Positions 1 to 47,308 of a stretch of DNA of 47,308 nucleotides are shown piece by piece. The notes below the pieces were generated by a model. That model made no database searches, had not been told where the DNA came from, and was given only the letters and a program-made list of their open reading frames with translations. Position numbers and translations under genes: made by a program. The stretch is from a virus. Every line of letters starts with the position of its first letter. Within the stretch, counting starts at the first letter, position 1. The stretch is from the IMG/VR virus record IMGVR_UViG_3300028840_001461, positions 1 through 47,308 of that record, one strand, 5' to 3'.

Positions 1-329
1 TTTACCTGATCGAATTGATCGACGTAGTTAACGCAGAACTCGAGCGCGTTCTTCTGCTGGGCTGACTCGGCCATGTATGACTCGAGCGTCCTAGTTGAGA
101 AACGTTTAGGAATGCTTGCCTGCTGAAGTCTTGCCTCCCATGCCCGACGCTTACGATCAGCCTCTTCGGCCTTATCACGCTCCTCCTGCTGTTTTGTAGA
201 TTCCTTTACGCACTCGGGGCACTGTGACCAAATATTGCCCATGTAGTTTGTGCTCTCGTACTCGCCATGGTCATCACAGATATCCTTCCGCTTTTCCATG
301 TCTTCAGGTTTTTTGAAAGTAGCGTTCAT
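1..329 (-). CDS. DnaC-like helicase loader, N-terminal part (cut by window edge)
   Basis: The gene starts at 329 and runs off the left edge, so about 109 residues are visible. The N-terminal part has a Cys/His cluster (CDDHGEY, then WSQCPEC) like the zinc-binding start of phage and bacterial DnaC-type loaders. After a charged helix comes IPKRFSTRTLESY, the usual junction before the AAA+ domain. The Walker motifs would lie outside the window. Its start overlaps the stop of the upstream DUF1376 gene (ATGA), a replication-initiator plus loader pair common in phages. Expected role: delivering the host replicative helicase to the phage origin. Family assignment rests on N-terminal motifs only. Confidence 0.8.
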   Translation of the reverse strand, partial: MNATFKKPEDMEKRKDICDDHGEYESTNYMGNIWSQCPECVKESTKQQEERDKAEEADRKRRAWEARLQQASIPKRFSTRTLESYMAESAQQKNALEFCVNYVDQFDQV

Positions 330-1072
330 AAGTCTTGTATCCCCTCGCCGTAGTTCATGTTGTCGAATTGGCCAGCATTGCTATCAGCGGCTGGCACAAC
401 ATCATCAGCCCACCTCTCACCATTCAGCCATCCCTGAGCCTGCTTCCAGAATTTACGATCTGGCCCCCTGGCTTGCACGTACCGCCTTGCGCCAGATATC
501 ACCTCCTCTGCGATACCATCCAGTTTTTTGCGCTTCCAAACCTTCTCTGCTTCAGCCCTAGATCGTTTGTCAGCATATACATCCCAAAATTCTTGAAAGC
601 GTGAAGGCGATTTATCGCCGTTATTGTTTTTAGAAGATTTAGTAGAAGTAGAAGATGAAGTAGAAGACTGAAGAGCTATCTTTTCGCCATTGGTCTCGCT
701 ATTAGGGTCGTCAATAGGGGTGCCATTAGGCTCGCTACCCTTACCCTTTGACCATCGCTTCAATGCCCCCTGCCTACCAGCTTCTGCCTGCTTATCGCGG
801 TAGTCTTGCTGTTGTTGGCGGGTTTCCTCTAGCCTCTGGTTTCGTCTACGGCCATCGTCACACAAGGGGAATTTATGCTCTAATTCTTGCCACACCTCTA
901 GCACCCCTATAGCAACCCCATTGGCAAGCCTTTTAGGGTCGCTATGCAAAGAACCATTAACCCATTGATGCGATAGAAGCCTGATATATACCCCAACTTC
1001 CTGGTCGGTCATCTCTGCCGTATCGGTTAAAAAGTCAGCAGCATAAAACTGAAATGCAGGGGCCTTAGCCAT
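326..1072 (-). CDS. DUF1376-type phage replication initiation protein
   Basis: 248 residues. The N-terminus (FQFYAADFLTDTAEMTDQE, then a helix with LLSHQW) matches the DUF1376 winged-helix-like domain found in phage replisome organisers. The middle is low complexity (Ser/Thr/Asn/Lys rich, about residues 130-155). The C-terminal part (FWDVYADKRSRAEAEKVW ... WLNGERW) is the second conserved block seen in O-like initiators. It probably binds the origin and recruits the loader encoded just downstream, which it overlaps by 4 bases. It overlaps the end of the upstream GIY-YIG gene by 8 bases. Confidence 0.8.
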   Translation of the reverse strand: MAKAPAFQFYAADFLTDTAEMTDQEVGVYIRLLSHQWVNGSLHSDPKRLANGVAIGVLEVWQELEHKFPLCDDGRRRNQRLEETRQQQQDYRDKQAEAGRQGALKRWSKGKGSEPNGTPIDDPNSETNGEKIALQSSTSSSTSTKSSKNNNGDKSPSRFQEFWDVYADKRSRAEAEKVWKRKKLDGIAEEVISGARRYVQARGPDRKFWKQAQGWLNGERWADDVVPAADSNAGQFDNMNYGEGIQDL

Positions 1073-1757
1073 TCTCGAAGCCCTCTTTTTTACTATCCAG
1101 CATAACTCCTACAAAATTAGGAGTTTTTGGCACATCCAAATTAACTAAAAACCCTTTTTTCTTCACTGATTTAGAGTATATAGTCCCGAAGTAATAGATT
1201 AACTTTGCCTCAATCTCATAAGCCTTAGCTTCTGTCAGGCCGTCAAAAACTATCTTCACTATTTTCTCATCGCGAATTCCTTTACCTTTTATCTCCCTTA
1301 TATACTTACCATGCCCTTGGTTGCGCTTTAAGTCATAAGCCCTGCCGCCAGAACCCTTTCCAACGTAAAATGGCTGGCCACCATAATTACCTCCACAGCA
1401 TGCAGGGGCCACAAAAACACTTTTAGTTGGGTCTACGTGGACGTATACATAGAAATTATTATCTTTCGAGCCACCAGAATACAGCGGCGTCCAGTCTTGC
1501 ATTATTAGCGCAGGCAGGTGAGCTGCATTTGCCCGTAATCGACGGGCGTTATGATTTGGAAGAGCGAGTTGGGTAGATGAGTTATGCTCAAACAATGAAT
1601 CATTATTATGAGGAATTGGGTTAAGCGAGGAAACAAACTTTTCTCTCTTCTTCAGCTTTTCATATCGCTTTCTTTTAGAAAGCTCTTTCTTAATCAAGCC
1701 TGATATAGCTTCAAGATCTTTTGTTTGTATCAGTTCTATATGTTGTTTATTTAGCAT
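1065..1757 (-). CDS. GIY-YIG family nuclease, possibly a free-standing homing endonuclease
   Basis: The C-terminal half contains a GIY-YIG-type core: FYVYVHVDP, then PFYVGKGSGGRAYD with the key Tyr/Gly/Arg, followed by a helix ending ...AYEIEAKLIYYFG with the expected Glu. The N-terminal ~90 residues are basic and helical and may bind DNA. I chose the ATG at 1757 because AAGG lies 6 bases upstream; an in-frame ATG 6 bases earlier is also possible. The gene sits between array A and the replication genes, a typical place for mobile nuclease genes. A restriction or repair role cannot be excluded. Confidence 0.75.
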   Translation of the reverse strand: MLNKQHIELIQTKDLEAISGLIKKELSKRKRYEKLKKREKFVSSLNPIPHNNDSLFEHNSSTQLALPNHNARRLRANAAHLPALIMQDWTPLYSGGSKDNNFYVYVHVDPTKSVFVAPACCGGNYGGQPFYVGKGSGGRAYDLKRNQGHGKYIREIKGKGIRDEKIVKIVFDGLTEAKAYEIEAKLIYYFGTIYSKSVKKKGFLVNLDVPKTPNFVGVMLDSKKEGFENG

Positions 1758-1923
1758 ATGCATCCTTACGACTCGGATAAAAAAACCGCTTAGAACTGCG
1801 AGCTGACACAGGGTGAACACACTACACCCTACCCGCAGACCTAAACGGTCTTTGTGTGTGTTTTTGTTACCAAGCTCGAGTGTCAGTCCTAACTTGGATT
1901 ACGCTTCTCACAGCGTTGATTTA

Positions 1924-1968
1924 ATTATAGCACCACAATTGCGCTTGTAGTAGTGCAGATACTACAAG
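1924..1968 (-). promoter_or_regulatory. Candidate promoter with operator-like inverted repeat for the replication genes
   Basis: On the minus strand a perfect TATAAT occupies 1924-1929. The -35 position (1947-1952, TACTAC with a 17-base spacer) is poor but lies inside a perfect 9-bp inverted repeat, CTTGTAGTA-N7-TACTACAAG (1944-1968). This fits a promoter controlled by a dimeric regulator, probably needing activation. Direction matches the GIY-YIG, DUF1376 and loader genes. Confidence 0.5.
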
Positions 1969-1973
1969 TGCCA

Positions 1974-2002
1974 AATAAAACCCCTCTAGGATTGCGAGGG
2001 GC
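1974..2002 (-). terminator. Intrinsic terminator at the end of array A
   Basis: Read on the minus strand, CCCCTC-N9-GAGGGG forms a GC-rich stem followed by TTTTATTT. It lies just after the last gene and last attC-like site of array A and would stop transcription before the replication operon. Confidence 0.75.
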
Positions 2003-2034
2003 GGTTACTCCAATCATGCAGCCTTCCAGCCCAT

Positions 2035-2120
2035 ACTCAACCGATACGCTAATTCATTGAGTGTTTTATTGTTTCATGTATCTCCATTTACAACGAGTGA
2101 CGTATAGCCCCTGTTATGCA
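2035..2120 (-). other. Weak attC-like site at the end of array A
   Basis: On the minus strand it starts with GCATAAC and ends with GTTGAGT, which fits GTTRRRY. The arms pair only partly (shared ATACG core). It is in the right place for the attC of gene 2114-2347 but is degenerate. Confidence 0.45.
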
Positions 2121-2347
2121 CCAAGATTCGCCCTCAATGCTTTGTCATTTTCACGGCTCTTTCTGCAATCGCTGATTTTCTTAAGCATTGCCTTAAGGTC
2201 GTTCTCAGAAAAAGTAATAATGCTATCGCCGTCATCATCGGAATCATCGAGAAGAGACTCAGCATTTACAACGATCGTTACAGCATCACCTTCTGAACTC
2301 CAGGAATGCATTCCGTGAATTGTTGAGTCTAAAAATTTGTGTGTCAT
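2114..2347 (-). CDS. Acidic small cassette protein of unknown function
   Basis: 77 residues from an ATG preceded by AGGAGA. The centre is very acidic (LLDDSDDDGDS), and the C-terminal third is a basic helix (LKAMLKKISDCRKSREN). No family recognised. The stop overlaps the first 7-mer of the attC-like site at 2035-2120, and the gene follows the attC at 2373-2460, so it occupies one cassette. An earlier in-frame start would lie inside that attC and was not preferred because of the better ribosome binding site here. Confidence 0.7.
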   Translation of the reverse strand: MTHKFLDSTIHGMHSWSSEGDAVTIVVNAESLLDDSDDDGDSIITFSENDLKAMLKKISDCRKSRENDKALRANLGA

Positions 2348-2372
2348 GTTATTTCTCCTGTACATGTATGGC

Positions 2373-2460
2373 GCATAACCACGCGCTCTAGGTTCGTTCA
2401 CTCCGTTCACTGGACGGCCTCCGCTGCGCTCCGACCGCCCCTAAGCTAAGTCCGTTATGT
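2373..2460 (-). other. attC recombination site (array A)
   Basis: Minus strand: starts ACATAAC, ends GTTATGC, 88 bp. The arms share GCT-TAGG against GCTCTAGG, with an unpaired base, and an inner GGCGGTC/GGCCGTC pairing. The stop codon of gene 2455-2631 lies inside the first 7-mer. Confidence 0.78.
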
Positions 2461-2631
2461 GCCAATCATGCCTTTTAGTTGCGTTAATGTTTCCAGCACC
2501 TCAAGCATGGTGGCAATCTCTAAATCAGCCTCTTCCTGTGTAAGCTTTCCGTTCTCAATTAAATAAGGGTAAAACTTTTTTCTGCGTTTAACCTCTTTTC
2601 TCACACATTTGATTTTTGTATCAATATTCAT
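2455..2631 (-). CDS. Small charged helical protein, cassette-borne
   Basis: 58 residues, strongly basic at the N-terminus (KCVRKEVKRRKKFY) and helical with acidic residues after. No family recognised. The ATG overlaps the stop of the membrane peptide gene (ATGA), indicating translational coupling. The two genes form a two-gene cassette ending in the attC at 2373-2460. Confidence 0.7.
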   Translation of the reverse strand: MNIDTKIKCVRKEVKRRKKFYPYLIENGKLTQEEADLEIATMLEVLETLTQLKGMIGT

Positions 2632-2750
2632 CAGCAGCAGCCTTTGGTTATTCCGCACTTGTCAGCTGCCCACCCAACAAACCAAGCAAATGCTAACACC
2701 CAAAATATAAGTCCTGTAATCGTGAACAACCCTAGAAAAAATCCGTACAT
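2631..2750 (-). CDS. 39-residue membrane peptide, cassette-borne
   Basis: A strong AGGAG precedes the ATG at 2750. The product is one hydrophobic segment (about residues 3-28, FFLGLFTITGLIFWVLAF...) followed by DKCGITKGCC, so a single-span membrane peptide with a cysteine-rich tail is likely. It starts right after the attC at 2771-2841 and is coupled to the 58-residue gene downstream. A toxin-like or accessory role is possible but unproven. Confidence 0.65.
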   Translation of the reverse strand: MYGFFLGLFTITGLIFWVLAFAWFVGWAADKCGITKGCC

Positions 2751-2770
2751 AATTAATCTCCTGAGTTAGC

Positions 2771-2841
2771 ACATAACAAGGGCGGTCAAACCGACCTCGT
2801 TCCGCGTTGCTCCACTCGTCGGCTTACCGCCGACGTTAGGC
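2771..2841 (-). other. attC recombination site (array A)
   Basis: Minus strand: starts GCCTAAC (perfect RYYYAAC) and ends GTTATGT, 71 bp. Arms GGCGGTAAGCCGAC and GGCGGTCAAACCGAC (after reverse complement) pair with an extra base, the asymmetry that defines the recombined strand in attC sites. It contains the stop of gene 2836-3060. Confidence 0.88.
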
Positions 2842-3060
2842 GTCTCTTTCGCTTAGAAACGCCTCTACCTCGTCGTTGTCATCGAAAAATACAGTACATC
2901 CGGCTGATGTGCCTTTTATGTCTCTCCCATAAACAACAACCACGAATTCCCTCCCGTCTTCTGCGCCCCAATGCAAGCCAGGTTTAACATGCACCGCACC
3001 GCCATCTTCGCACTTTCCATTCTCGGCTACATTTTTGTGCTCCCAATGCTTAATATCCAT
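2836..3060 (-). CDS. Small cassette protein of unknown function
   Basis: 74 residues: MDIKHWEHKNVAENGKCEDG, then FVVVVYGRDIKG and FFDDNDEVEAFLSERDA. It looks like a small alpha/beta protein without membrane segments. The start has GGAGATAGAG upstream. The stop lies in the first 7-mer of the attC at 2771-2841. No family recognised. Confidence 0.75.
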   Translation of the reverse strand: MDIKHWEHKNVAENGKCEDGGAVHVKPGLHWGAEDGREFVVVVYGRDIKGTSAGCTVFFDDNDEVEAFLSERDA

Positions 3061-3093
3061 CTCTATCTCCTAGCTTAAGGTGGTTCCGTTCAC

Positions 3094-3180
3094 GCCTAAC
3101 CATCAAAATTCATCGGACGGTTGTAACGCGGCGTTTCATAGTTGACGGCATCATGCCGCCGTTGATTTTGGCCGTTATGC
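3094..3180 (-). other. attC recombination site (array A)
   Basis: Minus strand: starts GCATAAC and ends GTTAGGC, 87 bp. Arms CCAAAATCAACGG and ATCAAAATTCATCGG (after reverse complement) pair with bulges. The stop of gene 3175-3459 overlaps its start. Confidence 0.85.
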
Positions 3181-3459
3181 ACCCTTGAGGTATGTCTCAG
3201 CATGTTCACGCCAATCAGCCCCATGCTGTTCGTACAGCCCCAGCATCCAGTGGATGACGTGCGCTTGCTCCTCTTCGGACTTCCTTGGTATTTCGTGGCC
3301 AAGTTCACGCATACGAACTGCCATTGAGCCGCACCAGAAGTTTGGTCTACCTAAAATAAATCTGGTTTCTTCGTTCAGTTCAAGCGGGTGCATAACAAGT
3401 AGCTCGTTTTGACCGCCTGCCTCGGTGGCTGGTTTGTCTTTGTCGGTTTCGGTAGTCAT
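3175..3459 (-). CDS. Cassette protein with attC-encoded N-terminus, function unknown
   Basis: About 94 residues. Three ATGs in a row follow AGGGGA; the third (3459) has the best spacing. The start codon lies inside the loop of the attC at 3390-3517, so roughly the first 23 residues (MTTETDKDKPATEAGGQNEL...) are encoded by the recombination site. The body contains ETRFILGRPNFWCGSMAVRMRELGHEIP and a HWMLGLYEQHGADWREH helix. It resembles small phage or cassette proteins of unknown role. The stop is in the next attC. Confidence 0.72.
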   Translation of the reverse strand: MTTETDKDKPATEAGGQNELLVMHPLELNEETRFILGRPNFWCGSMAVRMRELGHEIPRKSEEEQAHVIHWMLGLYEQHGADWREHAETYLKGA

Positions 3460-3517
3460 CATCATTCCCCTAATTTATTTGGTTTCAATACGGCGGCAAC
3501 ACAGCACAGCGTTATGC
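3390..3517 (-). other. Long attC site with embedded translation start (array A)
   Basis: Minus strand: GCATAAC at one end and GTTATGC at the other, 128 bp, similar in length to Vibrio cholerae repeats. After reverse complement the arms share GT-GCT-GTTTTG-CCGCC with several bulged bases. The loop carries AGGGGA and the ATG triplet of the next gene. Confidence 0.75.
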
Positions 3518-3721
3518 ACAATCAGTGCGAAACATTCTTATTGACCTGTATCTAACATCATTTGTCCATGTATCGCATTTATCGCACCCGTAGTGTCCAG
3601 AAAACTTCCTTGTCAGCGTCGACTGACATTTATTACAGATAACCTCTAATTTAATGACAGACCCGAAACCTACATCCTCCACGCCTGTCACATCATCGCA
3701 CACATCAGACACGCTACTCAT
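3512..3721 (-). CDS. Small zinc-ribbon-like protein
   Basis: 69 residues from the ATG at 3721 (an in-frame GTG is directly upstream at 3724). GGAGG lies inside the end of the preceding gene. Two CxxC pairs (CNKCQ and CDKCD, about residues 30-52) suggest a zinc ribbon, preceded by an acidic N-terminus. It overlaps the 122-residue gene upstream and ends in the attC at 3390-3517, so it is the promoter-proximal attC-terminated gene. Function unknown. Confidence 0.72.
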   Translation of the reverse strand: MSSVSDVCDDVTGVEDVGFGSVIKLEVICNKCQSTLTRKFSGHYGCDKCDTWTNDVRYRSIRMFRTDCA

Positions 3722-4082
3722 CACTACCCACCTCCACTAGACTGCTGTCATTGCCAGCATCTGACTCATAGAATCCATCATCATGCCATGCCATTTGAAC
3801 CCAGCCGCACCACATCAGAACCGCACCGTGGACAGAGTACGGGCCAAATCCGTCTATTGCGTAGATTCGAGCAGGAAGGCCGCCTTTAGTCATGTAGCGT
3901 TTGTTCATTTCGATAAGCTTCTTCTCCTTCACCTCGCTATCTCGGACTAGCATCCTTTTGCCTTTGTATTCCACCCAAATATCAAACCGACCATCAAACT
4001 CTAATATTTCCATATCCCTGATAGTTGGATCGAATCCAATAAATCCTGTTCCCACATATGTAACTGTATCGCCGATATCCAT
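3714..4082 (-). CDS. First gene of the array A transcript, unknown function
   Basis: 122 residues beginning MDIGDTVTYVGTGFIGFDPT, a beta-rich start like small SH3-type folds, then EYKGKRMLVRDSEV and a Trp-rich segment (LMWCGWVQMAWHDDGFYES). A strong GAGGAGAT precedes the start. It is the first gene behind the minus promoter of the divergent region and has no attC of its own before it. It may be a phage gene next to which cassettes were inserted, or the 5' gene of a two-gene cassette. Confidence 0.72.
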   Translation of the reverse strand: MDIGDTVTYVGTGFIGFDPTIRDMEILEFDGRFDIWVEYKGKRMLVRDSEVKEKKLIEMNKRYMTKGGLPARIYAIDGFGPYSVHGAVLMWCGWVQMAWHDDGFYESDAGNDSSLVEVGSDE

Positions 4083-4107
4083 TTTACTTATCTCCTCTTT
4101 TCAACTT

Positions 4108-4135
4108 ATTGTAGCGTAACGGGCGGTGGAGTCAA
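4108..4135 (-). promoter_or_regulatory. Promoter driving array A
   Basis: Minus strand TTGACT (4130-4135), 16-base spacer, TACAAT (4108-4113), a good sigma-70-type promoter 25 bases upstream of the first array A gene. Its -35 box overlaps one arm of the operator at 4131-4154. Confidence 0.7.
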
Positions 4136-4154
4136 TAACGTTTTTGTTATTGAC
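4131..4154. promoter_or_regulatory. Shared operator between divergent promoters
   Basis: Perfect inverted repeat GTCAATAAC-N6-GTTATTGAC. Each arm overlaps one divergent -35 box (minus TTGACT 4130-4135, plus TTGACA 4150-4155), so one bound dimer could control both directions. The adjacent gene 4198-4458 is a plausible regulator. Confidence 0.75.
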
Positions 4155-4178
4155 ATAGTGACATATAACCCCTACCAT
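4150..4178 (+). promoter_or_regulatory. Promoter of the early plus-strand genes
   Basis: TTGACA (4150-4155), 17-base spacer, TACCAT (4173-4178). The -10 is imperfect. AGGAGG at 4186-4191 then serves the ATG at 4198. Confidence 0.6.
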
Positions 4179-4197
4179 TAACAACAGGAGGACAAAA

Positions 4198-4458
4198 ATG
4201 CCAATTAAAAAAAACACTACTCATAGAGATATAGTGCAAAGATTTAAGGTTGATGGCGGGTATACAAAGCTTTCTAAAGTGCTTACAAAGATCAGAAGAA
4301 AGAAGGTGTCTAAAGACCGAATCGGCATGTGGGCAAACCCTAACAGAAACAGCATACCGCGCATCTTTCATCGTGATTTAGTTAAAGCTGGAGAAATTAT
4401 GGGCATTCCTGTGACTTTTGAAGAGATCAGAAACGCGGATATAGGGCCAGAAAAATGA
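4198..4458 (+). CDS. Small Cro-like DNA-binding regulator (tentative)
   Basis: 86 basic residues. HRDIVQRF, then TKLSKVLTKIRRKKVSKDRIGMWAN and IPRIFHRDLVKAGEIMGIPVTFEEI have the spacing of helix-turn-helix regulators: a recognition-helix-like segment followed by a helix naming an alternative condition. It is the first gene behind a promoter with a perfect palindromic operator, a setting expected for an autoregulated phage switch protein. No family is certain. Confidence 0.6.
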   Translation: MPIKKNTTHRDIVQRFKVDGGYTKLSKVLTKIRRKKVSKDRIGMWANPNRNSIPRIFHRDLVKAGEIMGIPVTFEEIRNADIGPEK

Positions 4459-4625
4459 ACATCGACCTATCAGCAGCAGTAAAAGCCGCAGACAAAAAAC
4501 AGACAGAGTATGAGTCACCTATGCCCGTAAATATGCACCGGGTTAGGACTCATAACCACAAGCAGCCTATGACCGATGAGCAGGAAGAGGAACGGTTAGA
4601 TTACAAAAATAGAAAGGAGACATAG
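4455..4625 (+). CDS. Small hydrophilic early protein
   Basis: 56 residues, coupled to the regulator gene by an ATGA overlap. Sequence is charged and Gln/His rich (MNIDLSAAVKAADKKQTEYE..., then NHKQPMTDEQEEERLD). No fold or family recognised. The coupling and short distance to the next gene indicate a single early operon. Confidence 0.65.
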   Translation: MNIDLSAAVKAADKKQTEYESPMPVNMHRVRTHNHKQPMTDEQEEERLDYKNRKET

Positions 4626-4626
4626 C

Positions 4627-5004
4627 ATGACAAAGCAGGAGCGACTTGAAGCGGCAAACGAATTCATAAAGGTGATAGCTAGTTGCGGGCGAAAATTCTT
4701 TGAACATGACGGGTTTGTCTCGACTCTAGAGCTGTCGCCAACAGGACGTGTTTTCTTTATCGACCAGTACACAAAGAAACGGATCTATACACATCTGAAA
4801 TATGGCAGATGGAAAGGGTTTAGTAACGGTGGAACGCTGAAGATGATGGTTAAGTGTATGCGTGACTTTATCACAAAAGGCGAAACCATGAGAGCTGAAT
4901 ATTTCCAGCCAGAAATGGGCAATGGCTTCAAGAACCCTTGGGGATATGGTGAAGATATTCTTATTGTTCGTGATGCCGCGATAAGACTTGGCCTTGCAGC
5001 ATAG
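4627..5004 (+). CDS. Early phage protein of unknown function
   Basis: 125 residues. The start is one base after the previous stop, with AAAGGAG upstream. Contains RKFFEHDGFVSTLELSPTG, VFFIDQYTKKRIYTH and NPWGYGEDILIVRDAAIRLGLA. The pattern (alpha/beta, Tyr/Phe-rich middle) is like hypothetical proteins in phage early regions; no catalytic motif is visible. Confidence 0.72.
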   Translation: MTKQERLEAANEFIKVIASCGRKFFEHDGFVSTLELSPTGRVFFIDQYTKKRIYTHLKYGRWKGFSNGGTLKMMVKCMRDFITKGETMRAEYFQPEMGNGFKNPWGYGEDILIVRDAAIRLGLAA

Positions 5005-5056
5005 CTAGGCTGGATTATAACGATAGAGTGAGATCGGTTTAGATAAGGAGATAGAG

Positions 5057-5377
5057 ATGGATAGCGTTGAAATAGAAATAGGCGAAGAGATTGGCAGATT
5101 CAAGAGCCACGCTGAATGGGTAAATCATGCTCCATGGGTATACCAGGCTGCATACAACAAGATTGGAAGCAAAGACGTAATCACTCTTGATAGCGCTACT
5201 CCGAGACGGGTGATGATAAGAGGGGCGCAGTTTAATCGGGCTGAAATAGAATTAACTTTCCCGGTAATGATATACGCGCTGGAGAAGAGAGAGGAGGAGG
5301 AAGATTCAGACTATATTGATCCTCGCCATATTTGCCCGTACTGCGGTCAGGATAGCTGCGATTGCGACATGTTATAA
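5057..5377 (+). CDS. Early protein with C-terminal Cys cluster
   Basis: 106 residues preceded by AAGGAGAT. The C-terminal end, CPYCGQDSCDCDML, could bind a metal; before it is a run of acidic residues (EKREEEEDSDY). The N-terminal part is acidic with HAPWVYQAAYN. Function not recognised. The 3' flank has a GTTATAACGCCTAAC stretch that looks like attC ends but has no partner. Confidence 0.7.
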   Translation: MDSVEIEIGEEIGRFKSHAEWVNHAPWVYQAAYNKIGSKDVITLDSATPRRVMIRGAQFNRAEIELTFPVMIYALEKREEEEDSDYIDPRHICPYCGQDSCDCDML

Positions 5378-5407
5378 CGCCTAACACACCACGATAAGGA
5401 GGCGATG

Positions 5408-5629
5408 ATGAGCGATAACAGCGACGTTGTGAGCTTGCAATGCAAGTGCGGATCAGAATTTGAACGGCCAAAAGAATACGTAACTAAGGCAAAAGAATAT
5501 GCTGAAGAATTCCCAAGTGCAGCTAGATTCTATAAACGGAAAATAACCTTGTGCGACAAATGCAATAAGGCGTGGATGGATGGTGTGCTTGAAAGGTTGC
5601 CGGATGTTTTAAAGGCACTATCAAAATAA
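5408..5629 (+). CDS. Small zinc-ribbon-like early protein
   Basis: 73 residues from the second of two adjacent ATGs; GGAGG is 5 bases upstream of it. Two Cys pairs (CKCGSEF and CDKCNKAW) about 35 residues apart, with a basic helical insert between, suggest a zinc-binding fold. No specific family recognised. Confidence 0.7.
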   Translation: MSDNSDVVSLQCKCGSEFERPKEYVTKAKEYAEEFPSAARFYKRKITLCDKCNKAWMDGVLERLPDVLKALSK

Positions 5630-5642
5630 TACTGACTTAAAC

Positions 5643-5676
5643 AGCCCGGCCCCGTCGGGGGATTTGGAACCGGGCT
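5643..5676 (+). terminator. GC-rich hairpin between early genes
   Basis: Outer arms AGCCCGG (5643-5649) and CCGGGCT (5670-5676) pair perfectly, with an inner CCCC-GTC-GGGG hairpin. No U-run follows, so it may be an attenuator or RNA stability element rather than a strong terminator. Confidence 0.45.
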
Positions 5677-5731
5677 AAACAACTGGGATAAGAATACCAC
5701 ATTAGGCGTGGAGGATAAAGGAGATTAAGCG

Positions 5732-6019
5732 ATGCCGCTACCAGACGAAGAAATAAACAGAGAAATGTTTGTGGTAACTTTTAGCACAAAAAGCATCCAC
5801 TCGGTATTTGCTACTCATGAGTCAAAGTCTGGAGATTCGATACTGACTGAGTATGGCAGTGTGATGCGTACGAGCACAAAAGAAAGAGCAATTTTCAATA
5901 GCTACAAATTTGCCAAGTTAGCGATATTAATGAATGACGGCGATATCAATGATGAGTCAAGGCAGCTTGCTAAAGACTTAGGGTTGAGATTTGTCAAGAC
6001 GGTGGAAAAGGAGATATAG
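5732..6019 (+). CDS. Early phage protein of unknown function
   Basis: 95 residues after AAAGGAGATTAAGCG. It has MFVVTFSTKSIHSVFATHES, a beta-rich start, and ends in a helix (SRQLAKDLGLRFVKTVEKEI). No motif identifies it. The gene ends 1 base before the next start. Confidence 0.68.
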   Translation: MPLPDEEINREMFVVTFSTKSIHSVFATHESKSGDSILTEYGSVMRTSTKERAIFNSYKFAKLAILMNDGDINDESRQLAKDLGLRFVKTVEKEI

Positions 6020-6020
6020 C

Positions 6021-6266
6021 GTGACAGACGAACCAATGACCCAAGAAACTGTAAATCAGGCTTTTCAGGAAATCAAAAAGGTCTGGGATGAGAAGGTGGC
6101 CGAAAGCGGGAAGAGTGCACAAATGTTTGTGATTACAGACAACACTGGGTTTGCATCTGAATTTATAGCCACGTACCAAAGAGCCAAGGAACACGTTGAA
6201 TGGAACGGCTTGGTTATGCCTGAACTCATGCCAGGGCTAGAAGTAAAGATATTGGAAGACGAATAA
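6021..6266 (+). CDS. Early phage protein of unknown function (GTG start)
   Basis: 81 residues from a GTG with AAGGAGAT 6-9 bases upstream. An upstream in-frame ATG lies inside the previous gene and lacks a site. Acidic; FQEIKKVWDEKVAESGKSAQ and WNGLVMPELMPGLEVKILEDE. Family not recognised. Confidence 0.66.
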   Translation: MTDEPMTQETVNQAFQEIKKVWDEKVAESGKSAQMFVITDNTGFASEFIATYQRAKEHVEWNGLVMPELMPGLEVKILEDE

Positions 6267-6289
6267 GCATAGGCGATAAGGGGAATAGG

Positions 6290-6469
6290 ATGATACGGAT
6301 TGAGTACATTTTCACATGCGACATATGCGGAGAGACTGCAAACAACAATCAATATTTCAGGCCTCCGCTGTGGGTGACTTTGACGCCAAAGAATGTAGAT
6401 AAGCATATCTGCGATGAGTGCTGCCTGAAGATCAAAAGCCTTCACGAGAAGCCAAGTAAGGGAGCGTAG
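6290..6469 (+). CDS. Small zinc-finger-like protein
   Basis: 59 residues. CDICGE near the N-terminus and HICDECC about 30 residues later form a four-Cys zinc site. GGGGAATAG precedes the ATG. It ends 1 base before the next gene. Unknown function; this run of tiny CxxC proteins is typical of phage early regions. Confidence 0.66.
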   Translation: MIRIEYIFTCDICGETANNNQYFRPPLWVTLTPKNVDKHICDECCLKIKSLHEKPSKGA

Positions 6470-6470
6470 A

Positions 6471-6662
6471 ATGGCAGATAAAACATTAAATTGCAGAGGG
6501 TGCGGTAAATACCTAGGCACCATCAGAAACGGGAGTATTAGCAGGCATCTGGTGCCCTTGTGCGATTCGTGCCATGGGGTGCTTATGTCTGCTGCGAGAG
6601 ATGCCAGCGAGAAGTCAGAGACCGCACGTATTCTGAATACAATGTTTGGTGGCGGGCGGTAA
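6471..6662 (+). CDS. Small zinc-finger-like protein
   Basis: 63 residues with CRGCGKYL and CDSCHGVL, two CxxC motifs about 20 residues apart, followed by a short helix. Start has AAGGGAGCG upstream within the preceding gene. Probably a zinc-binding DNA/RNA interaction protein; not assigned. Confidence 0.68.
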   Translation: MADKTLNCRGCGKYLGTIRNGSISRHLVPLCDSCHGVLMSAARDASEKSETARILNTMFGGGR

Positions 6663-6678
6663 TGAGGATTAAACGGAG

Positions 6679-6918
6679 ATGAGCGAAGAACGCAAACCAT
6701 GCCCTTTTTGCGGGGAGAAAAACACAGAGCTTTTAACGCAAATACGATCAGAACCATTGGATATAACTGTATCTGTTCGGTGTAATACGTGTGGGTCAGC
6801 AGGTGCAGAAACTTATATTGAGTTTAATCAAATGCGAAACCCACATCCAGAAGCGATATCTGAAAGGCTTTTAGATGCCGCTGAAACCGCTCTTGATGAT
6901 TGGGATAATAGGAAATGA
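6679..6918 (+). CDS. Lar-like zinc protein (restriction-alleviation family)
   Basis: 79 residues starting MSEERKPCPFCGEKNTELL, the hallmark KPCPFCG start of the Lar family, and a second VRCNTCGSAGAET pair. The family's founder, Rac prophage Lar, reduces EcoKI restriction, but many phage members have no tested role. The stop overlaps the NinB-like gene start. Confidence 0.7.
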   Translation: MSEERKPCPFCGEKNTELLTQIRSEPLDITVSVRCNTCGSAGAETYIEFNQMRNPHPEAISERLLDAAETALDDWDNRK

Positions 6919-7400
6919 GCACAAAGGTAGCGTTAAGGACGCTAGACGATCTGAAGCGCTTTAATCGTGAGGCAAAGCATGCGCTAGACGGGTTTAGCCA
7001 TGGCGGCAAGCTGTACGTACTGTCTATTGCTGAGGCTCAATCTAAGCGCCGTGTAGCACAGAATTCAATAATGTGGTTGTGGTGGGAGGCTATCGGGAAA
7101 CAGCGTGGCATGGCGGCAACCGAGGTGCATGCAGAGTACAAAATGCAGATACTACCGCACATCTACGCTACCAATGATAGGTACTCTGAAATACTGGAGT
7201 TGTGGCTGGAAGTTGAGCAGGAATTACAGGGGCAATATGAGCTACTGGTGAAGGTGGCCGATAAGATCCTATCTACTGCAATCTTGCTGGTTGGCGATTT
7301 TGCCAAGTTTTTGACTGAATCAGAACTAATTACGCCCGACGTCATGCTTCCAAAGCCAGAGGATACGTATTTTCAGGCTGTGCACGGCGCGAAACGTTAA
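6915..7400 (+). CDS. NinB-like recombination protein
   Basis: 161 residues. The central KRRVAQNSIMWLWWEAIGKQRG, then HAEYKMQILP, matches the pattern of NinB/Orf-type phage proteins (RxxxQN..MW..L). Lambda NinB binds single-stranded DNA and aids recombination. Overlaps the Lar-like gene by 4 bases. The C-terminal tail is not recognised, so the call is at family level. Confidence 0.65.
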   Translation: MSTKVALRTLDDLKRFNREAKHALDGFSHGGKLYVLSIAEAQSKRRVAQNSIMWLWWEAIGKQRGMAATEVHAEYKMQILPHIYATNDRYSEILELWLEVEQELQGQYELLVKVADKILSTAILLVGDFAKFLTESELITPDVMLPKPEDTYFQAVHGAKR

Positions 7401-7416
7401 GACAATAGAGGATGAG

Positions 7417-7482
7417 ATGAAAAACTTTTTACTATCAATCGGACTGGCTGCGTTTGCCATATTTGGCGGCTTAGGGGGTTAG
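7417..7482 (+). CDS. Putative 21-residue hydrophobic peptide
   Basis: An ATG follows GAGGATGAG and encodes a peptide with one short hydrophobic stretch (LLSIGLAAFAIFGGLGG). It fits the gap exactly before the next start. It may be a membrane peptide or chance; only position and ribosome site support it. Confidence 0.4.
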   Translation: MKNFLLSIGLAAFAIFGGLGG

Positions 7483-7486
7483 GCAT

Positions 7487-7765
7487 ATGAGAGAAGATAA
7501 TATTAGCTATTGGGGTGTTATAAGGCTCCTAATGGACGGCGTTTCTAAATGGCGACGCACTAGAGATATCGCCGGAACTGTAATGATGATTCACGAATCA
7601 GGGTATTGGTATTGGGAAAATACTGATTGCGTCACACTGCGCAAAGGTGAGCTAGATAGGCGTTGTTACGAAAAGAATTTTAATGCATTTGAATTTATAT
7701 TCATCAGCCTTCTTGCGTCAATTAATAGCTGGATGGTCAGAAGATATGGCGCAAACAATGACTAA
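7487..7765 (+). CDS. Early phage protein of unknown function
   Basis: 92 residues, Trp/Tyr rich (ISYWGVIRLLMDGVSKWRR, SGYWYWENTDC, FEFIFISLLASINSWM). The last part could associate with membrane. The start lacks a strong ribosome site and may be coupled to the peptide upstream. No family recognised. Confidence 0.62.
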   Translation: MREDNISYWGVIRLLMDGVSKWRRTRDIAGTVMMIHESGYWYWENTDCVTLRKGELDRRCYEKNFNAFEFIFISLLASINSWMVRRYGANND

Positions 7766-7803
7766 ATACTGGCACACATACAACACCAACAAGGAGCAAT
7801 AAA

Positions 7804-8097
7804 ATGCCAAAGTTCAGAAAGAAACCTGTAGAAATAGAAGCTATTCAATTCAAGTACACGAAAGAAGGAATCGATGAGCTTCGTGATTTTTGCGGAAAAT
7901 ATCTAGGTCCTGTAACAAAAGAACGGCACATTGGTTCTATTGGCAAGGCCTTAATCCGCACTTTAGAGGACGGGGAAGGCGACATGACAGCAAAGCATGT
8001 AGCCACTGAAGGCGATTGGATCATAAAGGGCATCAAGGGGGAATTCTACCCATGCAAGCCTGACATATTCGAAGCAACTTATGAGGCCGTAGAGTAG
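7804..8097 (+). CDS. Conserved phage protein of the KFRKKPVEIEA type
   Basis: 97 residues: MPKFRKKPVEIEAIQF at the start and GDWIIKGIKGEFYPCKPDIFEATYE at the end, both landmarks of a widespread small phage protein family without an assigned biochemical role. AAGGAG precedes the start. High confidence in coding, none in function. Confidence 0.8.
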   Translation: MPKFRKKPVEIEAIQFKYTKEGIDELRDFCGKYLGPVTKERHIGSIGKALIRTLEDGEGDMTAKHVATEGDWIIKGIKGEFYPCKPDIFEATYEAVE

Positions 8098-8118
8098 GGA
8101 TGACAGCGGGAGATAGAT

Positions 8119-8277
8119 ATGGATGAACCAGAACAAACAACCTACTGCCCTATATGCCGTAGAAATGTTCCGGTTGAGGTTTATACAGATGGCGAATACG
8201 AATGGACTGTAACTATCCACGACGATATAGAGCACGATGACGATGATTTAGAGGCGCTAGGGATGGGGATTCAATGA
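8119..8277 (+). CDS. Small acidic protein with CPIC motif
   Basis: 52 residues with one CPICRRN motif at the start and a run HDDIEHDDDDLEA at the end. GGGAGATAG precedes the ATG. Overlaps the Ref-like gene by 4 bases (ATGA), so translated with it. Unknown role. Confidence 0.65.
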   Translation: MDEPEQTTYCPICRRNVPVEVYTDGEYEWTVTIHDDIEHDDDDLEALGMGIQ

Positions 8278-8615
8278 GGCGAAAACCAACAAAGAACACC
8301 AGAGGGCCTAATGCGGCCGAAAAAGCATACGGCCGGAAGGTTAAGGAGAGGCCTTGTTGTGTTTGTGGCTGTCCGGGCCCGTCGATAGTCCAGCATTGTT
8401 TTGGCCCAACGTTCAAGCATAACAAGGTTCTAATAGGGCACTGGTTTATTATTCCACTATGCCCTATATGCGACACGTACGACACTCTCGGGAGCCATAA
8501 AGCATTCAGAGAGAAGTTCAAGCCTCAATCTGAACTCTGGCTAGAACAGGTTGAGAAATACGGAGACACGCCGCCGGATGATGTAGTGGCGGCAATTACT
8601 GACTGGGGGAGATGA
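8274..8615 (+). CDS. Ref-like HNH-type nuclease
   Basis: 113 residues: basic N-terminus, then CCVCGCPGPSIVQHCF, a gap and WFIIPLCPICDTYDTLGSHKAF. The CxxC, His and second CxxC pattern resembles phage P1 Ref (recombination enhancement nuclease) and related HNH-type zinc proteins. The usual HH is QH here, and the second CxxC is followed by D rather than H, so activity is uncertain. Probable role: DNA processing in replication or recombination. Confidence 0.62.
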   Translation: MRRKPTKNTRGPNAAEKAYGRKVKERPCCVCGCPGPSIVQHCFGPTFKHNKVLIGHWFIIPLCPICDTYDTLGSHKAFREKFKPQSELWLEQVEKYGDTPPDDVVAAITDWGR

Positions 8616-8618
8616 GAT

Positions 8619-8873
8619 ATGAAAACAATACTTATTGAAGGTGAAAAAGAAATTAACGTAAAGCGGTTCTATTTGCCTGTAAAGGTTGATGTGGAATGTC
8701 CGCACTGCGGAGAGAAGCACGTTCGTGATTTTTCAGTGAACTATTTAAGCTATCCGAAAATAAACAAAAGAAACCATGTTTATGTCTATTGCGAAAGCTG
8801 TGATGGGGAATTTGAATTTGATGCAACGCTAAAGGTATCGCTAGAAGTCGACACTACCACTAGGCCATCGTAA
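8619..8873 (+). CDS. Small zinc-ribbon protein
   Basis: 84 residues. VECPHCGEKHVRDF and VYCESCDGEFEF form a zinc ribbon with beta strands between and after. GGGGAGATGAGAT precedes the ATG. Unknown partner and function. Confidence 0.7.
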   Translation: MKTILIEGEKEINVKRFYLPVKVDVECPHCGEKHVRDFSVNYLSYPKINKRNHVYVYCESCDGEFEFDATLKVSLEVDTTTRPS

Positions 8874-8895
8874 TAACATCAAGCGGAGAGGATAA

Positions 8896-9132
8896 ATGAG
8901 CAAACAAATAGAACAGGCAATGAGCGCTTTGAAAAAGGCGATGCAGGACGATCCAGATTACGCGCGGAGATGGCACTCTGCAATAGTAGCCTGCGTATCA
9001 ACAGCTATCGAGCATGACCGAATGATGAATGAAGGCGGTATTTTGGATAGGCAAAACGCCAGCATGGACGCAGCAACCAGGGTGATGGAGGCGTGCTTTG
9101 ACGTAGATACTAGCCAGAATGGAGGCGGCTAG
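8896..9132 (+). CDS. Conserved small phage protein
   Basis: 78 residues: IEQAMSALKKAMQDDPDYARRWHSAIVACVSTAI, a helical arrangement (DPDYA..WH..I) seen in many phage hypothetical proteins. GGAGAGG precedes the start. Its stop abuts the next gene. Confidence 0.72.
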   Translation: MSKQIEQAMSALKKAMQDDPDYARRWHSAIVACVSTAIEHDRMMNEGGILDRQNASMDAATRVMEACFDVDTSQNGGG

Positions 9133-9233
9133 TGGGCAAAGTAACCAAATTCTACCCAAAAGGGGCCGCTAAAGAGATCGATAACGTTCTGGAGCAGGCG
9201 ATTGGCGAATATGAGGAGGTGGTAGAGGCATGA
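9132..9233 (+). CDS. 33-residue early peptide (GTG start)
   Basis: GTG start just overlapping the previous stop, with GGAGGCGGC upstream; the ATGA overlap at the 3' end couples it to the DUF1064 gene. MGKVTKFYPKGAAKEIDNVL then an acidic helix. Function unknown; accepted because it fills the gap with both junctions coupled. Confidence 0.55.
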   Translation: MGKVTKFYPKGAAKEIDNVLEQAIGEYEEVVEA

Positions 9234-9538
9234 GGCGACATAAGCACAAATTCAACGCTGTACGGACAGAGAGAGATGGCCTGAACTTCGACAGCAAAAA
9301 GGAGGCGAGATATTACGACCAGCTCAAGCTAAGGGTAGCCAGCGGAGAAGTATTATTCTTCCTGCGCCAGGTTCCTTTCGATTTGCCAGGGAAGGTTAAA
9401 TACCGGTGCGACTTCCAAGAGTTTCACGCTGACGGGACAGTCCACTTCATAGACGTTAAAGGGAAGCAGACAGACGATTTCATCATGAAGAAGAAAATGG
9501 TTGAATCGCTATACCCTGTCGAAATAGAGATTGTTTAA
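9230..9538 (+). CDS. DUF1064 endonuclease-fold protein
   Basis: 102 residues. HKFNAVRTERDGLNFDSKKEARYYDQLK, the FLRQVPFDL strand, Y-RCDF and FIDVKGKQTDDFIMKKKM make the DUF1064 pattern. The E...D..K signature matches a PD-(D/E)xK-like nuclease core. Family members sit where RusA-type resolvases occur in phage genomes, suggesting DNA junction processing. Last gene of the early cluster; converges with the lipase gene, overlapping by 4 bases. Confidence 0.78.
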   Translation: MRRHKHKFNAVRTERDGLNFDSKKEARYYDQLKLRVASGEVLFFLRQVPFDLPGKVKYRCDFQEFHADGTVHFIDVKGKQTDDFIMKKKMVESLYPVEIEIV

Positions 9539-10242
9539 AGGTTGCTTATATACCTTGCGTAGGTTGCGGGTATATGAGCCTTTATCGATATTAATGATAA
9601 GTTTTTGCCGCTTCTGTAGATGGTGTATAAGCGCTTAGCCTTCTCCCATAACGACAGAGGATTTCCTAACTCCATATGCTCACCGCTATGCACAAATCCA
9701 AACCAGCGAGGGGGCACGTCTACCACGATATCATTAGCGACCGTGACACGAAGCTTTTTAACGTTGCTAGGGGCCAGCAGAGTATAGTATGCCTTAGTAG
9801 CAATTCTAGGCTGAGCAAAGGTTATGCAGTTAATGTCGCACCTTAAATACGGAGAAGCCATTTCTGCAAACAGATCAGCTACCGCGCCGCCTCTAGAGTG
9901 GCCAGTGATCAGAACTGAGTTAGGGTTGATTTTCTCGATACGGTTTATGATCTTGTGAAGCATCTCTGCAAGATCTTTTGTGAATCCTTTATGAAAAAAA
10001 CCGTCGTCAGTCTTGCTAAATCTGAAGTTCAACAGCCAATCTTTAATATCATTGGACCCAGGGAAGGCTACAACAACACGCTCACCTTCTTCAATCAGAT
10101 AGCACGCGTCGCCAATACCCTGAAGCTTTGGGTCGAAAATGGTCAAAGAATCGCCAAAAATACGCTTCAACTCTGCCTGCTTCAAGTAGGCATGCTCCGC
10201 ATATCCCCAGGCGTCCTTAATCTCTGTCGTTGAAAAGTTCAT
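9535..10242 (-). CDS. Class 3 lipase-like alpha/beta hydrolase
   Basis: 235 residues with the nucleophile elbow GHSRGG (Ser116), VVVAFPGSNDIKDW (oxyanion strand), VANDIVVDVPP (probable Asp171) and FGFVHSGEHMEL (probable His185). All three catalytic positions of the class 3 lipase fold are present. No signal peptide. It follows the holin and membrane protein genes in transcription order, where phages often place lysis enzymes, and no endolysin is visible in the window. Substrate unknown: a host lipid, a lipoprotein or an unrelated ester. Confidence 0.8.
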   Translation of the reverse strand: MNFSTTEIKDAWGYAEHAYLKQAELKRIFGDSLTIFDPKLQGIGDACYLIEEGERVVVAFPGSNDIKDWLLNFRFSKTDDGFFHKGFTKDLAEMLHKIINRIEKINPNSVLITGHSRGGAVADLFAEMASPYLRCDINCITFAQPRIATKAYYTLLAPSNVKKLRVTVANDIVVDVPPRWFGFVHSGEHMELGNPLSLWEKAKRLYTIYRSGKNLSLISIKAHIPATYARYISNL

Positions 10243-10368
10243 TTATCACCTTTTAGTGTTGACTCCGCCAAAAACAACCGCTAGTATTATCCCTGTAGGT
10301 GCCATCCTTCACCTATGTTTTGATTTTCCTTAGTTTCTCTATCATTACCAACATCGCTGACCGCATAG

Positions 10369-10396
10369 AAACCCCGGATTAACGTCTGGGGTTTTT
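10369..10396. terminator. Hairpin after the holin gene
   Basis: AAACCCC (10369-10375) pairs with GGGGTTT (10388-10394), and a T-run (10392-10396) follows on the plus strand. On the minus strand it directly follows the holin stop, so it may act in both directions. Confidence 0.5.
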
Positions 10397-10706
10397 ATTC
10401 CCCTAATATCTCTTTCAGTGCTTTCTTCTGCTCAGGAGTGACGGCCTTTTCTTTAAACTCTTTAATAACCGCGTACTCTATGTTTCTTCGGTTAATCTGC
10501 TGGCCTCTCAATGTTGCGCGGTGGCTAAAGAACATGAATACCAATGTCCCTAAAAGACTGCAAATCGCGACAATAGCACCGACAGCGTTAGCATTATTAG
10601 ACAGCCACAACATAAACCCGCCGCTAGTTGTCGCCCCGGAAGCCATCGCAATAGCTTCAGTCTTAGTGATTATCGCTGCGTGAGTTGCTATCGCGTCCTC
10701 TGACAT
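10395..10706 (-). CDS. Putative holin
   Basis: 103 residues with a hydrophobic region around residues 28-62 (GFMLWLSNNANAVGAIVAI..., then LLGTLVFMFFSH) that can form two membrane spans, followed by a positively charged cytoplasmic tail (RATLRGQQINRRN... KKALKEILGE). Length, topology and place next to a second membrane protein and the lipase match phage holins. Overlaps the upstream gene by 19 bases. Confidence 0.62.
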   Translation of the reverse strand: MSEDAIATHAAIITKTEAIAMASGATTSGGFMLWLSNNANAVGAIVAICSLLGTLVFMFFSHRATLRGQQINRRNIEYAVIKEFKEKAVTPEQKKALKEILGE

Positions 10707-11158
10707 GCCGCACCATTATGTGGAGCAAAGCTATGCACAGGTAAACAATCCCCCCTAAAGCCCTGCCGTAATCGTTCAAAAATACCAACAGTGATTCCAT
10801 ACCCGGCTCCCATTAATTGCATAATGGTGATTAATATTATTGTTATATCGTAGTTATTTAGAATCACATTGGTGCCATTAGCCTGGTCAAGCTCAAAAAA
10901 GACCATTGCCACAAGCGCAAATAGAAGTAGCCCTACCTGATACCAATATTGCCGATCTCCAGAGCTAATTATCAGCGCTAGTGTTGCAGCGGTTAGAACC
11001 ATCTCTAGTGCCGTGGTGTACTCATCTGTATATGGGTATATTAAAACATTCCCAATTGCAGCAAAACACAGAATAAAATTAGTGTTATTGCGGGCGATCA
11101 AAAACACTAGCGCAAACAACACTGGAAACACCACGAACACTAGAAATTCATTGGTCAT
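10688..11158 (-). CDS. Multi-span membrane protein in the lysis region
   Basis: 156 residues with about five hydrophobic segments (around 4-21, 26-42, 50-66, 73-90, 100-118), then a non-membrane tail with Cys and His. No family recognised. Lies between a basic peptide gene and the holin. Could be an accessory lysis protein or an unrelated membrane protein. Confidence 0.62.
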   Translation of the reverse strand: MTNEFLVFVVFPVLFALVFLIARNNTNFILCFAAIGNVLIYPYTDEYTTALEMVLTAATLALIISSGDRQYWYQVGLLLFALVAMVFFELDQANGTNVILNNYDITIILITIMQLMGAGYGITVGIFERLRQGFRGDCLPVHSFAPHNGAACQRTR

Positions 11159-11223
11159 TTCTTGTCTTTATTAGCCTTTTTCTTGATTGGCTTACGTTTT
11201 TTTGGCTTCCCGTTTGCTGCCAT
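11155..11223 (-). CDS. 22-residue lysine-rich peptide
   Basis: AAAAGGAGAACAAA precedes the ATG at 11223. The peptide MAANGKPKKRKPIKKKANKD (plus KK) is almost entirely basic. ATGA overlap with the membrane protein gene. A similar basic mini-protein is at 41770-41862. It may bind nucleic acid or be a leader peptide. Confidence 0.6.
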   Translation of the reverse strand: MAANGKPKKRKPIKKKANKDKK

Positions 11224-11235
11224 TTTGTTCTCCTT

Positions 11236-11739
11236 TTATAATACTTTCCCGTGGTTTGGGTGAAAGTCGTACTTTATTTCTGCTGCTTTTCTTGCGCAAA
11301 TTACCTCAAACTTGTCTTTGCTCATTTTTAAATATATTCGATCACCTTCAACGCTTATTCTGGCCAACCATAGCTTTTTCCTTTTATTCCACGTTACGCC
11401 AGATACTCCAGATTTATTGGTATAAGATAAACGTCTGTTTCTACTATTCTCTAATCTAGAAACAGCTCTAATATTTAGCCAAGAATTGTCATGCCTTGTA
11501 TGGTTTTTATGATCTATGTGCTTTTTTGGCCATTCCCCTGTCATATAAAGAAATGCTAAACGATGAGCTTTATATTTTTCACCTCTAATTGATATCTTAA
11601 TATATCCGGTGTCTGAGTCTTTGCACCCAGCTATATCCCCGACTTTAACTTGATTTTTGATTACAACTTTCTTCCACGTAAACACTCCAGTATCAGGGTT
11701 GTAATGCAAAAGCTCCTTAAGCTGTTCTTGTGTGATCAT
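11236..11739 (-). CDS. HNH homing endonuclease with AP2-like DNA-binding domain
   Basis: 167 residues from the ATG at 11739 with GGAG upstream; an upstream TTG is less likely. Middle: HRLAFLYMTGEWPKKHIDHKNHTRHDN, the HNH core with DH..N. C-terminal: SGVSGVTWNKRKKLWLARI, the AP2-type DNA-binding strand set. This architecture is typical of free-standing phage homing endonucleases, which spread themselves by cutting alleles lacking them. It lies between TerL and the lysis genes. Confidence 0.88.
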   Translation of the reverse strand: MITQEQLKELLHYNPDTGVFTWKKVVIKNQVKVGDIAGCKDSDTGYIKISIRGEKYKAHRLAFLYMTGEWPKKHIDHKNHTRHDNSWLNIRAVSRLENSRNRRLSYTNKSGVSGVTWNKRKKLWLARISVEGDRIYLKMSKDKFEVICARKAAEIKYDFHPNHGKVL

Positions 11740-11845
11740 CTTATTCTCCAATCAAAGAATTCAATCAAAAAGATGGAGCGGAAGCTAGGTGATTGAGTCC
11801 TAACGTTCAGCCGCTAAGCCTATCCGCAATTTAATTGTACATCAT
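11740..11845 (-). other. Leader between TerL stop and HNH gene
   Basis: 106 bases without a gene. It contains GTTAGGACTCA (minus, around 11796-11804), which also appears as GTTAGGACT in the leader of the GIY-YIG gene, and small inverted repeats. It may be part of the mobile unit of the homing gene. Confidence 0.35.
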
Positions 11846-13375
11846 TTAATAACCAGCCATAATATCCCTGCCAACATCTCCGCGAGGCATGCTGCTATAG
11901 TCTTGTGGGTGCAAATCCATAATCCTCACGGCATGTCTACGCATAATATAGGCCTTGAAGATTCCATCAATTAAATCATCTTTCACTTTGACAATTTCTG
12001 TTTTCCCGGCACCTTCTTTGTTATTTCCTACAGTTCTTGTGTGATACTGCCTTATTTCCTCAAACACCTCATACAATGGGCTAGCGATTTTAAACCGACC
12101 TTCTTTCATCAGGGAAAATATCTGAGTTATCGCTGGCCAAACAGCAAAACCCCCTTCCTCCCAGGTTGCATGCTCTGGAAGCATATTAAATCCGGCCTCT
12201 TCATATAGCACCCTGATTTCTTTAGCCTCTCCTTGTGATTGCTGTTTGTGGCTGTAGCCATCATGCGGCCACGCCAGCGGTACGTTATCCATCCAGTTTT
12301 TAGTGGTATGCCATATTTCATATGGCTGCTTCTTGCTGCCTTTCCATGCATTGATCAAATAAAATGAATCTGCATCTTTATCCCATAACAACTGAACAAT
12401 AGATGCTGGATGATTCCAACCAAAATCTGAGCCGCCAATTACAAACCAATGATCCGGGTATTCAAATGGTTCAAATTTAATATCATCTTCATCTATCTCA
12501 AATATTAGGCCAGAACCGAGTAGTGGCACTCCTTTACTCCTCATCTTTCTTTGGTATGCTGGATATTGGCCTAATATTTTGCGCTTTGCTTCGTCGTCAA
12601 GGTGCGGACATTGATCCCATGTGGCATTCTGTAGGTACATCCCTGCACTCGCATAATCTTGCTCTTCTTCATCACCCTCAAATACTTCTCCCATAAACTT
12701 GCAAACAAGCTGCGTTTTTCCGTGCTCCGGGGTAAATGTCAAGATAACTTGGCCACCAGCTTTTGTTCCGTTTTCTCCTTTGTTTCCGCCGGTCAATGTT
12801 CTTGTTAAGACCTGCGGGAATATCTCTGAATCTTCTGGTTCTTCATCAATATGCGCGAAATCAACCTCATCCCCCATTAGCGCCTCTTGCCCTTGCTTGT
12901 ACGACCAGAATTGGCATACGGAAACACCAAAAGTATGCCTTACTCTGACTTCGCGCATCGCTCCGGATGTTCCCGTCATCGACTTGTAATCAACTATTAA
13001 ATCGGCAGGAATCAAGCCACCTACAAATTTACCGTTTTCCATTCTACCGAACAGCTTGTTCTGCAATAAGTCGCGAGTTTTCTCCCCTGTATAGCCAAGA
13101 AGCCAACACAAGGGAGGGTGATCAAATTTAATTCCTGGCCAGTCATCAGGATAATCGCCTGTCAAATGATACGCATCAATAATAAGGCCTGTCCTTGTTT
13201 TTCCACACCTGTTGGCAGCCATTAACATACAACTAGAATATTCCTTAGTCGCAGCTATAAACTTCCTCTGCCAATCATAAGCACCGTCATACATCCGCTT
13301 AAGCTTATTCCGCTTACTCCTCTTCACCTCCTCATCAAGGATTTTCAGGTATTCTATATTAGCCTGGCGGTTCAT
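11846..13375 (-). CDS. terL: Terminase large subunit (TerL)
   Basis: 509 residues. ATPase part: AANRCGKT (53-60, Walker A) and FAHIDEEP (173-180, Walker B with catalytic Glu), plus LTFTPEHGK (coupling motif). Nuclease part begins at GGSDFGW (314-320, first metal-binding Asp), with D-rich segments near VKVKDDLIDGIFKAY close to the end. The enzyme packages DNA into proheads and cuts it. It is separated from TerS by about 27 kb. Overlaps the tail protein gene by 17 bases. Confidence 0.95.
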   Translation of the reverse strand: MNRQANIEYLKILDEEVKRSKRNKLKRMYDGAYDWQRKFIAATKEYSSCMLMAANRCGKTRTGLIIDAYHLTGDYPDDWPGIKFDHPPLCWLLGYTGEKTRDLLQNKLFGRMENGKFVGGLIPADLIVDYKSMTGTSGAMREVRVRHTFGVSVCQFWSYKQGQEALMGDEVDFAHIDEEPEDSEIFPQVLTRTLTGGNKGENGTKAGGQVILTFTPEHGKTQLVCKFMGEVFEGDEEEQDYASAGMYLQNATWDQCPHLDDEAKRKILGQYPAYQRKMRSKGVPLLGSGLIFEIDEDDIKFEPFEYPDHWFVIGGSDFGWNHPASIVQLLWDKDADSFYLINAWKGSKKQPYEIWHTTKNWMDNVPLAWPHDGYSHKQQSQGEAKEIRVLYEEAGFNMLPEHATWEEGGFAVWPAITQIFSLMKEGRFKIASPLYEVFEEIRQYHTRTVGNNKEGAGKTEIVKVKDDLIDGIFKAYIMRRHAVRIMDLHPQDYSSMPRGDVGRDIMAGY

Positions 13376-16091
13376 GCGGTCCAGGTCCTATGTAAAATGT
13401 GAATCGGTATGTTCTTAAGTCTTCATTGCCAGCATCCATAAAGGCGATATCAGAACCATGTAAAGCGGTTATAACAGGAGTTATCGTACCAGCAATGCTT
13501 ATGTCGCTGCCATTTTGAGCCCAATCAGTACCATCAAATCGATAGATTCTAAGGATGTCGGCAGTATCTTCAATAAAAGCCACATCTGTTCCGTTTAGAG
13601 CTGTAATGTCAGGATCTCCTATAGCTGCTGGAAAACTAAAGCTATTCCCAACTTGCGCCCAGTCTGTGCCGTCAAATCGGTAAGTTCTTAAGGTTGAGGC
13701 TAGAGTGTCAATAAACGCAATATCAGTACTGTTTAACGCTGCAAGTTTTGGGTTATTAATCCCTGAAATATTTAAGTCATTCCCGACCTGAGCCCAATCT
13801 GTGCCATCGAATCTGTAGGTTCTTAGATCCTCGTTCGCGTCATCGATAAAGGCTACATCAGTGCCGCTTAATGCCGCCAAAGTTGGATCTCCCATGCCGA
13901 CAATACTCAAAGCATTCCCAACCTGCGCCCAATCCGTGCCATCAAACCGGTAAGTTCTTAGATCTCCAATAGAGTCATCAACAAAAGCGATATCAGTGCC
14001 GTTTAATGCAGATAAATTTGCACCGCCACCCCCAATAATATTTAAGTCATTCCCGACCTGAGCCCAGTTAGTGCCGTCGAATCGGTAAGTTCTTAGGTCT
14101 GTGTTAGCGTTGTCAATATAAGCGATATCAGTGCTGTTTAGCGCTGCGATATCAAGCGCTATTAGCCCAGGAATATTCAGGTCATTCCCGACCTGTTCGG
14201 CTCTAATCCAGTTAACCAGATTGCTACCATTAACTTGTGCTTGGCCAAACCCGCTCGTGATTAAGTTAACATTACCATCAGTATGCTTGTTCTCTATATC
14301 AAGATCTGTATCAGAAGCAGAAGCGAACCCTATCACGCCAACTTCGGTATCGCCACTGTCGGTAAATGATATATCTCCAATTTGAGATGATCCTGTACTA
14401 TCTGAATCCTTGATGATTAATGATGGCGTTGAATTCGAAATAGTAGGATTGTCAGAAAATGACTTATTAGACAAAACCTGAGGATGACTGTTAAAAGTAA
14501 ATTCATCATTACCTGTGAGTAAAGGTAGATTTACATTCCGGTCGGCAGCCAGTTCACTTACAGTAAAAACATACTGATGGTCTAATGAAGTATCATTTAT
14601 TTGAGGAAGTGTTAATGTTTTCCCGGTTAACGTCTGAGGATGACTGTTAAAAGTAAACTCATCGTTACCTGTCAGTATGGGTAGATTTACGTTTCTATCT
14701 GCCACCAATTCACTGACAGTAAACACGTACTGGTGATCTAATGACGTGTCGTTTATCTGTGGCAACGTTAATGTCTTATTAGACAATACATCAGTCGTGC
14801 TCTTTCCTACTAATGTATCAGTCGCGTCCGGGATAGTTATTACCCTATTCGCCGTTTGCGAGCTGGTTACAGTAGTTTTTGTCCCTGCGGTTCCAGCAAC
14901 ATTGAAATCTATCTGAAGCGTAGGGTCCGCCGCGTCATCTATGCTAAAGGCATCGTCCTGAGCATTAATAGTATTCGTATCACCAATGGTTTTATTTGTG
15001 AGCGTATCGGTTGTTGTCTTTGTTACCAGCGTGTCGGTAACGTCAGGGATTGTCACAACCCTGTTTGCAGTCTGACTTGTAGTGATAGTTGTTTTGGTGC
15101 CTGTCGTACCAGCAACGTTAAAGTCTATTTGAAGCGTCGCATCAGCCGCGTCGTCGATAGTAAACGCATCATCTTGGGCGTTGATAGTATTAGAATCGCC
15201 GATAGTTTTATTTGTGAGCGTGTCTGTTGTGGCCTTTCCAACAAGCGTATCTGTCGCGTCTGGCAAAGTCAGCGTTCTATCTACCGTTTGACTTGATGAG
15301 ACTGTAGTCTTTGTCCCCGTTGAGCCAGCCACGTCAAAATCAATCTGCAATGTGGCATCGGCGGCGTCGTCAATTGTGAATGCGTCATCCTGGGCGTTTA
15401 TGGTGTTAGTATCACCGAGAGTCTTATTGCTCAATGTTTCAGTGGTATTTATATTTGACGGCTCAATAGACCCAGAAATACGCTCATCAGTAATAAGCGC
15501 CTCCGTAATTGTCGACGTTGATGTGGTTAACGCGATTTGTGAGGACGGCATTTTACCTACAGGGATGGCCGGTGCGACTGGTGTGGCAGACTCAGATCCT
15601 GTAACAATCGTATAAACGCCAGTCAGCTTATCGACCACAACTCGGTCAATACGCGGGTTAGATGTTGGTGCCGTGATCAATGTGGTGGTCTGATCCGCAA
15701 TACTAACAAGCGTTTCGCCAGTCATCACCTTCCCAGCATTAACAACTACGGCCATATTGGCAGGGCTATTCTCTATTGTCTCAAACTGATCCACATAAGC
15801 ATCAGAGGTTGCCCCGCCTTGAGACTCCACGTCATCGTCACTAATCGGGTCTGAGCCGTCTTCGTTGGTGTGGGTGACCGTCAACTTTCCGCTATACTTA
15901 ACGTCACCGTCTATAGCGCCATAGGCATTCAACTGGTAAGGATTCTGCTGGGCAACGCTAAGCAATTCATCAGAATATATATCGGCCAATTCCAGGGTTT
16001 TATTGTTATAGAAATAAACCCAGCCACTAGCCCTAGGGTTACCTGAAGAGTCTCTGAATACCGGCCTTACGTTCGTAGCATTGTTAGACAT
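13359..16091 (-). CDS. Tail fibre/spike protein with tandem repeats and a predicted beta-propeller
   Basis: 910 residues. The first ~85 (FRDSSGNPRASGWVYFYNN) resemble phage tail-fibre head-binding starts. Residues roughly 215-460 hold three ~77-residue repeats (NTINAQDDAF.IDDAAD...), then two ~52-residue repeats (TLPQINDTSLDHQYVFTVSE). Residues 630-910 hold six ~45-residue repeats (LxALxGTDIAFIDD...LRTYRFDGTDWAQVGN), like propeller blades. A host-surface binding role is the natural inference. Placed between the ejection proteins and TerL. Confidence 0.8.
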   Translation of the reverse strand: MSNNATNVRPVFRDSSGNPRASGWVYFYNNKTLELADIYSDELLSVAQQNPYQLNAYGAIDGDVKYSGKLTVTHTNEDGSDPISDDDVESQGGATSDAYVDQFETIENSPANMAVVVNAGKVMTGETLVSIADQTTTLITAPTSNPRIDRVVVDKLTGVYTIVTGSESATPVAPAIPVGKMPSSQIALTTSTSTITEALITDERISGSIEPSNINTTETLSNKTLGDTNTINAQDDAFTIDDAADATLQIDFDVAGSTGTKTTVSSSQTVDRTLTLPDATDTLVGKATTDTLTNKTIGDSNTINAQDDAFTIDDAADATLQIDFNVAGTTGTKTTITTSQTANRVVTIPDVTDTLVTKTTTDTLTNKTIGDTNTINAQDDAFSIDDAADPTLQIDFNVAGTAGTKTTVTSSQTANRVITIPDATDTLVGKSTTDVLSNKTLTLPQINDTSLDHQYVFTVSELVADRNVNLPILTGNDEFTFNSHPQTLTGKTLTLPQINDTSLDHQYVFTVSELAADRNVNLPLLTGNDEFTFNSHPQVLSNKSFSDNPTISNSTPSLIIKDSDSTGSSQIGDISFTDSGDTEVGVIGFASASDTDLDIENKHTDGNVNLITSGFGQAQVNGSNLVNWIRAEQVGNDLNIPGLIALDIAALNSTDIAYIDNANTDLRTYRFDGTNWAQVGNDLNIIGGGGANLSALNGTDIAFVDDSIGDLRTYRFDGTDWAQVGNALSIVGMGDPTLAALSGTDVAFIDDANEDLRTYRFDGTDWAQVGNDLNISGINNPKLAALNSTDIAFIDTLASTLRTYRFDGTDWAQVGNSFSFPAAIGDPDITALNGTDVAFIEDTADILRIYRFDGTDWAQNGSDISIAGTITPVITALHGSDIAFMDAGNEDLRTYRFTFYIGPGPHEPPG
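13395..14204 (-). repeat. Six tandem ~135-bp coding repeats (propeller-like blades)
   Basis: Each codes a ~45-residue unit ending TYRFDGTDWAQVGN. The first unit begins with only the last strand (EQVGNDLNI), and the final unit lacks that strand, so the two ends can complement each other. Confidence 0.8.
14450..15440 (-). repeat. Tandem coding repeats in the tail protein shaft
   Basis: Three ~230-bp repeats (NTINAQDDAF units) and two ~155-bp repeats (TLPQINDTSLDHQ units). Repeats are diverged at the DNA level but kept in protein, suggesting stepwise duplication of a fibre module. Confidence 0.75.
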
Positions 16092-16121
16092 ATCATTTCT
16101 CTTGGATGGTATATACTAAAG

Positions 16122-18188
16122 TCATGGACTTTCTTCTGCTTGTGCTTCTTGCTCTAGTGCCCGATTTGCTTCTGCCAGAAGGATCGGGATTGACCTCCTT
16201 AGGTCGGCTTCTAATGTGCTGCGTCTTGGTGATTGGCCTAAGCGTATCAGCATATTCCTAACTCCCGCAGACTCGTAAGCCCTAGCAGCAAGCCCTACAG
16301 TTGATGCTAGCGCTAAAGTTGCTATTGCTCTTACATCACCAACGGCAGCCCCACCTATTACAGCAGTGGTCGCCGGCAGCTGAAGCGCCTGACCAGTTGG
16401 AGTGATTACCGCTGCATCGCCTCCACGGGCCGTGGTTTCAAGTAGCCGCTTAAGTCCATTTAGCTCCGCTCTAGCCTCGCCTCTAAAAAAAGTCTGAAAA
16501 TTATTATCCAGCTTATCCAGTTCAGAAACGAATCGTTGCGGGCTTATTTCGCCTTTTTTTGTAGCATTGTCTATAGCTCTTCGGTACAAAGCCATACGCG
16601 CATTCTGCCTGCCTGATGTGTCAAGATTTTGAAAAAGAAGCCTGACTTCAGAAGGTGATGAGCTAAACAGCAGATTATTAACTAACTCGGGCTTCACATC
16701 ACCTTTATCAAGAACGGTTTTTAACCGTGACTTAGTAAGCTTCCGCGCCTCCCTAGCGTATATCCTATCAGCTGATTTGTACCTATCTAGTCCAGCGCCT
16801 CCTGCGCTGCTTCTAACGAAATCATCCAAATCTCTTGTTATACCATCAACAATACCGTCCATAATTGCTTTGTCAGATGATCGCAATTGAGACCTTCCTA
16901 CAGCATCTACCTGCTCGCTAATGGCTCTAGCATCACTCCTAAGAACCCTTAGTGATTCGAAGTTGCTCCCCTCACGCCATATGCCACCCTCAACTAACGT
17001 GCTTCTTAAATTATTTAATTCATCAATAAGCGCTTCATTTGGCAATTTGCCAGGTCTGGACAGACTAACAATCGCTCCATCTATTCTATCTAGCGTATTG
17101 ACTAACGGCACTGCCCCCCTTTCATTCATATCTGATATAACACGATTTAACCTATTGCCAGCAGCCCGTCTAACCCTATTTGTACTGGATTCTAGGCTAG
17201 TAAATATATCTCCTGCCTCAACCCTAGGAACAGCCTCGCTAAGTTGTTCAAGGGCCGTCGCTCTTTGCTCTTGCTGTGCTGAGCGACGGCCTCCAGTGCC
17301 AAGCGCTGGGATTCGCTCCGAAAATTGCTGAGACAGCCTGGAAAAAATAGATCTTGGCTGGAATATGTCAGATGTCAACACATCCACCCCTCTAGCCTCG
17401 CTAGCCCTAAGCACGTCTTCAATCTCACTCGCCCTTTGAGGAGTTATCTCTGGGGCTTCTCCTGGTCTAACCCTAACACCCAGAGCAGCTAGAACCCCTT
17501 CTGGCGCGGTCTCAGCCGCTGAAGCAGCTAAAGGACTCCCTGTCTCTTCAAATATTCTCTCTCCAAAAGTCTTGGACACGCCTTTTTCTTGTATTGATCT
17601 TATTGTTTCCGCAGCTTGCTTGACCCCTTGCCCAGAAACTAGCTCGGCCAGCCCGGCCAGCCCGGATATGGGGATATTAACTATATCGATCCCTTCTTGT
17701 ATTAGGTCGCCAATCTTCCCAAGCTCTTCTTTTCCAGCCTCTGTTTTAGGCTGAGCTGTTAACGCTTCCCTCGTTGCCTCTATTGTTTTCGTTGCTTCTT
17801 CAGCGCCGACAAATGGTGCAGTTGCAGCCCCGGCAAGCCCAGCTACTGGCTCAGCTACAGCACCCGTTGCTAGCGCTGTTCCTGTCTCTACAGTCTCTTG
17901 GGGTATCGCCCCAAATACAGGCCCTCTTGCTACGCGCTGCACCGCTGGAGTTTGAAGGAATTGGCCAAATTGCTCAATGATGCCAGGCTCTCCACCGTCA
18001 CCTGTTGCGGGTTGGGCCTCTGGTGCCTGCGGAGCAATGGCTGGCGTGGGCTGGGCAGGGGTAGGTTGCTGCATGAATTGTTGCTTATTCTGAGAAACAA
18101 ACTCCATCACCTGCGCCTGAGTAGTTCCCTCTGGCACTTCAAATCGTGCAATCCGTCCGTCTTCAAGCTGGATTTTTGCTATTGGCAT
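16122..18188 (-). CDS. Large internal virion/DNA-ejection protein
   Basis: 688 residues. Starts MPIAKIQLEDGRIARFEVPEG, a widespread N-terminus of phage structural proteins, then a Pro/Gln/Ala-rich linker (about 40-65) and long alpha-helical regions rich in Ala, Glu and Arg. Hydrophobic Ala/Gly stretches near residues 100-130 and 600-640 could insert in membrane. The place, one of three adjacent long helical genes after the gp10-like gene, matches P22-type ejection proteins. Role by position and composition. Confidence 0.65.
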   Translation of the reverse strand: MPIAKIQLEDGRIARFEVPEGTTQAQVMEFVSQNKQQFMQQPTPAQPTPAIAPQAPEAQPATGDGGEPGIIEQFGQFLQTPAVQRVARGPVFGAIPQETVETGTALATGAVAEPVAGLAGAATAPFVGAEEATKTIEATREALTAQPKTEAGKEELGKIGDLIQEGIDIVNIPISGLAGLAELVSGQGVKQAAETIRSIQEKGVSKTFGERIFEETGSPLAASAAETAPEGVLAALGVRVRPGEAPEITPQRASEIEDVLRASEARGVDVLTSDIFQPRSIFSRLSQQFSERIPALGTGGRRSAQQEQRATALEQLSEAVPRVEAGDIFTSLESSTNRVRRAAGNRLNRVISDMNERGAVPLVNTLDRIDGAIVSLSRPGKLPNEALIDELNNLRSTLVEGGIWREGSNFESLRVLRSDARAISEQVDAVGRSQLRSSDKAIMDGIVDGITRDLDDFVRSSAGGAGLDRYKSADRIYAREARKLTKSRLKTVLDKGDVKPELVNNLLFSSSPSEVRLLFQNLDTSGRQNARMALYRRAIDNATKKGEISPQRFVSELDKLDNNFQTFFRGEARAELNGLKRLLETTARGGDAAVITPTGQALQLPATTAVIGGAAVGDVRAIATLALASTVGLAARAYESAGVRNMLIRLGQSPRRSTLEADLRRSIPILLAEANRALEQEAQAEESP

Positions 18189-19453
18189 TATTCAAACCCC
18201 AGGAATTTTATACCGCCCGCCTGCAGCCCGGCACCTGCTGTTGGTGCAGGAGCTGGTGCGGCTTGTGGTGGTGCCGCAGCTGGAGCTTGACGGGCTGCGG
18301 GAGGTTTCTTCTCTGGTTCTGGCGCAAGACTAAATTCGAGAGCCTCCCTTATATCGTTAGCTGTATCTGTATCTCCACGCTTCTCAGCTGTTCGTATCCC
18401 TCTATTTGCGGACCTTAATGCTATCTTTTTGGCCTGTTCTAGAATCCGTCTGTTTCCTGCAATGGACTTCCCTAATCCAGCCTCAAGCCTTGCCAATCTA
18501 TCACCCTCCGCCTCAGTAAATGCAGAGCCAAAGGTTGCTTTCAATTGAGACAGTACTGATACGCCAAGGTTGTATGATAGTTCGGCCTCATCGGCAGACT
18601 CCATCCCTAGATATTGCTTTGCTTTAATTTGCGCCGCATCAAAGCCACCAGTTTCAACCATATCAAGTAGATCTAGACTTCTTTGAATGACGGCATGTGA
18701 ATCAGCCGCCTCAATACCTCTATCCATAGAGAGCTGAGCTCTTTCCTCCTCATTCCTGCCTTTCGTTTCCTGAATTTTTTTTAACCCAGCAGCAAGAATA
18801 TCAGCGGCTCGTTTTTCCTCTGGAGTTTCTGTAGACATCTCGTAACCTGGAGGTATATCAAAAGACGCTAGCTTTGCCTGGCCCGTTGCCGGATCAACTG
18901 TTGGAGATGCTAAAACTTTCTCGCCGGTTTCTACATTTTTTATAGTGATTGGCTGGAAGCTTTTTACCCCAGCCTTCTCCCCTGGTCTCGGCGCATAAGC
19001 CTTCTTAAGCTGATCAAATCGCTCCTGAGTTAAAGTCGTAGTCTTTATCCCCTCAAACAGTTCTGGGTTTTGCTGAATCACGCTGTCAAGGTGGGCCTGC
19101 GCTTGTTCCAACGTTTCCATTTTAGAAGCTTCTTTTAGCGTGCTATCAAAAAGCTCTTTATTTTCACTATAAATCTGACGCATCCTGTCTGATTCTGAGC
19201 GCGCCATTTCCTCTTCCGTTTGAGCCGCCTTAAGCTTCGCCTGCTCTCTCTGGGACTTCTGAGCCTCAAGTTGAGCCGCTGCTTGTGGGTCTATACCATA
19301 GAGCTGCTCCATGGCTCCAGGTTGCCCCATGTAAGCGCTTTGGATTAGTTTGTTTTTCTCAGCTTCTTGCCGCTGAAGCCCCTGCGCCTCAAGGCCACGA
19401 CCAATAGCTGCGCCAGCCTTTGCTAAAAATGGAGTATATAGTTGTTGTGGCAT
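18188..19453 (-). CDS. Putative ejection/internal virion protein
   Basis: 421 residues, helical and Glu/Lys/Ala rich with many predicted coiled-coil segments (EAEKNKLIQ, QREQAKLKAAQTEEEMARSE, QRFDQLKK...) and a Pro/Ala-rich C-terminal tail. The stop and the next start share a base with gene 16122-18188. No enzymatic motif. Placement in a trio of large proteins before the tail protein suggests DNA injection. Confidence 0.6.
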   Translation of the reverse strand: MPQQLYTPFLAKAGAAIGRGLEAQGLQRQEAEKNKLIQSAYMGQPGAMEQLYGIDPQAAAQLEAQKSQREQAKLKAAQTEEEMARSESDRMRQIYSENKELFDSTLKEASKMETLEQAQAHLDSVIQQNPELFEGIKTTTLTQERFDQLKKAYAPRPGEKAGVKSFQPITIKNVETGEKVLASPTVDPATGQAKLASFDIPPGYEMSTETPEEKRAADILAAGLKKIQETKGRNEEERAQLSMDRGIEAADSHAVIQRSLDLLDMVETGGFDAAQIKAKQYLGMESADEAELSYNLGVSVLSQLKATFGSAFTEAEGDRLARLEAGLGKSIAGNRRILEQAKKIALRSANRGIRTAEKRGDTDTANDIREALEFSLAPEPEKKPPAARQAPAAAPPQAAPAPAPTAGAGLQAGGIKFLGFE

Positions 19454-19495
19454 TATATTATCTCACTTATACCTGTGCTTATATAGAAGATGATT

Positions 19496-20929
19496 TTACC
19501 CACCACCTGCCAAATAGCCCCCGTACATTTGCGCACCCATCCCAAATACATCGCCCATGAAAGCCTGCTGAGCACCGGCTCCAGCCATTCTCATCTGAGC
19601 AGCCTGTTGAGCCGCACTTGTTAGTCCGCCACCTACTTGCGGAATAGCGCCACCTCCTGTCAGGGCCCCCATTGTAAGCTGCCCTGTTCCTGGAAGCTGC
19701 CCAGCAACCAGTGTTCCCGTAGGCGCGGACCCAGCTCCTGGGGTCGTGTAAATTGGAGTACCACCCGGGCCCCCTAAATACGGAGAGCCACCAACGATAG
19801 GCTGACCTGCTCCAGGCGCACCCATTGTAAGTGCACCACCTCCAGGCACCCCGCCAACTCCAGGCTGACCAGCGTATAACTGTCCCATTCCTGGTAATTG
19901 ACCGGAAATCATAGGCTGACCCATTCCCATGCTAGCTAATGCGGTCGCTGTTTGAGGTGAGGCCATAGCCCCAAGCATATTCATGTAGTTCTGGTAGTAC
20001 TGAGATTGAACATCAGAGCCAGCCTTGGCGGCTTCCTCCATCCTCCTTCCAGAATAAGCGGTACCCATTGTGGCGGCTTCTTGCTCAACCTGTTTTTGGC
20101 GCTCTTCCAAAGCCGCTTGATACCCAGGCATCTGCTTATAAGCTTCACCAGCCTCGCCAGGGGCTAACCCGAGTTCAACGGCCATCTGTTGCCGCGCTTG
20201 CTGCTCAGATGTTACAAAAGGCTGTAAAGCTTGCTGTGCCGCTTCTAGCTGGCCTTTCTGTTGAAGTACTTGAGCCTCATACCTGCGTTGCTCTTCGCCT
20301 GTGAGTTGCTGCCAGCGGGATTTCTCTTCTTGAGACAGGAGATCGTAGCGGCGTTTTTCTTCCGTGGTGATTGCTTCCGAAAATCCTACTCCACGGGCAT
20401 ACCTTAACTTCTCTTCTGTGGTGTACGCATCATAACGCTGACGCTCTTCTGCTGTAAGCTCGTCAACTCTCGCAACTTGGTCTGCATAACGAAGTTTTTC
20501 TTCCTCTGTCATGCCTTCAATACGAACACGCTCAGCTTCGTATCGTTGCTGCTCTTGAGTTACAGCGGACTCATATCTCGCTTTCTCTTCTGCTGTTAAT
20601 GATTCGTAATATGCTTGCCTGTCGTCATAGCGCACTTTTTCGAGATCCGTCATGGCCTCATAGCGCTGCTGTTCCAGTGCTTTTAAATCGTTGTAACGCT
20701 GTTGTTCTGTCGATGTTAGCGCTTGATATCTGCTGGCCTCCTCTAGACGACCGATCTCCCAGCGACGAGATTCTTCCTCCATTCGCTCTCGCTCGAATTG
20801 AAGCTGCGCTGCGGATGCTCGCTCCACAGAGGCTGCGCCCTGAGCTGCAGATTCCTCTGCAGCTGTGATGCCCATGAGATCTTTTGCTAAACCAACACCA
20901 GAAATATCTTCTATTATGTCACCGCACAT
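19496..20929 (-). CDS. Ejection/internal virion protein with RY-type coiled-coil repeats
   Basis: 477 residues. Residues ~40-225 consist of short repeats of the kind LTxEExxRYxx (EEKARYESAVTQEQQRYEAE, TEEEKLRYADQVARVDELTA and others), a regular amphipathic coiled coil. The C-terminal 200 residues are Gly/Pro/Ala/Met rich and low complexity (GMGQLYAGQPGVGGVPGGG). Position matches P22 gp7/gp16/gp20-type ejection proteins. Confidence 0.65.
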   Translation of the reverse strand: MCGDIIEDISGVGLAKDLMGITAAEESAAQGAASVERASAAQLQFERERMEEESRRWEIGRLEEASRYQALTSTEQQRYNDLKALEQQRYEAMTDLEKVRYDDRQAYYESLTAEEKARYESAVTQEQQRYEAERVRIEGMTEEEKLRYADQVARVDELTAEERQRYDAYTTEEKLRYARGVGFSEAITTEEKRRYDLLSQEEKSRWQQLTGEEQRRYEAQVLQQKGQLEAAQQALQPFVTSEQQARQQMAVELGLAPGEAGEAYKQMPGYQAALEERQKQVEQEAATMGTAYSGRRMEEAAKAGSDVQSQYYQNYMNMLGAMASPQTATALASMGMGQPMISGQLPGMGQLYAGQPGVGGVPGGGALTMGAPGAGQPIVGGSPYLGGPGGTPIYTTPGAGSAPTGTLVAGQLPGTGQLTMGALTGGGAIPQVGGGLTSAAQQAAQMRMAGAGAQQAFMGDVFGMGAQMYGGYLAGGG

Positions 20930-21371
20930 AATTAAACCTATAAGATTCGCCGACTTTTATCATGTCGTGTGATTCAGAAATTTTAGCAATTGCATCAACA
21001 GGCAGCCCTGTTGATGTTGATAGTTGAATGTCGTTAGCCCCCTCGTCCTTTGCCAATTGGATATACTTGTTTGCCAAAAGGCTTCCTATCCCTTTTCTAC
21101 GAAAGTCTGGGTGCACGTAGAAAATACGATCAGCGGCAGCACGGCAATCAGAAAAATACATTTCGCCTATTACAGCCATAAAGATTCCAGCTATTCCATC
21201 ACCTTCTTCAGCTACTAAAGTGATCTTGCTTGAGTCCAGTATCATTGATTTTGCGAATGATTTTAACTTTTCTGGATTTATATCAAACACGCGATATCTA
21301 GACTCGCCATGCATTAGCACTAGCAAACTGTATATCTCGTCAAAATCAGACATTGCTGCTTCTCTAATCAT
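20919..21371 (-). CDS. GNAT-family acetyltransferase
   Basis: 150 residues. FYVHPDFRRKGIGSLLANKYI is the acetyl-CoA binding motif A (Q/RxxGxG/A) of GNAT enzymes, preceded by the strand DGIAGIFMAVIGE. Single-domain GNATs are common next to head-tail genes in phages, but the substrate is unknown; it might modify a virion or host protein. Overlaps its neighbours by 8-11 bases, so it is part of the morphogenesis operon. Confidence 0.82.
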   Translation of the reverse strand: MIREAAMSDFDEIYSLLVLMHGESRYRVFDINPEKLKSFAKSMILDSSKITLVAEEGDGIAGIFMAVIGEMYFSDCRAAADRIFYVHPDFRRKGIGSLLANKYIQLAKDEGANDIQLSTSTGLPVDAIAKISESHDMIKVGESYRFNYVR

Positions 21372-21651
21372 CTAATTTCCCCGCTGCTCTAAGGCTTGCC
21401 AACAAGGCGTTAACCTGTGTAATAGCGTTGTTCAAGTCTGTCACCAATGTGTTTACATCTGCTTTAGTCTCGTTGGCCAGAATTATCACAGACGCCAAGT
21501 CTGTAGCGTTAGCGCTATCGACAGACACGGTAGAGGCAGCAGCATCAGAGACAGCATCACCTACCTTCGAAATCTCGTATAGAAAATCCTCAAAGTAAGG
21601 AGTAGCGCACCCGTTCTTATCAACGATAATTATGTTGCTTTCAAGGCTCAT
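21364..21651 (-). CDS. Small structural protein of unknown role
   Basis: 95 residues, helical after residue 25 (VGDAVSDAAASTVSVDSAN, NALLASLRAAGKL), with a pattern like trimeric coiled-coil phage components. It overlaps both neighbours by a few bases within the gp10-like to GNAT segment. No family recognised. Confidence 0.62.
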   Translation of the reverse strand: MSLESNIIIVDKNGCATPYFEDFLYEISKVGDAVSDAAASTVSVDSANATDLASVIILANETKADVNTLVTDLNNAITQVNALLASLRAAGKLDD

Positions 21652-23069
21652 ATGCTCACCTCTGGATAAAATCGTGCACCGTAGAATTGAACGTCAACCG
21701 GATCAGTCACCTCTAAACGTATGCCAAAATCTTTATTCCTCACCACCCTTCCAAATCTTCTTAATGGAACACGGGTTCTATGATTGCCGTATTTCCCTAA
21801 TGAGATATTGCTTTTCTTGGTCCAGGTGTTCCCTCCATCCTTGGTGAAGTAGACAATCATCTTAGGATCGGCACTCGGGTCATCTGTCTTGGCAACCTCC
21901 ATGTCTATCTCGATTAGAGGGATAGTCATATTCTTGTCAGTAGAAATAAACTCAGATACTAGTTTAGTTCTCAGTATTTCGTTATCCTCAGTTCTGTTTG
22001 ATGGGTCCAGAGTCCATAGTTTACCCTCTATGATATCACCGCAGATAATAGCGTTATCATATTGAACAGCAGAGTTAACCCTCCAGTAGCCGAAGCCTTC
22101 AGATTCCCTAGTATGGGTTAAACCTGTATTGACATCGAAGCCCCACGTCCACCCCTCAGAAGGGAAAGTGAGGTAATAGGTAGAATGCACCGGGCCATCA
22201 ACAAAGAAGCCTACAGCGTCCTCTAGCTGGGTAAAGCCAGGGTAATCAGCGGACCCGTTGCCTTTCACTTTAAGCGTGAAATCCAGATCTGAGATATTCA
22301 CAAGCTCGGTGCCTTGCATCATTCTCACTGTCCGGTCATCAGCTAGGAATGCAAAATAATCGTTTACATCAGCAAGAGAATCGACTGACAGTATGCCCCA
22401 CTCTTTTGAGCCGCCATTTACCCGCCTAACTGGGAGGGTGGCGTCCACAATAGACTGCCAGTATTCTGTCGTTTTCCCGCCCAATATAAACAGCGCCGAT
22501 TTCTTGGCTATAATGGCCTTAACCTCATCCGGGGCCTCTTCAGCTGAGGCAAACGTCAGCGGATTATAAGCAGTCGCATCGGATACGTCAGAGCCGAAAA
22601 ACTCATTGGTGCCATCTCTAACCAGCCAGTGCCGTTCATTCAAAACCGTAACCGACGAGCTTGGGAAGAAGTCAGGATCAGATATTAAGACTAGGCCTAG
22701 GGCAACACTGTACACATAACCCACGCCTGAGCCGTTAAGGATGAGTATCTCAGAATCACCAGGGATGGCATTAGGTACAAGCTTGGCGCGACCTGAACCG
22801 TTCACGGCACCGATGTTTGTTACAGCGCCAGCTGAATCAACACGGTAGAACCTGGAGCCTGCCACCAAGTAAATAAACCCATTATTAACCAGCAAATTAG
22901 ACCTAACAGGGGCCTCCATGCCGGTAGCGAATAGGGTTAGACCTTCCGCTTTTTTAACCGAGGCATACGTCCCGTCTCGGTTAACCTCAGGAATTAGATT
23001 CACTAAGCGCCCTCGACTCTTTTTAGAGCCGTAGTCTTTCTCGCGCATCAGCAACGGAAACTCAGCCAT
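21648..23069 (-). CDS. gp10-like packaged DNA stabilisation (head-tail) protein
   Basis: 473 residues, beta rich, starting PLLMREKDYGSKKSRGRLVNLIPE and with repeated strand-turn patterns (YRVDSAGAVTNIGAVNGSG, FALGG..TEYWQ, DRTVRMMQGTELV, HRTRVPLRRFGRVVRN). These match the beta-propeller-like P22 gp10 family of plug or stabilisation proteins in podoviruses. Located directly downstream of the gp4-like gene, as in P22-type genomes. Confidence 0.72.
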   Translation of the reverse strand: MAEFPLLMREKDYGSKKSRGRLVNLIPEVNRDGTYASVKKAEGLTLFATGMEAPVRSNLLVNNGFIYLVAGSRFYRVDSAGAVTNIGAVNGSGRAKLVPNAIPGDSEILILNGSGVGYVYSVALGLVLISDPDFFPSSSVTVLNERHWLVRDGTNEFFGSDVSDATAYNPLTFASAEEAPDEVKAIIAKKSALFILGGKTTEYWQSIVDATLPVRRVNGGSKEWGILSVDSLADVNDYFAFLADDRTVRMMQGTELVNISDLDFTLKVKGNGSADYPGFTQLEDAVGFFVDGPVHSTYYLTFPSEGWTWGFDVNTGLTHTRESEGFGYWRVNSAVQYDNAIICGDIIEGKLWTLDPSNRTEDNEILRTKLVSEFISTDKNMTIPLIEIDMEVAKTDDPSADPKMIVYFTKDGGNTWTKKSNISLGKYGNHRTRVPLRRFGRVVRNKDFGIRLEVTDPVDVQFYGARFYPEVSI

Positions 23070-24009
23070 AACGCGGCATCCCTATCTTAATTGGGTGGGA
23101 GTCCGTGTCGAATGAGAGCATGTCATTTTTGAGGCGCTGAGCTTCTGACATGATCAGCGCAGTTCTTTCAGGCGATGCACCGTATTTGGGTATTAATTTA
23201 ACCGCCACATTGTAAATAAATGCCTCTTGCGCATACTCAGGTACATCAAGGGTTTCTTCGCCTTGAGTCATGACCTGCATTTTTCGTTCGTATGTGAAGT
23301 TGATTACGGGCACTGAGCTAATAGGCGAATTCCAGAAATACATCACGCCATACTTTTCACCGGCGACATCTTGACGGTCGTAATAGGCCTGGATTGGCGT
23401 GCCGGTCTGGTCTTTATTAGGCAGAGCAAAGTACTCTTCCCTAGAGGCATTAACTATCTGAATTTCGTAGTCTTCACCCTCTTTACGACGGATATCTGTA
23501 ACTCTGGAAACAGGAATAAACGTGTCTCTGTAATTTCTTACAAAGGCTCCGCTATTTGTAGCCAGTGGAATGGCATCTTTAACAGTTACGGTAGCCCCGT
23601 TGATGAAGGTTACGGTTGTCCAGAACAGGTCGTTATCGTTTTGAACAATACCTATAACATCATTACGCTCTATATCATCAGCGGATGTGACACTGAATGT
23701 ATAAACACCAGCCGCAGTATCAGCAGTGGTGGTAGTTTCGAAATACTCGTTTGTTACGCGAGTTGTAGACTGGCGGAAATCATACTTCTCTTGGCCAACT
23801 TTAAGAAATAAAGATCCTTCTGTTTCAGTCCACAAGTGCATGCCCTGCGACTGCCACTCTTTTAGTAGAAGATTGCCGCTCCTCTTGAAGCGAGCAATCA
23901 TATCGCCGTCTAGAGATTCCCCATCCGCTGCAATCTGTAAAATATCAAATGCCTCTGCCGCTGCGTCATTTACAGACAGTGCCAGAGTGTAATTGCCGGA
24001 TGTGGCCAT
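23062..24009 (-). CDS. gp4-like head-tail connector protein
   Basis: 315 residues. Begins with a helical part (DAAAEAFDILQIAADGESLDGDMIARFKRSGNLL..., typical of gp4-like proteins) and continues with a beta-rich insertion, then DIRRKEGEDYEIQIVNASREEYFAL and a helical end with VAVKLIPKYG. Longer than P22 gp4 (about 166 residues); the extra middle could be an immunoglobulin-like insertion. Closes the portal for DNA retention. Confidence 0.68.
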   Translation of the reverse strand: MATSGNYTLALSVNDAAAEAFDILQIAADGESLDGDMIARFKRSGNLLLKEWQSQGMHLWTETEGSLFLKVGQEKYDFRQSTTRVTNEYFETTTTADTAAGVYTFSVTSADDIERNDVIGIVQNDNDLFWTTVTFINGATVTVKDAIPLATNSGAFVRNYRDTFIPVSRVTDIRRKEGEDYEIQIVNASREEYFALPNKDQTGTPIQAYYDRQDVAGEKYGVMYFWNSPISSVPVINFTYERKMQVMTQGEETLDVPEYAQEAFIYNVAVKLIPKYGASPERTALIMSEAQRLKNDMLSFDTDSHPIKIGMPRYG

Positions 24010-24018
24010 GATGCCTCT

Positions 24019-24270
24019 CTAAATTATGTCAAAACTAGGTACTGCGTCCGTTGTTAAATCTTCGATCCGAACATCCTTAACCACACGTTGCGGCTTGGGT
24101 ACTACAGGGAAATCCTGAGGCTGGCGTTGATGCCATGCCTCAGGGATTACGAAATAACCTTCCCAGCGCCTCAGAACCTGGCTCCTCTTTACTTTAAAAC
24201 CAGTCGTGTCGCATATTGTGTTCGAGTCGTTAGGACTAAAGTAATCAGTCGATTTTGCTCGTCTTCCCAT
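24019..24270 (-). CDS. Small conserved virion-associated protein
   Basis: 83 residues: KSTDYFSPNDSNTICDTTGFKVKRSQ, RRWEGYFVIPEAWHQRQPQDFP. This arrangement (CD..G, RRWEG, E..H.RHPQDF) is seen in small proteins encoded between capsid and connector genes in many phages. No enzymatic role suggested. Confidence 0.72.
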   Translation of the reverse strand: MGRRAKSTDYFSPNDSNTICDTTGFKVKRSQVLRRWEGYFVIPEAWHQRQPQDFPVVPKPQRVVKDVRIEDLTTDAVPSFDII

Positions 24271-24272
24271 GG

Positions 24273-24920
24273 CTAGTACTCATTTTGGAATATCACCCAT
24301 TTAAGCTCAGCAGTATCTGTGTAGCTGTTAACCACTAATCGCGTGGCCGATGAATGCAATTCGCCAAGCTCCTTTAAGTCGGCCGTCTTAGCCGTTAAAG
24401 CCTCCATGTTAAACCAGGATATGTTTTCAGGAGTTCCAGCGTTAAGCTGAGGATGAATCTCTTCAAGAGACTCCTGCACCGTGTAATCAATTGTGCCTGT
24501 CACATCTACAGCATGCGTAGCGGCTTCATGGGCTCGATAGTTCAAAGGCAGAAGCTTAGTCATTACCTCATCAACCCAACCGATATCAAATGTGCCTACA
24601 GTAGCCGCATCAGTTGTGCCTGAGGTCACCGTCAACCAATACTTTGTGGTTTCGATGGTAGTAGCATTAGGCAACACAATATCCTCAGTCTGAGCAAACC
24701 CGTCAGGGTCAGTTCCAACCAGAGTTAAAGTCGGGGCATTTCCTGCAGGCTCATTTCCAGCGGTCGTGATAACCAGTCTATGAGCAAGGCTGTCCCCTGA
24801 GCCAGTCGCGAGCCATTCGGCATCTGTGCCGAAGGCCCACGCTGTTCCCGTTGGTAGATCGTCCGCTATGCCATTTGCATCGACATTAGCGGGATCTATA
24901 TCAAAAACAAACGGCTTCAT
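24273..24920 (-). CDS. Structural protein of unknown role
   Basis: 215 residues, beta rich, with DPDGFAQTEDIVLPNATTIETTKYW and a C-terminal DLKELGELHSSATRLVVNSYTD. It resembles phage head or tail decoration proteins with immunoglobulin-type folds, without a firm match. Its start shares a base with the gene before it. Confidence 0.62.
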   Translation of the reverse strand: MKPFVFDIDPANVDANGIADDLPTGTAWAFGTDAEWLATGSGDSLAHRLVITTAGNEPAGNAPTLTLVGTDPDGFAQTEDIVLPNATTIETTKYWLTVTSGTTDAATVGTFDIGWVDEVMTKLLPLNYRAHEAATHAVDVTGTIDYTVQESLEEIHPQLNAGTPENISWFNMEALTAKTADLKELGELHSSATRLVVNSYTDTAELKWVIFQNEY

Positions 24921-25891
24921 TATGAATCAGCCGCTGGTAGTAGATAGCCAGAGGTGTCAATCACAGAGGCGCTATAGTTCTCAGTAAACGAGAAGTTTGT
25001 TCCTGCTGTAGCAACCAGCTCACCTGCGATGTCGCGAGACATAAATCTGTTGTTTGACACGAAACCAGTATTTGCCGTAGTCGTGTCAGCACTGATGGCC
25101 ACAAAACTGGCTGCTGCCAAGGTTGCATATCGGTTACCATCAATCAGCACATTGGTCAGATCTTTACCTGTCAAGGCCTCAACTAAGTGCAGGGCGTTGG
25201 CATTCAGGTGATTTACCACGCAATCCTTAACCACCAAGCGGTCAAGGTCAGCAGCCGTCACGATGAATGAATCAATGGCTGCATCAATTCCAGTGGAGAC
25301 ACAACCTTCGACATGTAGACCGTCAGCGGCGTTATCAGTGGTGCTTGATGCGTTGATATAGTCAACGAAGTTCAAGTCCGCACCTTCTTCTGCAAACTCA
25401 CAGTTTAGGATGCTAAGATTTGCCGCTGTTACATCAATGGCATTGGTGATATCGGCGAATGATGCTTCTAACACAAGATTCATCAATGTTACATTAGCCG
25501 CTGATACGGTTACCGCAGCTGCCGCCGCCGTATCTAGCACAACTTTAGGCCGAAGCGCGCCAGAGCCAATCCCGATAATCGAAACGCCTGCAACATCACA
25601 CGCGATACCTCCATCGGTTGTAATCGTCTCTTCATGCCCAGGCAGAACAAAGATTACATCGCCACGACTGGCCACACATCGACCAATTGCAAAATCAATT
25701 GTTCTGAATGGGCGCTGGAATGTACCGTTACTTGGCGACGTTGAATCAGCACCAGCAATACTTTGATTTTTGTCTAGCAGAACATCTGCATTGCTGACAA
25801 AAAACACCTCTCCAGGATTGGTTATAGTCAGGGGCACACCTTTAATGGTGACCCCATCCTTAAAACCGCCTGGGAAATTTGAAATACTCAT
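24920..25891 (-). CDS. Beta-helix structural protein
   Basis: 323 residues. Repeated short strands (GVSIIGIGSGALRPKVVLDT, AANVTLMNLVLEASFADITN, AANLSILNCEF, DRLVVKDCVVNHLNANAL, LTNVLIDGNRY) fit a right-handed parallel beta-helix, as in tailspikes and depolymerases. It sits in the head region next to the capsid gene, so it may decorate the capsid or be a spike; no catalytic site is visible. Confidence 0.68.
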   Translation of the reverse strand: MSISNFPGGFKDGVTIKGVPLTITNPGEVFFVSNADVLLDKNQSIAGADSTSPSNGTFQRPFRTIDFAIGRCVASRGDVIFVLPGHEETITTDGGIACDVAGVSIIGIGSGALRPKVVLDTAAAAAVTVSAANVTLMNLVLEASFADITNAIDVTAANLSILNCEFAEEGADLNFVDYINASSTTDNAADGLHVEGCVSTGIDAAIDSFIVTAADLDRLVVKDCVVNHLNANALHLVEALTGKDLTNVLIDGNRYATLAAASFVAISADTTTANTGFVSNNRFMSRDIAGELVATAGTNFSFTENYSASVIDTSGYLLPAADS

Positions 25892-25953
25892 TGTTTTTCT
25901 CCTATGAACCCATGTAGGGCCTTTTCAGGACCGCCATAGTTCGAAAGTGTTAA

Positions 25954-26856
25954 TTACTGGCCGCTGCCCCAGGCACATCGTGGGTCAGTGAAGCCATACG
26001 ACTTGTAAAACATCCCCTTGCTTCGGAAGTTTTCAGTCCCAAAATCGTTATCCTGACTGAATGTATAATCCATCCGGTTAAAGATCTTGAACCCATCATC
26101 AACATCAGTGCGGATAAACCACTCAGACGCTGAAGTGAAGCGATGGTTGACGTGATAGCCATTCGGGAAAATGTCATACACGGGGTTAACAGTCGCTGTA
26201 TTAGCGGTGTTAGGCTCGTACATTGACCCAAGGATACGCTCGGCAGTCCAACGAAGCTGACGCGGGATGTGCAACGATTTAGCTTTAGCGCTAATTAACA
26301 GGCCTGCGCCGTCTCGGAAATCCTCAAGTTCTGTCATTGCATCTTCAATCGCGGCTTGCGATAGAGGAGTAAAGACAGTGAATCGGTTAGAGAACGTGCC
26401 GCCCTTGCCCAATACGTGAGCGGTGCTGAACAGGGGCACGCCATCGCCGCCATTAACACTATAAGCGGTATTGATGACATTGGCCGCCAACTGCTCATCG
26501 GTATGAACCAAAGAACGCTTCAGCATTGTGCCTGCTTTCTGGATCAGGTCGCGCTTCAGGTTATTCATCTGGGCTTCCATTGTGATAATGGTGCCTAAAG
26601 AATAAACAGCGTGGGTGTAAGTAGTCGCGAAATCTTGCTTTTCTGCATCGTAAGAGGTGTTATCACCCTCTGGTTTCAAAGATGCAAGGCCAGTTCCTGA
26701 CAAGCTTACATCGACCTCATACGCTTTCTGTGACTGAAAAGTATCGAATATTTTGTCATATTCCATCTCTTTCTCAGCGTATTCGATGGTCGCAATCGCG
26801 TTGATGCCCTCTTGTAATAGGCGGGCTTCAGAGCCTTGAGTTACTATGCTAGCCAT
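25954..26856 (-). CDS. Major capsid protein (HK97-fold, inferred)
   Basis: 300 residues. The N-terminal helix (EARLLQEGINAIATIEYAEKEMEYDKIF), the middle ATTYTHAVYSLGTIITMEAQMN, HVLGKGGTFSNRF, a long helix (AAIEDAMTELEDFRDG) and the C-terminal DNDFGTENFRSKGMFYKSYGFTDPRC have the order seen in HK97-fold coat proteins, particularly Mu gpT-like ones. Position between a head decoration gene and connector genes supports it. The scaffold lies on the far side of the accessory island. Confidence 0.8.
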   Translation of the reverse strand: MASIVTQGSEARLLQEGINAIATIEYAEKEMEYDKIFDTFQSQKAYEVDVSLSGTGLASLKPEGDNTSYDAEKQDFATTYTHAVYSLGTIITMEAQMNNLKRDLIQKAGTMLKRSLVHTDEQLAANVINTAYSVNGGDGVPLFSTAHVLGKGGTFSNRFTVFTPLSQAAIEDAMTELEDFRDGAGLLISAKAKSLHIPRQLRWTAERILGSMYEPNTANTATVNPVYDIFPNGYHVNHRFTSASEWFIRTDVDDGFKIFNRMDYTFSQDNDFGTENFRSKGMFYKSYGFTDPRCAWGSGQ

Positions 26857-26858
26857 GA

Positions 26859-27443
26859 CTAAATCCCCGTCTGGTTAAGGGCTTCTTGAGAAGCGTTGAT
26901 TGAAACCACCCAGTCAGCATTTGTGCCAAGCTCATTCTCTGGCGCGTCATGCACTCGGTGTAGCCGCATATTCAGGGTGCTGGTGCTAGCCGCTGAGTCA
27001 CTATCTAGCTCCATACCAGAGACCCCTGTCACTGCGTTCCCGGAACCAACGACCACATTAATGTTCAAGCCTGCCTCGGTGATCTCGATATCGTTACCTA
27101 CAGAATCTTCCTGACAGGTATAAAGCACATCTTGACCCCAATACACAAAAGCATCACGCGCTGTTGAAGCTAATCGGTGGTTGGTGGTTAGCGTACCTTC
27201 ATCAGTAAAATCTGGCAGGAATGAAGCAATAACGCCAATAGAGGCGTCTCCGGCAGCTGATTGAGCTACAACAGGCTTTGTTCCGGTTGCGTCAGCGGTC
27301 CCAGTAAGCTTTACTAAGTCACCTACAAAGCAAGCAACTGAATCGCCAGCGGCAAATGTTACGCGGCGTAGTTTCCCGTGAAAATCAGCACCAGACAAGG
27401 TGCCGATTGGTGTTAGACCTGCTGGTCTATCTGCATTGGCCAT
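26859..27443 (-). CDS. Capsid decoration or accessory head protein
   Basis: 194 residues, beta rich, starting MANADRPAGLTPIG and with KLTGTADATGTKPVVAQSAAGDASIGVIASF, typical of DUF2190-like or decoration-type capsid proteins encoded right before the major capsid gene. AAAGGAGGCTATT gives a very strong ribosome binding site. The first ~18 bases of the gene have a copy at about 27532-27549. Confidence 0.7.
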   Translation of the reverse strand: MANADRPAGLTPIGTLSGADFHGKLRRVTFAAGDSVACFVGDLVKLTGTADATGTKPVVAQSAAGDASIGVIASFLPDFTDEGTLTTNHRLASTARDAFVYWGQDVLYTCQEDSVGNDIEITEAGLNINVVVGSGNAVTGVSGMELDSDSAASTSTLNMRLHRVHDAPENELGTNADWVVSINASQEALNQTGI

Positions 27444-27642
27444 AATAGCCTCCTTTAAGTTAAGTTAATAATGTCGTTTGTCTGCCCATTCTTAGAGCAT
27501 AACAGCGAACCTTATGCTTAAAGGTGCTATCTGTATTGGCCATACTTAGACCATCTTTGTAAATAATAGCCTTATATTCAGCTGATTACAACATTTTTGA
27601 CGTTAAGTCCATAGGGTTATAGCGGGATGGGCTTTAATCTGC
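27444..27642. other. Junction between head operon and accessory island
   Basis: About 200 bases without a strong gene. On the minus strand an ORF at 27460-27543 repeats the first codons of the neighbouring head gene (MANTD against MANAD) and stops after 27 codons; this may be a duplicated gene start. No promoter is convincing for the capsid gene here. Confidence 0.4.
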
Positions 27643-27671
27643 TTGACATGTAACGTTTATCTGTTACGCTT
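27643..27671 (+). promoter_or_regulatory. Candidate promoter of the accessory island
   Basis: TTGACA at 27643-27648, 17-base spacer, ACGCTT as a weak -10. The spacer includes the inverted repeat GTAAC-N8-GTTAC (27650-27667), possibly an operator. It precedes the zinc peptide and PAPS-reductase-like genes. Confidence 0.45.
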
Positions 27672-27677
27672 TTAAGC

Positions 27678-27809
27678 ATGGCAACGTTAATTAAATGCGT
27701 AATTTGCGGAAAGAAGAAGTGGTCCAGGGCTGATGCTCTAACGTGCTCAGGTAAATGCAGAACCAAAAAATGCAGGAGGGATAAGAAAAATGGTTTACGA
27801 ACTTTATGA
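27678..27809 (+). CDS. 43-residue zinc-finger-like peptide
   Basis: MATLIKCVICGKKKW, then CSGKCRTKKC: two Cys pairs in a very basic peptide, probably zinc binding. It overlaps the start of the PAPS-reductase-like gene by 20 bases and so is translated next to it. Function unknown. Confidence 0.62.
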   Translation: MATLIKCVICGKKKWSRADALTCSGKCRTKKCRRDKKNGLRTL

Positions 27810-28641
27810 CAACGAACCATACCTAATAAGCTTTAGTGGCGGCCGATCCTCTGGCTATATGCTCCATAATTTGCTTGAAGCAAACAACGGACTACCGGGG
27901 CAAGCCTATGTTTTATTTGCCAACACTGGAAAAGAAATGCCGGAAACACTGGACTTTGTAGCAGAGTGCGCAGAGCGGTGGCGCGTCAATATCATCTGGC
28001 TAGAACACTGTTATGGCGATGATGGAAAAGTCTCTTTTAGGGTCGTTAACCGCGACACGGCATCGATGAACGGAGAGCCATTCGAGGAGTTGATAGGTAA
28101 GAAACATATGCTCCCAAATGTTGTTACTCGCTTTTGCACTGAAGAACTAAAAATTAACCCCATGTTTAGATACATGCGATCAATTGGAATAAAGAAAAAG
28201 AACCTAACCGATGTGATCGGCATCAGGTATGACGAGCCGCGACGGGTGGCAAAGATGCGCGCCAGGAACGAAGTAGAAAAATTCGAAACAATCGCGCCTT
28301 TGGCTGAAGCAAAAGTTGATAAATACGAAGTTGGCTCTTTTTGGAAAGCTCAGCCATTCGATTTAAAGCTAGACAACAACAACGGTACAACACCTCTAGG
28401 CAATTGTGATCTCTGCTTCTTGAAAGGAGAGAAAAAAATAAGCTCAATTATTCGCGATCATCCATATCTGGCTGAATGGTGGTTTCAACAAGAGGACAGG
28501 ATACAAAAAGGCTGTAGAGACGCTGGCGGGAATATTGAAAATGCCAGTTTTATAAAGCGCATTCCTTACCGAGCTCTGCCTGGCGCAAACATAGACGACC
28601 TGCTAAACATAGAGATTGAGTGCCTTGGCTGTACCGATTAA
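27790..28641 (+). CDS. PAPS-reductase-family (PP-loop) protein
   Basis: 283 residues. LISFSGGRSSGYML contains the PP-loop (SGGRSS, 16-21) that binds ATP or PAPS; then FANTGKEMPETLDFVAEC, RFCTEELKINPMF, GIRYDEPRRVAKMR and GNCDLCFLKG near the C-terminal third. GGAGGG precedes the ATG. Phage members of this family are common but their reaction is often untested: sulfur transfer to nucleic acid or sulfonucleotide reduction. It lies at the island start and is not followed by an attC. Confidence 0.82.
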   Translation: MVYELYDNEPYLISFSGGRSSGYMLHNLLEANNGLPGQAYVLFANTGKEMPETLDFVAECAERWRVNIIWLEHCYGDDGKVSFRVVNRDTASMNGEPFEELIGKKHMLPNVVTRFCTEELKINPMFRYMRSIGIKKKNLTDVIGIRYDEPRRVAKMRARNEVEKFETIAPLAEAKVDKYEVGSFWKAQPFDLKLDNNNGTTPLGNCDLCFLKGEKKISSIIRDHPYLAEWWFQQEDRIQKGCRDAGGNIENASFIKRIPYRALPGANIDDLLNIEIECLGCTD

Positions 28642-28703
28642 TCTAGTCGCCCAACGTTCTGCTGTTCTAAGTGCAGGGTTTATCAGTGGAGAAAGGACAA
28701 GAA

Positions 28704-28907
28704 ATGAATGATCTGAATAAAACTATCTATATAAGCACAGAAGTAGGCGTTGGCGGGCATGAGCCGGGAGTAGATGGCGAGGTTACCAATCCTGTGCACA
28801 ATTACGAGGATGCTAAAAAGCTTGCTGAGCATTTTGAAAAGCATGGAATATCGGCAAAGATAAAGAATACGGGAGACACTGAATGTGAACAGCACCACAA
28901 CACCTGA
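28704..28907 (+). CDS. Small cassette protein of unknown function
   Basis: 67 residues from an ATG with GAGAAAGGA upstream. MNDLNKTIYISTEVGVGGHE, NYEDAKKLAEHFEKHGISAKI: a short alpha/beta protein. First gene after the PAPS-reductase-like gene and overlapping the next gene by 23 bases. No family recognised. Confidence 0.6.
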   Translation: MNDLNKTIYISTEVGVGGHEPGVDGEVTNPVHNYEDAKKLAEHFEKHGISAKIKNTGDTECEQHHNT

Positions 28908-29160
28908 AACAAACACCGAGGAAGGCGGTCTGGTTGAGCCGCTTGTTATATGCGCGTTTAGAGAGCTTAGGGAGAAATGGTTTAATGCTAAATTGAAGCG
29001 ATTTGCCCATGAGCGAGAATGGGAAGAAGAGTGGCAGACTGAATCAAGAGAAGAGGAAAACAGAGGGCTTAAGGTGATATTTGATAAGCAAACCGAGGAG
29101 ATTATCGCTGGCAATGCTGCGCCAATAGCGCCGACATGCTCCCACGATATGAGCATATAA
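28885..29160 (+). CDS. Acidic cassette protein of unknown function
   Basis: 91 residues from a GTG start preceded by GGGAGA. VICAFRELREKWFNAKLKRFAHEREWEEEW and EIIAGNAAPIAPTCSHDM; central part is a charged helix. The stop is in the first 7-mer of the attC at 29155-29216. Function unknown. Confidence 0.6.
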   Translation: MNSTTTPETNTEEGGLVEPLVICAFRELREKWFNAKLKRFAHEREWEEEWQTESREEENRGLKVIFDKQTEEIIAGNAAPIAPTCSHDMSI

Positions 29161-29216
29161 CGCAAAGATAACCCGCCGGACTGAACAAAGTGAACGTGTT
29201 AATCGACTTGTTATAA
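29155..29216 (+). other. attC recombination site (array B)
   Basis: Starts (C)ATATAAC and ends GTTATAA, 62 bp. Arms GAT-AACCCG and GATTAACACG (after reverse complement) pair with one bulged base. It contains the stop of gene 28885-29160. Confidence 0.72.
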
Positions 29217-29242
29217 GTCAGTAACTAACCAAGGAGGCCGAG

Positions 29243-29428
29243 ATGAATGGGTTCAGTTGGATTATAATTTTAGCAGCATTGGTATTCGTATTGTTGTATT
29301 TAATTGGTACAGATAAGAATGAAAAGATAGCTAAAGTAACTAGTAATTGCAGTCCTACAAGTCTTGTAATTATCGCCAGCAACGGAGACCCTGTGAGAGT
29401 TTATGACTGCTCTGAAGCTGGCTTATAA
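29243..29428 (+). CDS. Single-span membrane peptide, cassette-borne
   Basis: 61 residues with an N-terminal hydrophobic segment (SWIIILAALVFVLLYLIG) then a soluble part with two cysteines. AAGGAGG precedes the ATG. The stop is in the first 7-mer of the attC at 29423-29545. Membrane peptide of unknown role. Confidence 0.66.
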   Translation: MNGFSWIIILAALVFVLLYLIGTDKNEKIAKVTSNCSPTSLVIIASNGDPVRVYDCSEAGL

Positions 29429-29545
29429 CGAACAGCTTGAGGGGCTTGCGGCCACTCAAAACTTAAAGGTAACGACATGAACACTGAAGCTGGACAAAAC
29501 CAAGGAACGTCGCGGACGCAAGTCCATTCTAAGCAATTGTTAGGT
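29423..29545 (+). other. Long attC site with embedded translation start (array B)
   Basis: TTATAAC ... GTTAGGT, 123 bp. After reverse complement the right arm shares GCTT...GG.CTTGCG.CC with the left arm, with extra bases. The loop holds AAAGG and the ATG at 29477 for the next gene. Confidence 0.75.
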
Positions 29546-29722
29546 GTTGATTGGTTTGGCTATGAATTACTTAAACCAAGTAAATATCCACCTAATTTTA
29601 TTCCGCGAGGCGCTACGCCTGTTATTGGCATTGACCAAGGCTCACCAGATGGTGATTGCACTTGCAGAGGGTTTTATAAGGATGGTGTTTTTCATGTTCA
29701 GGAGGTTAAGCACAATGATTAG
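29477..29722 (+). CDS. Cassette protein with attC-encoded N-terminus
   Basis: 81 residues from the ATG at 29477 inside the attC at 29423-29545. The first ~23 residues (MNTEAGQNQGTSRTQVHSKQ...) are encoded by the attC. The body, FGYELLKPSKYPP, GIDQGSPDGDCTCRGFYKDG and FHVQEVKH, looks like a small soluble protein. The stop overlaps the next gene by 8 bases. No family recognised. Confidence 0.62.
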   Translation: MNTEAGQNQGTSRTQVHSKQLLGVDWFGYELLKPSKYPPNFIPRGATPVIGIDQGSPDGDCTCRGFYKDGVFHVQEVKHND

Positions 29723-29903
29723 CGGAAAAGAACTTTTGATAGGGATTATTTGCGGAATCGTTGGGATGGTTTTGTCTGGACTTGCTGCTGCATTCATTAG
29801 CAATCACCAAGATATCGCGCCGGTTGCAACGCACTTGATGTCTGGCTCATTCGCCACATTGGGCGCACTTGCCGGTGTAGCAATGGCCCGGATAGACACC
29901 TAA
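29715..29903 (+). CDS. Two-span small membrane protein, cassette-borne
   Basis: 62 residues. Hydrophobic segments at about 5-27 (LLIGIICGIVGMVLSGLAAAF) and 42-58 (SFATLGALAGVAMARI). Holin-like in length, but with no lysis context. GGAGG precedes the ATG. Stop in the attC at 29898-29971. Confidence 0.62.
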   Translation: MISGKELLIGIICGIVGMVLSGLAAAFISNHQDIAPVATHLMSGSFATLGALAGVAMARIDT

Positions 29904-29971
29904 CGCCCCGCATCAGCTGGACGCAACAAGCGCCAGCGCAGTTGCGGATCGGCTGAATGCGATTGTTATAC
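29898..29971 (+). other. attC recombination site (array B)
   Basis: ACCTAAC (perfect RYYYAAC) to GTTATAC, 74 bp. Outer arms CGCAT-CAGC and CGCATTCAGC (after reverse complement) pair with one extra base, plus an inner CGCAAC/GTTGCG stem. Confidence 0.9.
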
Positions 29972-29991
29972 GTGCCTTATGGAGAGGTTAA

Positions 29992-30366
29992 ATGCTAATA
30001 CGTTGTTGTGGATGCGAAAAGAAAGTTGACGCCAGGCTGACTGATGGAGGTGAAATATACCCTCATAGACCTGATTTAAAGTCACTTCCGTTTTGGAAGT
30101 GTGACGCTTGCGGGAATTACGTTGGGTGCCACCATAAAACCAAGAATAGAACGCAGCCGCTTGGGTGCATTCCTACGCCTGAGATTAAGAATGCAAGACA
30201 GCATATTCATAAATTGCTAGATCCTATCTGGCAATCTGGGAAAATGAAACGAAAAGAAATTTACAAGATTTTAAGCGATAGATTGGGCTGGAAATATCAC
30301 ACGGCCAACATACGGAGCGTTGAAGAAGCACGTGAGGTTTACCGCATAATTCAAGAGCACGTATAA
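29992..30366 (+). CDS. DUF3268-like zinc-finger protein, cassette-borne
   Basis: 124 residues. IRCCGCEKKVDARL, GGEIYPHRPDLKSLPFWKCDACGNYVGCHHKT and RTQPLGCIPTPEIKNARQHIHKLLDPIW follow the conserved DUF3268 layout: zinc Cys pairs, YPHR..L...FW.C..C..YVGCH, then PLG..A. C-terminal helices (MKRKEIYKILSDRLGW) are typical of the family. Biochemical role unknown. Ends in the attC at 30361-30420. Confidence 0.75.
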   Translation: MLIRCCGCEKKVDARLTDGGEIYPHRPDLKSLPFWKCDACGNYVGCHHKTKNRTQPLGCIPTPEIKNARQHIHKLLDPIWQSGKMKRKEIYKILSDRLGWKYHTANIRSVEEAREVYRIIQEHV

Positions 30367-30420
30367 CGCCAGCGATTAGCGGCAACGCTTTTTGTTGTCC
30401 GCTAGATTGCATTGTTATAC
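30361..30420 (+). other. attC recombination site (array B)
   Basis: GTATAAC to GTTATAC, 60 bp, with the ends perfectly complementary. Inner arms pair imperfectly (GCAACGC, GCGATTAGC against GCTAGATTGC). It contains the stop codon of gene 29992-30366. Confidence 0.9.
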
Positions 30421-30441
30421 CGCACAACTAAGGAGCTAGAA

Positions 30442-31002
30442 TTGACAAATAAATATAAAACGATTATTGCTGATCCGCCATGGAGGTATGGAAAGTGGGG
30501 TGTAGCTACGCCCGAAAGCAGGCCAAACGGCAAGCAATACGATATGCCATACGAAACCATGACCATTTCCGAAATTGCCGCGCTTCCAGTTGCCGCCATG
30601 GCTGCGGAGAATTGCGACCTGTACCTGTGGACCACGCAGAAGTATTTGCCGCAAGCGTTTGATGTGCTGAAGGCGTGGGGATTCAGGTATTGCCAGACCC
30701 TGACATGGTGCAAGGCACCACGCGGAACCGGCCAGGGTGGCTTGTACTGCCCCACAAATGAATTTTTGATACTTGGGCGCAAGGGCAGGATGCCAACCGG
30801 AAAAACGCGCAAGGATTCAACGTGGTGGAAAGTGAAGCGACCGCACAACCAGCATAGCAAGAAGCCAGAGTTCTTCCAGGATATGATAGAGCAACAGAGC
30901 GATGGCCCACGGGTTGAGCTGTTTGCCCGCAGACCCCGTGAAGGTTGGGACGTGTGGGGGAATGAGGTTGAATGCACTGCCGAACTACCTGGCGCGGTAT
31001 AA
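30442..31002 (+). CDS. MT-A70-family adenine methyltransferase, cassette-borne
   Basis: 186 residues from a TTG at 30442 with AAGGAG 6 bases upstream; an ATG further upstream lies inside the attC. The catalytic DPPW is at residues 11-14 (KTIIADPPWRYGKWG). Later: CDLYLWTTQKYLPQAFDVL, QTLTWCKAPRGTG, GTGQGGLYCPTNEFLILGRK (SAM-fold strands), and FARRPREGWDVWGNEV. It would methylate adenine N6 in DNA, which could protect phage DNA from restriction. It is a one-gene cassette. Confidence 0.88.
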   Translation: MTNKYKTIIADPPWRYGKWGVATPESRPNGKQYDMPYETMTISEIAALPVAAMAAENCDLYLWTTQKYLPQAFDVLKAWGFRYCQTLTWCKAPRGTGQGGLYCPTNEFLILGRKGRMPTGKTRKDSTWWKVKRPHNQHSKKPEFFQDMIEQQSDGPRVELFARRPREGWDVWGNEVECTAELPGAV

Positions 31003-31067
31003 CGGTTGCCATAAGCCGACGCGAAGCCGCAACGCGGCAAGCGGTCGGTTTGATGGCTTGGTTATAC
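30997..31067 (+). other. attC recombination site (array B)
   Basis: GTATAAC to GTTATAC, 71 bp. Arms GCCAT-AAGCCGAC and GCCATCAAACCGAC (after reverse complement) pair with an extra base. Contains the stop of the methyltransferase gene. Confidence 0.92.
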
Positions 31068-31091
31068 GGCACTTTCTCCGGTGCTTAAATT

Positions 31092-31146
31092 AACTGCAAT
31101 TAAATGCAGTTTAACGCTTGACATGCTGCAATATATTGCATATAAT
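31092..31146 (+). promoter_or_regulatory. Strong promoter with palindromic operator inside a cassette
   Basis: TTGACA (31118-31123), spacer of exactly 17, TATAAT (31141-31146): a consensus sigma-70 promoter. The spacer contains a perfect 14-base palindrome TGCAATATATTGCA (31127-31140). A second perfect inverted repeat, AACTGCA-N6-TGCAGTT (31092-31111), lies just upstream. This arrangement suggests repression by a dimeric protein. Confidence 0.85.
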
Positions 31147-31183
31147 TATTACCAAGTTAAGGCAAATAACAACGGAGAGAGAG

Positions 31184-31438
31184 ATGGGAAGAATTGTTTT
31201 TAAAGCTAAAGTTAAAACAGCTACTTCTGGACGTGAATATATAAGCGTGCCAAAAACGGTTAAAAAAGAACATTTTTTCGGTGAGCATCGATCTAGCAAT
31301 ACCAGTATTTTCGAGGAAATATTAAAGCGTGAATTAACTATCGCGATCGGGAAAACCAAGATGATTTATTTAGATAGCTTGCCTCATAAGGTTAGTATTT
31401 CAGGCGATTTTATGAAAACAGTGGTGGTGGAGATATGA
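31184..31438 (+). CDS. First gene of a promoter-bearing cassette
   Basis: 84 residues from the ATG at 31184 with GGAGAGAGAG upstream. Basic, beta-rich start: MGRIVFKAKVKTATSGREYI, then VPKTVKKEHFFGEHRSSNTS. It ends overlapping the next gene by 4 bases. It could be a DNA-binding (AbrB- or MazE-like) antitoxin, but this is a guess from size and beta pattern. Confidence 0.65.
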   Translation: MGRIVFKAKVKTATSGREYISVPKTVKKEHFFGEHRSSNTSIFEEILKRELTIAIGKTKMIYLDSLPHKVSISGDFMKTVVVEI

Positions 31439-31647
31439 AGTACGGAGATGTTAGCGAAAATGATTTCATGCCGCACTGGAACGAGATTCAAAAGCTTGCG
31501 TATAAGAATGCCTATGAATGCGTTTCAGGGAATCCTTTCCCGCCAGGTAGCGCTGAGGCGGTAGAGTATAGGCGCTTCTATTCTTCAACTAGGGACGAGA
31601 TATTAGAGGCTATCGAATCGGGAGAGATTGGAGTGGTTTTTAAATGA
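31435..31647 (+). CDS. Second gene of the promoter-bearing cassette
   Basis: 70 residues: GDVSENDFMPHWNEIQKLAY, a helical acidic protein ending DEILEAIESGEIGVVFK. Coupled to the genes on both sides (ATGA overlaps). The pair could be a toxin-antitoxin unit, suggested by promoter, size and order only. No family recognised. Confidence 0.65.
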   Translation: MKYGDVSENDFMPHWNEIQKLAYKNAYECVSGNPFPPGSAEAVEYRRFYSSTRDEILEAIESGEIGVVFK

Positions 31648-31808
31648 GTATTAAAGAAAACCTGAAAGCTAAAGGCTACACCAGAGACGAAATAAAAGCC
31701 CGCTGGGGCATCAAGGAACGCCAATACTACAACGTGCTAGCCAATCCTAAACAGATCCACGTCGACGCGGTTAACGGCCTGCCACGGAAAAAGAAGGGTG
31801 CCGTATAA
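31644..31808 (+). CDS. 54-residue HTH-like protein in the promoter-bearing cassette
   Basis: MSIKENLKAKGYTRDEIKAR, then WGIKERQYYNVLANPKQIHVD, a helix-turn-helix-like motif (K..GYT..EIKARWGI..RQYYNV). Possibly the regulator acting on the palindrome at 31127-31140. ATGA overlap with the previous gene. The stop is in the attC at 31803-31936. Confidence 0.6.
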   Translation: MSIKENLKAKGYTRDEIKARWGIKERQYYNVLANPKQIHVDAVNGLPRKKKGAV

Positions 31809-31936
31809 CGTCGCAATTAACCGGACCGCCGAGAACGAAGCTACGGAGATAAAGACTATGACACAGCAAGCAGAAACCACGCAATCAGAATCAAACGCCG
31901 CGTTAGGCGGGTCCGAGTTGAATTGCTTTGTTAGGC
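31803..31936 (+). other. Long attC site with embedded translation start (array B)
   Basis: GTATAAC ... GTTAGGC, 134 bp. Left arm TAACGTCGCAATTAACCGGACC pairs with the right arm after reverse complement (TAACAAAGCAATTCAACTCGG followed by ACC), with three bulged bases. The loop holds GGAG and the ATG at 31858. Confidence 0.92.
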
Positions 31937-32034
31937 ACGATGATTGCACTGATGGATGTTGTTTGCATGGTGTTGGATGGGATGAGCCATGTTACGACTG
32001 TGAACCTGAGCTTATACCAGAAGCATCACTTTGA
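31858..32034 (+). CDS. Cys-rich cassette protein with attC-encoded N-terminus
   Basis: 58 residues from the ATG inside the attC at 31803-31936. The first ~26 residues (MTQQAETTQSESNAALGGSE...) are encoded by the attC. The body CFVRHDDCTDGCCLHGVGWD, then CYDCEPEL has six Cys and two His and probably binds zinc. GGAG precedes the ATG. No family recognised. Confidence 0.6.
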   Translation: MTQQAETTQSESNAALGGSELNCFVRHDDCTDGCCLHGVGWDEPCYDCEPELIPEASL

Positions 32035-32047
32035 GGAGATTAGGAAA

Positions 32048-32242
32048 ATGTTTGAGAATTACATGAATGACACGTTTCAACCATTGCATGGGCAGTTGCT
32101 GTATCGCGTTGTTTTATCTGCCGAAGATGGCCGATATACGCTACAAAACGGCTTTAATAGCGAAGCCAGCGCGATCAGGTACGCAAAGAACAAAGATCAT
32201 GAATACGGCGAAGGTCAACACCTTTACGTCGAATCTTACTAA
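32048..32242 (+). CDS. Small cassette-region protein of unknown function
   Basis: 64 residues from the ATG at 32048 with GGAGATTAG upstream; a longer frame through the attC end is less likely. FQPLHGQLLYRVVLSAEDG and ASAIRYAKNKDHEYGEGQH. A short alpha/beta protein of unknown role. It has no attC before it, so it may share the cassette of gene 31858-32034. Confidence 0.6.
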   Translation: MFENYMNDTFQPLHGQLLYRVVLSAEDGRYTLQNGFNSEASAIRYAKNKDHEYGEGQHLYVESY

Positions 32243-32261
32243 CAACAGGAGAAAAAATATT

Positions 32262-32378
32262 ATGAAACATAAAAAACGTTATGCAGCTTGGGGTCACGAT
32301 GGTAGTTTCCGTTTTAAATGGCATCGCGATTTATGGGCATGGTGGAACCGCAAACAATACGGCAAGCCTGGTGCCTAA
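32262..32378 (+). CDS. 38-residue basic Trp-rich peptide
   Basis: MKHKKRYAAWGHDGSFRFKW, then HRDLWAWWNRKQYGKPGA. Basic and Trp-rich. AGGAG sits about 11 bases upstream of the ATG. The stop TAA is part of GCCTAAC, the 7-mer that opens the 117-bp repeat. Could bind nucleic acid or membrane. Confidence 0.55.
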   Translation: MKHKKRYAAWGHDGSFRFKWHRDLWAWWNRKQYGKPGA

Positions 32379-32492
32379 CATAGGGTTAGACCCCAAAGTG
32401 GGGTGTATTAAATGCACCCCTCAAGCTAATAGAATCATAGGCTTAACCCCTGATTTTGTCCGATATTATCCATATTAGGGCAAAAAAAGACA
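32376..32492 (+). repeat. 117-bp repeat, copy 1 (inverted partner at 47052-47168)
   Basis: Matches the reverse complement of 47052-47168 over 117 bases with 2 mismatches (at 32472 and 32483) and no gaps. It starts right after a gene stop, as does the other copy. Internal hairpins ACCCC-AAAGT-GGGGT and GGGGTG-N9-CACCCC. The 5' end with the preceding bases reads GCCTAAC-N5-GTTAGAC, a simple-site-like pair. No terminal inverted repeats or transposase are seen. Confidence 0.9.
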
Positions 32493-32533
32493 CTAAGTAA
32501 TAAACCTATTATCGGGCGGGTGAGGTTTTGATT

Positions 32534-32740
32534 ATGGCCTTAATGAAGCTAGACACATTCAAAAAGCGGTTTGTCGACGGGGATGCTCCAGACACCCGAA
32601 CCGTAATAAATTGGAACAGGCCAAAAAGATTGGCTTTTCAAGTTCCAATGTTATGCCAGCTAACAACAGAATATACAGACCGTGCAAGCTCAGGCTATAA
32701 GCATCAATTAAGCCGCACAGTGTTTAGCTGTGCGGCTTAA
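32534..32740 (+). pseudogene. Possible truncated excisionase-like HTH gene
   Basis: MALMKLDTFKKRFVDGDAPD, then TRTVINW, resembles the start of small phage excisionase or AlpA-type proteins (short helix, then W). After the INW the frame loses resemblance and runs into the terminator hairpin. It may be a frameshifted or truncated relic, or chance. It lies between the repeat and the terminator. Confidence 0.3.
32708..32740. terminator. Strong hairpin between plus and minus genes
   Basis: TTAAGCCGCACAG (32708-32720), loop of 7, CTGTGCGGCTTAA (32728-32740): a perfect 13-bp stem. It lies between array B (plus) and the end of gene 32749-33288 (minus), so a bidirectional terminator is likely. Confidence 0.7.
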
Positions 32741-32748
32741 TCAGCGAT

Positions 32749-33288
32749 CTAAGCGTCGTGCGTTATCTCTAAGCCTTTATCACCGCCAGCAGTGGTCAAT
32801 GGGGCGTACGTTTTCAATCCTTTGACTCCAGGCATAACACTAGCCTCCGTGTTTGCCACGCCGATCTTCATTGACTGGAGAATGGCCTCGTTCTTATCCA
32901 CGTTCGGCTGTATTCGGTACTTATGGTAGTCGTCCTTATCCATAAACAGCAGGTAGTTACGGATCGGGTTACCAGCCTTGTCCTTGTCAACAACCTTAGA
33001 TTCCCACTCACCTGTCACTTGGTCGTTTATGCCTTTAAAGATCTTGGCTGACTTCGAACGGCGTGGAACAGGTTGAGCCCCAAGCGACAGCATGCGATCA
33101 ACCTCTCCATGCTCATCAGAGCAATAGAACAAAGTCTTATCCTTGTACTCTGGCAGGGTTAGGTAATAACTAGGATCAAGTACCGGCTGCTTCCCTGTCG
33201 CAGCCCGGATCTTGTCTTTCTCAGACATTTTATTAACGTCATCCTGTGCACCTATTTCAGGTCTAATATCTTTGTTTTGCTTTTTCAT
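32749..33288 (-). CDS. Head-region structural protein of unknown role
   Basis: 179 residues: basic N-terminus, then YYLTLPEYKDKTLFYCSDEHGEVDRM and GEWESKVVDKDKAGNPIRNYLL, FMDKDDYHKYRI. No catalytic motif. Its start overlaps the scaffold gene by 4 bases. It is the last minus gene before the accessory island and would normally precede the capsid genes. Confidence 0.65.
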   Translation of the reverse strand: MKKQNKDIRPEIGAQDDVNKMSEKDKIRAATGKQPVLDPSYYLTLPEYKDKTLFYCSDEHGEVDRMLSLGAQPVPRRSKSAKIFKGINDQVTGEWESKVVDKDKAGNPIRNYLLFMDKDDYHKYRIQPNVDKNEAILQSMKIGVANTEASVMPGVKGLKTYAPLTTAGGDKGLEITHDA

Positions 33289-34202
33289 GCTTCACCTAGC
33301 AATTGTGCTGCGAATTCTTCGGCCTTTTTAGGGTTGATATCTTTCAGCATGTTGTAAACATCAGTAGCTGGGTCTTTGTCGTTCGGGTTCATGCTGTTAG
33401 CACCTAGCCCTTTTAACCGTGCCTTAAGGTCTGGGGCTGGCGTGGCTTTTTTCTTTGCTGCTGGAGTTGAACTGCGCGTGTTCTTTGGAGATGTGAACTT
33501 GTCCTGGTGGAGACCCTTGGCTTCCCGATAGGCCAGATCAAGAGAGCGCTGTATTTGATTCGGTGTTAACGCAGCTATTTTTTCAGGCATACCACCTGTC
33601 AGCTTATCGAGGATCGTGCCCTGCATCATCGCCATGTCGCTGTGAAATTCTTTGTCGAATTGCGGGCTGTTAGGATCAATGATCGGGAACTTGCTTTGAA
33701 ACTCAACAAGAACCGGGTTAGGGGTATAAGCAGGCTCGTCGGTCTTCTGGGTTTTAGCGTTCAGTGCTGTTATCTCACGCTCAGCCTTCAGTGCAGCAGC
33801 AACATCTTCTTCTTCTTCGGCCTTGGCTAGCTGTGCCTTGGCCTCGGCGATAGCGGCAGCAACACGCTCATTCTCCTGCGCTCTCTGCGTCTCTTTCCAT
33901 GAGGCCATACCGTCAGCAATAGATGACACGGAATCCTTCAGGCTTCGGATCTCCTGCAGGGAATCGTAATGGTCTTTGTAAGCCTCTTCTCCACGGAACT
34001 TTTTAGGGTCTTTTCCAGCGGCAACCCATTCCTCGTAGTTCATAAAGCCGGGAGGGCTTTCCTCCTGGGTTTCTTCCTGGGTTTCTTCCTCGCCTTCTAA
34101 CTCGGCCTTAGCCTTAATATCTTCTTGAGACACTTCCTCATCTTCAGGAAGCTTGTCTTCTATATCATCCAGTACCTTATCCATATCTTCTTGATTAGAC
34201 AT
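33285..34202 (-). CDS. Scaffolding protein
   Basis: 305 residues, very acidic at the N-terminus (KLPEDEEVSQEDIKAKAELE), with long helices (AKAQLAKAEEEEDVAAALKA) and a basic, Pro/Lys-rich part near residue 240, ending in an amphipathic helix. Composition and place between portal and capsid genes are typical for scaffolds that are removed from the prohead. Overlaps neighbours by 4-8 bases. Confidence 0.75.
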   Translation of the reverse strand: MSNQEDMDKVLDDIEDKLPEDEEVSQEDIKAKAELEGEEETQEETQEESPPGFMNYEEWVAAGKDPKKFRGEEAYKDHYDSLQEIRSLKDSVSSIADGMASWKETQRAQENERVAAAIAEAKAQLAKAEEEEDVAAALKAEREITALNAKTQKTDEPAYTPNPVLVEFQSKFPIIDPNSPQFDKEFHSDMAMMQGTILDKLTGGMPEKIAALTPNQIQRSLDLAYREAKGLHQDKFTSPKNTRSSTPAAKKKATPAPDLKARLKGLGANSMNPNDKDPATDVYNMLKDINPKKAEEFAAQLLGEA

Positions 34203-34602
34203 TCTTAGTCACCATTTTACCTAACACGCTTTCATCGTTAACGAACCTATGCTTGTCTCCACTTCCAGGAGGCAAGTCCATTTCCACTCCGGCATACCGA
34301 TCAAACAGGATGACATCACCCACTTCAATCCAGGGCTTACCACCCAGCTGCTCGGTTTTATAGGCAAAGTCTCCAACATGTACAACCAGCCCATGGAAAG
34401 TGCCTTTAGATTCGCGCTCTTTTTGGTTCGCAGTCTTCACCTCAAAACCAGCCTTGCCCAAGGTCTCATACTTCTGTTCCTCGGATGCTTCCAATGTAGT
34501 TACGGCTTCAATCGGCTTGATTAAAATCCTATACCCCACTGCTTCGGGGTTTCCGTTTGCAATAAGGTCTCTTGCCTTACTGAGATCTTCTTCTGATACC
34601 AT
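34195..34602 (-). CDS. GroES-like co-chaperonin
   Basis: 135 residues. VGYRILIKPIE (first strand), SKGTFHGLVVHVGDFAY (65-81), WIEVGDVILFDRYAGVEMDL and FVNDESVLGKM at the end follow the GroES order. The stretch at about residues 35-62 is in the place of the mobile loop that binds GroEL and is unlike the host form. T4 gp31 and similar phage co-chaperonins replace GroES for folding their capsid protein. Position in the head cluster supports this. Confidence 0.85.
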   Translation of the reverse strand: MVSEEDLSKARDLIANGNPEAVGYRILIKPIEAVTTLEASEEQKYETLGKAGFEVKTANQKERESKGTFHGLVVHVGDFAYKTEQLGGKPWIEVGDVILFDRYAGVEMDLPPGSGDKHRFVNDESVLGKMVTKNV

Positions 34603-34610
34603 GCTTTCTC

Positions 34611-34871
34611 CTAGTGGTTATAAACTAACTTAACAGTTTCTTCCTGTTCTCTTAGAGTGACCAGCACCTTTTCGAGATCTTCCCCGTTTGGTACCTCTTC
34701 CCACTCATCGTTGTGCAAGACAATCTTTAGCGAACCAGTCTCCATGTCATTGCTCTTTGCAATAATAGAAGTCCCTTCTGGCAATGAATCCATCAATGCA
34801 GACTCAAACTTTTTGCCGTGAGTCGCTATCTCATGCATGCTCAACAGTGCTAATTTAAGTTTCCTATTCAT
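34611..34871 (-). CDS. Small phage protein of unknown function
   Basis: 86 residues: helical start LKLALLSMHEIATHGKKFES, then a beta-rich acidic part (TGSLKIVLHNDEWEEVPNGE). Overlaps the next gene by 4 bases (ATGA). No family recognised; part of the portal-scaffold operon. Confidence 0.6.
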   Translation of the reverse strand: MNRKLKLALLSMHEIATHGKKFESALMDSLPEGTSIIAKSNDMETGSLKIVLHNDEWEEVPNGEDLEKVLVTLREQEETVKLVYNH

Positions 34872-35173
34872 ATTTCCTCTGGTTCGTTTTTGAATTCAGG
34901 CATTTCAATAACGGCTTCAGGATCCAGCATCTCATGGCGTCTAAGCTCATCCTGCACAGCTAAAGCGCTCATGTATCCCTGTTTCTTACCCTCAGTTATA
35001 ACGGTCTTGGAGAATGTCTCTTCCATACTGGCAAGATTAATACCCGCCCCGTTACCCAATGCCTCCCTGAGCTGGTCCTGGCTCCACCATAGGCACTGTA
35101 GGTAGGTTCTTGTTACCGGGTCCTTGAGCCATAGCTCCACCTGGTCCTGGGATAGCTGGTTGTAATTTGTCAT
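34868..35173 (-). CDS. Small phage protein of unknown function
   Basis: 101 residues, helical: QDQVELWLKDPVTRTYLQCL and SMEETFSKTVITEGKKQGYM, like small proteins located after portal genes in several phages. Its place suggests an assembly or virion role, but nothing more can be seen. Confidence 0.62.
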   Translation of the reverse strand: MTNYNQLSQDQVELWLKDPVTRTYLQCLWWSQDQLREALGNGAGINLASMEETFSKTVITEGKKQGYMSALAVQDELRRHEMLDPEAVIEMPEFKNEPEEI

Positions 35174-35176
35174 AAT

Positions 35177-36175
35177 TCATTTTGTTGATATTGGTTTGGT
35201 TGTAAGTCCTGGCAGTACAAGGGTTGCGATGCCTGTTTCGTCTCGCATCTCCACAGCGTCATACCCCAAATTCTTTGCTGTCTGTCCTCTGATCCTCTGA
35301 GCCTCCCACGATGCCTCTGCGGGGTCTGTCTCACGGAAAAACTTATACAGTTCATCTTCATCAAGGCTGAATATATCGCTACTACTATCTTCGGATATGT
35401 AAGGGTATATTTCGTCTATATCAGCATCATCTAGCCATGGCGTTGATTTTTTTATAGCCTTCTTAGCTTCATCATAATCAATATCATAATCAAACATCTG
35501 ATGAGTTAGTATTTTTTCTTTATCCAGAACAACTTCATGTCTGCTAGGACCATACATCCCACCTTCCGTTCCTGCAAAAATACCCCCAAACTTACCTTCA
35601 TCTTTAACTGTTATTGGGCTGGCCTCATGAGTGTCATGAAACAATAGCACCTTCCTGTCTTCTGGAATATCTACATCCCTGCTTACAATGTCTTTAGCCT
35701 TTTCTACTATTTTAGAAGCCCCGGACGGCAAAGAAGTGACCAGCCCGAGCGCTATCATCCCTACTCCGCTGATATCGCCGCGTTCAAAAGCCTCGTGTGC
35801 CTCTGCTGCAGATTGCAAATCGCCTAATATAGGCGATGCCGACATAGCCTCTCTAGCTATATCGCCAGCAGTAATTCCGGGGCTCCCAGTAACCTTGTCT
35901 GGGTAAGGCGAGTAATCCATAAAATTGCTTAAAGCATCTCTAACAGCCCCGATAGGGTTGGCCCTAAGTGCAAGAGTTTTAAATATTTTTCTATTGTCTG
36001 CGTCAGTTAATATTTTATCCGCCTCAGAAATGACTTGGTAAGGATTATCGCTCTTTATTGTGTACAGGCTTCTTATTTGGGAGAACTTGTCATCTAGAAT
36101 CTTTTTCGCTTCTTTCGACCCCCCAGAAAATACTCTAGGCTTCTCCTCCCCATCAACATAAACAGTGACCCCCAT
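35177..36175 (-). CDS. ADP-ribosyltransferase-like domain protein (tentative)
   Basis: 332 residues. The C-terminal half begins KVLLFHDTHEASPITV, then GKFGGIFAGTEGGMYG, and ends NLGYDAVEMRDETGIATLVL. This resembles the ADP-ribosyltransferase-like domain of phage polyvalent proteins (F.HgT, GGiFf, lGYDgv). The N-terminal half is helical without clear match. It lies between portal and scaffold genes and could be injected as a host-modifying enzyme or act in the virion. The catalytic R/H-S-E pattern is not fully traceable. Confidence 0.5.
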   Translation of the reverse strand: MGVTVYVDGEEKPRVFSGGSKEAKKILDDKFSQIRSLYTIKSDNPYQVISEADKILTDADNRKIFKTLALRANPIGAVRDALSNFMDYSPYPDKVTGSPGITAGDIAREAMSASPILGDLQSAAEAHEAFERGDISGVGMIALGLVTSLPSGASKIVEKAKDIVSRDVDIPEDRKVLLFHDTHEASPITVKDEGKFGGIFAGTEGGMYGPSRHEVVLDKEKILTHQMFDYDIDYDEAKKAIKKSTPWLDDADIDEIYPYISEDSSSDIFSLDEDELYKFFRETDPAEASWEAQRIRGQTAKNLGYDAVEMRDETGIATLVLPGLTTKPISTK

Positions 36176-36176
36176 A

Positions 36177-38333
36177 CTAAAGACCTCTTTTCGTCATGGT
36201 GCTAGTAAGAGGGTTGTAATTATATTCAGTCTCACCATTCAATAAGTTTGCAGGGTTATTTTTTGAATCAATAAACTGATCCTCTATTTGCGCTGCACTT
36301 TGAACGGCTTGTTCATAGGCCATACCCATATCGACTAAATCTTTTAGGGACTGGGTGTACAGCCTTGTGATCTCGGCTTCCTGCTTGTCGGCCGATAATC
36401 CTAATTCTGACATTTCTCTTGCGGCTTGCATGGCGGAGCGTTGCTGTTCGAGCTGCAGCTTCATACCTTTAAACTGAATCTCTTGAGCGCGTAAATCCTG
36501 ATCGCGCTTCTGCATTTCCATAGCCGCCATCTGCTGGGCGAGAATCATCTCCTGCATTGGATCTTTTGCGTTAGGATCTGGCTCAGGGGCGAGCTCTTCT
36601 ATGCCGGTAGTCTTCATGGCCTTAAGAACGTCAATCACAGCCTTACGGTAGTTAAGTACTTGTCCTGGCTGTTGCGGGTCTTTGGCCATCTCAAAAACAA
36701 CCTGGGCGCGCTGTACCCGCTCTATATCAGATCCTTGGCTTGGGTCAGCTACCATGCGAATATCGAAATCATCAGGGTTAAAGTCCTTCTCCATCGATAC
36801 CGTGGTTTGAGTATCAAGTACTTTGTTGTACTTCTCATCATCAAAATGGCGATAGTTAAGCAGGGCCATCTTCTGAAGCTCTTGCTTACAGCAATCATAA
36901 ACCCGCATGACAATGGCGTTAGGCACCTTGAGTGCTTGCTGGAGCCTTGCTAGGTACAGGCTTGCGGCCTCCCCTGGTTGAGCCTCTGCATTAACGGTGG
37001 CATTGGTCATTGATCGGGCCGATGAAACCAGATACTCCATGAGCTGGAATAGAACCGTGTTAGGCCCGGCAAACGGTAACTGGACAATGCCATCTCTGAG
37101 CGGTCCGCTCCCATTTGTTTCGATAGGTGTTAGTTGGCCCATAACTATCTCAACCGGACCAGACTTAACCGCATTGCCACGGGCAGAGGTTAATTGTTTG
37201 GATATCAGGCCAGAGTTAGCTGACGTAATAGAAAGGGTTCCTGCGTCAATTAGTTGGCGAACGTTAGTGTTGATAGATTCAAACATTGGCCCCAGTAGTA
37301 TTCCCCAGCCTAGCCCCATTGGCCCGCCTTCAGGGTCTGGGATAAACCGATACTGTGTCAGGCTATCAACTGGCACAACCTTAACGATCTCGCCTTCGTC
37401 ATTCATGTGAACCGTGTCGTCGTCATAACGAGGGTATAGGCACACGATCTTTTCTGAATCTCGATAGATAGTGGCAATGTACGGCTCTTTTAGCCCGTCG
37501 TCGTCCAGGTCTATCCATGTTTCCGCGTGGATGAATTCCAGCTCTTCGGCATCTTCTTCAAGTTCATCTTCGGATAAGTCCCATTTCTGACTGCCGCGAA
37601 TGTATCCAATAACTTGATTGCGGGTGTAGGTTTCCACTCTGAAACGATCCGGTGCTTCCTCAAATGTGGCGTAGGCATGGTTGAATATTACTTGGTCAGC
37701 GAGCAGCAAGTCTGAATCAAGGCCCTGCTCTTCGTAACAGAAGAATGAGCGCTTGTAGAACGTCCCGATGATGGGCAAGATCATTAGGCCTTTGTCCTGG
37801 TCAGATCGCCACGATGGAATACCATCAATCAGCTGGGCGTTCGTATAATCAGCAACCCGCTTCGCCCTGTCTTCCTTTTCTTTCGTGTTCTCGCCATAGA
37901 CCTTGGCATGCGCAATTTCGTTAGACCACGCTATCTCCGGGGCTGCTCTTGAGTTGAAATCTAAGGCTGCCTCAAGGATGAATGGCATCATTGTCAGGCT
38001 GGCACCTTCGAAGGGGAAGGTTTTATGCTCGATATCTTTGCCATTGGCAGTAGGCTGAAGCTTGGCCAGGCTTAACGCCTTCTTGTACTTCTTGAGCCAT
38101 GGCTGCATCGACGCCAGAGCTTCATCGTACAGGCTGATAATCTTCTGCGCGGTTCCGCCGTTGTCGCTCAGCTCATCGACTATATTTCCCTCATCAAGAT
38201 ATTTGATCAGAGGAGAAGGTTCGTCTGGCTCCTCGTATGGCTCAACCGCATCAGTTAGCAGTGGAGTTTCCTCTAATGGCAGGGCTGGCTCCATACCGGG
38301 CATTCCCGCAGGCTCTTGATTGTATTCAGGCAT
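36177..38333 (-). CDS. Portal protein
   Basis: 718 residues, size and motifs of large portal proteins of podo-like phages: KDIEHKTFPFEGASLTMMPF, IAWSNEIAHAKVYGEN, ETWIDLDDDGLKEPYIATIY, GGPMGLGWGILLGPMFESIN, and a Gln-rich coiled-coil tail (AQQMAAMEMQKRDQDLRAQE). Forms the dodecamer at the head vertex for DNA passage. Start shares a base with the stop of the small upstream gene. Confidence 0.88.
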   Translation of the reverse strand: MPEYNQEPAGMPGMEPALPLEETPLLTDAVEPYEEPDEPSPLIKYLDEGNIVDELSDNGGTAQKIISLYDEALASMQPWLKKYKKALSLAKLQPTANGKDIEHKTFPFEGASLTMMPFILEAALDFNSRAAPEIAWSNEIAHAKVYGENTKEKEDRAKRVADYTNAQLIDGIPSWRSDQDKGLMILPIIGTFYKRSFFCYEEQGLDSDLLLADQVIFNHAYATFEEAPDRFRVETYTRNQVIGYIRGSQKWDLSEDELEEDAEELEFIHAETWIDLDDDGLKEPYIATIYRDSEKIVCLYPRYDDDTVHMNDEGEIVKVVPVDSLTQYRFIPDPEGGPMGLGWGILLGPMFESINTNVRQLIDAGTLSITSANSGLISKQLTSARGNAVKSGPVEIVMGQLTPIETNGSGPLRDGIVQLPFAGPNTVLFQLMEYLVSSARSMTNATVNAEAQPGEAASLYLARLQQALKVPNAIVMRVYDCCKQELQKMALLNYRHFDDEKYNKVLDTQTTVSMEKDFNPDDFDIRMVADPSQGSDIERVQRAQVVFEMAKDPQQPGQVLNYRKAVIDVLKAMKTTGIEELAPEPDPNAKDPMQEMILAQQMAAMEMQKRDQDLRAQEIQFKGMKLQLEQQRSAMQAAREMSELGLSADKQEAEITRLYTQSLKDLVDMGMAYEQAVQSAAQIEDQFIDSKNNPANLLNGETEYNYNPLTSTMTKRGL

Positions 38334-38455
38334 TAACGTTTTCTACGTTTGATTTTGTTGAGCTCGGCTGGCGTCATCTTTCGCCAGTTACCGCATACGC
38401 CGCATCTTGTGTACGTAAACGGTTTATCCTTTGTCTTTATGCAATCTTCACACAT
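38333..38455 (-). CDS. 40-residue zinc-ribbon-like peptide
   Basis: MCEDCIKTKDKPFTYTRCGV, then CGNWRKM: two CxxC pairs with a basic end. The stop and the portal ATG overlap (TAATG), so it is translationally coupled with the portal. Too short for a typical gene call, but the Cys spacing and coupling support it. Confidence 0.62.
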   Translation of the reverse strand: MCEDCIKTKDKPFTYTRCGVCGNWRKMTPAELNKIKRRKR

Positions 38456-38541
38456 ATGTCAAGTATAGCTTTGTATGGGCGTCTTATCAATCTGACTCTA
38501 TATGGCGCTGCAACAAATCGTGGGTATTTGATGCCTACGGC

Positions 38542-38569
38542 TTGTATTCATCAATAACCTTGCTATGAT
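38542..38569 (+). promoter_or_regulatory. Candidate promoter for the second accessory island
   Basis: TTGTAT (38542-38547), 16-base spacer, TATGAT (38564-38569). It lies about 25 bases before the start of gene 38595, which has GAGGTGACTC before it. Confidence 0.5.
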
Positions 38570-38594
38570 GAAAGCACAACATTCGAGGTGACTC

Positions 38595-38840
38595 ATGGCA
38601 TCAAGCATTATTAATCACACAGTATTCGAAGAGATGTTTTTCCAGCAACTAAACGAATCGCTGACTGAAGCAGCCGAGCCAATTGTGCAGAAGGCGATGG
38701 CAGAAATAGAGATAGAAATACGGAAACGATTAGCTGAGCATTTGCTTGCAAGAATTCAAAGTGACTTCTCTGTTGAACGAATGCAGAACGATATCAGAAT
38801 TATTGTGCATCAAGCATTACCTGAGAAGAGAAGAATATAA
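38595..38840 (+). CDS. Helical protein of unknown function
   Basis: 81 residues, nearly all helical: FEEMFFQQLNESLTEAAEPI, then VQKAMAEIEIEIRKRLAEHL and MQNDIRIIVHQALPEKRRI. An amphipathic coiled-coil-like pattern. First gene behind the promoter at 38542. No family recognised. Confidence 0.62.
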   Translation: MASSIINHTVFEEMFFQQLNESLTEAAEPIVQKAMAEIEIEIRKRLAEHLLARIQSDFSVERMQNDIRIIVHQALPEKRRI

Positions 38841-38863
38841 CGCAAGAACATACAGAGAGCGCA

Positions 38864-39031
38864 ATGAAGCCATCAGAAAAAGCAAGACAAGCTGGGTTTA
38901 AATCCCTAAAGGAAGTCTCTGAGATAACCGGAGAGTCCACACAGAACCTTAACAACTGGAATAAAGCTAGGCCGCGCAGGTTTCAGTTGTTACTTAAGGG
39001 CGCGGCTGTTGAGAAATTGGAGAAGATATGA
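38864..39031 (+). CDS. Small HTH DNA-binding protein
   Basis: 55 residues. KPSEKARQAGFKSLKEVSEI, then TGESTQNLNNWNKARPRRFQ: the classic small phage HTH family (AG..SL.EVS..TG.S.QTL.NW...P). It overlaps the next gene by 4 bases. Possibly a regulator of the island. Confidence 0.7.
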   Translation: MKPSEKARQAGFKSLKEVSEITGESTQNLNNWNKARPRRFQLLLKGAAVEKLEKI

Positions 39032-39369
39032 ATTCATCAAAAGAAGATAGCGCTTCGTTCGTGGGCACAGTGCCAGGACATACACCAATGCTAAGCAAGA
39101 CCGTTCCAAGCAGAACCACAGCAGACGCTTGCGATGAGTTCGCGTTCAGCGGAGAGAAGGGCGAACCCCTAACGAACAAAACAATCCCGCTTGGCAAGAG
39201 CGCCGACACAAAACCACCGCTTGGCTTGATGCCTGAGGAACTCTACGAAGCGAAATGCGCTGGCCTCAGGATACGGGAGATAATAGATGCCATGATAAGG
39301 TTTAACGATGACAATAGACGCATACCTGATGCTTGGTTTGATGAACTGAGGCAGAGAACTGGCAGCTAA
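39028..39369 (+). CDS. Small phage protein of unknown function
   Basis: 113 residues. N-terminal half is Ser/Thr-rich and likely flexible; the C-terminal half (LGLMPEELYEAKCAGLRIRE, then IIDAMIRFNDDNRRIPDAWFDEL) is a helix-turn pattern common in phage hypothetical proteins. ATGA-coupled to the HTH gene. Confidence 0.65.
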   Translation: MNSSKEDSASFVGTVPGHTPMLSKTVPSRTTADACDEFAFSGEKGEPLTNKTIPLGKSADTKPPLGLMPEELYEAKCAGLRIREIIDAMIRFNDDNRRIPDAWFDELRQRTGS

Positions 39370-39390
39370 GAACCTATAAGGAGGAAGGAG

Positions 39391-39513
39391 ATGAAAGTGG
39401 TGGCTACAGAGCACGCTCTTGAGCTTACATTTACAGATGGTTCTAATATCAACATTCATGGGCATAGATGGGAAGATTGCTCTCTTGGGGTTGATGTTAT
39501 GGAGAAGACATGA
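39391..39513 (+). CDS. 40-residue peptide
   Basis: AGGAGGAAGGAG before the ATG is a very strong ribosome binding site. MKVVATEHALELTFTDGSNI, then HGHRWEDCSLGVDVMEKT. ATGA overlap with the next gene. Beta-rich; unknown. Confidence 0.58.
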   Translation: MKVVATEHALELTFTDGSNINIHGHRWEDCSLGVDVMEKT

Positions 39514-39743
39514 ATGATAAATGCATAGGCCTTGCCACTATAAAGGCAGAAGGGAAGTCTCACAGCTTTGATAATCCAGAGATAGAACCATGGGTTGGGT
39601 ATGTTGATGAGTTCAATAAATTCTTCAATGAGGAATATGGTCAGATGCGTATCCCGAGTGCTGTCAAAAACAGGCTAAAGAAGGCAATGCGCAAGTCTTG
39701 GGATATGGCGCTGATGGTGAACGCGAGAGAAAACAAGTCATGA
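39510..39743 (+). CDS. Small protein of unknown function
   Basis: 77 residues: IGLATIKAEGKSHSFDNPEI, EFNKFFNEEYGQMRIPSAVK and a basic C-terminal helix. Coupled to the previous gene. No family recognised. Confidence 0.6.
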   Translation: MNDKCIGLATIKAEGKSHSFDNPEIEPWVGYVDEFNKFFNEEYGQMRIPSAVKNRLKKAMRKSWDMALMVNARENKS

Positions 39744-39856
39744 CAATCAAAATGACTCCATGAAGAAAAGAGCTGCTGCTTTGAGCCGCTCAATGAGAGA
39801 AAATAAATAGTTTTGATATAACCCCGAAGCGAAGGTAGCAATATTTTATTTTAATC

Positions 39857-40282
39857 ATGAAAATATTCCAAAACACGAACGTCAAAGAAGGCGAAATGTA
39901 CCCGGATGCTTATATTTCGGCGGGCAAATGCAGTGGTAGCAAATACTACCTATCATTGATATCGCCGCTCAACTTCCTGGAAGAGTGGAAGTCTTTCGAG
40001 TGCGCGGCATTACTGAATGGGCGCAGGGCGCGCGCCTTAATAGTCGAAATAAGGTTGGGCTGTCGAATTCAGATAGAGTTCCGCTCATACAAGTATGTTG
40101 CTTCAAAGACTGTCGCGAGACGCTTTCGTGATTCTCAACAGCCTTGGCAAACTAGATCGTACGTTGCAGGCGGCAATATTAAAGCTAATGAATTAATTTG
40201 CTTAGATGGCGGCGTTGTTTATCCAGCCAAAAGTGGAGGGGCTCACGGAATAGCTATATCGTCCTCAATCAATCCTCCTTAG
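39857..40282 (+). CDS. Protein of unknown function, possibly chimeric
   Basis: 141 residues with unusual composition (many Arg in the middle, RARALIVEIRLGCRIQIEFR). The C-terminal 40 residues (NIKANELICLDGGVVYPAKS) resemble the G..V.pA pattern of phage decoration-type proteins. No strong ribosome site. Overlaps the convergent TerS gene by 14 bases. It may be a recombined or spurious ORF. Confidence 0.4.
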   Translation: MKIFQNTNVKEGEMYPDAYISAGKCSGSKYYLSLISPLNFLEEWKSFECAALLNGRRARALIVEIRLGCRIQIEFRSYKYVASKTVARRFRDSQQPWQTRSYVAGGNIKANELICLDGGVVYPAKSGGAHGIAISSSINPP

Positions 40283-40871
40283 ACTTAGCCAGCTCCCTCT
40301 CAAGCTCTTGTCTCTTGCGGGCTAGGTCTTCGTCGGACAGCTCACTGAATTCACTAATAGCCTTGGTCTTCTTAGCTGCATCCCATCCCATCATGTCAGA
40401 TAGCTGTTTCATGGCCTGCATTGGGGAGTGTTGCTTTACCTTCATCCCGTCTCGCCCGGCTGTTAGTTCTGCTATGGATGCCAGCGTCTCAGGCGACTGT
40501 TTCGCGCTATCTTTGATCTTCCATGTGGTTTGAACGACAGGCTCTCCGTCCTCCTCTCCTAGCTCGTATTCGCCGAACTCAACCAAGTCCTTCATGTCTA
40601 CTCGGGCGAGGTTAGAAAGCCTCTCCAGCATCTCTTGGCGCGTCATGACGGCCTTTGAGACAGCCTCTTCCTTCATTGCGTCCATGAAAGCCTTAACCTT
40701 AACGTCCCTTAACATTCTTGAAGCGGCGGCATCTATGGAGTTTTCGTCTTCTGATGTCCCTCCAGCATCGATATAGGCTGCTCTATTGCTCATCCCGGCC
40801 AAAGAGTTTATTGCTACTCTTTGCTGCAACTTAGTGAGCTGGTTGAATAGTTCTTTTTGCTCTGGAGTCAC
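40269..40871 (-). CDS. terS: Terminase small subunit (TerS)
   Basis: 200 residues. QQRVAINSLAGMSNRAAYIDA is the helix-turn-helix region of Terminase_2 proteins, followed by AASRMLRDVKVKAFMDAMKE, TRQEMLERLSNLARVDMKDL and a C-terminal acidic helix (LARKRQELERELAKSKED) that can bind TerL. Recognises phage DNA and starts packaging. Unusually far from TerL. Confidence 0.85.
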   Translation of the reverse strand: MTPEQKELFNQLTKLQQRVAINSLAGMSNRAAYIDAGGTSEDENSIDAAASRMLRDVKVKAFMDAMKEEAVSKAVMTRQEMLERLSNLARVDMKDLVEFGEYELGEEDGEPVVQTTWKIKDSAKQSPETLASIAELTAGRDGMKVKQHSPMQAMKQLSDMMGWDAAKKTKAISEFSELSDEDLARKRQELERELAKSKED

Positions 40872-41269
40872 TGGCTTTCTCCCGCAGCACTCACCAACAC
40901 AGCCACACTCTTTGGCTTTTGTCTAAACAGGAATGCTAGGCGGCCCCAGAAGTTAAGCCCCTCATACCGGCTTACCTTGTGGTTTAGGATGGTTACCGAT
41001 GTCTCCAGCCCTTCGATTTCCTTCGCCATGCCCTCTATGTTGTGCTCGTGCACTTGAATCAACGGGGCCTGGTCACCTAATAGCTTGCCTTCGCTTATCA
41101 TTCTAGCTACGAACTTATCTAGGGCATCTATCTTGGTATCAATATATGGTGGCGTCGTGTCTTTGGCGGCCCACTCTCTTACGCTTTCGAAAGGAGCGTG
41201 GAGCAATGAGGCCATCATGGTATTTGATGCGCCGTATTTTGCTTTGAAGTGTGCTAGCTTATTATCCAT
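40868..41269 (-). CDS. Phage protein of unknown function, overlapping TerS
   Basis: 133 residues. N-terminal half resembles small HTH-like segments (HFKAKYGASNTMMASLLHAP, FESVREW); middle a helix (EHNIEGMAKEIEGLETSVTI); C-terminal basic and hydrophobic (FWGRLAFLFRQKPKSVAVL). It overlaps the TerS start by 4 bases, so it is coupled. Confidence 0.6.
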   Translation of the reverse strand: MDNKLAHFKAKYGASNTMMASLLHAPFESVREWAAKDTTPPYIDTKIDALDKFVARMISEGKLLGDQAPLIQVHEHNIEGMAKEIEGLETSVTILNHKVSRYEGLNFWGRLAFLFRQKPKSVAVLVSAAGESQ

Positions 41270-41367
41270 AAATCCTCTCTTGGAATTTATAAAATACGCA
41301 ATGTTTCACGCGTATCTCTTATTAGTTTGCTTTAGGTTTCTTCCCTAGAGCCTTAAAAAATATGTGA

Positions 41368-41622
41368 TTAATTCTTTTTTATTAACCCTGGCGGCTTTAC
41401 GGCTGGCCTGGGCGGCCTTGGAGTTATCGCTGTGGATGTCGCCCCTACCAGCCCACCTACGATACCAGAGAGCCACACTTTAAGCGGTATCTCTGACATC
41501 TGGTCCAGCATTAACTTACTACTATCAGGGATTGAGTCCAGCCCTGCCTGGAATGCAACAAAGAACCCTATCAAAAACAGGCTTAATCGTTTCAGCATGC
41601 TCTTGTTAAGGTCGTTTTCCAC
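41368..41622 (-). CDS. Small membrane protein, holin-like size
   Basis: 84 residues from a GTG start. Two hydrophobic segments at about 12-28 (LSLFLIGFFVAFQAG) and 48-66 (VWLSGIVGGLVGATSTA), with a Pro/Lys-rich tail. The size and topology fit holins, but it is in the tail/terminase region, away from the other lysis genes. Confidence 0.5.
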   Translation of the reverse strand: MENDLNKSMLKRLSLFLIGFFVAFQAGLDSIPDSSKLMLDQMSEIPLKVWLSGIVGGLVGATSTAITPRPPRPAVKPPGLIKKN

Positions 41623-41623
41623 C

Positions 41624-41770
41624 CTAGTAAGCAGGCCTTTTGGTTGGCGCTAGCTTCTTGTCGCGGATAGTATTACTGGTATTTACCGTGCTTTGATAGC
41701 CGTATGGCTGACCTGTAGGCCCATGTTGTTGCGGGATTGCTGGGCACGGTCTAGGATATATCATGATCAT
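41624..41770 (-). CDS. 48-residue Pro/Gln-rich peptide
   Basis: MIMIYPRPCPAIPQQHGPTG, then a Thr/Ser-rich segment and a basic end. TAATG overlap with the basic peptide gene upstream. Small conserved-looking tail-region peptide; function unknown. Confidence 0.58.
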   Translation of the reverse strand: MIMIYPRPCPAIPQQHGPTGQPYGYQSTVNTSNTIRDKKLAPTKRPAY

Positions 41771-41862
41771 TAGTAAACACCTCCTCCACGATTAGATTGG
41801 CGATTCTTTTTTGTTGGCTTTTTCTTCTTGCTTCCTGACTTATGTCCTTTATTGCATGGCAT
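41770..41862 (-). CDS. 30-residue Lys-rich peptide
   Basis: AGGAGAGTGCT precedes the ATG at 41862. MPCNKGHKSGSKKKKPTKKN, then RQSNRGGGVY: highly basic, like the 22-residue peptide at 11155-11223. Possibly binds DNA or RNA. Confidence 0.58.
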   Translation of the reverse strand: MPCNKGHKSGSKKKKPTKKNRQSNRGGGVY

Positions 41863-41874
41863 AGCACTCTCCTC

Positions 41875-42222
41875 TTAACTGCACGCCTCTAGAACAGTGA
41901 ATTCTTTTGCTGGGGCTTCTGTATGGTAAGTTCTCGTCGCATCTGTATATATTCCGCATACCTTCCATATGCCTGGCTGGTCAAAATCCGAAGCGATCGA
42001 TGTAAATTCAAAGTATGTACTCTCCGCCTGGTCCCCGAGATCAGGATCGTTCACCAAGGCAACAGCAGGGGCTGTTACTGGATTAGAAGACGCCTCAGTC
42101 TTAGTAAGTTTAGTATTATCTGGCTTTGTGAAAATAAGACTGAGACCAGTCGACGTCGACATATTAAACCCGCCAGTTGACAGCCTGAATTCTCGCCCTA
42201 CTTCACCAACAGTTATGCTCAT
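41875..42222 (-). CDS. Phage tail-region protein with immunoglobulin-like pattern
   Basis: 115 residues, beta-rich: MSITVGEVGREFRLSTGGFN, then SLIFTKPDNTKLTKTEASSN and FDQPGIWKVCGIYTDATRTY. Resembles the small Ig-like proteins located next to tail fibres. Start overlaps the repeat protein gene upstream by 4 bases. Confidence 0.65.
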   Translation of the reverse strand: MSITVGEVGREFRLSTGGFNMSTSTGLSLIFTKPDNTKLTKTEASSNPVTAPAVALVNDPDLGDQAESTYFEFTSIASDFDQPGIWKVCGIYTDATRTYHTEAPAKEFTVLEACS

Positions 42223-42524
42223 AATTTATCTTCAACGCCTTTCCCAGATTTAGATATTACGGCCTCTAAGCCCTGCCCACTTCTACTGATTATAGACAAT
42301 ACACCAATGCTTTGCGATATCACCCCTAAAACACCCTGGCCGCCCTCTGATATTGTGGCTTCTACGCCTTGTCCATGCCTATCAATGAAAGACAGAACGC
42401 CAAATGTCAAATCCGGTACAACAACCAGAGCGCTATAGTAGTTATTAAGAAACTGCTGTCTTCTGAATAAGAAGTTCTGGTTTCTTTTGATGGCACTTAA
42501 GTTGTCCTGCCACCTGATTATCAT
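42219..42524 (-). CDS. Repeat-containing beta-roll-like protein
   Basis: 101 residues. From residue ~40 it has ~11-12-residue repeats (GVLSFIDRHGQGVEATISEG, then GQGVLGVISQS...), like short beta-rolls. N-terminal 30 residues are basic with RNQNFLFRRQQFLNNYYSAL. Virion-associated function is inferred from position between tail genes. Confidence 0.6.
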   Translation of the reverse strand: MIIRWQDNLSAIKRNQNFLFRRQQFLNNYYSALVVVPDLTFGVLSFIDRHGQGVEATISEGGQGVLGVISQSIGVLSIISRSGQGLEAVISKSGKGVEDKL

Positions 42525-45367
42525 GATGTCGTTACCGTAAGATGTGTGTCATCTGCGGTTCCATTGCTAAATTTATACGTAATTACATCGCCATTTGTAT
42601 CAGCTGCCAGTAGATTTACTTTATAAATGCCGCTTCCAACCTCTGATATTGAGCCTGAAATTGGCCCGAAAGGTGCGCCGTCAATGCTTCGCTCCCCTGT
42701 CACGACAATGCCAGGAGCTGGAGTCACATGATCAGAAGCAAGCACCATTAAAAACTCTAAGTTGCTGAAGGCCTGATTCTTTTGTACTCCATCCGTTAGC
42801 GTTCTCGTTGTTGACGCCCACACTTTATCTGCTGATGCTTGAGTTATAACTACACCGCTTGTGCCGGTATCGTCTAAGATGTCAGCTGTGTTCTGAGTGT
42901 TATCATCGTAAACAACAGCAACAGCCCCGCCAGAATTATCAGTTACTTTGAAATTACCACGCACATATATTGTTCCACCGGTACAGCTCGCAGCAATTAC
43001 AAGCTGTCCATTACCCTCCAGAGACATTGTGTCTGTGCCGGTCGCACCATAGTTACGAACCTCTACGCCCCCAGAATAGCGCCTCATAGATAGCCCTGTA
43101 TTGCCAACTGCCGCCCCAAAATCTATGATAGGTGTTGGGCTTCCAGGAACTTGAGAGTAACAATCTGAGAGCGTGTAGTTCGCTGCTGCGGTTAGCGTTA
43201 GAGTCCCTCCAAGGCCGCAAAATTTTAGATGCGCTTGGCCAAGAGAGCCAGATACAAATTCACAATCTACAAAATGCACCTCTCCTGCTGGTGATGTAGC
43301 GGTTCCAGTTACAGACTGAGCCCCGATGAACTCAGACTCAGAAACGTCTTGACCACCTAAAGCCAACGAATACCCCACACCTCTAAAAACCTGATCTGTT
43401 TGAGATGCCGTTAACGTTATGCTAGATCCTGGGGCAACCTCGAATCTGGATAATGTTAGACTCGCAGCAAGAGTGTTCGCGTCTGCCATCCCATCTACTG
43501 GGTTGAGGATTGTTCCGCTCTCATAATCCGTAGTTCCTCCTGCGCCATTAATAGTGTCGATGAATATTGCGCCACCTTCGTACGAACCAAATTCCTGTAA
43601 ATCCCTGAGACGCTTTCCTGATGAGTTGGAGATATTGTGAGTCCCACCTGTTAAAACCTCATCCCAAGTCTTGTCAACAATATCATCAACCTGGAGCGCT
43701 CCATCACTATTTACTGTCGGGCTGCCGGTTAAATTATTAACGATGTTTTTATATGTGCCTCTAATTTCAACAGAAGCATCGGCACCATTTAGGGTTACAG
43801 TTCCAAGCGTTCCTCCTACTGTAACAACGTCACCAGCTTCTAGACCGCTTAGCGTTATTCCGCCAGCCCAATTACGGTACTGCAGAGTTATTGTTTGACC
43901 AGCCGTCTTAGTAAAAGTAGGGGCTCCAGCCCCGGCAACCTTGCTATAACAATTATGATAGTTATAGTCCCCTGCTAAGGTGTGTGTTGTTGTCCCAATA
44001 AACCCGCAAAAATCGCCATGCATCAATTGCCCGGTAACGTCTGTTAAGTCGCAGCCATCGAAATGCATTTCTCCAGATGCAGCAGTTCCTGTCCCTGTAA
44101 CCTCCGCGCCCACGATTTGAATATCAACACAGCTTTGGCCGCCAAGATCTAGAGCCCAGTTATCCCCAAAATATGACTCATTATCTGAATTAGCTGTAAA
44201 AGTAATTGACGACCCATTGATCATATGGAAGTCGGTTAGCTGGGTAGTTCCAGACAGCGTCTTCGCGGCAGCCAGCGTTGATACTGGATTAGTAGCCACC
44301 CCATCTACGCCAGGAATTGTTCCCGTATTAGATATTGATGTGTTTATCCATACTCTGCCGTTCTCATATCCGCTAGAGCCCTGATTGAACTCTACAAATA
44401 CCTGATCTATATAAATATTGGCGTTAGTTAATGCAGTATCTGAAACTCCATTATCATTGTACAAGCGGAGTCGTATGTCACCGAGGTTAGCTCCTGTTCC
44501 AACCATCGTGATAAAGGCATCAAAAGGGAGCACCTCATTTGTAGCGCCCCCTTTTCCATTCCAAGTCCCTACGGTAACCCATGCAGGAGTTCCGGCTTGA
44601 GCATCCCATATTTGCACCCGAACAGCATCATTTAACCCAGTTATATAACCTGTTATCTTAACGCCAGAAGGGGAGCCTGCCCCGATATTTGTGGTCAGTT
44701 CAGCTTCGAACCCTCCGCTTACAGAATCCCAATACATATAAACGCCATCAAGGGCTGCAGTGTCTGTGTAGCTTCCTCCGGTTGTAGTTGCCGGTGTTGT
44801 TAAAACTTCCCCGGTAAACACTTTATTTGAAGCCGAACCTGTATTAGGAAGACCAGCCAACTGGTCTTGAGTTGCAGGGAAAGTTCCTCCGGCCAACCCA
44901 GTAGTATCATATTGCAGCTCTAAATTATCAGCAGCTGTGGTGTCGCCGCTGATCTGGGTTATGTTTACATCAAGGAGGTCTCCACCATCAATCAATGCGT
45001 TATTAAGCGCAGCCGCCCTAAACCCATACCTAGGGCTTGCCCAGCTTAGAACACCGGTGCACTCGCCTGTAAACCATCCAGTGCCTTCGGTATCGTTGTT
45101 GATTGACGCGCCACCTGTTGCGGGTATTTCGATCTTGTACATACCCCCGCCAACATGCGTCCAGTCATAATCCCCGGCAGTTGTTGGGGTTACTGCTGTT
45201 TGTGTTACGACGCCCGCCGATGTTTCGAAGTTCCACCTCAGGTCCATGCCCGCCTGGTTATATACAATGCCAGTCTCTGTCGTAACAAAGTCTGTAGAGT
45301 CTTTCAACGCCAAGGTGTTAACGAAAACCTCTACCGCCGTATCCACGTCGATCCACATATCAGGCAT
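42521..45367 (-). CDS. Large tail/receptor-binding protein with duplicated beta-helix domain
   Basis: 948 residues. First ~130 residues are a beta-rich head (MWIDVDTAVEVFVNTLALKD ... GGMYKIEIPATGG), typical of proteins binding the tail. Two similar ~190-residue sections start YENGRVWINTSISNTGT and YEGGAIFIDTINGAGGT and end near DCYSQV/NCYSKV, consistent with a duplicated beta-helix. C-terminal ~75 residues are Ig-like (TGERSIDGAPFGPISGSISE). No catalytic pair recognised. Likely attachment to the host surface. Confidence 0.72.
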   Translation of the reverse strand: MPDMWIDVDTAVEVFVNTLALKDSTDFVTTETGIVYNQAGMDLRWNFETSAGVVTQTAVTPTTAGDYDWTHVGGGMYKIEIPATGGASINNDTEGTGWFTGECTGVLSWASPRYGFRAAALNNALIDGGDLLDVNITQISGDTTAADNLELQYDTTGLAGGTFPATQDQLAGLPNTGSASNKVFTGEVLTTPATTTGGSYTDTAALDGVYMYWDSVSGGFEAELTTNIGAGSPSGVKITGYITGLNDAVRVQIWDAQAGTPAWVTVGTWNGKGGATNEVLPFDAFITMVGTGANLGDIRLRLYNDNGVSDTALTNANIYIDQVFVEFNQGSSGYENGRVWINTSISNTGTIPGVDGVATNPVSTLAAAKTLSGTTQLTDFHMINGSSITFTANSDNESYFGDNWALDLGGQSCVDIQIVGAEVTGTGTAASGEMHFDGCDLTDVTGQLMHGDFCGFIGTTTHTLAGDYNYHNCYSKVAGAGAPTFTKTAGQTITLQYRNWAGGITLSGLEAGDVVTVGGTLGTVTLNGADASVEIRGTYKNIVNNLTGSPTVNSDGALQVDDIVDKTWDEVLTGGTHNISNSSGKRLRDLQEFGSYEGGAIFIDTINGAGGTTDYESGTILNPVDGMADANTLAASLTLSRFEVAPGSSITLTASQTDQVFRGVGYSLALGGQDVSESEFIGAQSVTGTATSPAGEVHFVDCEFVSGSLGQAHLKFCGLGGTLTLTAAANYTLSDCYSQVPGSPTPIIDFGAAVGNTGLSMRRYSGGVEVRNYGATGTDTMSLEGNGQLVIAASCTGGTIYVRGNFKVTDNSGGAVAVVYDDNTQNTADILDDTGTSGVVITQASADKVWASTTRTLTDGVQKNQAFSNLEFLMVLASDHVTPAPGIVVTGERSIDGAPFGPISGSISEVGSGIYKVNLLAADTNGDVITYKFSNGTADDTHLTVTTS

Positions 45368-45378
45368 TCATGTATCTC

Positions 45379-46116
45379 CTAGTGATGCTGCGCATAGTAA
45401 TACCATGGGCTTCCTGCCACAGCCGTGATGCCTGGCGAATATTGAGCAGGGTAGTGATAAAAAACCTGAGGATGAAGCGCATCTGATACCCCCGTTCTAG
45501 ACACCGTTCGGCCCGCTTGACGCTCTACATTGTCATTTGTTGTCCACGCCGGGAAGTATAGCTGCCTGCCGTGGGGGTAGAACGATGGAGATGCGCCGTT
45601 AGAGTATGCCTCTATAAATTTTGAACTCACCAAACTGTTGTACACTGCATGCTCTGCGGAATCGACGTTCAATGGGGTAGCGGCCCAATCGCTACTAGCA
45701 CCTATGAATATTTTGCTAGTACTGTTAGCGATCACGATGTTGTTGCTCGCGAGCCACGGGGTGACAGACTGCGCAGAATTATCGACATATATATTAATAA
45801 ACGGGGTTCCGCCATTTCGGTCATATTCACAAACTATTCTGTGTGTGCTGTTTGTCGATATAGCGCCCGCACTTGTTTGCCGTCCAAATTTCGCCGAACC
45901 ACCCCCTTCTACGACGAAACCTAAAGCGCCGCTGCCTAGGTGCTGCAGCAGATATGACTGGTCAGAACCTTTCCCCCATTGCCCGAAAACCCCAGCACCA
46001 CTCAGAGTGCTAGTCGTGCGGATTGTTATAACGGCGGTCATAACATCTCCGGCAATCGATAACGATGTGCCGAATGTTATACCGTTTGAAACCGTTGATC
46101 CGCAGTTCTGAGCCAT
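45379..46116 (-). CDS. LamG-like (concanavalin-type) virion protein
   Basis: 245 residues. STLSGAGVFGQWGKGSDQSY, HRIVCEYDRNGGTPFINIYVDN and FIGASSDW, then AEHAVYNSLVSSKFIEAYSN follow a jelly-roll of the laminin-G/concanavalin type, which often binds sugars. The C-terminal part, GRTVSRTGVSDALHPQVFYH, is short and basic. Stop-start overlap with the gene upstream. Probable receptor-binding or decoration protein. Confidence 0.68.
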   Translation of the reverse strand: MAQNCGSTVSNGITFGTSLSIAGDVMTAVITIRTTSTLSGAGVFGQWGKGSDQSYLLQHLGSGALGFVVEGGGSAKFGRQTSAGAISTNSTHRIVCEYDRNGGTPFINIYVDNSAQSVTPWLASNNIVIANSTSKIFIGASSDWAATPLNVDSAEHAVYNSLVSSKFIEAYSNGASPSFYPHGRQLYFPAWTTNDNVERQAGRTVSRTGVSDALHPQVFYHYPAQYSPGITAVAGSPWYYYAQHH

Positions 46117-46610
46117 TAGGTTTCTCTGATCTCAAAACCCCATAGCTGGGCATCCCCAGTCATAGTGTCGGAAACGTTATCGGCGTCCCGGGTTACACGC
46201 ACATGGAAAATTTCTCCCGCTGCTGTGCTGTCCATCTGCGCACCGTCAGTGAAGGTGATTTCACTATAAACGCACTCCCCAGAGGCGCTTGCCGTTGTGT
46301 CTGTCACTGCTTGCGCCGTGGCGAATGATTTTGTATCAATATCGTCGGCGTCATCAGAAAACGATTTGAATGCGAAATCCCATACAACATCTCCGGTCGT
46401 TGCAGTAGTTGCGGACCAAACAAGAGAAACAGTAACCCCTCCACCTGAATAGCTTCGTGGCATGATACACACAAAATCGATACTCTCATCTGTCGTATCA
46501 TCAAATGCATACAGCAGGGTGTCAGCTCGCGGTGTCGGGGTAGCACTATTGCTAGAAAGCATCTGCGCAGCTGCTGCGCCATACGGTACTAATGTGTCGC
46601 CGCTACTCAT
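46116..46610 (-). CDS. Tail-region structural protein, beta-rich
   Basis: 164 residues. MSSGDTLVPYGAAAAQMLSS and CIMPRSYSGGGVTVSLVWSA, then FHVRVTRDADNVSDTMTGDA: a beta-sandwich pattern seen in phage proteins next to receptor-binding proteins. Overlaps both neighbours. No enzymatic motif. Confidence 0.65.
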   Translation of the reverse strand: MSSGDTLVPYGAAAAQMLSSNSATPTPRADTLLYAFDDTTDESIDFVCIMPRSYSGGGVTVSLVWSATTATTGDVVWDFAFKSFSDDADDIDTKSFATAQAVTDTTASASGECVYSEITFTDGAQMDSTAAGEIFHVRVTRDADNVSDTMTGDAQLWGFEIRET

Positions 46611-46969
46611 GATGCGCCCCTTATGGCGTTCACGACTTCAGCGCGTGTAATCCGCTGGTCTTGCGGGAGACGCTGGTTAATCACAGATATCAAGCTATCA
46701 ACAACAGACATTAAATCCCCGCTCTCTACCGCATTAGCCCGCTCGTTACGAATAGTATTGGCAGAGGCGGCATCAACAGCGTTACGCTCGGCCAGTGTCA
46801 TCTCAATAACAGACTTGCCTGCTATTTTCCGGTATTGCTGAGGTATTGCCTCTATCGCCTCGACATCCAAATCAACAGCTTTGCTCTTCAAAACCATATG
46901 ATCAGGGTATAAAGCTGCGTCGACAGAATAACGTATCTGTTTTGTTTCGCGATCAATCACTATCGCCAT
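46607..46969 (-). CDS. First gene of the late minus operon, unknown function
   Basis: 120 residues: MAIVIDRETKQIRYSVDAAL, then helical SVIEMTLAERNAVDAASANT and VDSLISVINQRLPQDQRITR. The start lies ~30 bases from the promoter at 46998-47026. C-terminal half is a typical helical domain of tail-fibre-associated proteins. Confidence 0.65.
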   Translation of the reverse strand: MAIVIDRETKQIRYSVDAALYPDHMVLKSKAVDLDVEAIEAIPQQYRKIAGKSVIEMTLAERNAVDAASANTIRNERANAVESGDLMSVVDSLISVINQRLPQDQRITRAEVVNAIRGAS

Positions 46970-46997
46970 AATTCACCTGGGCCTAGATATTTACTAC

Positions 46998-47026
46998 ATT
47001 TTAGCCTATCCACGCTTGACCTTCAA
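46998..47026 (-). promoter_or_regulatory. Candidate late promoter
   Basis: Minus strand TTGAAG (47021-47026), spacer of 17, TAAAAT (46998-47003). It lies between the 117-bp repeat and the first gene of the tail/head operon. Confidence 0.65.
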
Positions 47027-47051
47027 TGTACTTTACGCTACGCGGATTATT

Positions 47052-47168
47052 TGTCTTTTTATGCCCTAATAGGGATAATATCGGACAAAATCAGGGGTTA
47101 AGCCTATGATTCTATTAGCTTGAGGGGTGCATTTAATACACCCCACTTTGGGGTCTAACCCTATGTTA
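47052..47168 (-). repeat. 117-bp repeat, copy 2 (inverted partner at 32376-32492)
   Basis: Same sequence as 32376-32492 on the opposite strand, 2 mismatches. It begins 5 bases after the stop of the truncated minus gene at 47174, as copy 1 begins at a gene stop. With the preceding bases it reads ATATAAC-N5-GTTAGAC. Confidence 0.9.
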
Positions 47169-47173
47169 TATTG

Positions 47174-47308
47174 CTACTCAATAATGTCTGCACCGCCGTC
47201 AATGTAATTATTCGACCAATCCGTCCAGTATGAATTTATGAGATCTTCTCGCTCCTCGTCAGTCTCACACTCTGCCCATTCCGTGTCGTCAATCTCGATA
47301 ATGTCTTC
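47174..47308 (-). CDS. Acidic protein C-terminus (cut by window edge)
   Basis: Only the last ~44 residues are visible: EDIIEIDDTEWAECETDEER, then EDLINSYWTDWSNNYIDGGADI and stop. Very acidic with several Trp. The start is beyond the window. Like gene 32262-32378, its end abuts the 117-bp repeat. Not identified. Confidence 0.6.
   Translation of the reverse strand, partial: EDIIEIDDTEWAECETDEEREDLINSYWTDWSNNYIDGGADIIE

Follow-up and report, generated by a model that had tools for sequence, protein, structure and literature searches.

The question raised by this locus is why a phage carries a GroES-like gene of its own among its head genes, and with which partner the product of this gene acts. 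The window, which is the whole stretch of DNA that was analysed, is 47,308 bases long and represents an entire viral record. The most probable answer is that its product is a GroES-family co-chaperonin of the phage that is made with the head proteins and serves as a lid for host GroEL. According to this answer, the co-chaperonin would be produced together with the head proteins, would assemble into a heptameric lid and would cap host GroEL, and at least one of the head-module proteins would fold in the cage. For docking on GroEL, the flexible G-G-I-V-L loop would be replaced by a longer loop that is helical in part and contains an invariant Leu-x4-Phe pair. The locus is important because a phage GroES is firmly tied here to one widespread head type with a small capsid protein, so that the cage-size explanation given for T4 cannot be the general reason for phage lids. 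In addition, the rebuilt and conserved loop is a naturally occurring alternative to a chaperone contact that is among the best studied, and the related phages with the canonical loop provide matched controls for loop swaps.

The GroES-like gene and its predicted fold

The Cpn10/GroES-like co-chaperonin gene is located at 34195-34602 on the minus strand and encodes a protein of 135 residues, as judged from its open reading frame, its profile matches and its predicted fold. The reading frame given for it in the preliminary description is real and its ends are exact. The strand had been left unstated; it is the minus strand, and the plus strand of 34195-34602 contains stop codons in frame 1. A Shine-Dalgarno-like AGGAG at 34608-34612 (minus strand) ends five bases ahead of the start codon, and the 3' end of the gene shares 8 bases with the start of the 305-aa gene that follows. 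The protein matches PF00166 (Cpn10) with an E value of 3.4e-5 and a score of 24.2 bits, which is above the curated cut-off of 21.1, and PHROG 3188 'co-chaperonin GroES' with an E value of 1.5e-8. The gene is the sole Cpn10 match in the window. The Pfam alignment covers residues 67-129 only (profile positions 33-92), so that the half of the protein that contains the mobile loop lies outside the Pfam match.

The best AlphaFold2 model of the protein has a mean pLDDT of 90.8, and the other four models range from 84.4 to 78.8. The top matches of the best model in Foldseek and VIA-align are Cpn10/GroES chains. The best Foldseek E value is 2.7e-6. Of the 30 matches with an E value of 0.001 or below, 29 are chains 75-108 residues long that belong to GroES/Cpn10 entries, and the remaining one is a Cpn20 chain. 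In VIA-align, the best Cpn10 chain gives a Z score of 11.2 with an rmsd of 2.5 over 72 residues. The Z scores of the GroES chains range from 9.4 to 11.2, whereas those of dehydrogenases, which contain a GroES-like domain, are 7.2 and below. The body strands and the C-terminal strand of GroES are predicted to be kept in the protein, and residues 78-92 align at the roof position, where the model has no assigned strands. As far as the model can be trusted, the window protein is a Cpn10 family homologue with the GroES beta-barrel fold. The Cpn10 profile, PHROG 3188 and the comparison of the model with the PDB thus bear out the identification of a phage-encoded GroES-like protein. Its likening to T4 gp31 also holds, in the sense that a phage GroES homologue with the fold of gp31 is predicted. 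T4 gp31 in complex with GroEL (2cgt_O) aligns with the model with a Z score of 10.1 and an rmsd of 1.8 over 72 residues, and the gp31 chain 1g31_A with a Z score of 9.0 and an rmsd of 6.5 over 87 residues. These scores do not distinguish gp31 from other GroES chains.

The sequence and structure matches also include the Cpn11, Cpn20 and Cpn23 chains of the ClpP complex 7ekq, which indicate that a protein with the Cpn10 fold is able to occupy a ring other than that of a chaperonin. The phage protein might accordingly be a lid for another barrel, such as host ClpP protease, as the Cpn10/Cpn20 chains are on chloroplast ClpP. However, the 7ekq chains rank under GroES in the structure search and show the shared fold only, and the relatives of the phage protein have GroEL-type loops. 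We consider this role very improbable.

The head module and its linkage to GroES

The minus-strand genes are arranged in the order portal, 332-aa, 101-aa, 86-aa, GroES, 305-aa, 179-aa, 194-aa and major capsid protein (MCP), with a plus-strand cassette between the 179-aa and 194-aa genes. The portal protein (718 aa, 36177-38333, minus strand) has homologues annotated as head to tail connecting protein or portal protein. Next in order are a 332-aa protein (35177-36175; phrog_11282, function unknown), a 101-aa protein (34868-35173, minus strand) that is kept upstream of GroES in the long-loop clade described below, and an 86-aa protein (34611-34871, minus strand; phrog_20473). Downstream of GroES are a 305-aa protein (33285-34202), a 179-aa protein (32749-33288) that is kept in the long-loop relatives, a 194-aa protein (26859-27443; phrog_37556) and the MCP (300 aa, 33.4 kDa, 25954-26856; phrog_133/371), all on the minus strand. 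The HTVC023P-like order, in which portal, small genes, GroES, a scaffold-like gene, two genes and MCP follow one another on one strand, is found in the window. The presence of the portal upstream and the MCP downstream agrees with the head operon proposed in the preliminary description, although the cassette breaks this block between GroES and MCP. A sequence search of the PDB with the MCP profile gave no match.

GroES had also been described as lying beside the scaffold. This is correct for the position, but not for the family identity, because the 305-aa protein of the window matched no family in the PHROG and Pfam profile searches. Eight of the 14 members of its family match phrog_28737, which has no function, one member weakly matches a tape-measure family and one matches another unnamed family. 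No scaffold family was therefore found for this neighbour. The 305-aa protein is acidic (pI 4.64), and its position, acidity and length suggest that it is scaffold-like.

Several other features of the window were observed. The cassette (27790-32740) encodes PAPS reductase (PF01507, phrog_424) and a DUF3268 zinc-finger protein, and among 51 sources (the window and L001-L050) these two genes are found in the window and L018 only. Among the 51 sources, the 332-aa protein is detected by phmmer only in the window and in its own excerpt, L001. A perfect sigma-70 consensus (TTGACA, 17, TATAAT) is located at 31118-31146 on the plus strand inside the cassette; promoter-like sites in total are no more numerous than expected from shuffling. 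The large terminase gene is located at 11846-13375, ~23 kb downstream of the portal gene, and is directly upstream of the portal gene in eight long-loop relatives (L020, L027, L029, L038, L040, L041, L042 and L048). The phage also has a gene for a class 3 lipase (PF01764, 2.1e-18) at 9535-10242.

When the window GroES was the only query, no relative was found among viral contigs. Loci were recruited from viral contigs, genome contigs and phage records with the MCP as bait. From one list of 111 loci and another of at least 598, the best 80 of each were retained, and for this reason the linkage counts lean towards near relatives. Seven loci were initially fetched via a GroES match (L002-L004) or via the portal (L005-L007 and L009), and all seven are also in the MCP list. 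Among the recruited loci, with the window included, GroES is encoded upstream of the MCP on the same strand in 133 of the 138 in which the MCP is preceded by 3.5 kb or more, and in 119 of the 123 with at least 4.5 kb. The median gap between GroES and MCP is 2,111 bases. When the loci are clustered at 90% MCP identity, 113 of the 115 clusters have GroES in at least one member. Upstream GroES is absent from five of the 138 loci (L016, L018, L069, L083 and L113). In L018, which is closely related to the window, the cassette shifts the position where GroES would be expected beyond the contig end. L069 and L083 have relatives with GroES in their clusters. The clusters of L113 and L016 have no other member, and a Cpn10 match is present elsewhere in the record of L016. 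These five loci count against a strict linkage of GroES to the head module. The genome loci L113, L069 and L083 have the MCP without upstream GroES in 10.0, 3.8 and 4.9 kb, respectively.

The MCP search matches 21 phage records. Cpn10 is detected over the cut-off in all 15 distinct MCP-family phage records tested, and a scaffold-sized gene is in the scaffold position after GroES in 13 of them. GroES is located before the terminase in vir526, and elsewhere, as a partial match, in MW202601. The former (L015) is a virus assigned to Methanomicrobiales, in which groS precedes the terminase and the MCP is a distant member of the same family. GroES is present in five of the remaining six of the 21 records, with MW202604 left out of the check. 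The Cpn10 profile matches 28 of 33 records; among the five others, L023 and L028 carry GroES according to the profile built here, and L018, L032 and L035 are fragments whose ends fall short of the GroES position. For background, E. coli GroES matches 89 of 50,697 phage records by tblastn, some of them plainly bacterial, and these figures are not like for like with the linkage figures because tblastn is less sensitive than a profile. GroES belongs to a widespread head module, in which it is nearly always present. In the available parts of open-licence full texts, no paper was recognisable as dealing with a general linkage of GroES to a head module in phages. Jumbo phage records (H45-H53, H56, H58, H59, H61 and H62, e.g. 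Pectobacterium phage CBB) have two places that match E. coli GroES, and often one of the pair is annotated as co-chaperonin and the other as hypothetical.

The remodelled mobile loop

The preliminary description of a divergent region at the mobile loop is correct, because the canonical motif is absent from residues 31-67. This remodelled and lengthened region, which was delimited by alignment and model, is encoded at 34402-34512 on the minus strand. In place of a loop of the K-T-x-G-G-I-V-L type, the window protein and 20 distinct relatives (23 rows, including two duplicates) have one that is ~13 residues longer. The segment between strands 1 and 2 is 55-61 residues long in this long-loop set in the alignment, and 41-45 residues long in 121 of 160 rows, which include E. 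coli and the long-loop rows. The K-T-x-G-G-hydrophobic motif is carried by many rows of the phage relatives. The loops were classed by length, because a regular expression for canonical loops, which gave 103 of 160 rows, was too strict, missed plain cases and mis-flagged the long-loop L048. Long-loop GroES was not found among the best 80 of 111 genome loci.

The consensus of the long loop is L-E-x-A-E-x-E-x-x-x-T-L-A-x-A-G-F-x-x-K-T-x-x-Q-x-E-R-E-x-x-G. According to the alignment of the 21 sequences, L48 (codon 34459-34461, minus strand), F53 (codon 34444-34446, minus strand) and G67 are invariant in all of them, and G52 is present in 18. F53 aligns with the first residue of I-V-L of E. coli GroES, and the two positions after it vary (Q/V/E/T/I, then A/V/T/D/I/M). 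The hydrophobic contact of the G-G-I-V-L type is thus not kept, except for its first position, and this counts against the proposed lid for GroEL. The conservation of the loop core (residues 47-57, 2.75 bits) is similar to that of strand 70-77 (2.71 bits); the values are 2.23 bits for the roof segment, 1.80 bits for the N-terminal extension and, on average, 2.28 bits for the whole loop (residues 31-66).

A Cpn10 match at an E value of up to 0.1 is detected in 19 of the 21 members of the long-loop clade, with some below the cut-off; among the viral records of the clade, the match is below the cut-off in G004, G018 and G005, and none is detected in G003 and G006. These weak and missing matches also count against the lid reading. 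The Pfam score of the window protein is weak and near the cut-off, as might be expected if an acquired groES were decaying and its loop had drifted. However, the frame is open and has a good ribosome-binding site, and the gene and its new loop motif, with the three invariant residues, are kept in 20 distinct relatives. Decay of the gene is hardly credible.

The model of the window protein has predicted helices at residues 39-44, 46-51 and 58-66 of the loop region. Only the last of these three is present in a control model of the canonical-loop relative L188 (mean pLDDT 84.8), for which the alignment had the same number of rows as that for the window model. The L-x3-G-F sequence looks like a helix cap. 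It is possible, though rather less likely than the lid function itself, that docking on GroEL is altered, such that a longer, ordered helical loop inserts the Leu-x4-Phe pair into the groove that GroEL helices H and I form, much as a substrate helix would. If so, the lid may be held higher, host GroES may be locked out, or a divergent GroEL may be matched. Phage GroES lids have been known before, and the conserved rebuilding of the part expected to grip the barrel appears to be the new aspect. The remodelled loop itself also appears new, in that no paper was recognisable as being on a remodelled phage GroES loop in those parts of open-licence full texts that were accessible.

A quick-search MCP tree of 114 rows gives full support to a single origin of the long loop, and 85 of the 114 rows pair with a GroES with a canonical-length loop. 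Rows left out of this tree are L061 and L149 (misaligned), L137 (empty), the duplicates L033 and L036, and the loci above L149. The 85 rows with canonical-length loops indicate that this capsid fold can do without a remodelled loop. The GroES of Alcaligenes phage vB_Af_QDWS535 and those of L056, L058, L132 and L143 have an insertion just before the hydrophobic contact, as does the window protein, but a shorter one (loop segment of 50-52 residues, as compared with 55-61). This class accounts for five of the eight intermediate-length rows, and two canonical-length rows sit within its branch in the 114-row tree. A careful tree of 60 rows, from which L013, L015, L116 and most canonical rows were left out, rejects a single group made up of the long-loop rows and the five QDWS535-like ones (p-AU 0.0076). 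The test is weakened because the grouping was picked after the first tree. The QDWS535-like branch seems to have acquired its similar insertion independently. If GroES and MCP have a common history, the loop before the GroEL contact appears to have been lengthened on two or more occasions.

The loss of the GroEL-contact tripeptide, with a different motif being highly conserved, and the location of the gene between the portal and a scaffold-like gene are also consistent with a repurposed GroES fold. In this case, the protein would not bind GroEL but would act in head assembly or as a structural protein, and bind portal, scaffold or capsid through its loop. We consider this unlikely. Most relatives at the same place with homologous capsid proteins have a canonical-length loop, as counted above, and their ancestral role was therefore probably that of a co-chaperonin. 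In addition, the body strands and the C-terminal strand are predicted to be retained, and F53 still aligns with the canonical hydrophobic contact.

The probable GroEL partner and comparison with known systems

In bacteria, GroES closes the barrel in which proteins fold, GroEL (Cpn60). The window has no Cpn60 match, and Cpn60 is detected in none of 34 phage records, of which 19 are viral contigs and possibly fragments. The lysogen genomes of Zavarzinia marina, Salinisphaera hydrothermalis and two Phenylobacterium each contain a single Cpn60, which lies next to a high-scoring Cpn10; a further, divergent Cpn10 is found inside the presumed prophage (phage on a long contig). In a fifth genome, that of L113, the only Cpn10 is the one beside its Cpn60. 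In L219 (Phenylobacterium sp. J367), a second, frame-broken prophage copy of Cpn10 is located near the contig start. As these phage records yielded no GroEL, the phage lid has to work with that of the host unless its role is a different one, and the single Cpn60 of each lysogen genome suggests that it presumably uses host GroEL. Assignment of the host from metagenome-assembled genomes was rejected, because identical MCPs are found in Colwellia and Hyphomicrobiales assemblies (L052 and L053), which indicates that binning is unsafe.

The usual reason given for gp31 is that T4 gp23 (~56 kDa) slightly exceeds the GroEL-GroES cage, according to the accessible part of PMC6318259, and an excerpt of PMC3012670 adds that subtler features may also set the specificity of gp31. 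The GroEL-GroES cage takes ~60 kDa according to an excerpt of PMC5780408. The preliminary description suggested a capsid protein that cannot rely on host GroES for its folding, and for this phage that suggestion is a hypothesis. The capsid protein is 33.4 kDa here, as compared with 56 kDa for gp23, so that size is not a sufficient reason for a phage lid. The cage-size explanation for T4 does not carry over to this head type, and supply, timing or specificity are better guesses. When SAR11 is infected by HTVC027P or HTVC022P, the downregulated host genes are primarily transporters, chaperones and folding catalysts, as stated in the available text of PMC12753301. By analogy, downregulation of host chaperones is a possible reason for the phage's own lid, but this downregulation is common to both phages in that text, which is a point against it.

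The nearest known arrangement is that of the HTVC023P group (HTVC023P, HTVC027P, 023Pt_psg01, DSL-LC04, CRP-901/902, Pag-Yong1 and Caulobacter phage RLK). As in the window, GroES precedes a scaffold-sized gene, after which come two more genes and a homologous MCP; Cpn60 was not found. The portal is located shortly before GroES in this group, as in the window, but further away in CRP-901/902. The available part of PMC9599517 counts a GroES co-chaperonin among the 13 core genes of HTVC023P-type phages, and a figure legend in PMC10149686 names GroES in a comparison of CRP-901-type phages, whereas neither GroES nor chaperones are mentioned in the accessible portion of the main text of PMC10611076. 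Unlike that of the window, the loop of the HTVC023P group is canonical (K-T-K-G-G-I-V-L type) and ~13 residues shorter.

T4 gp31 is a phage co-chaperonin with the GroES fold, as the window protein is predicted to be. The mobile loop of gp31 is longer than that of GroES (22 versus 16 residues; PMC6318259, in part), and the loop is longer than that of GroES in the window protein as well. In contrast, gp31 has no roof loops according to the same excerpt, whereas the window protein has a segment at the roof position, and gp31 is not among the 18 PDB sequences matched by the phage GroES profile. RB49 CocO is also a phage co-chaperonin of the GroES fold, and is likened here by its published description only, as given in part of PMC3012670. 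The window protein has the predicted beta-barrel fold and the C-terminal half in common with bacterial GroES/Cpn10, but differs from it in having a predicted N-terminal helix and a rebuilt loop that lacks the canonical I-V-L contact.
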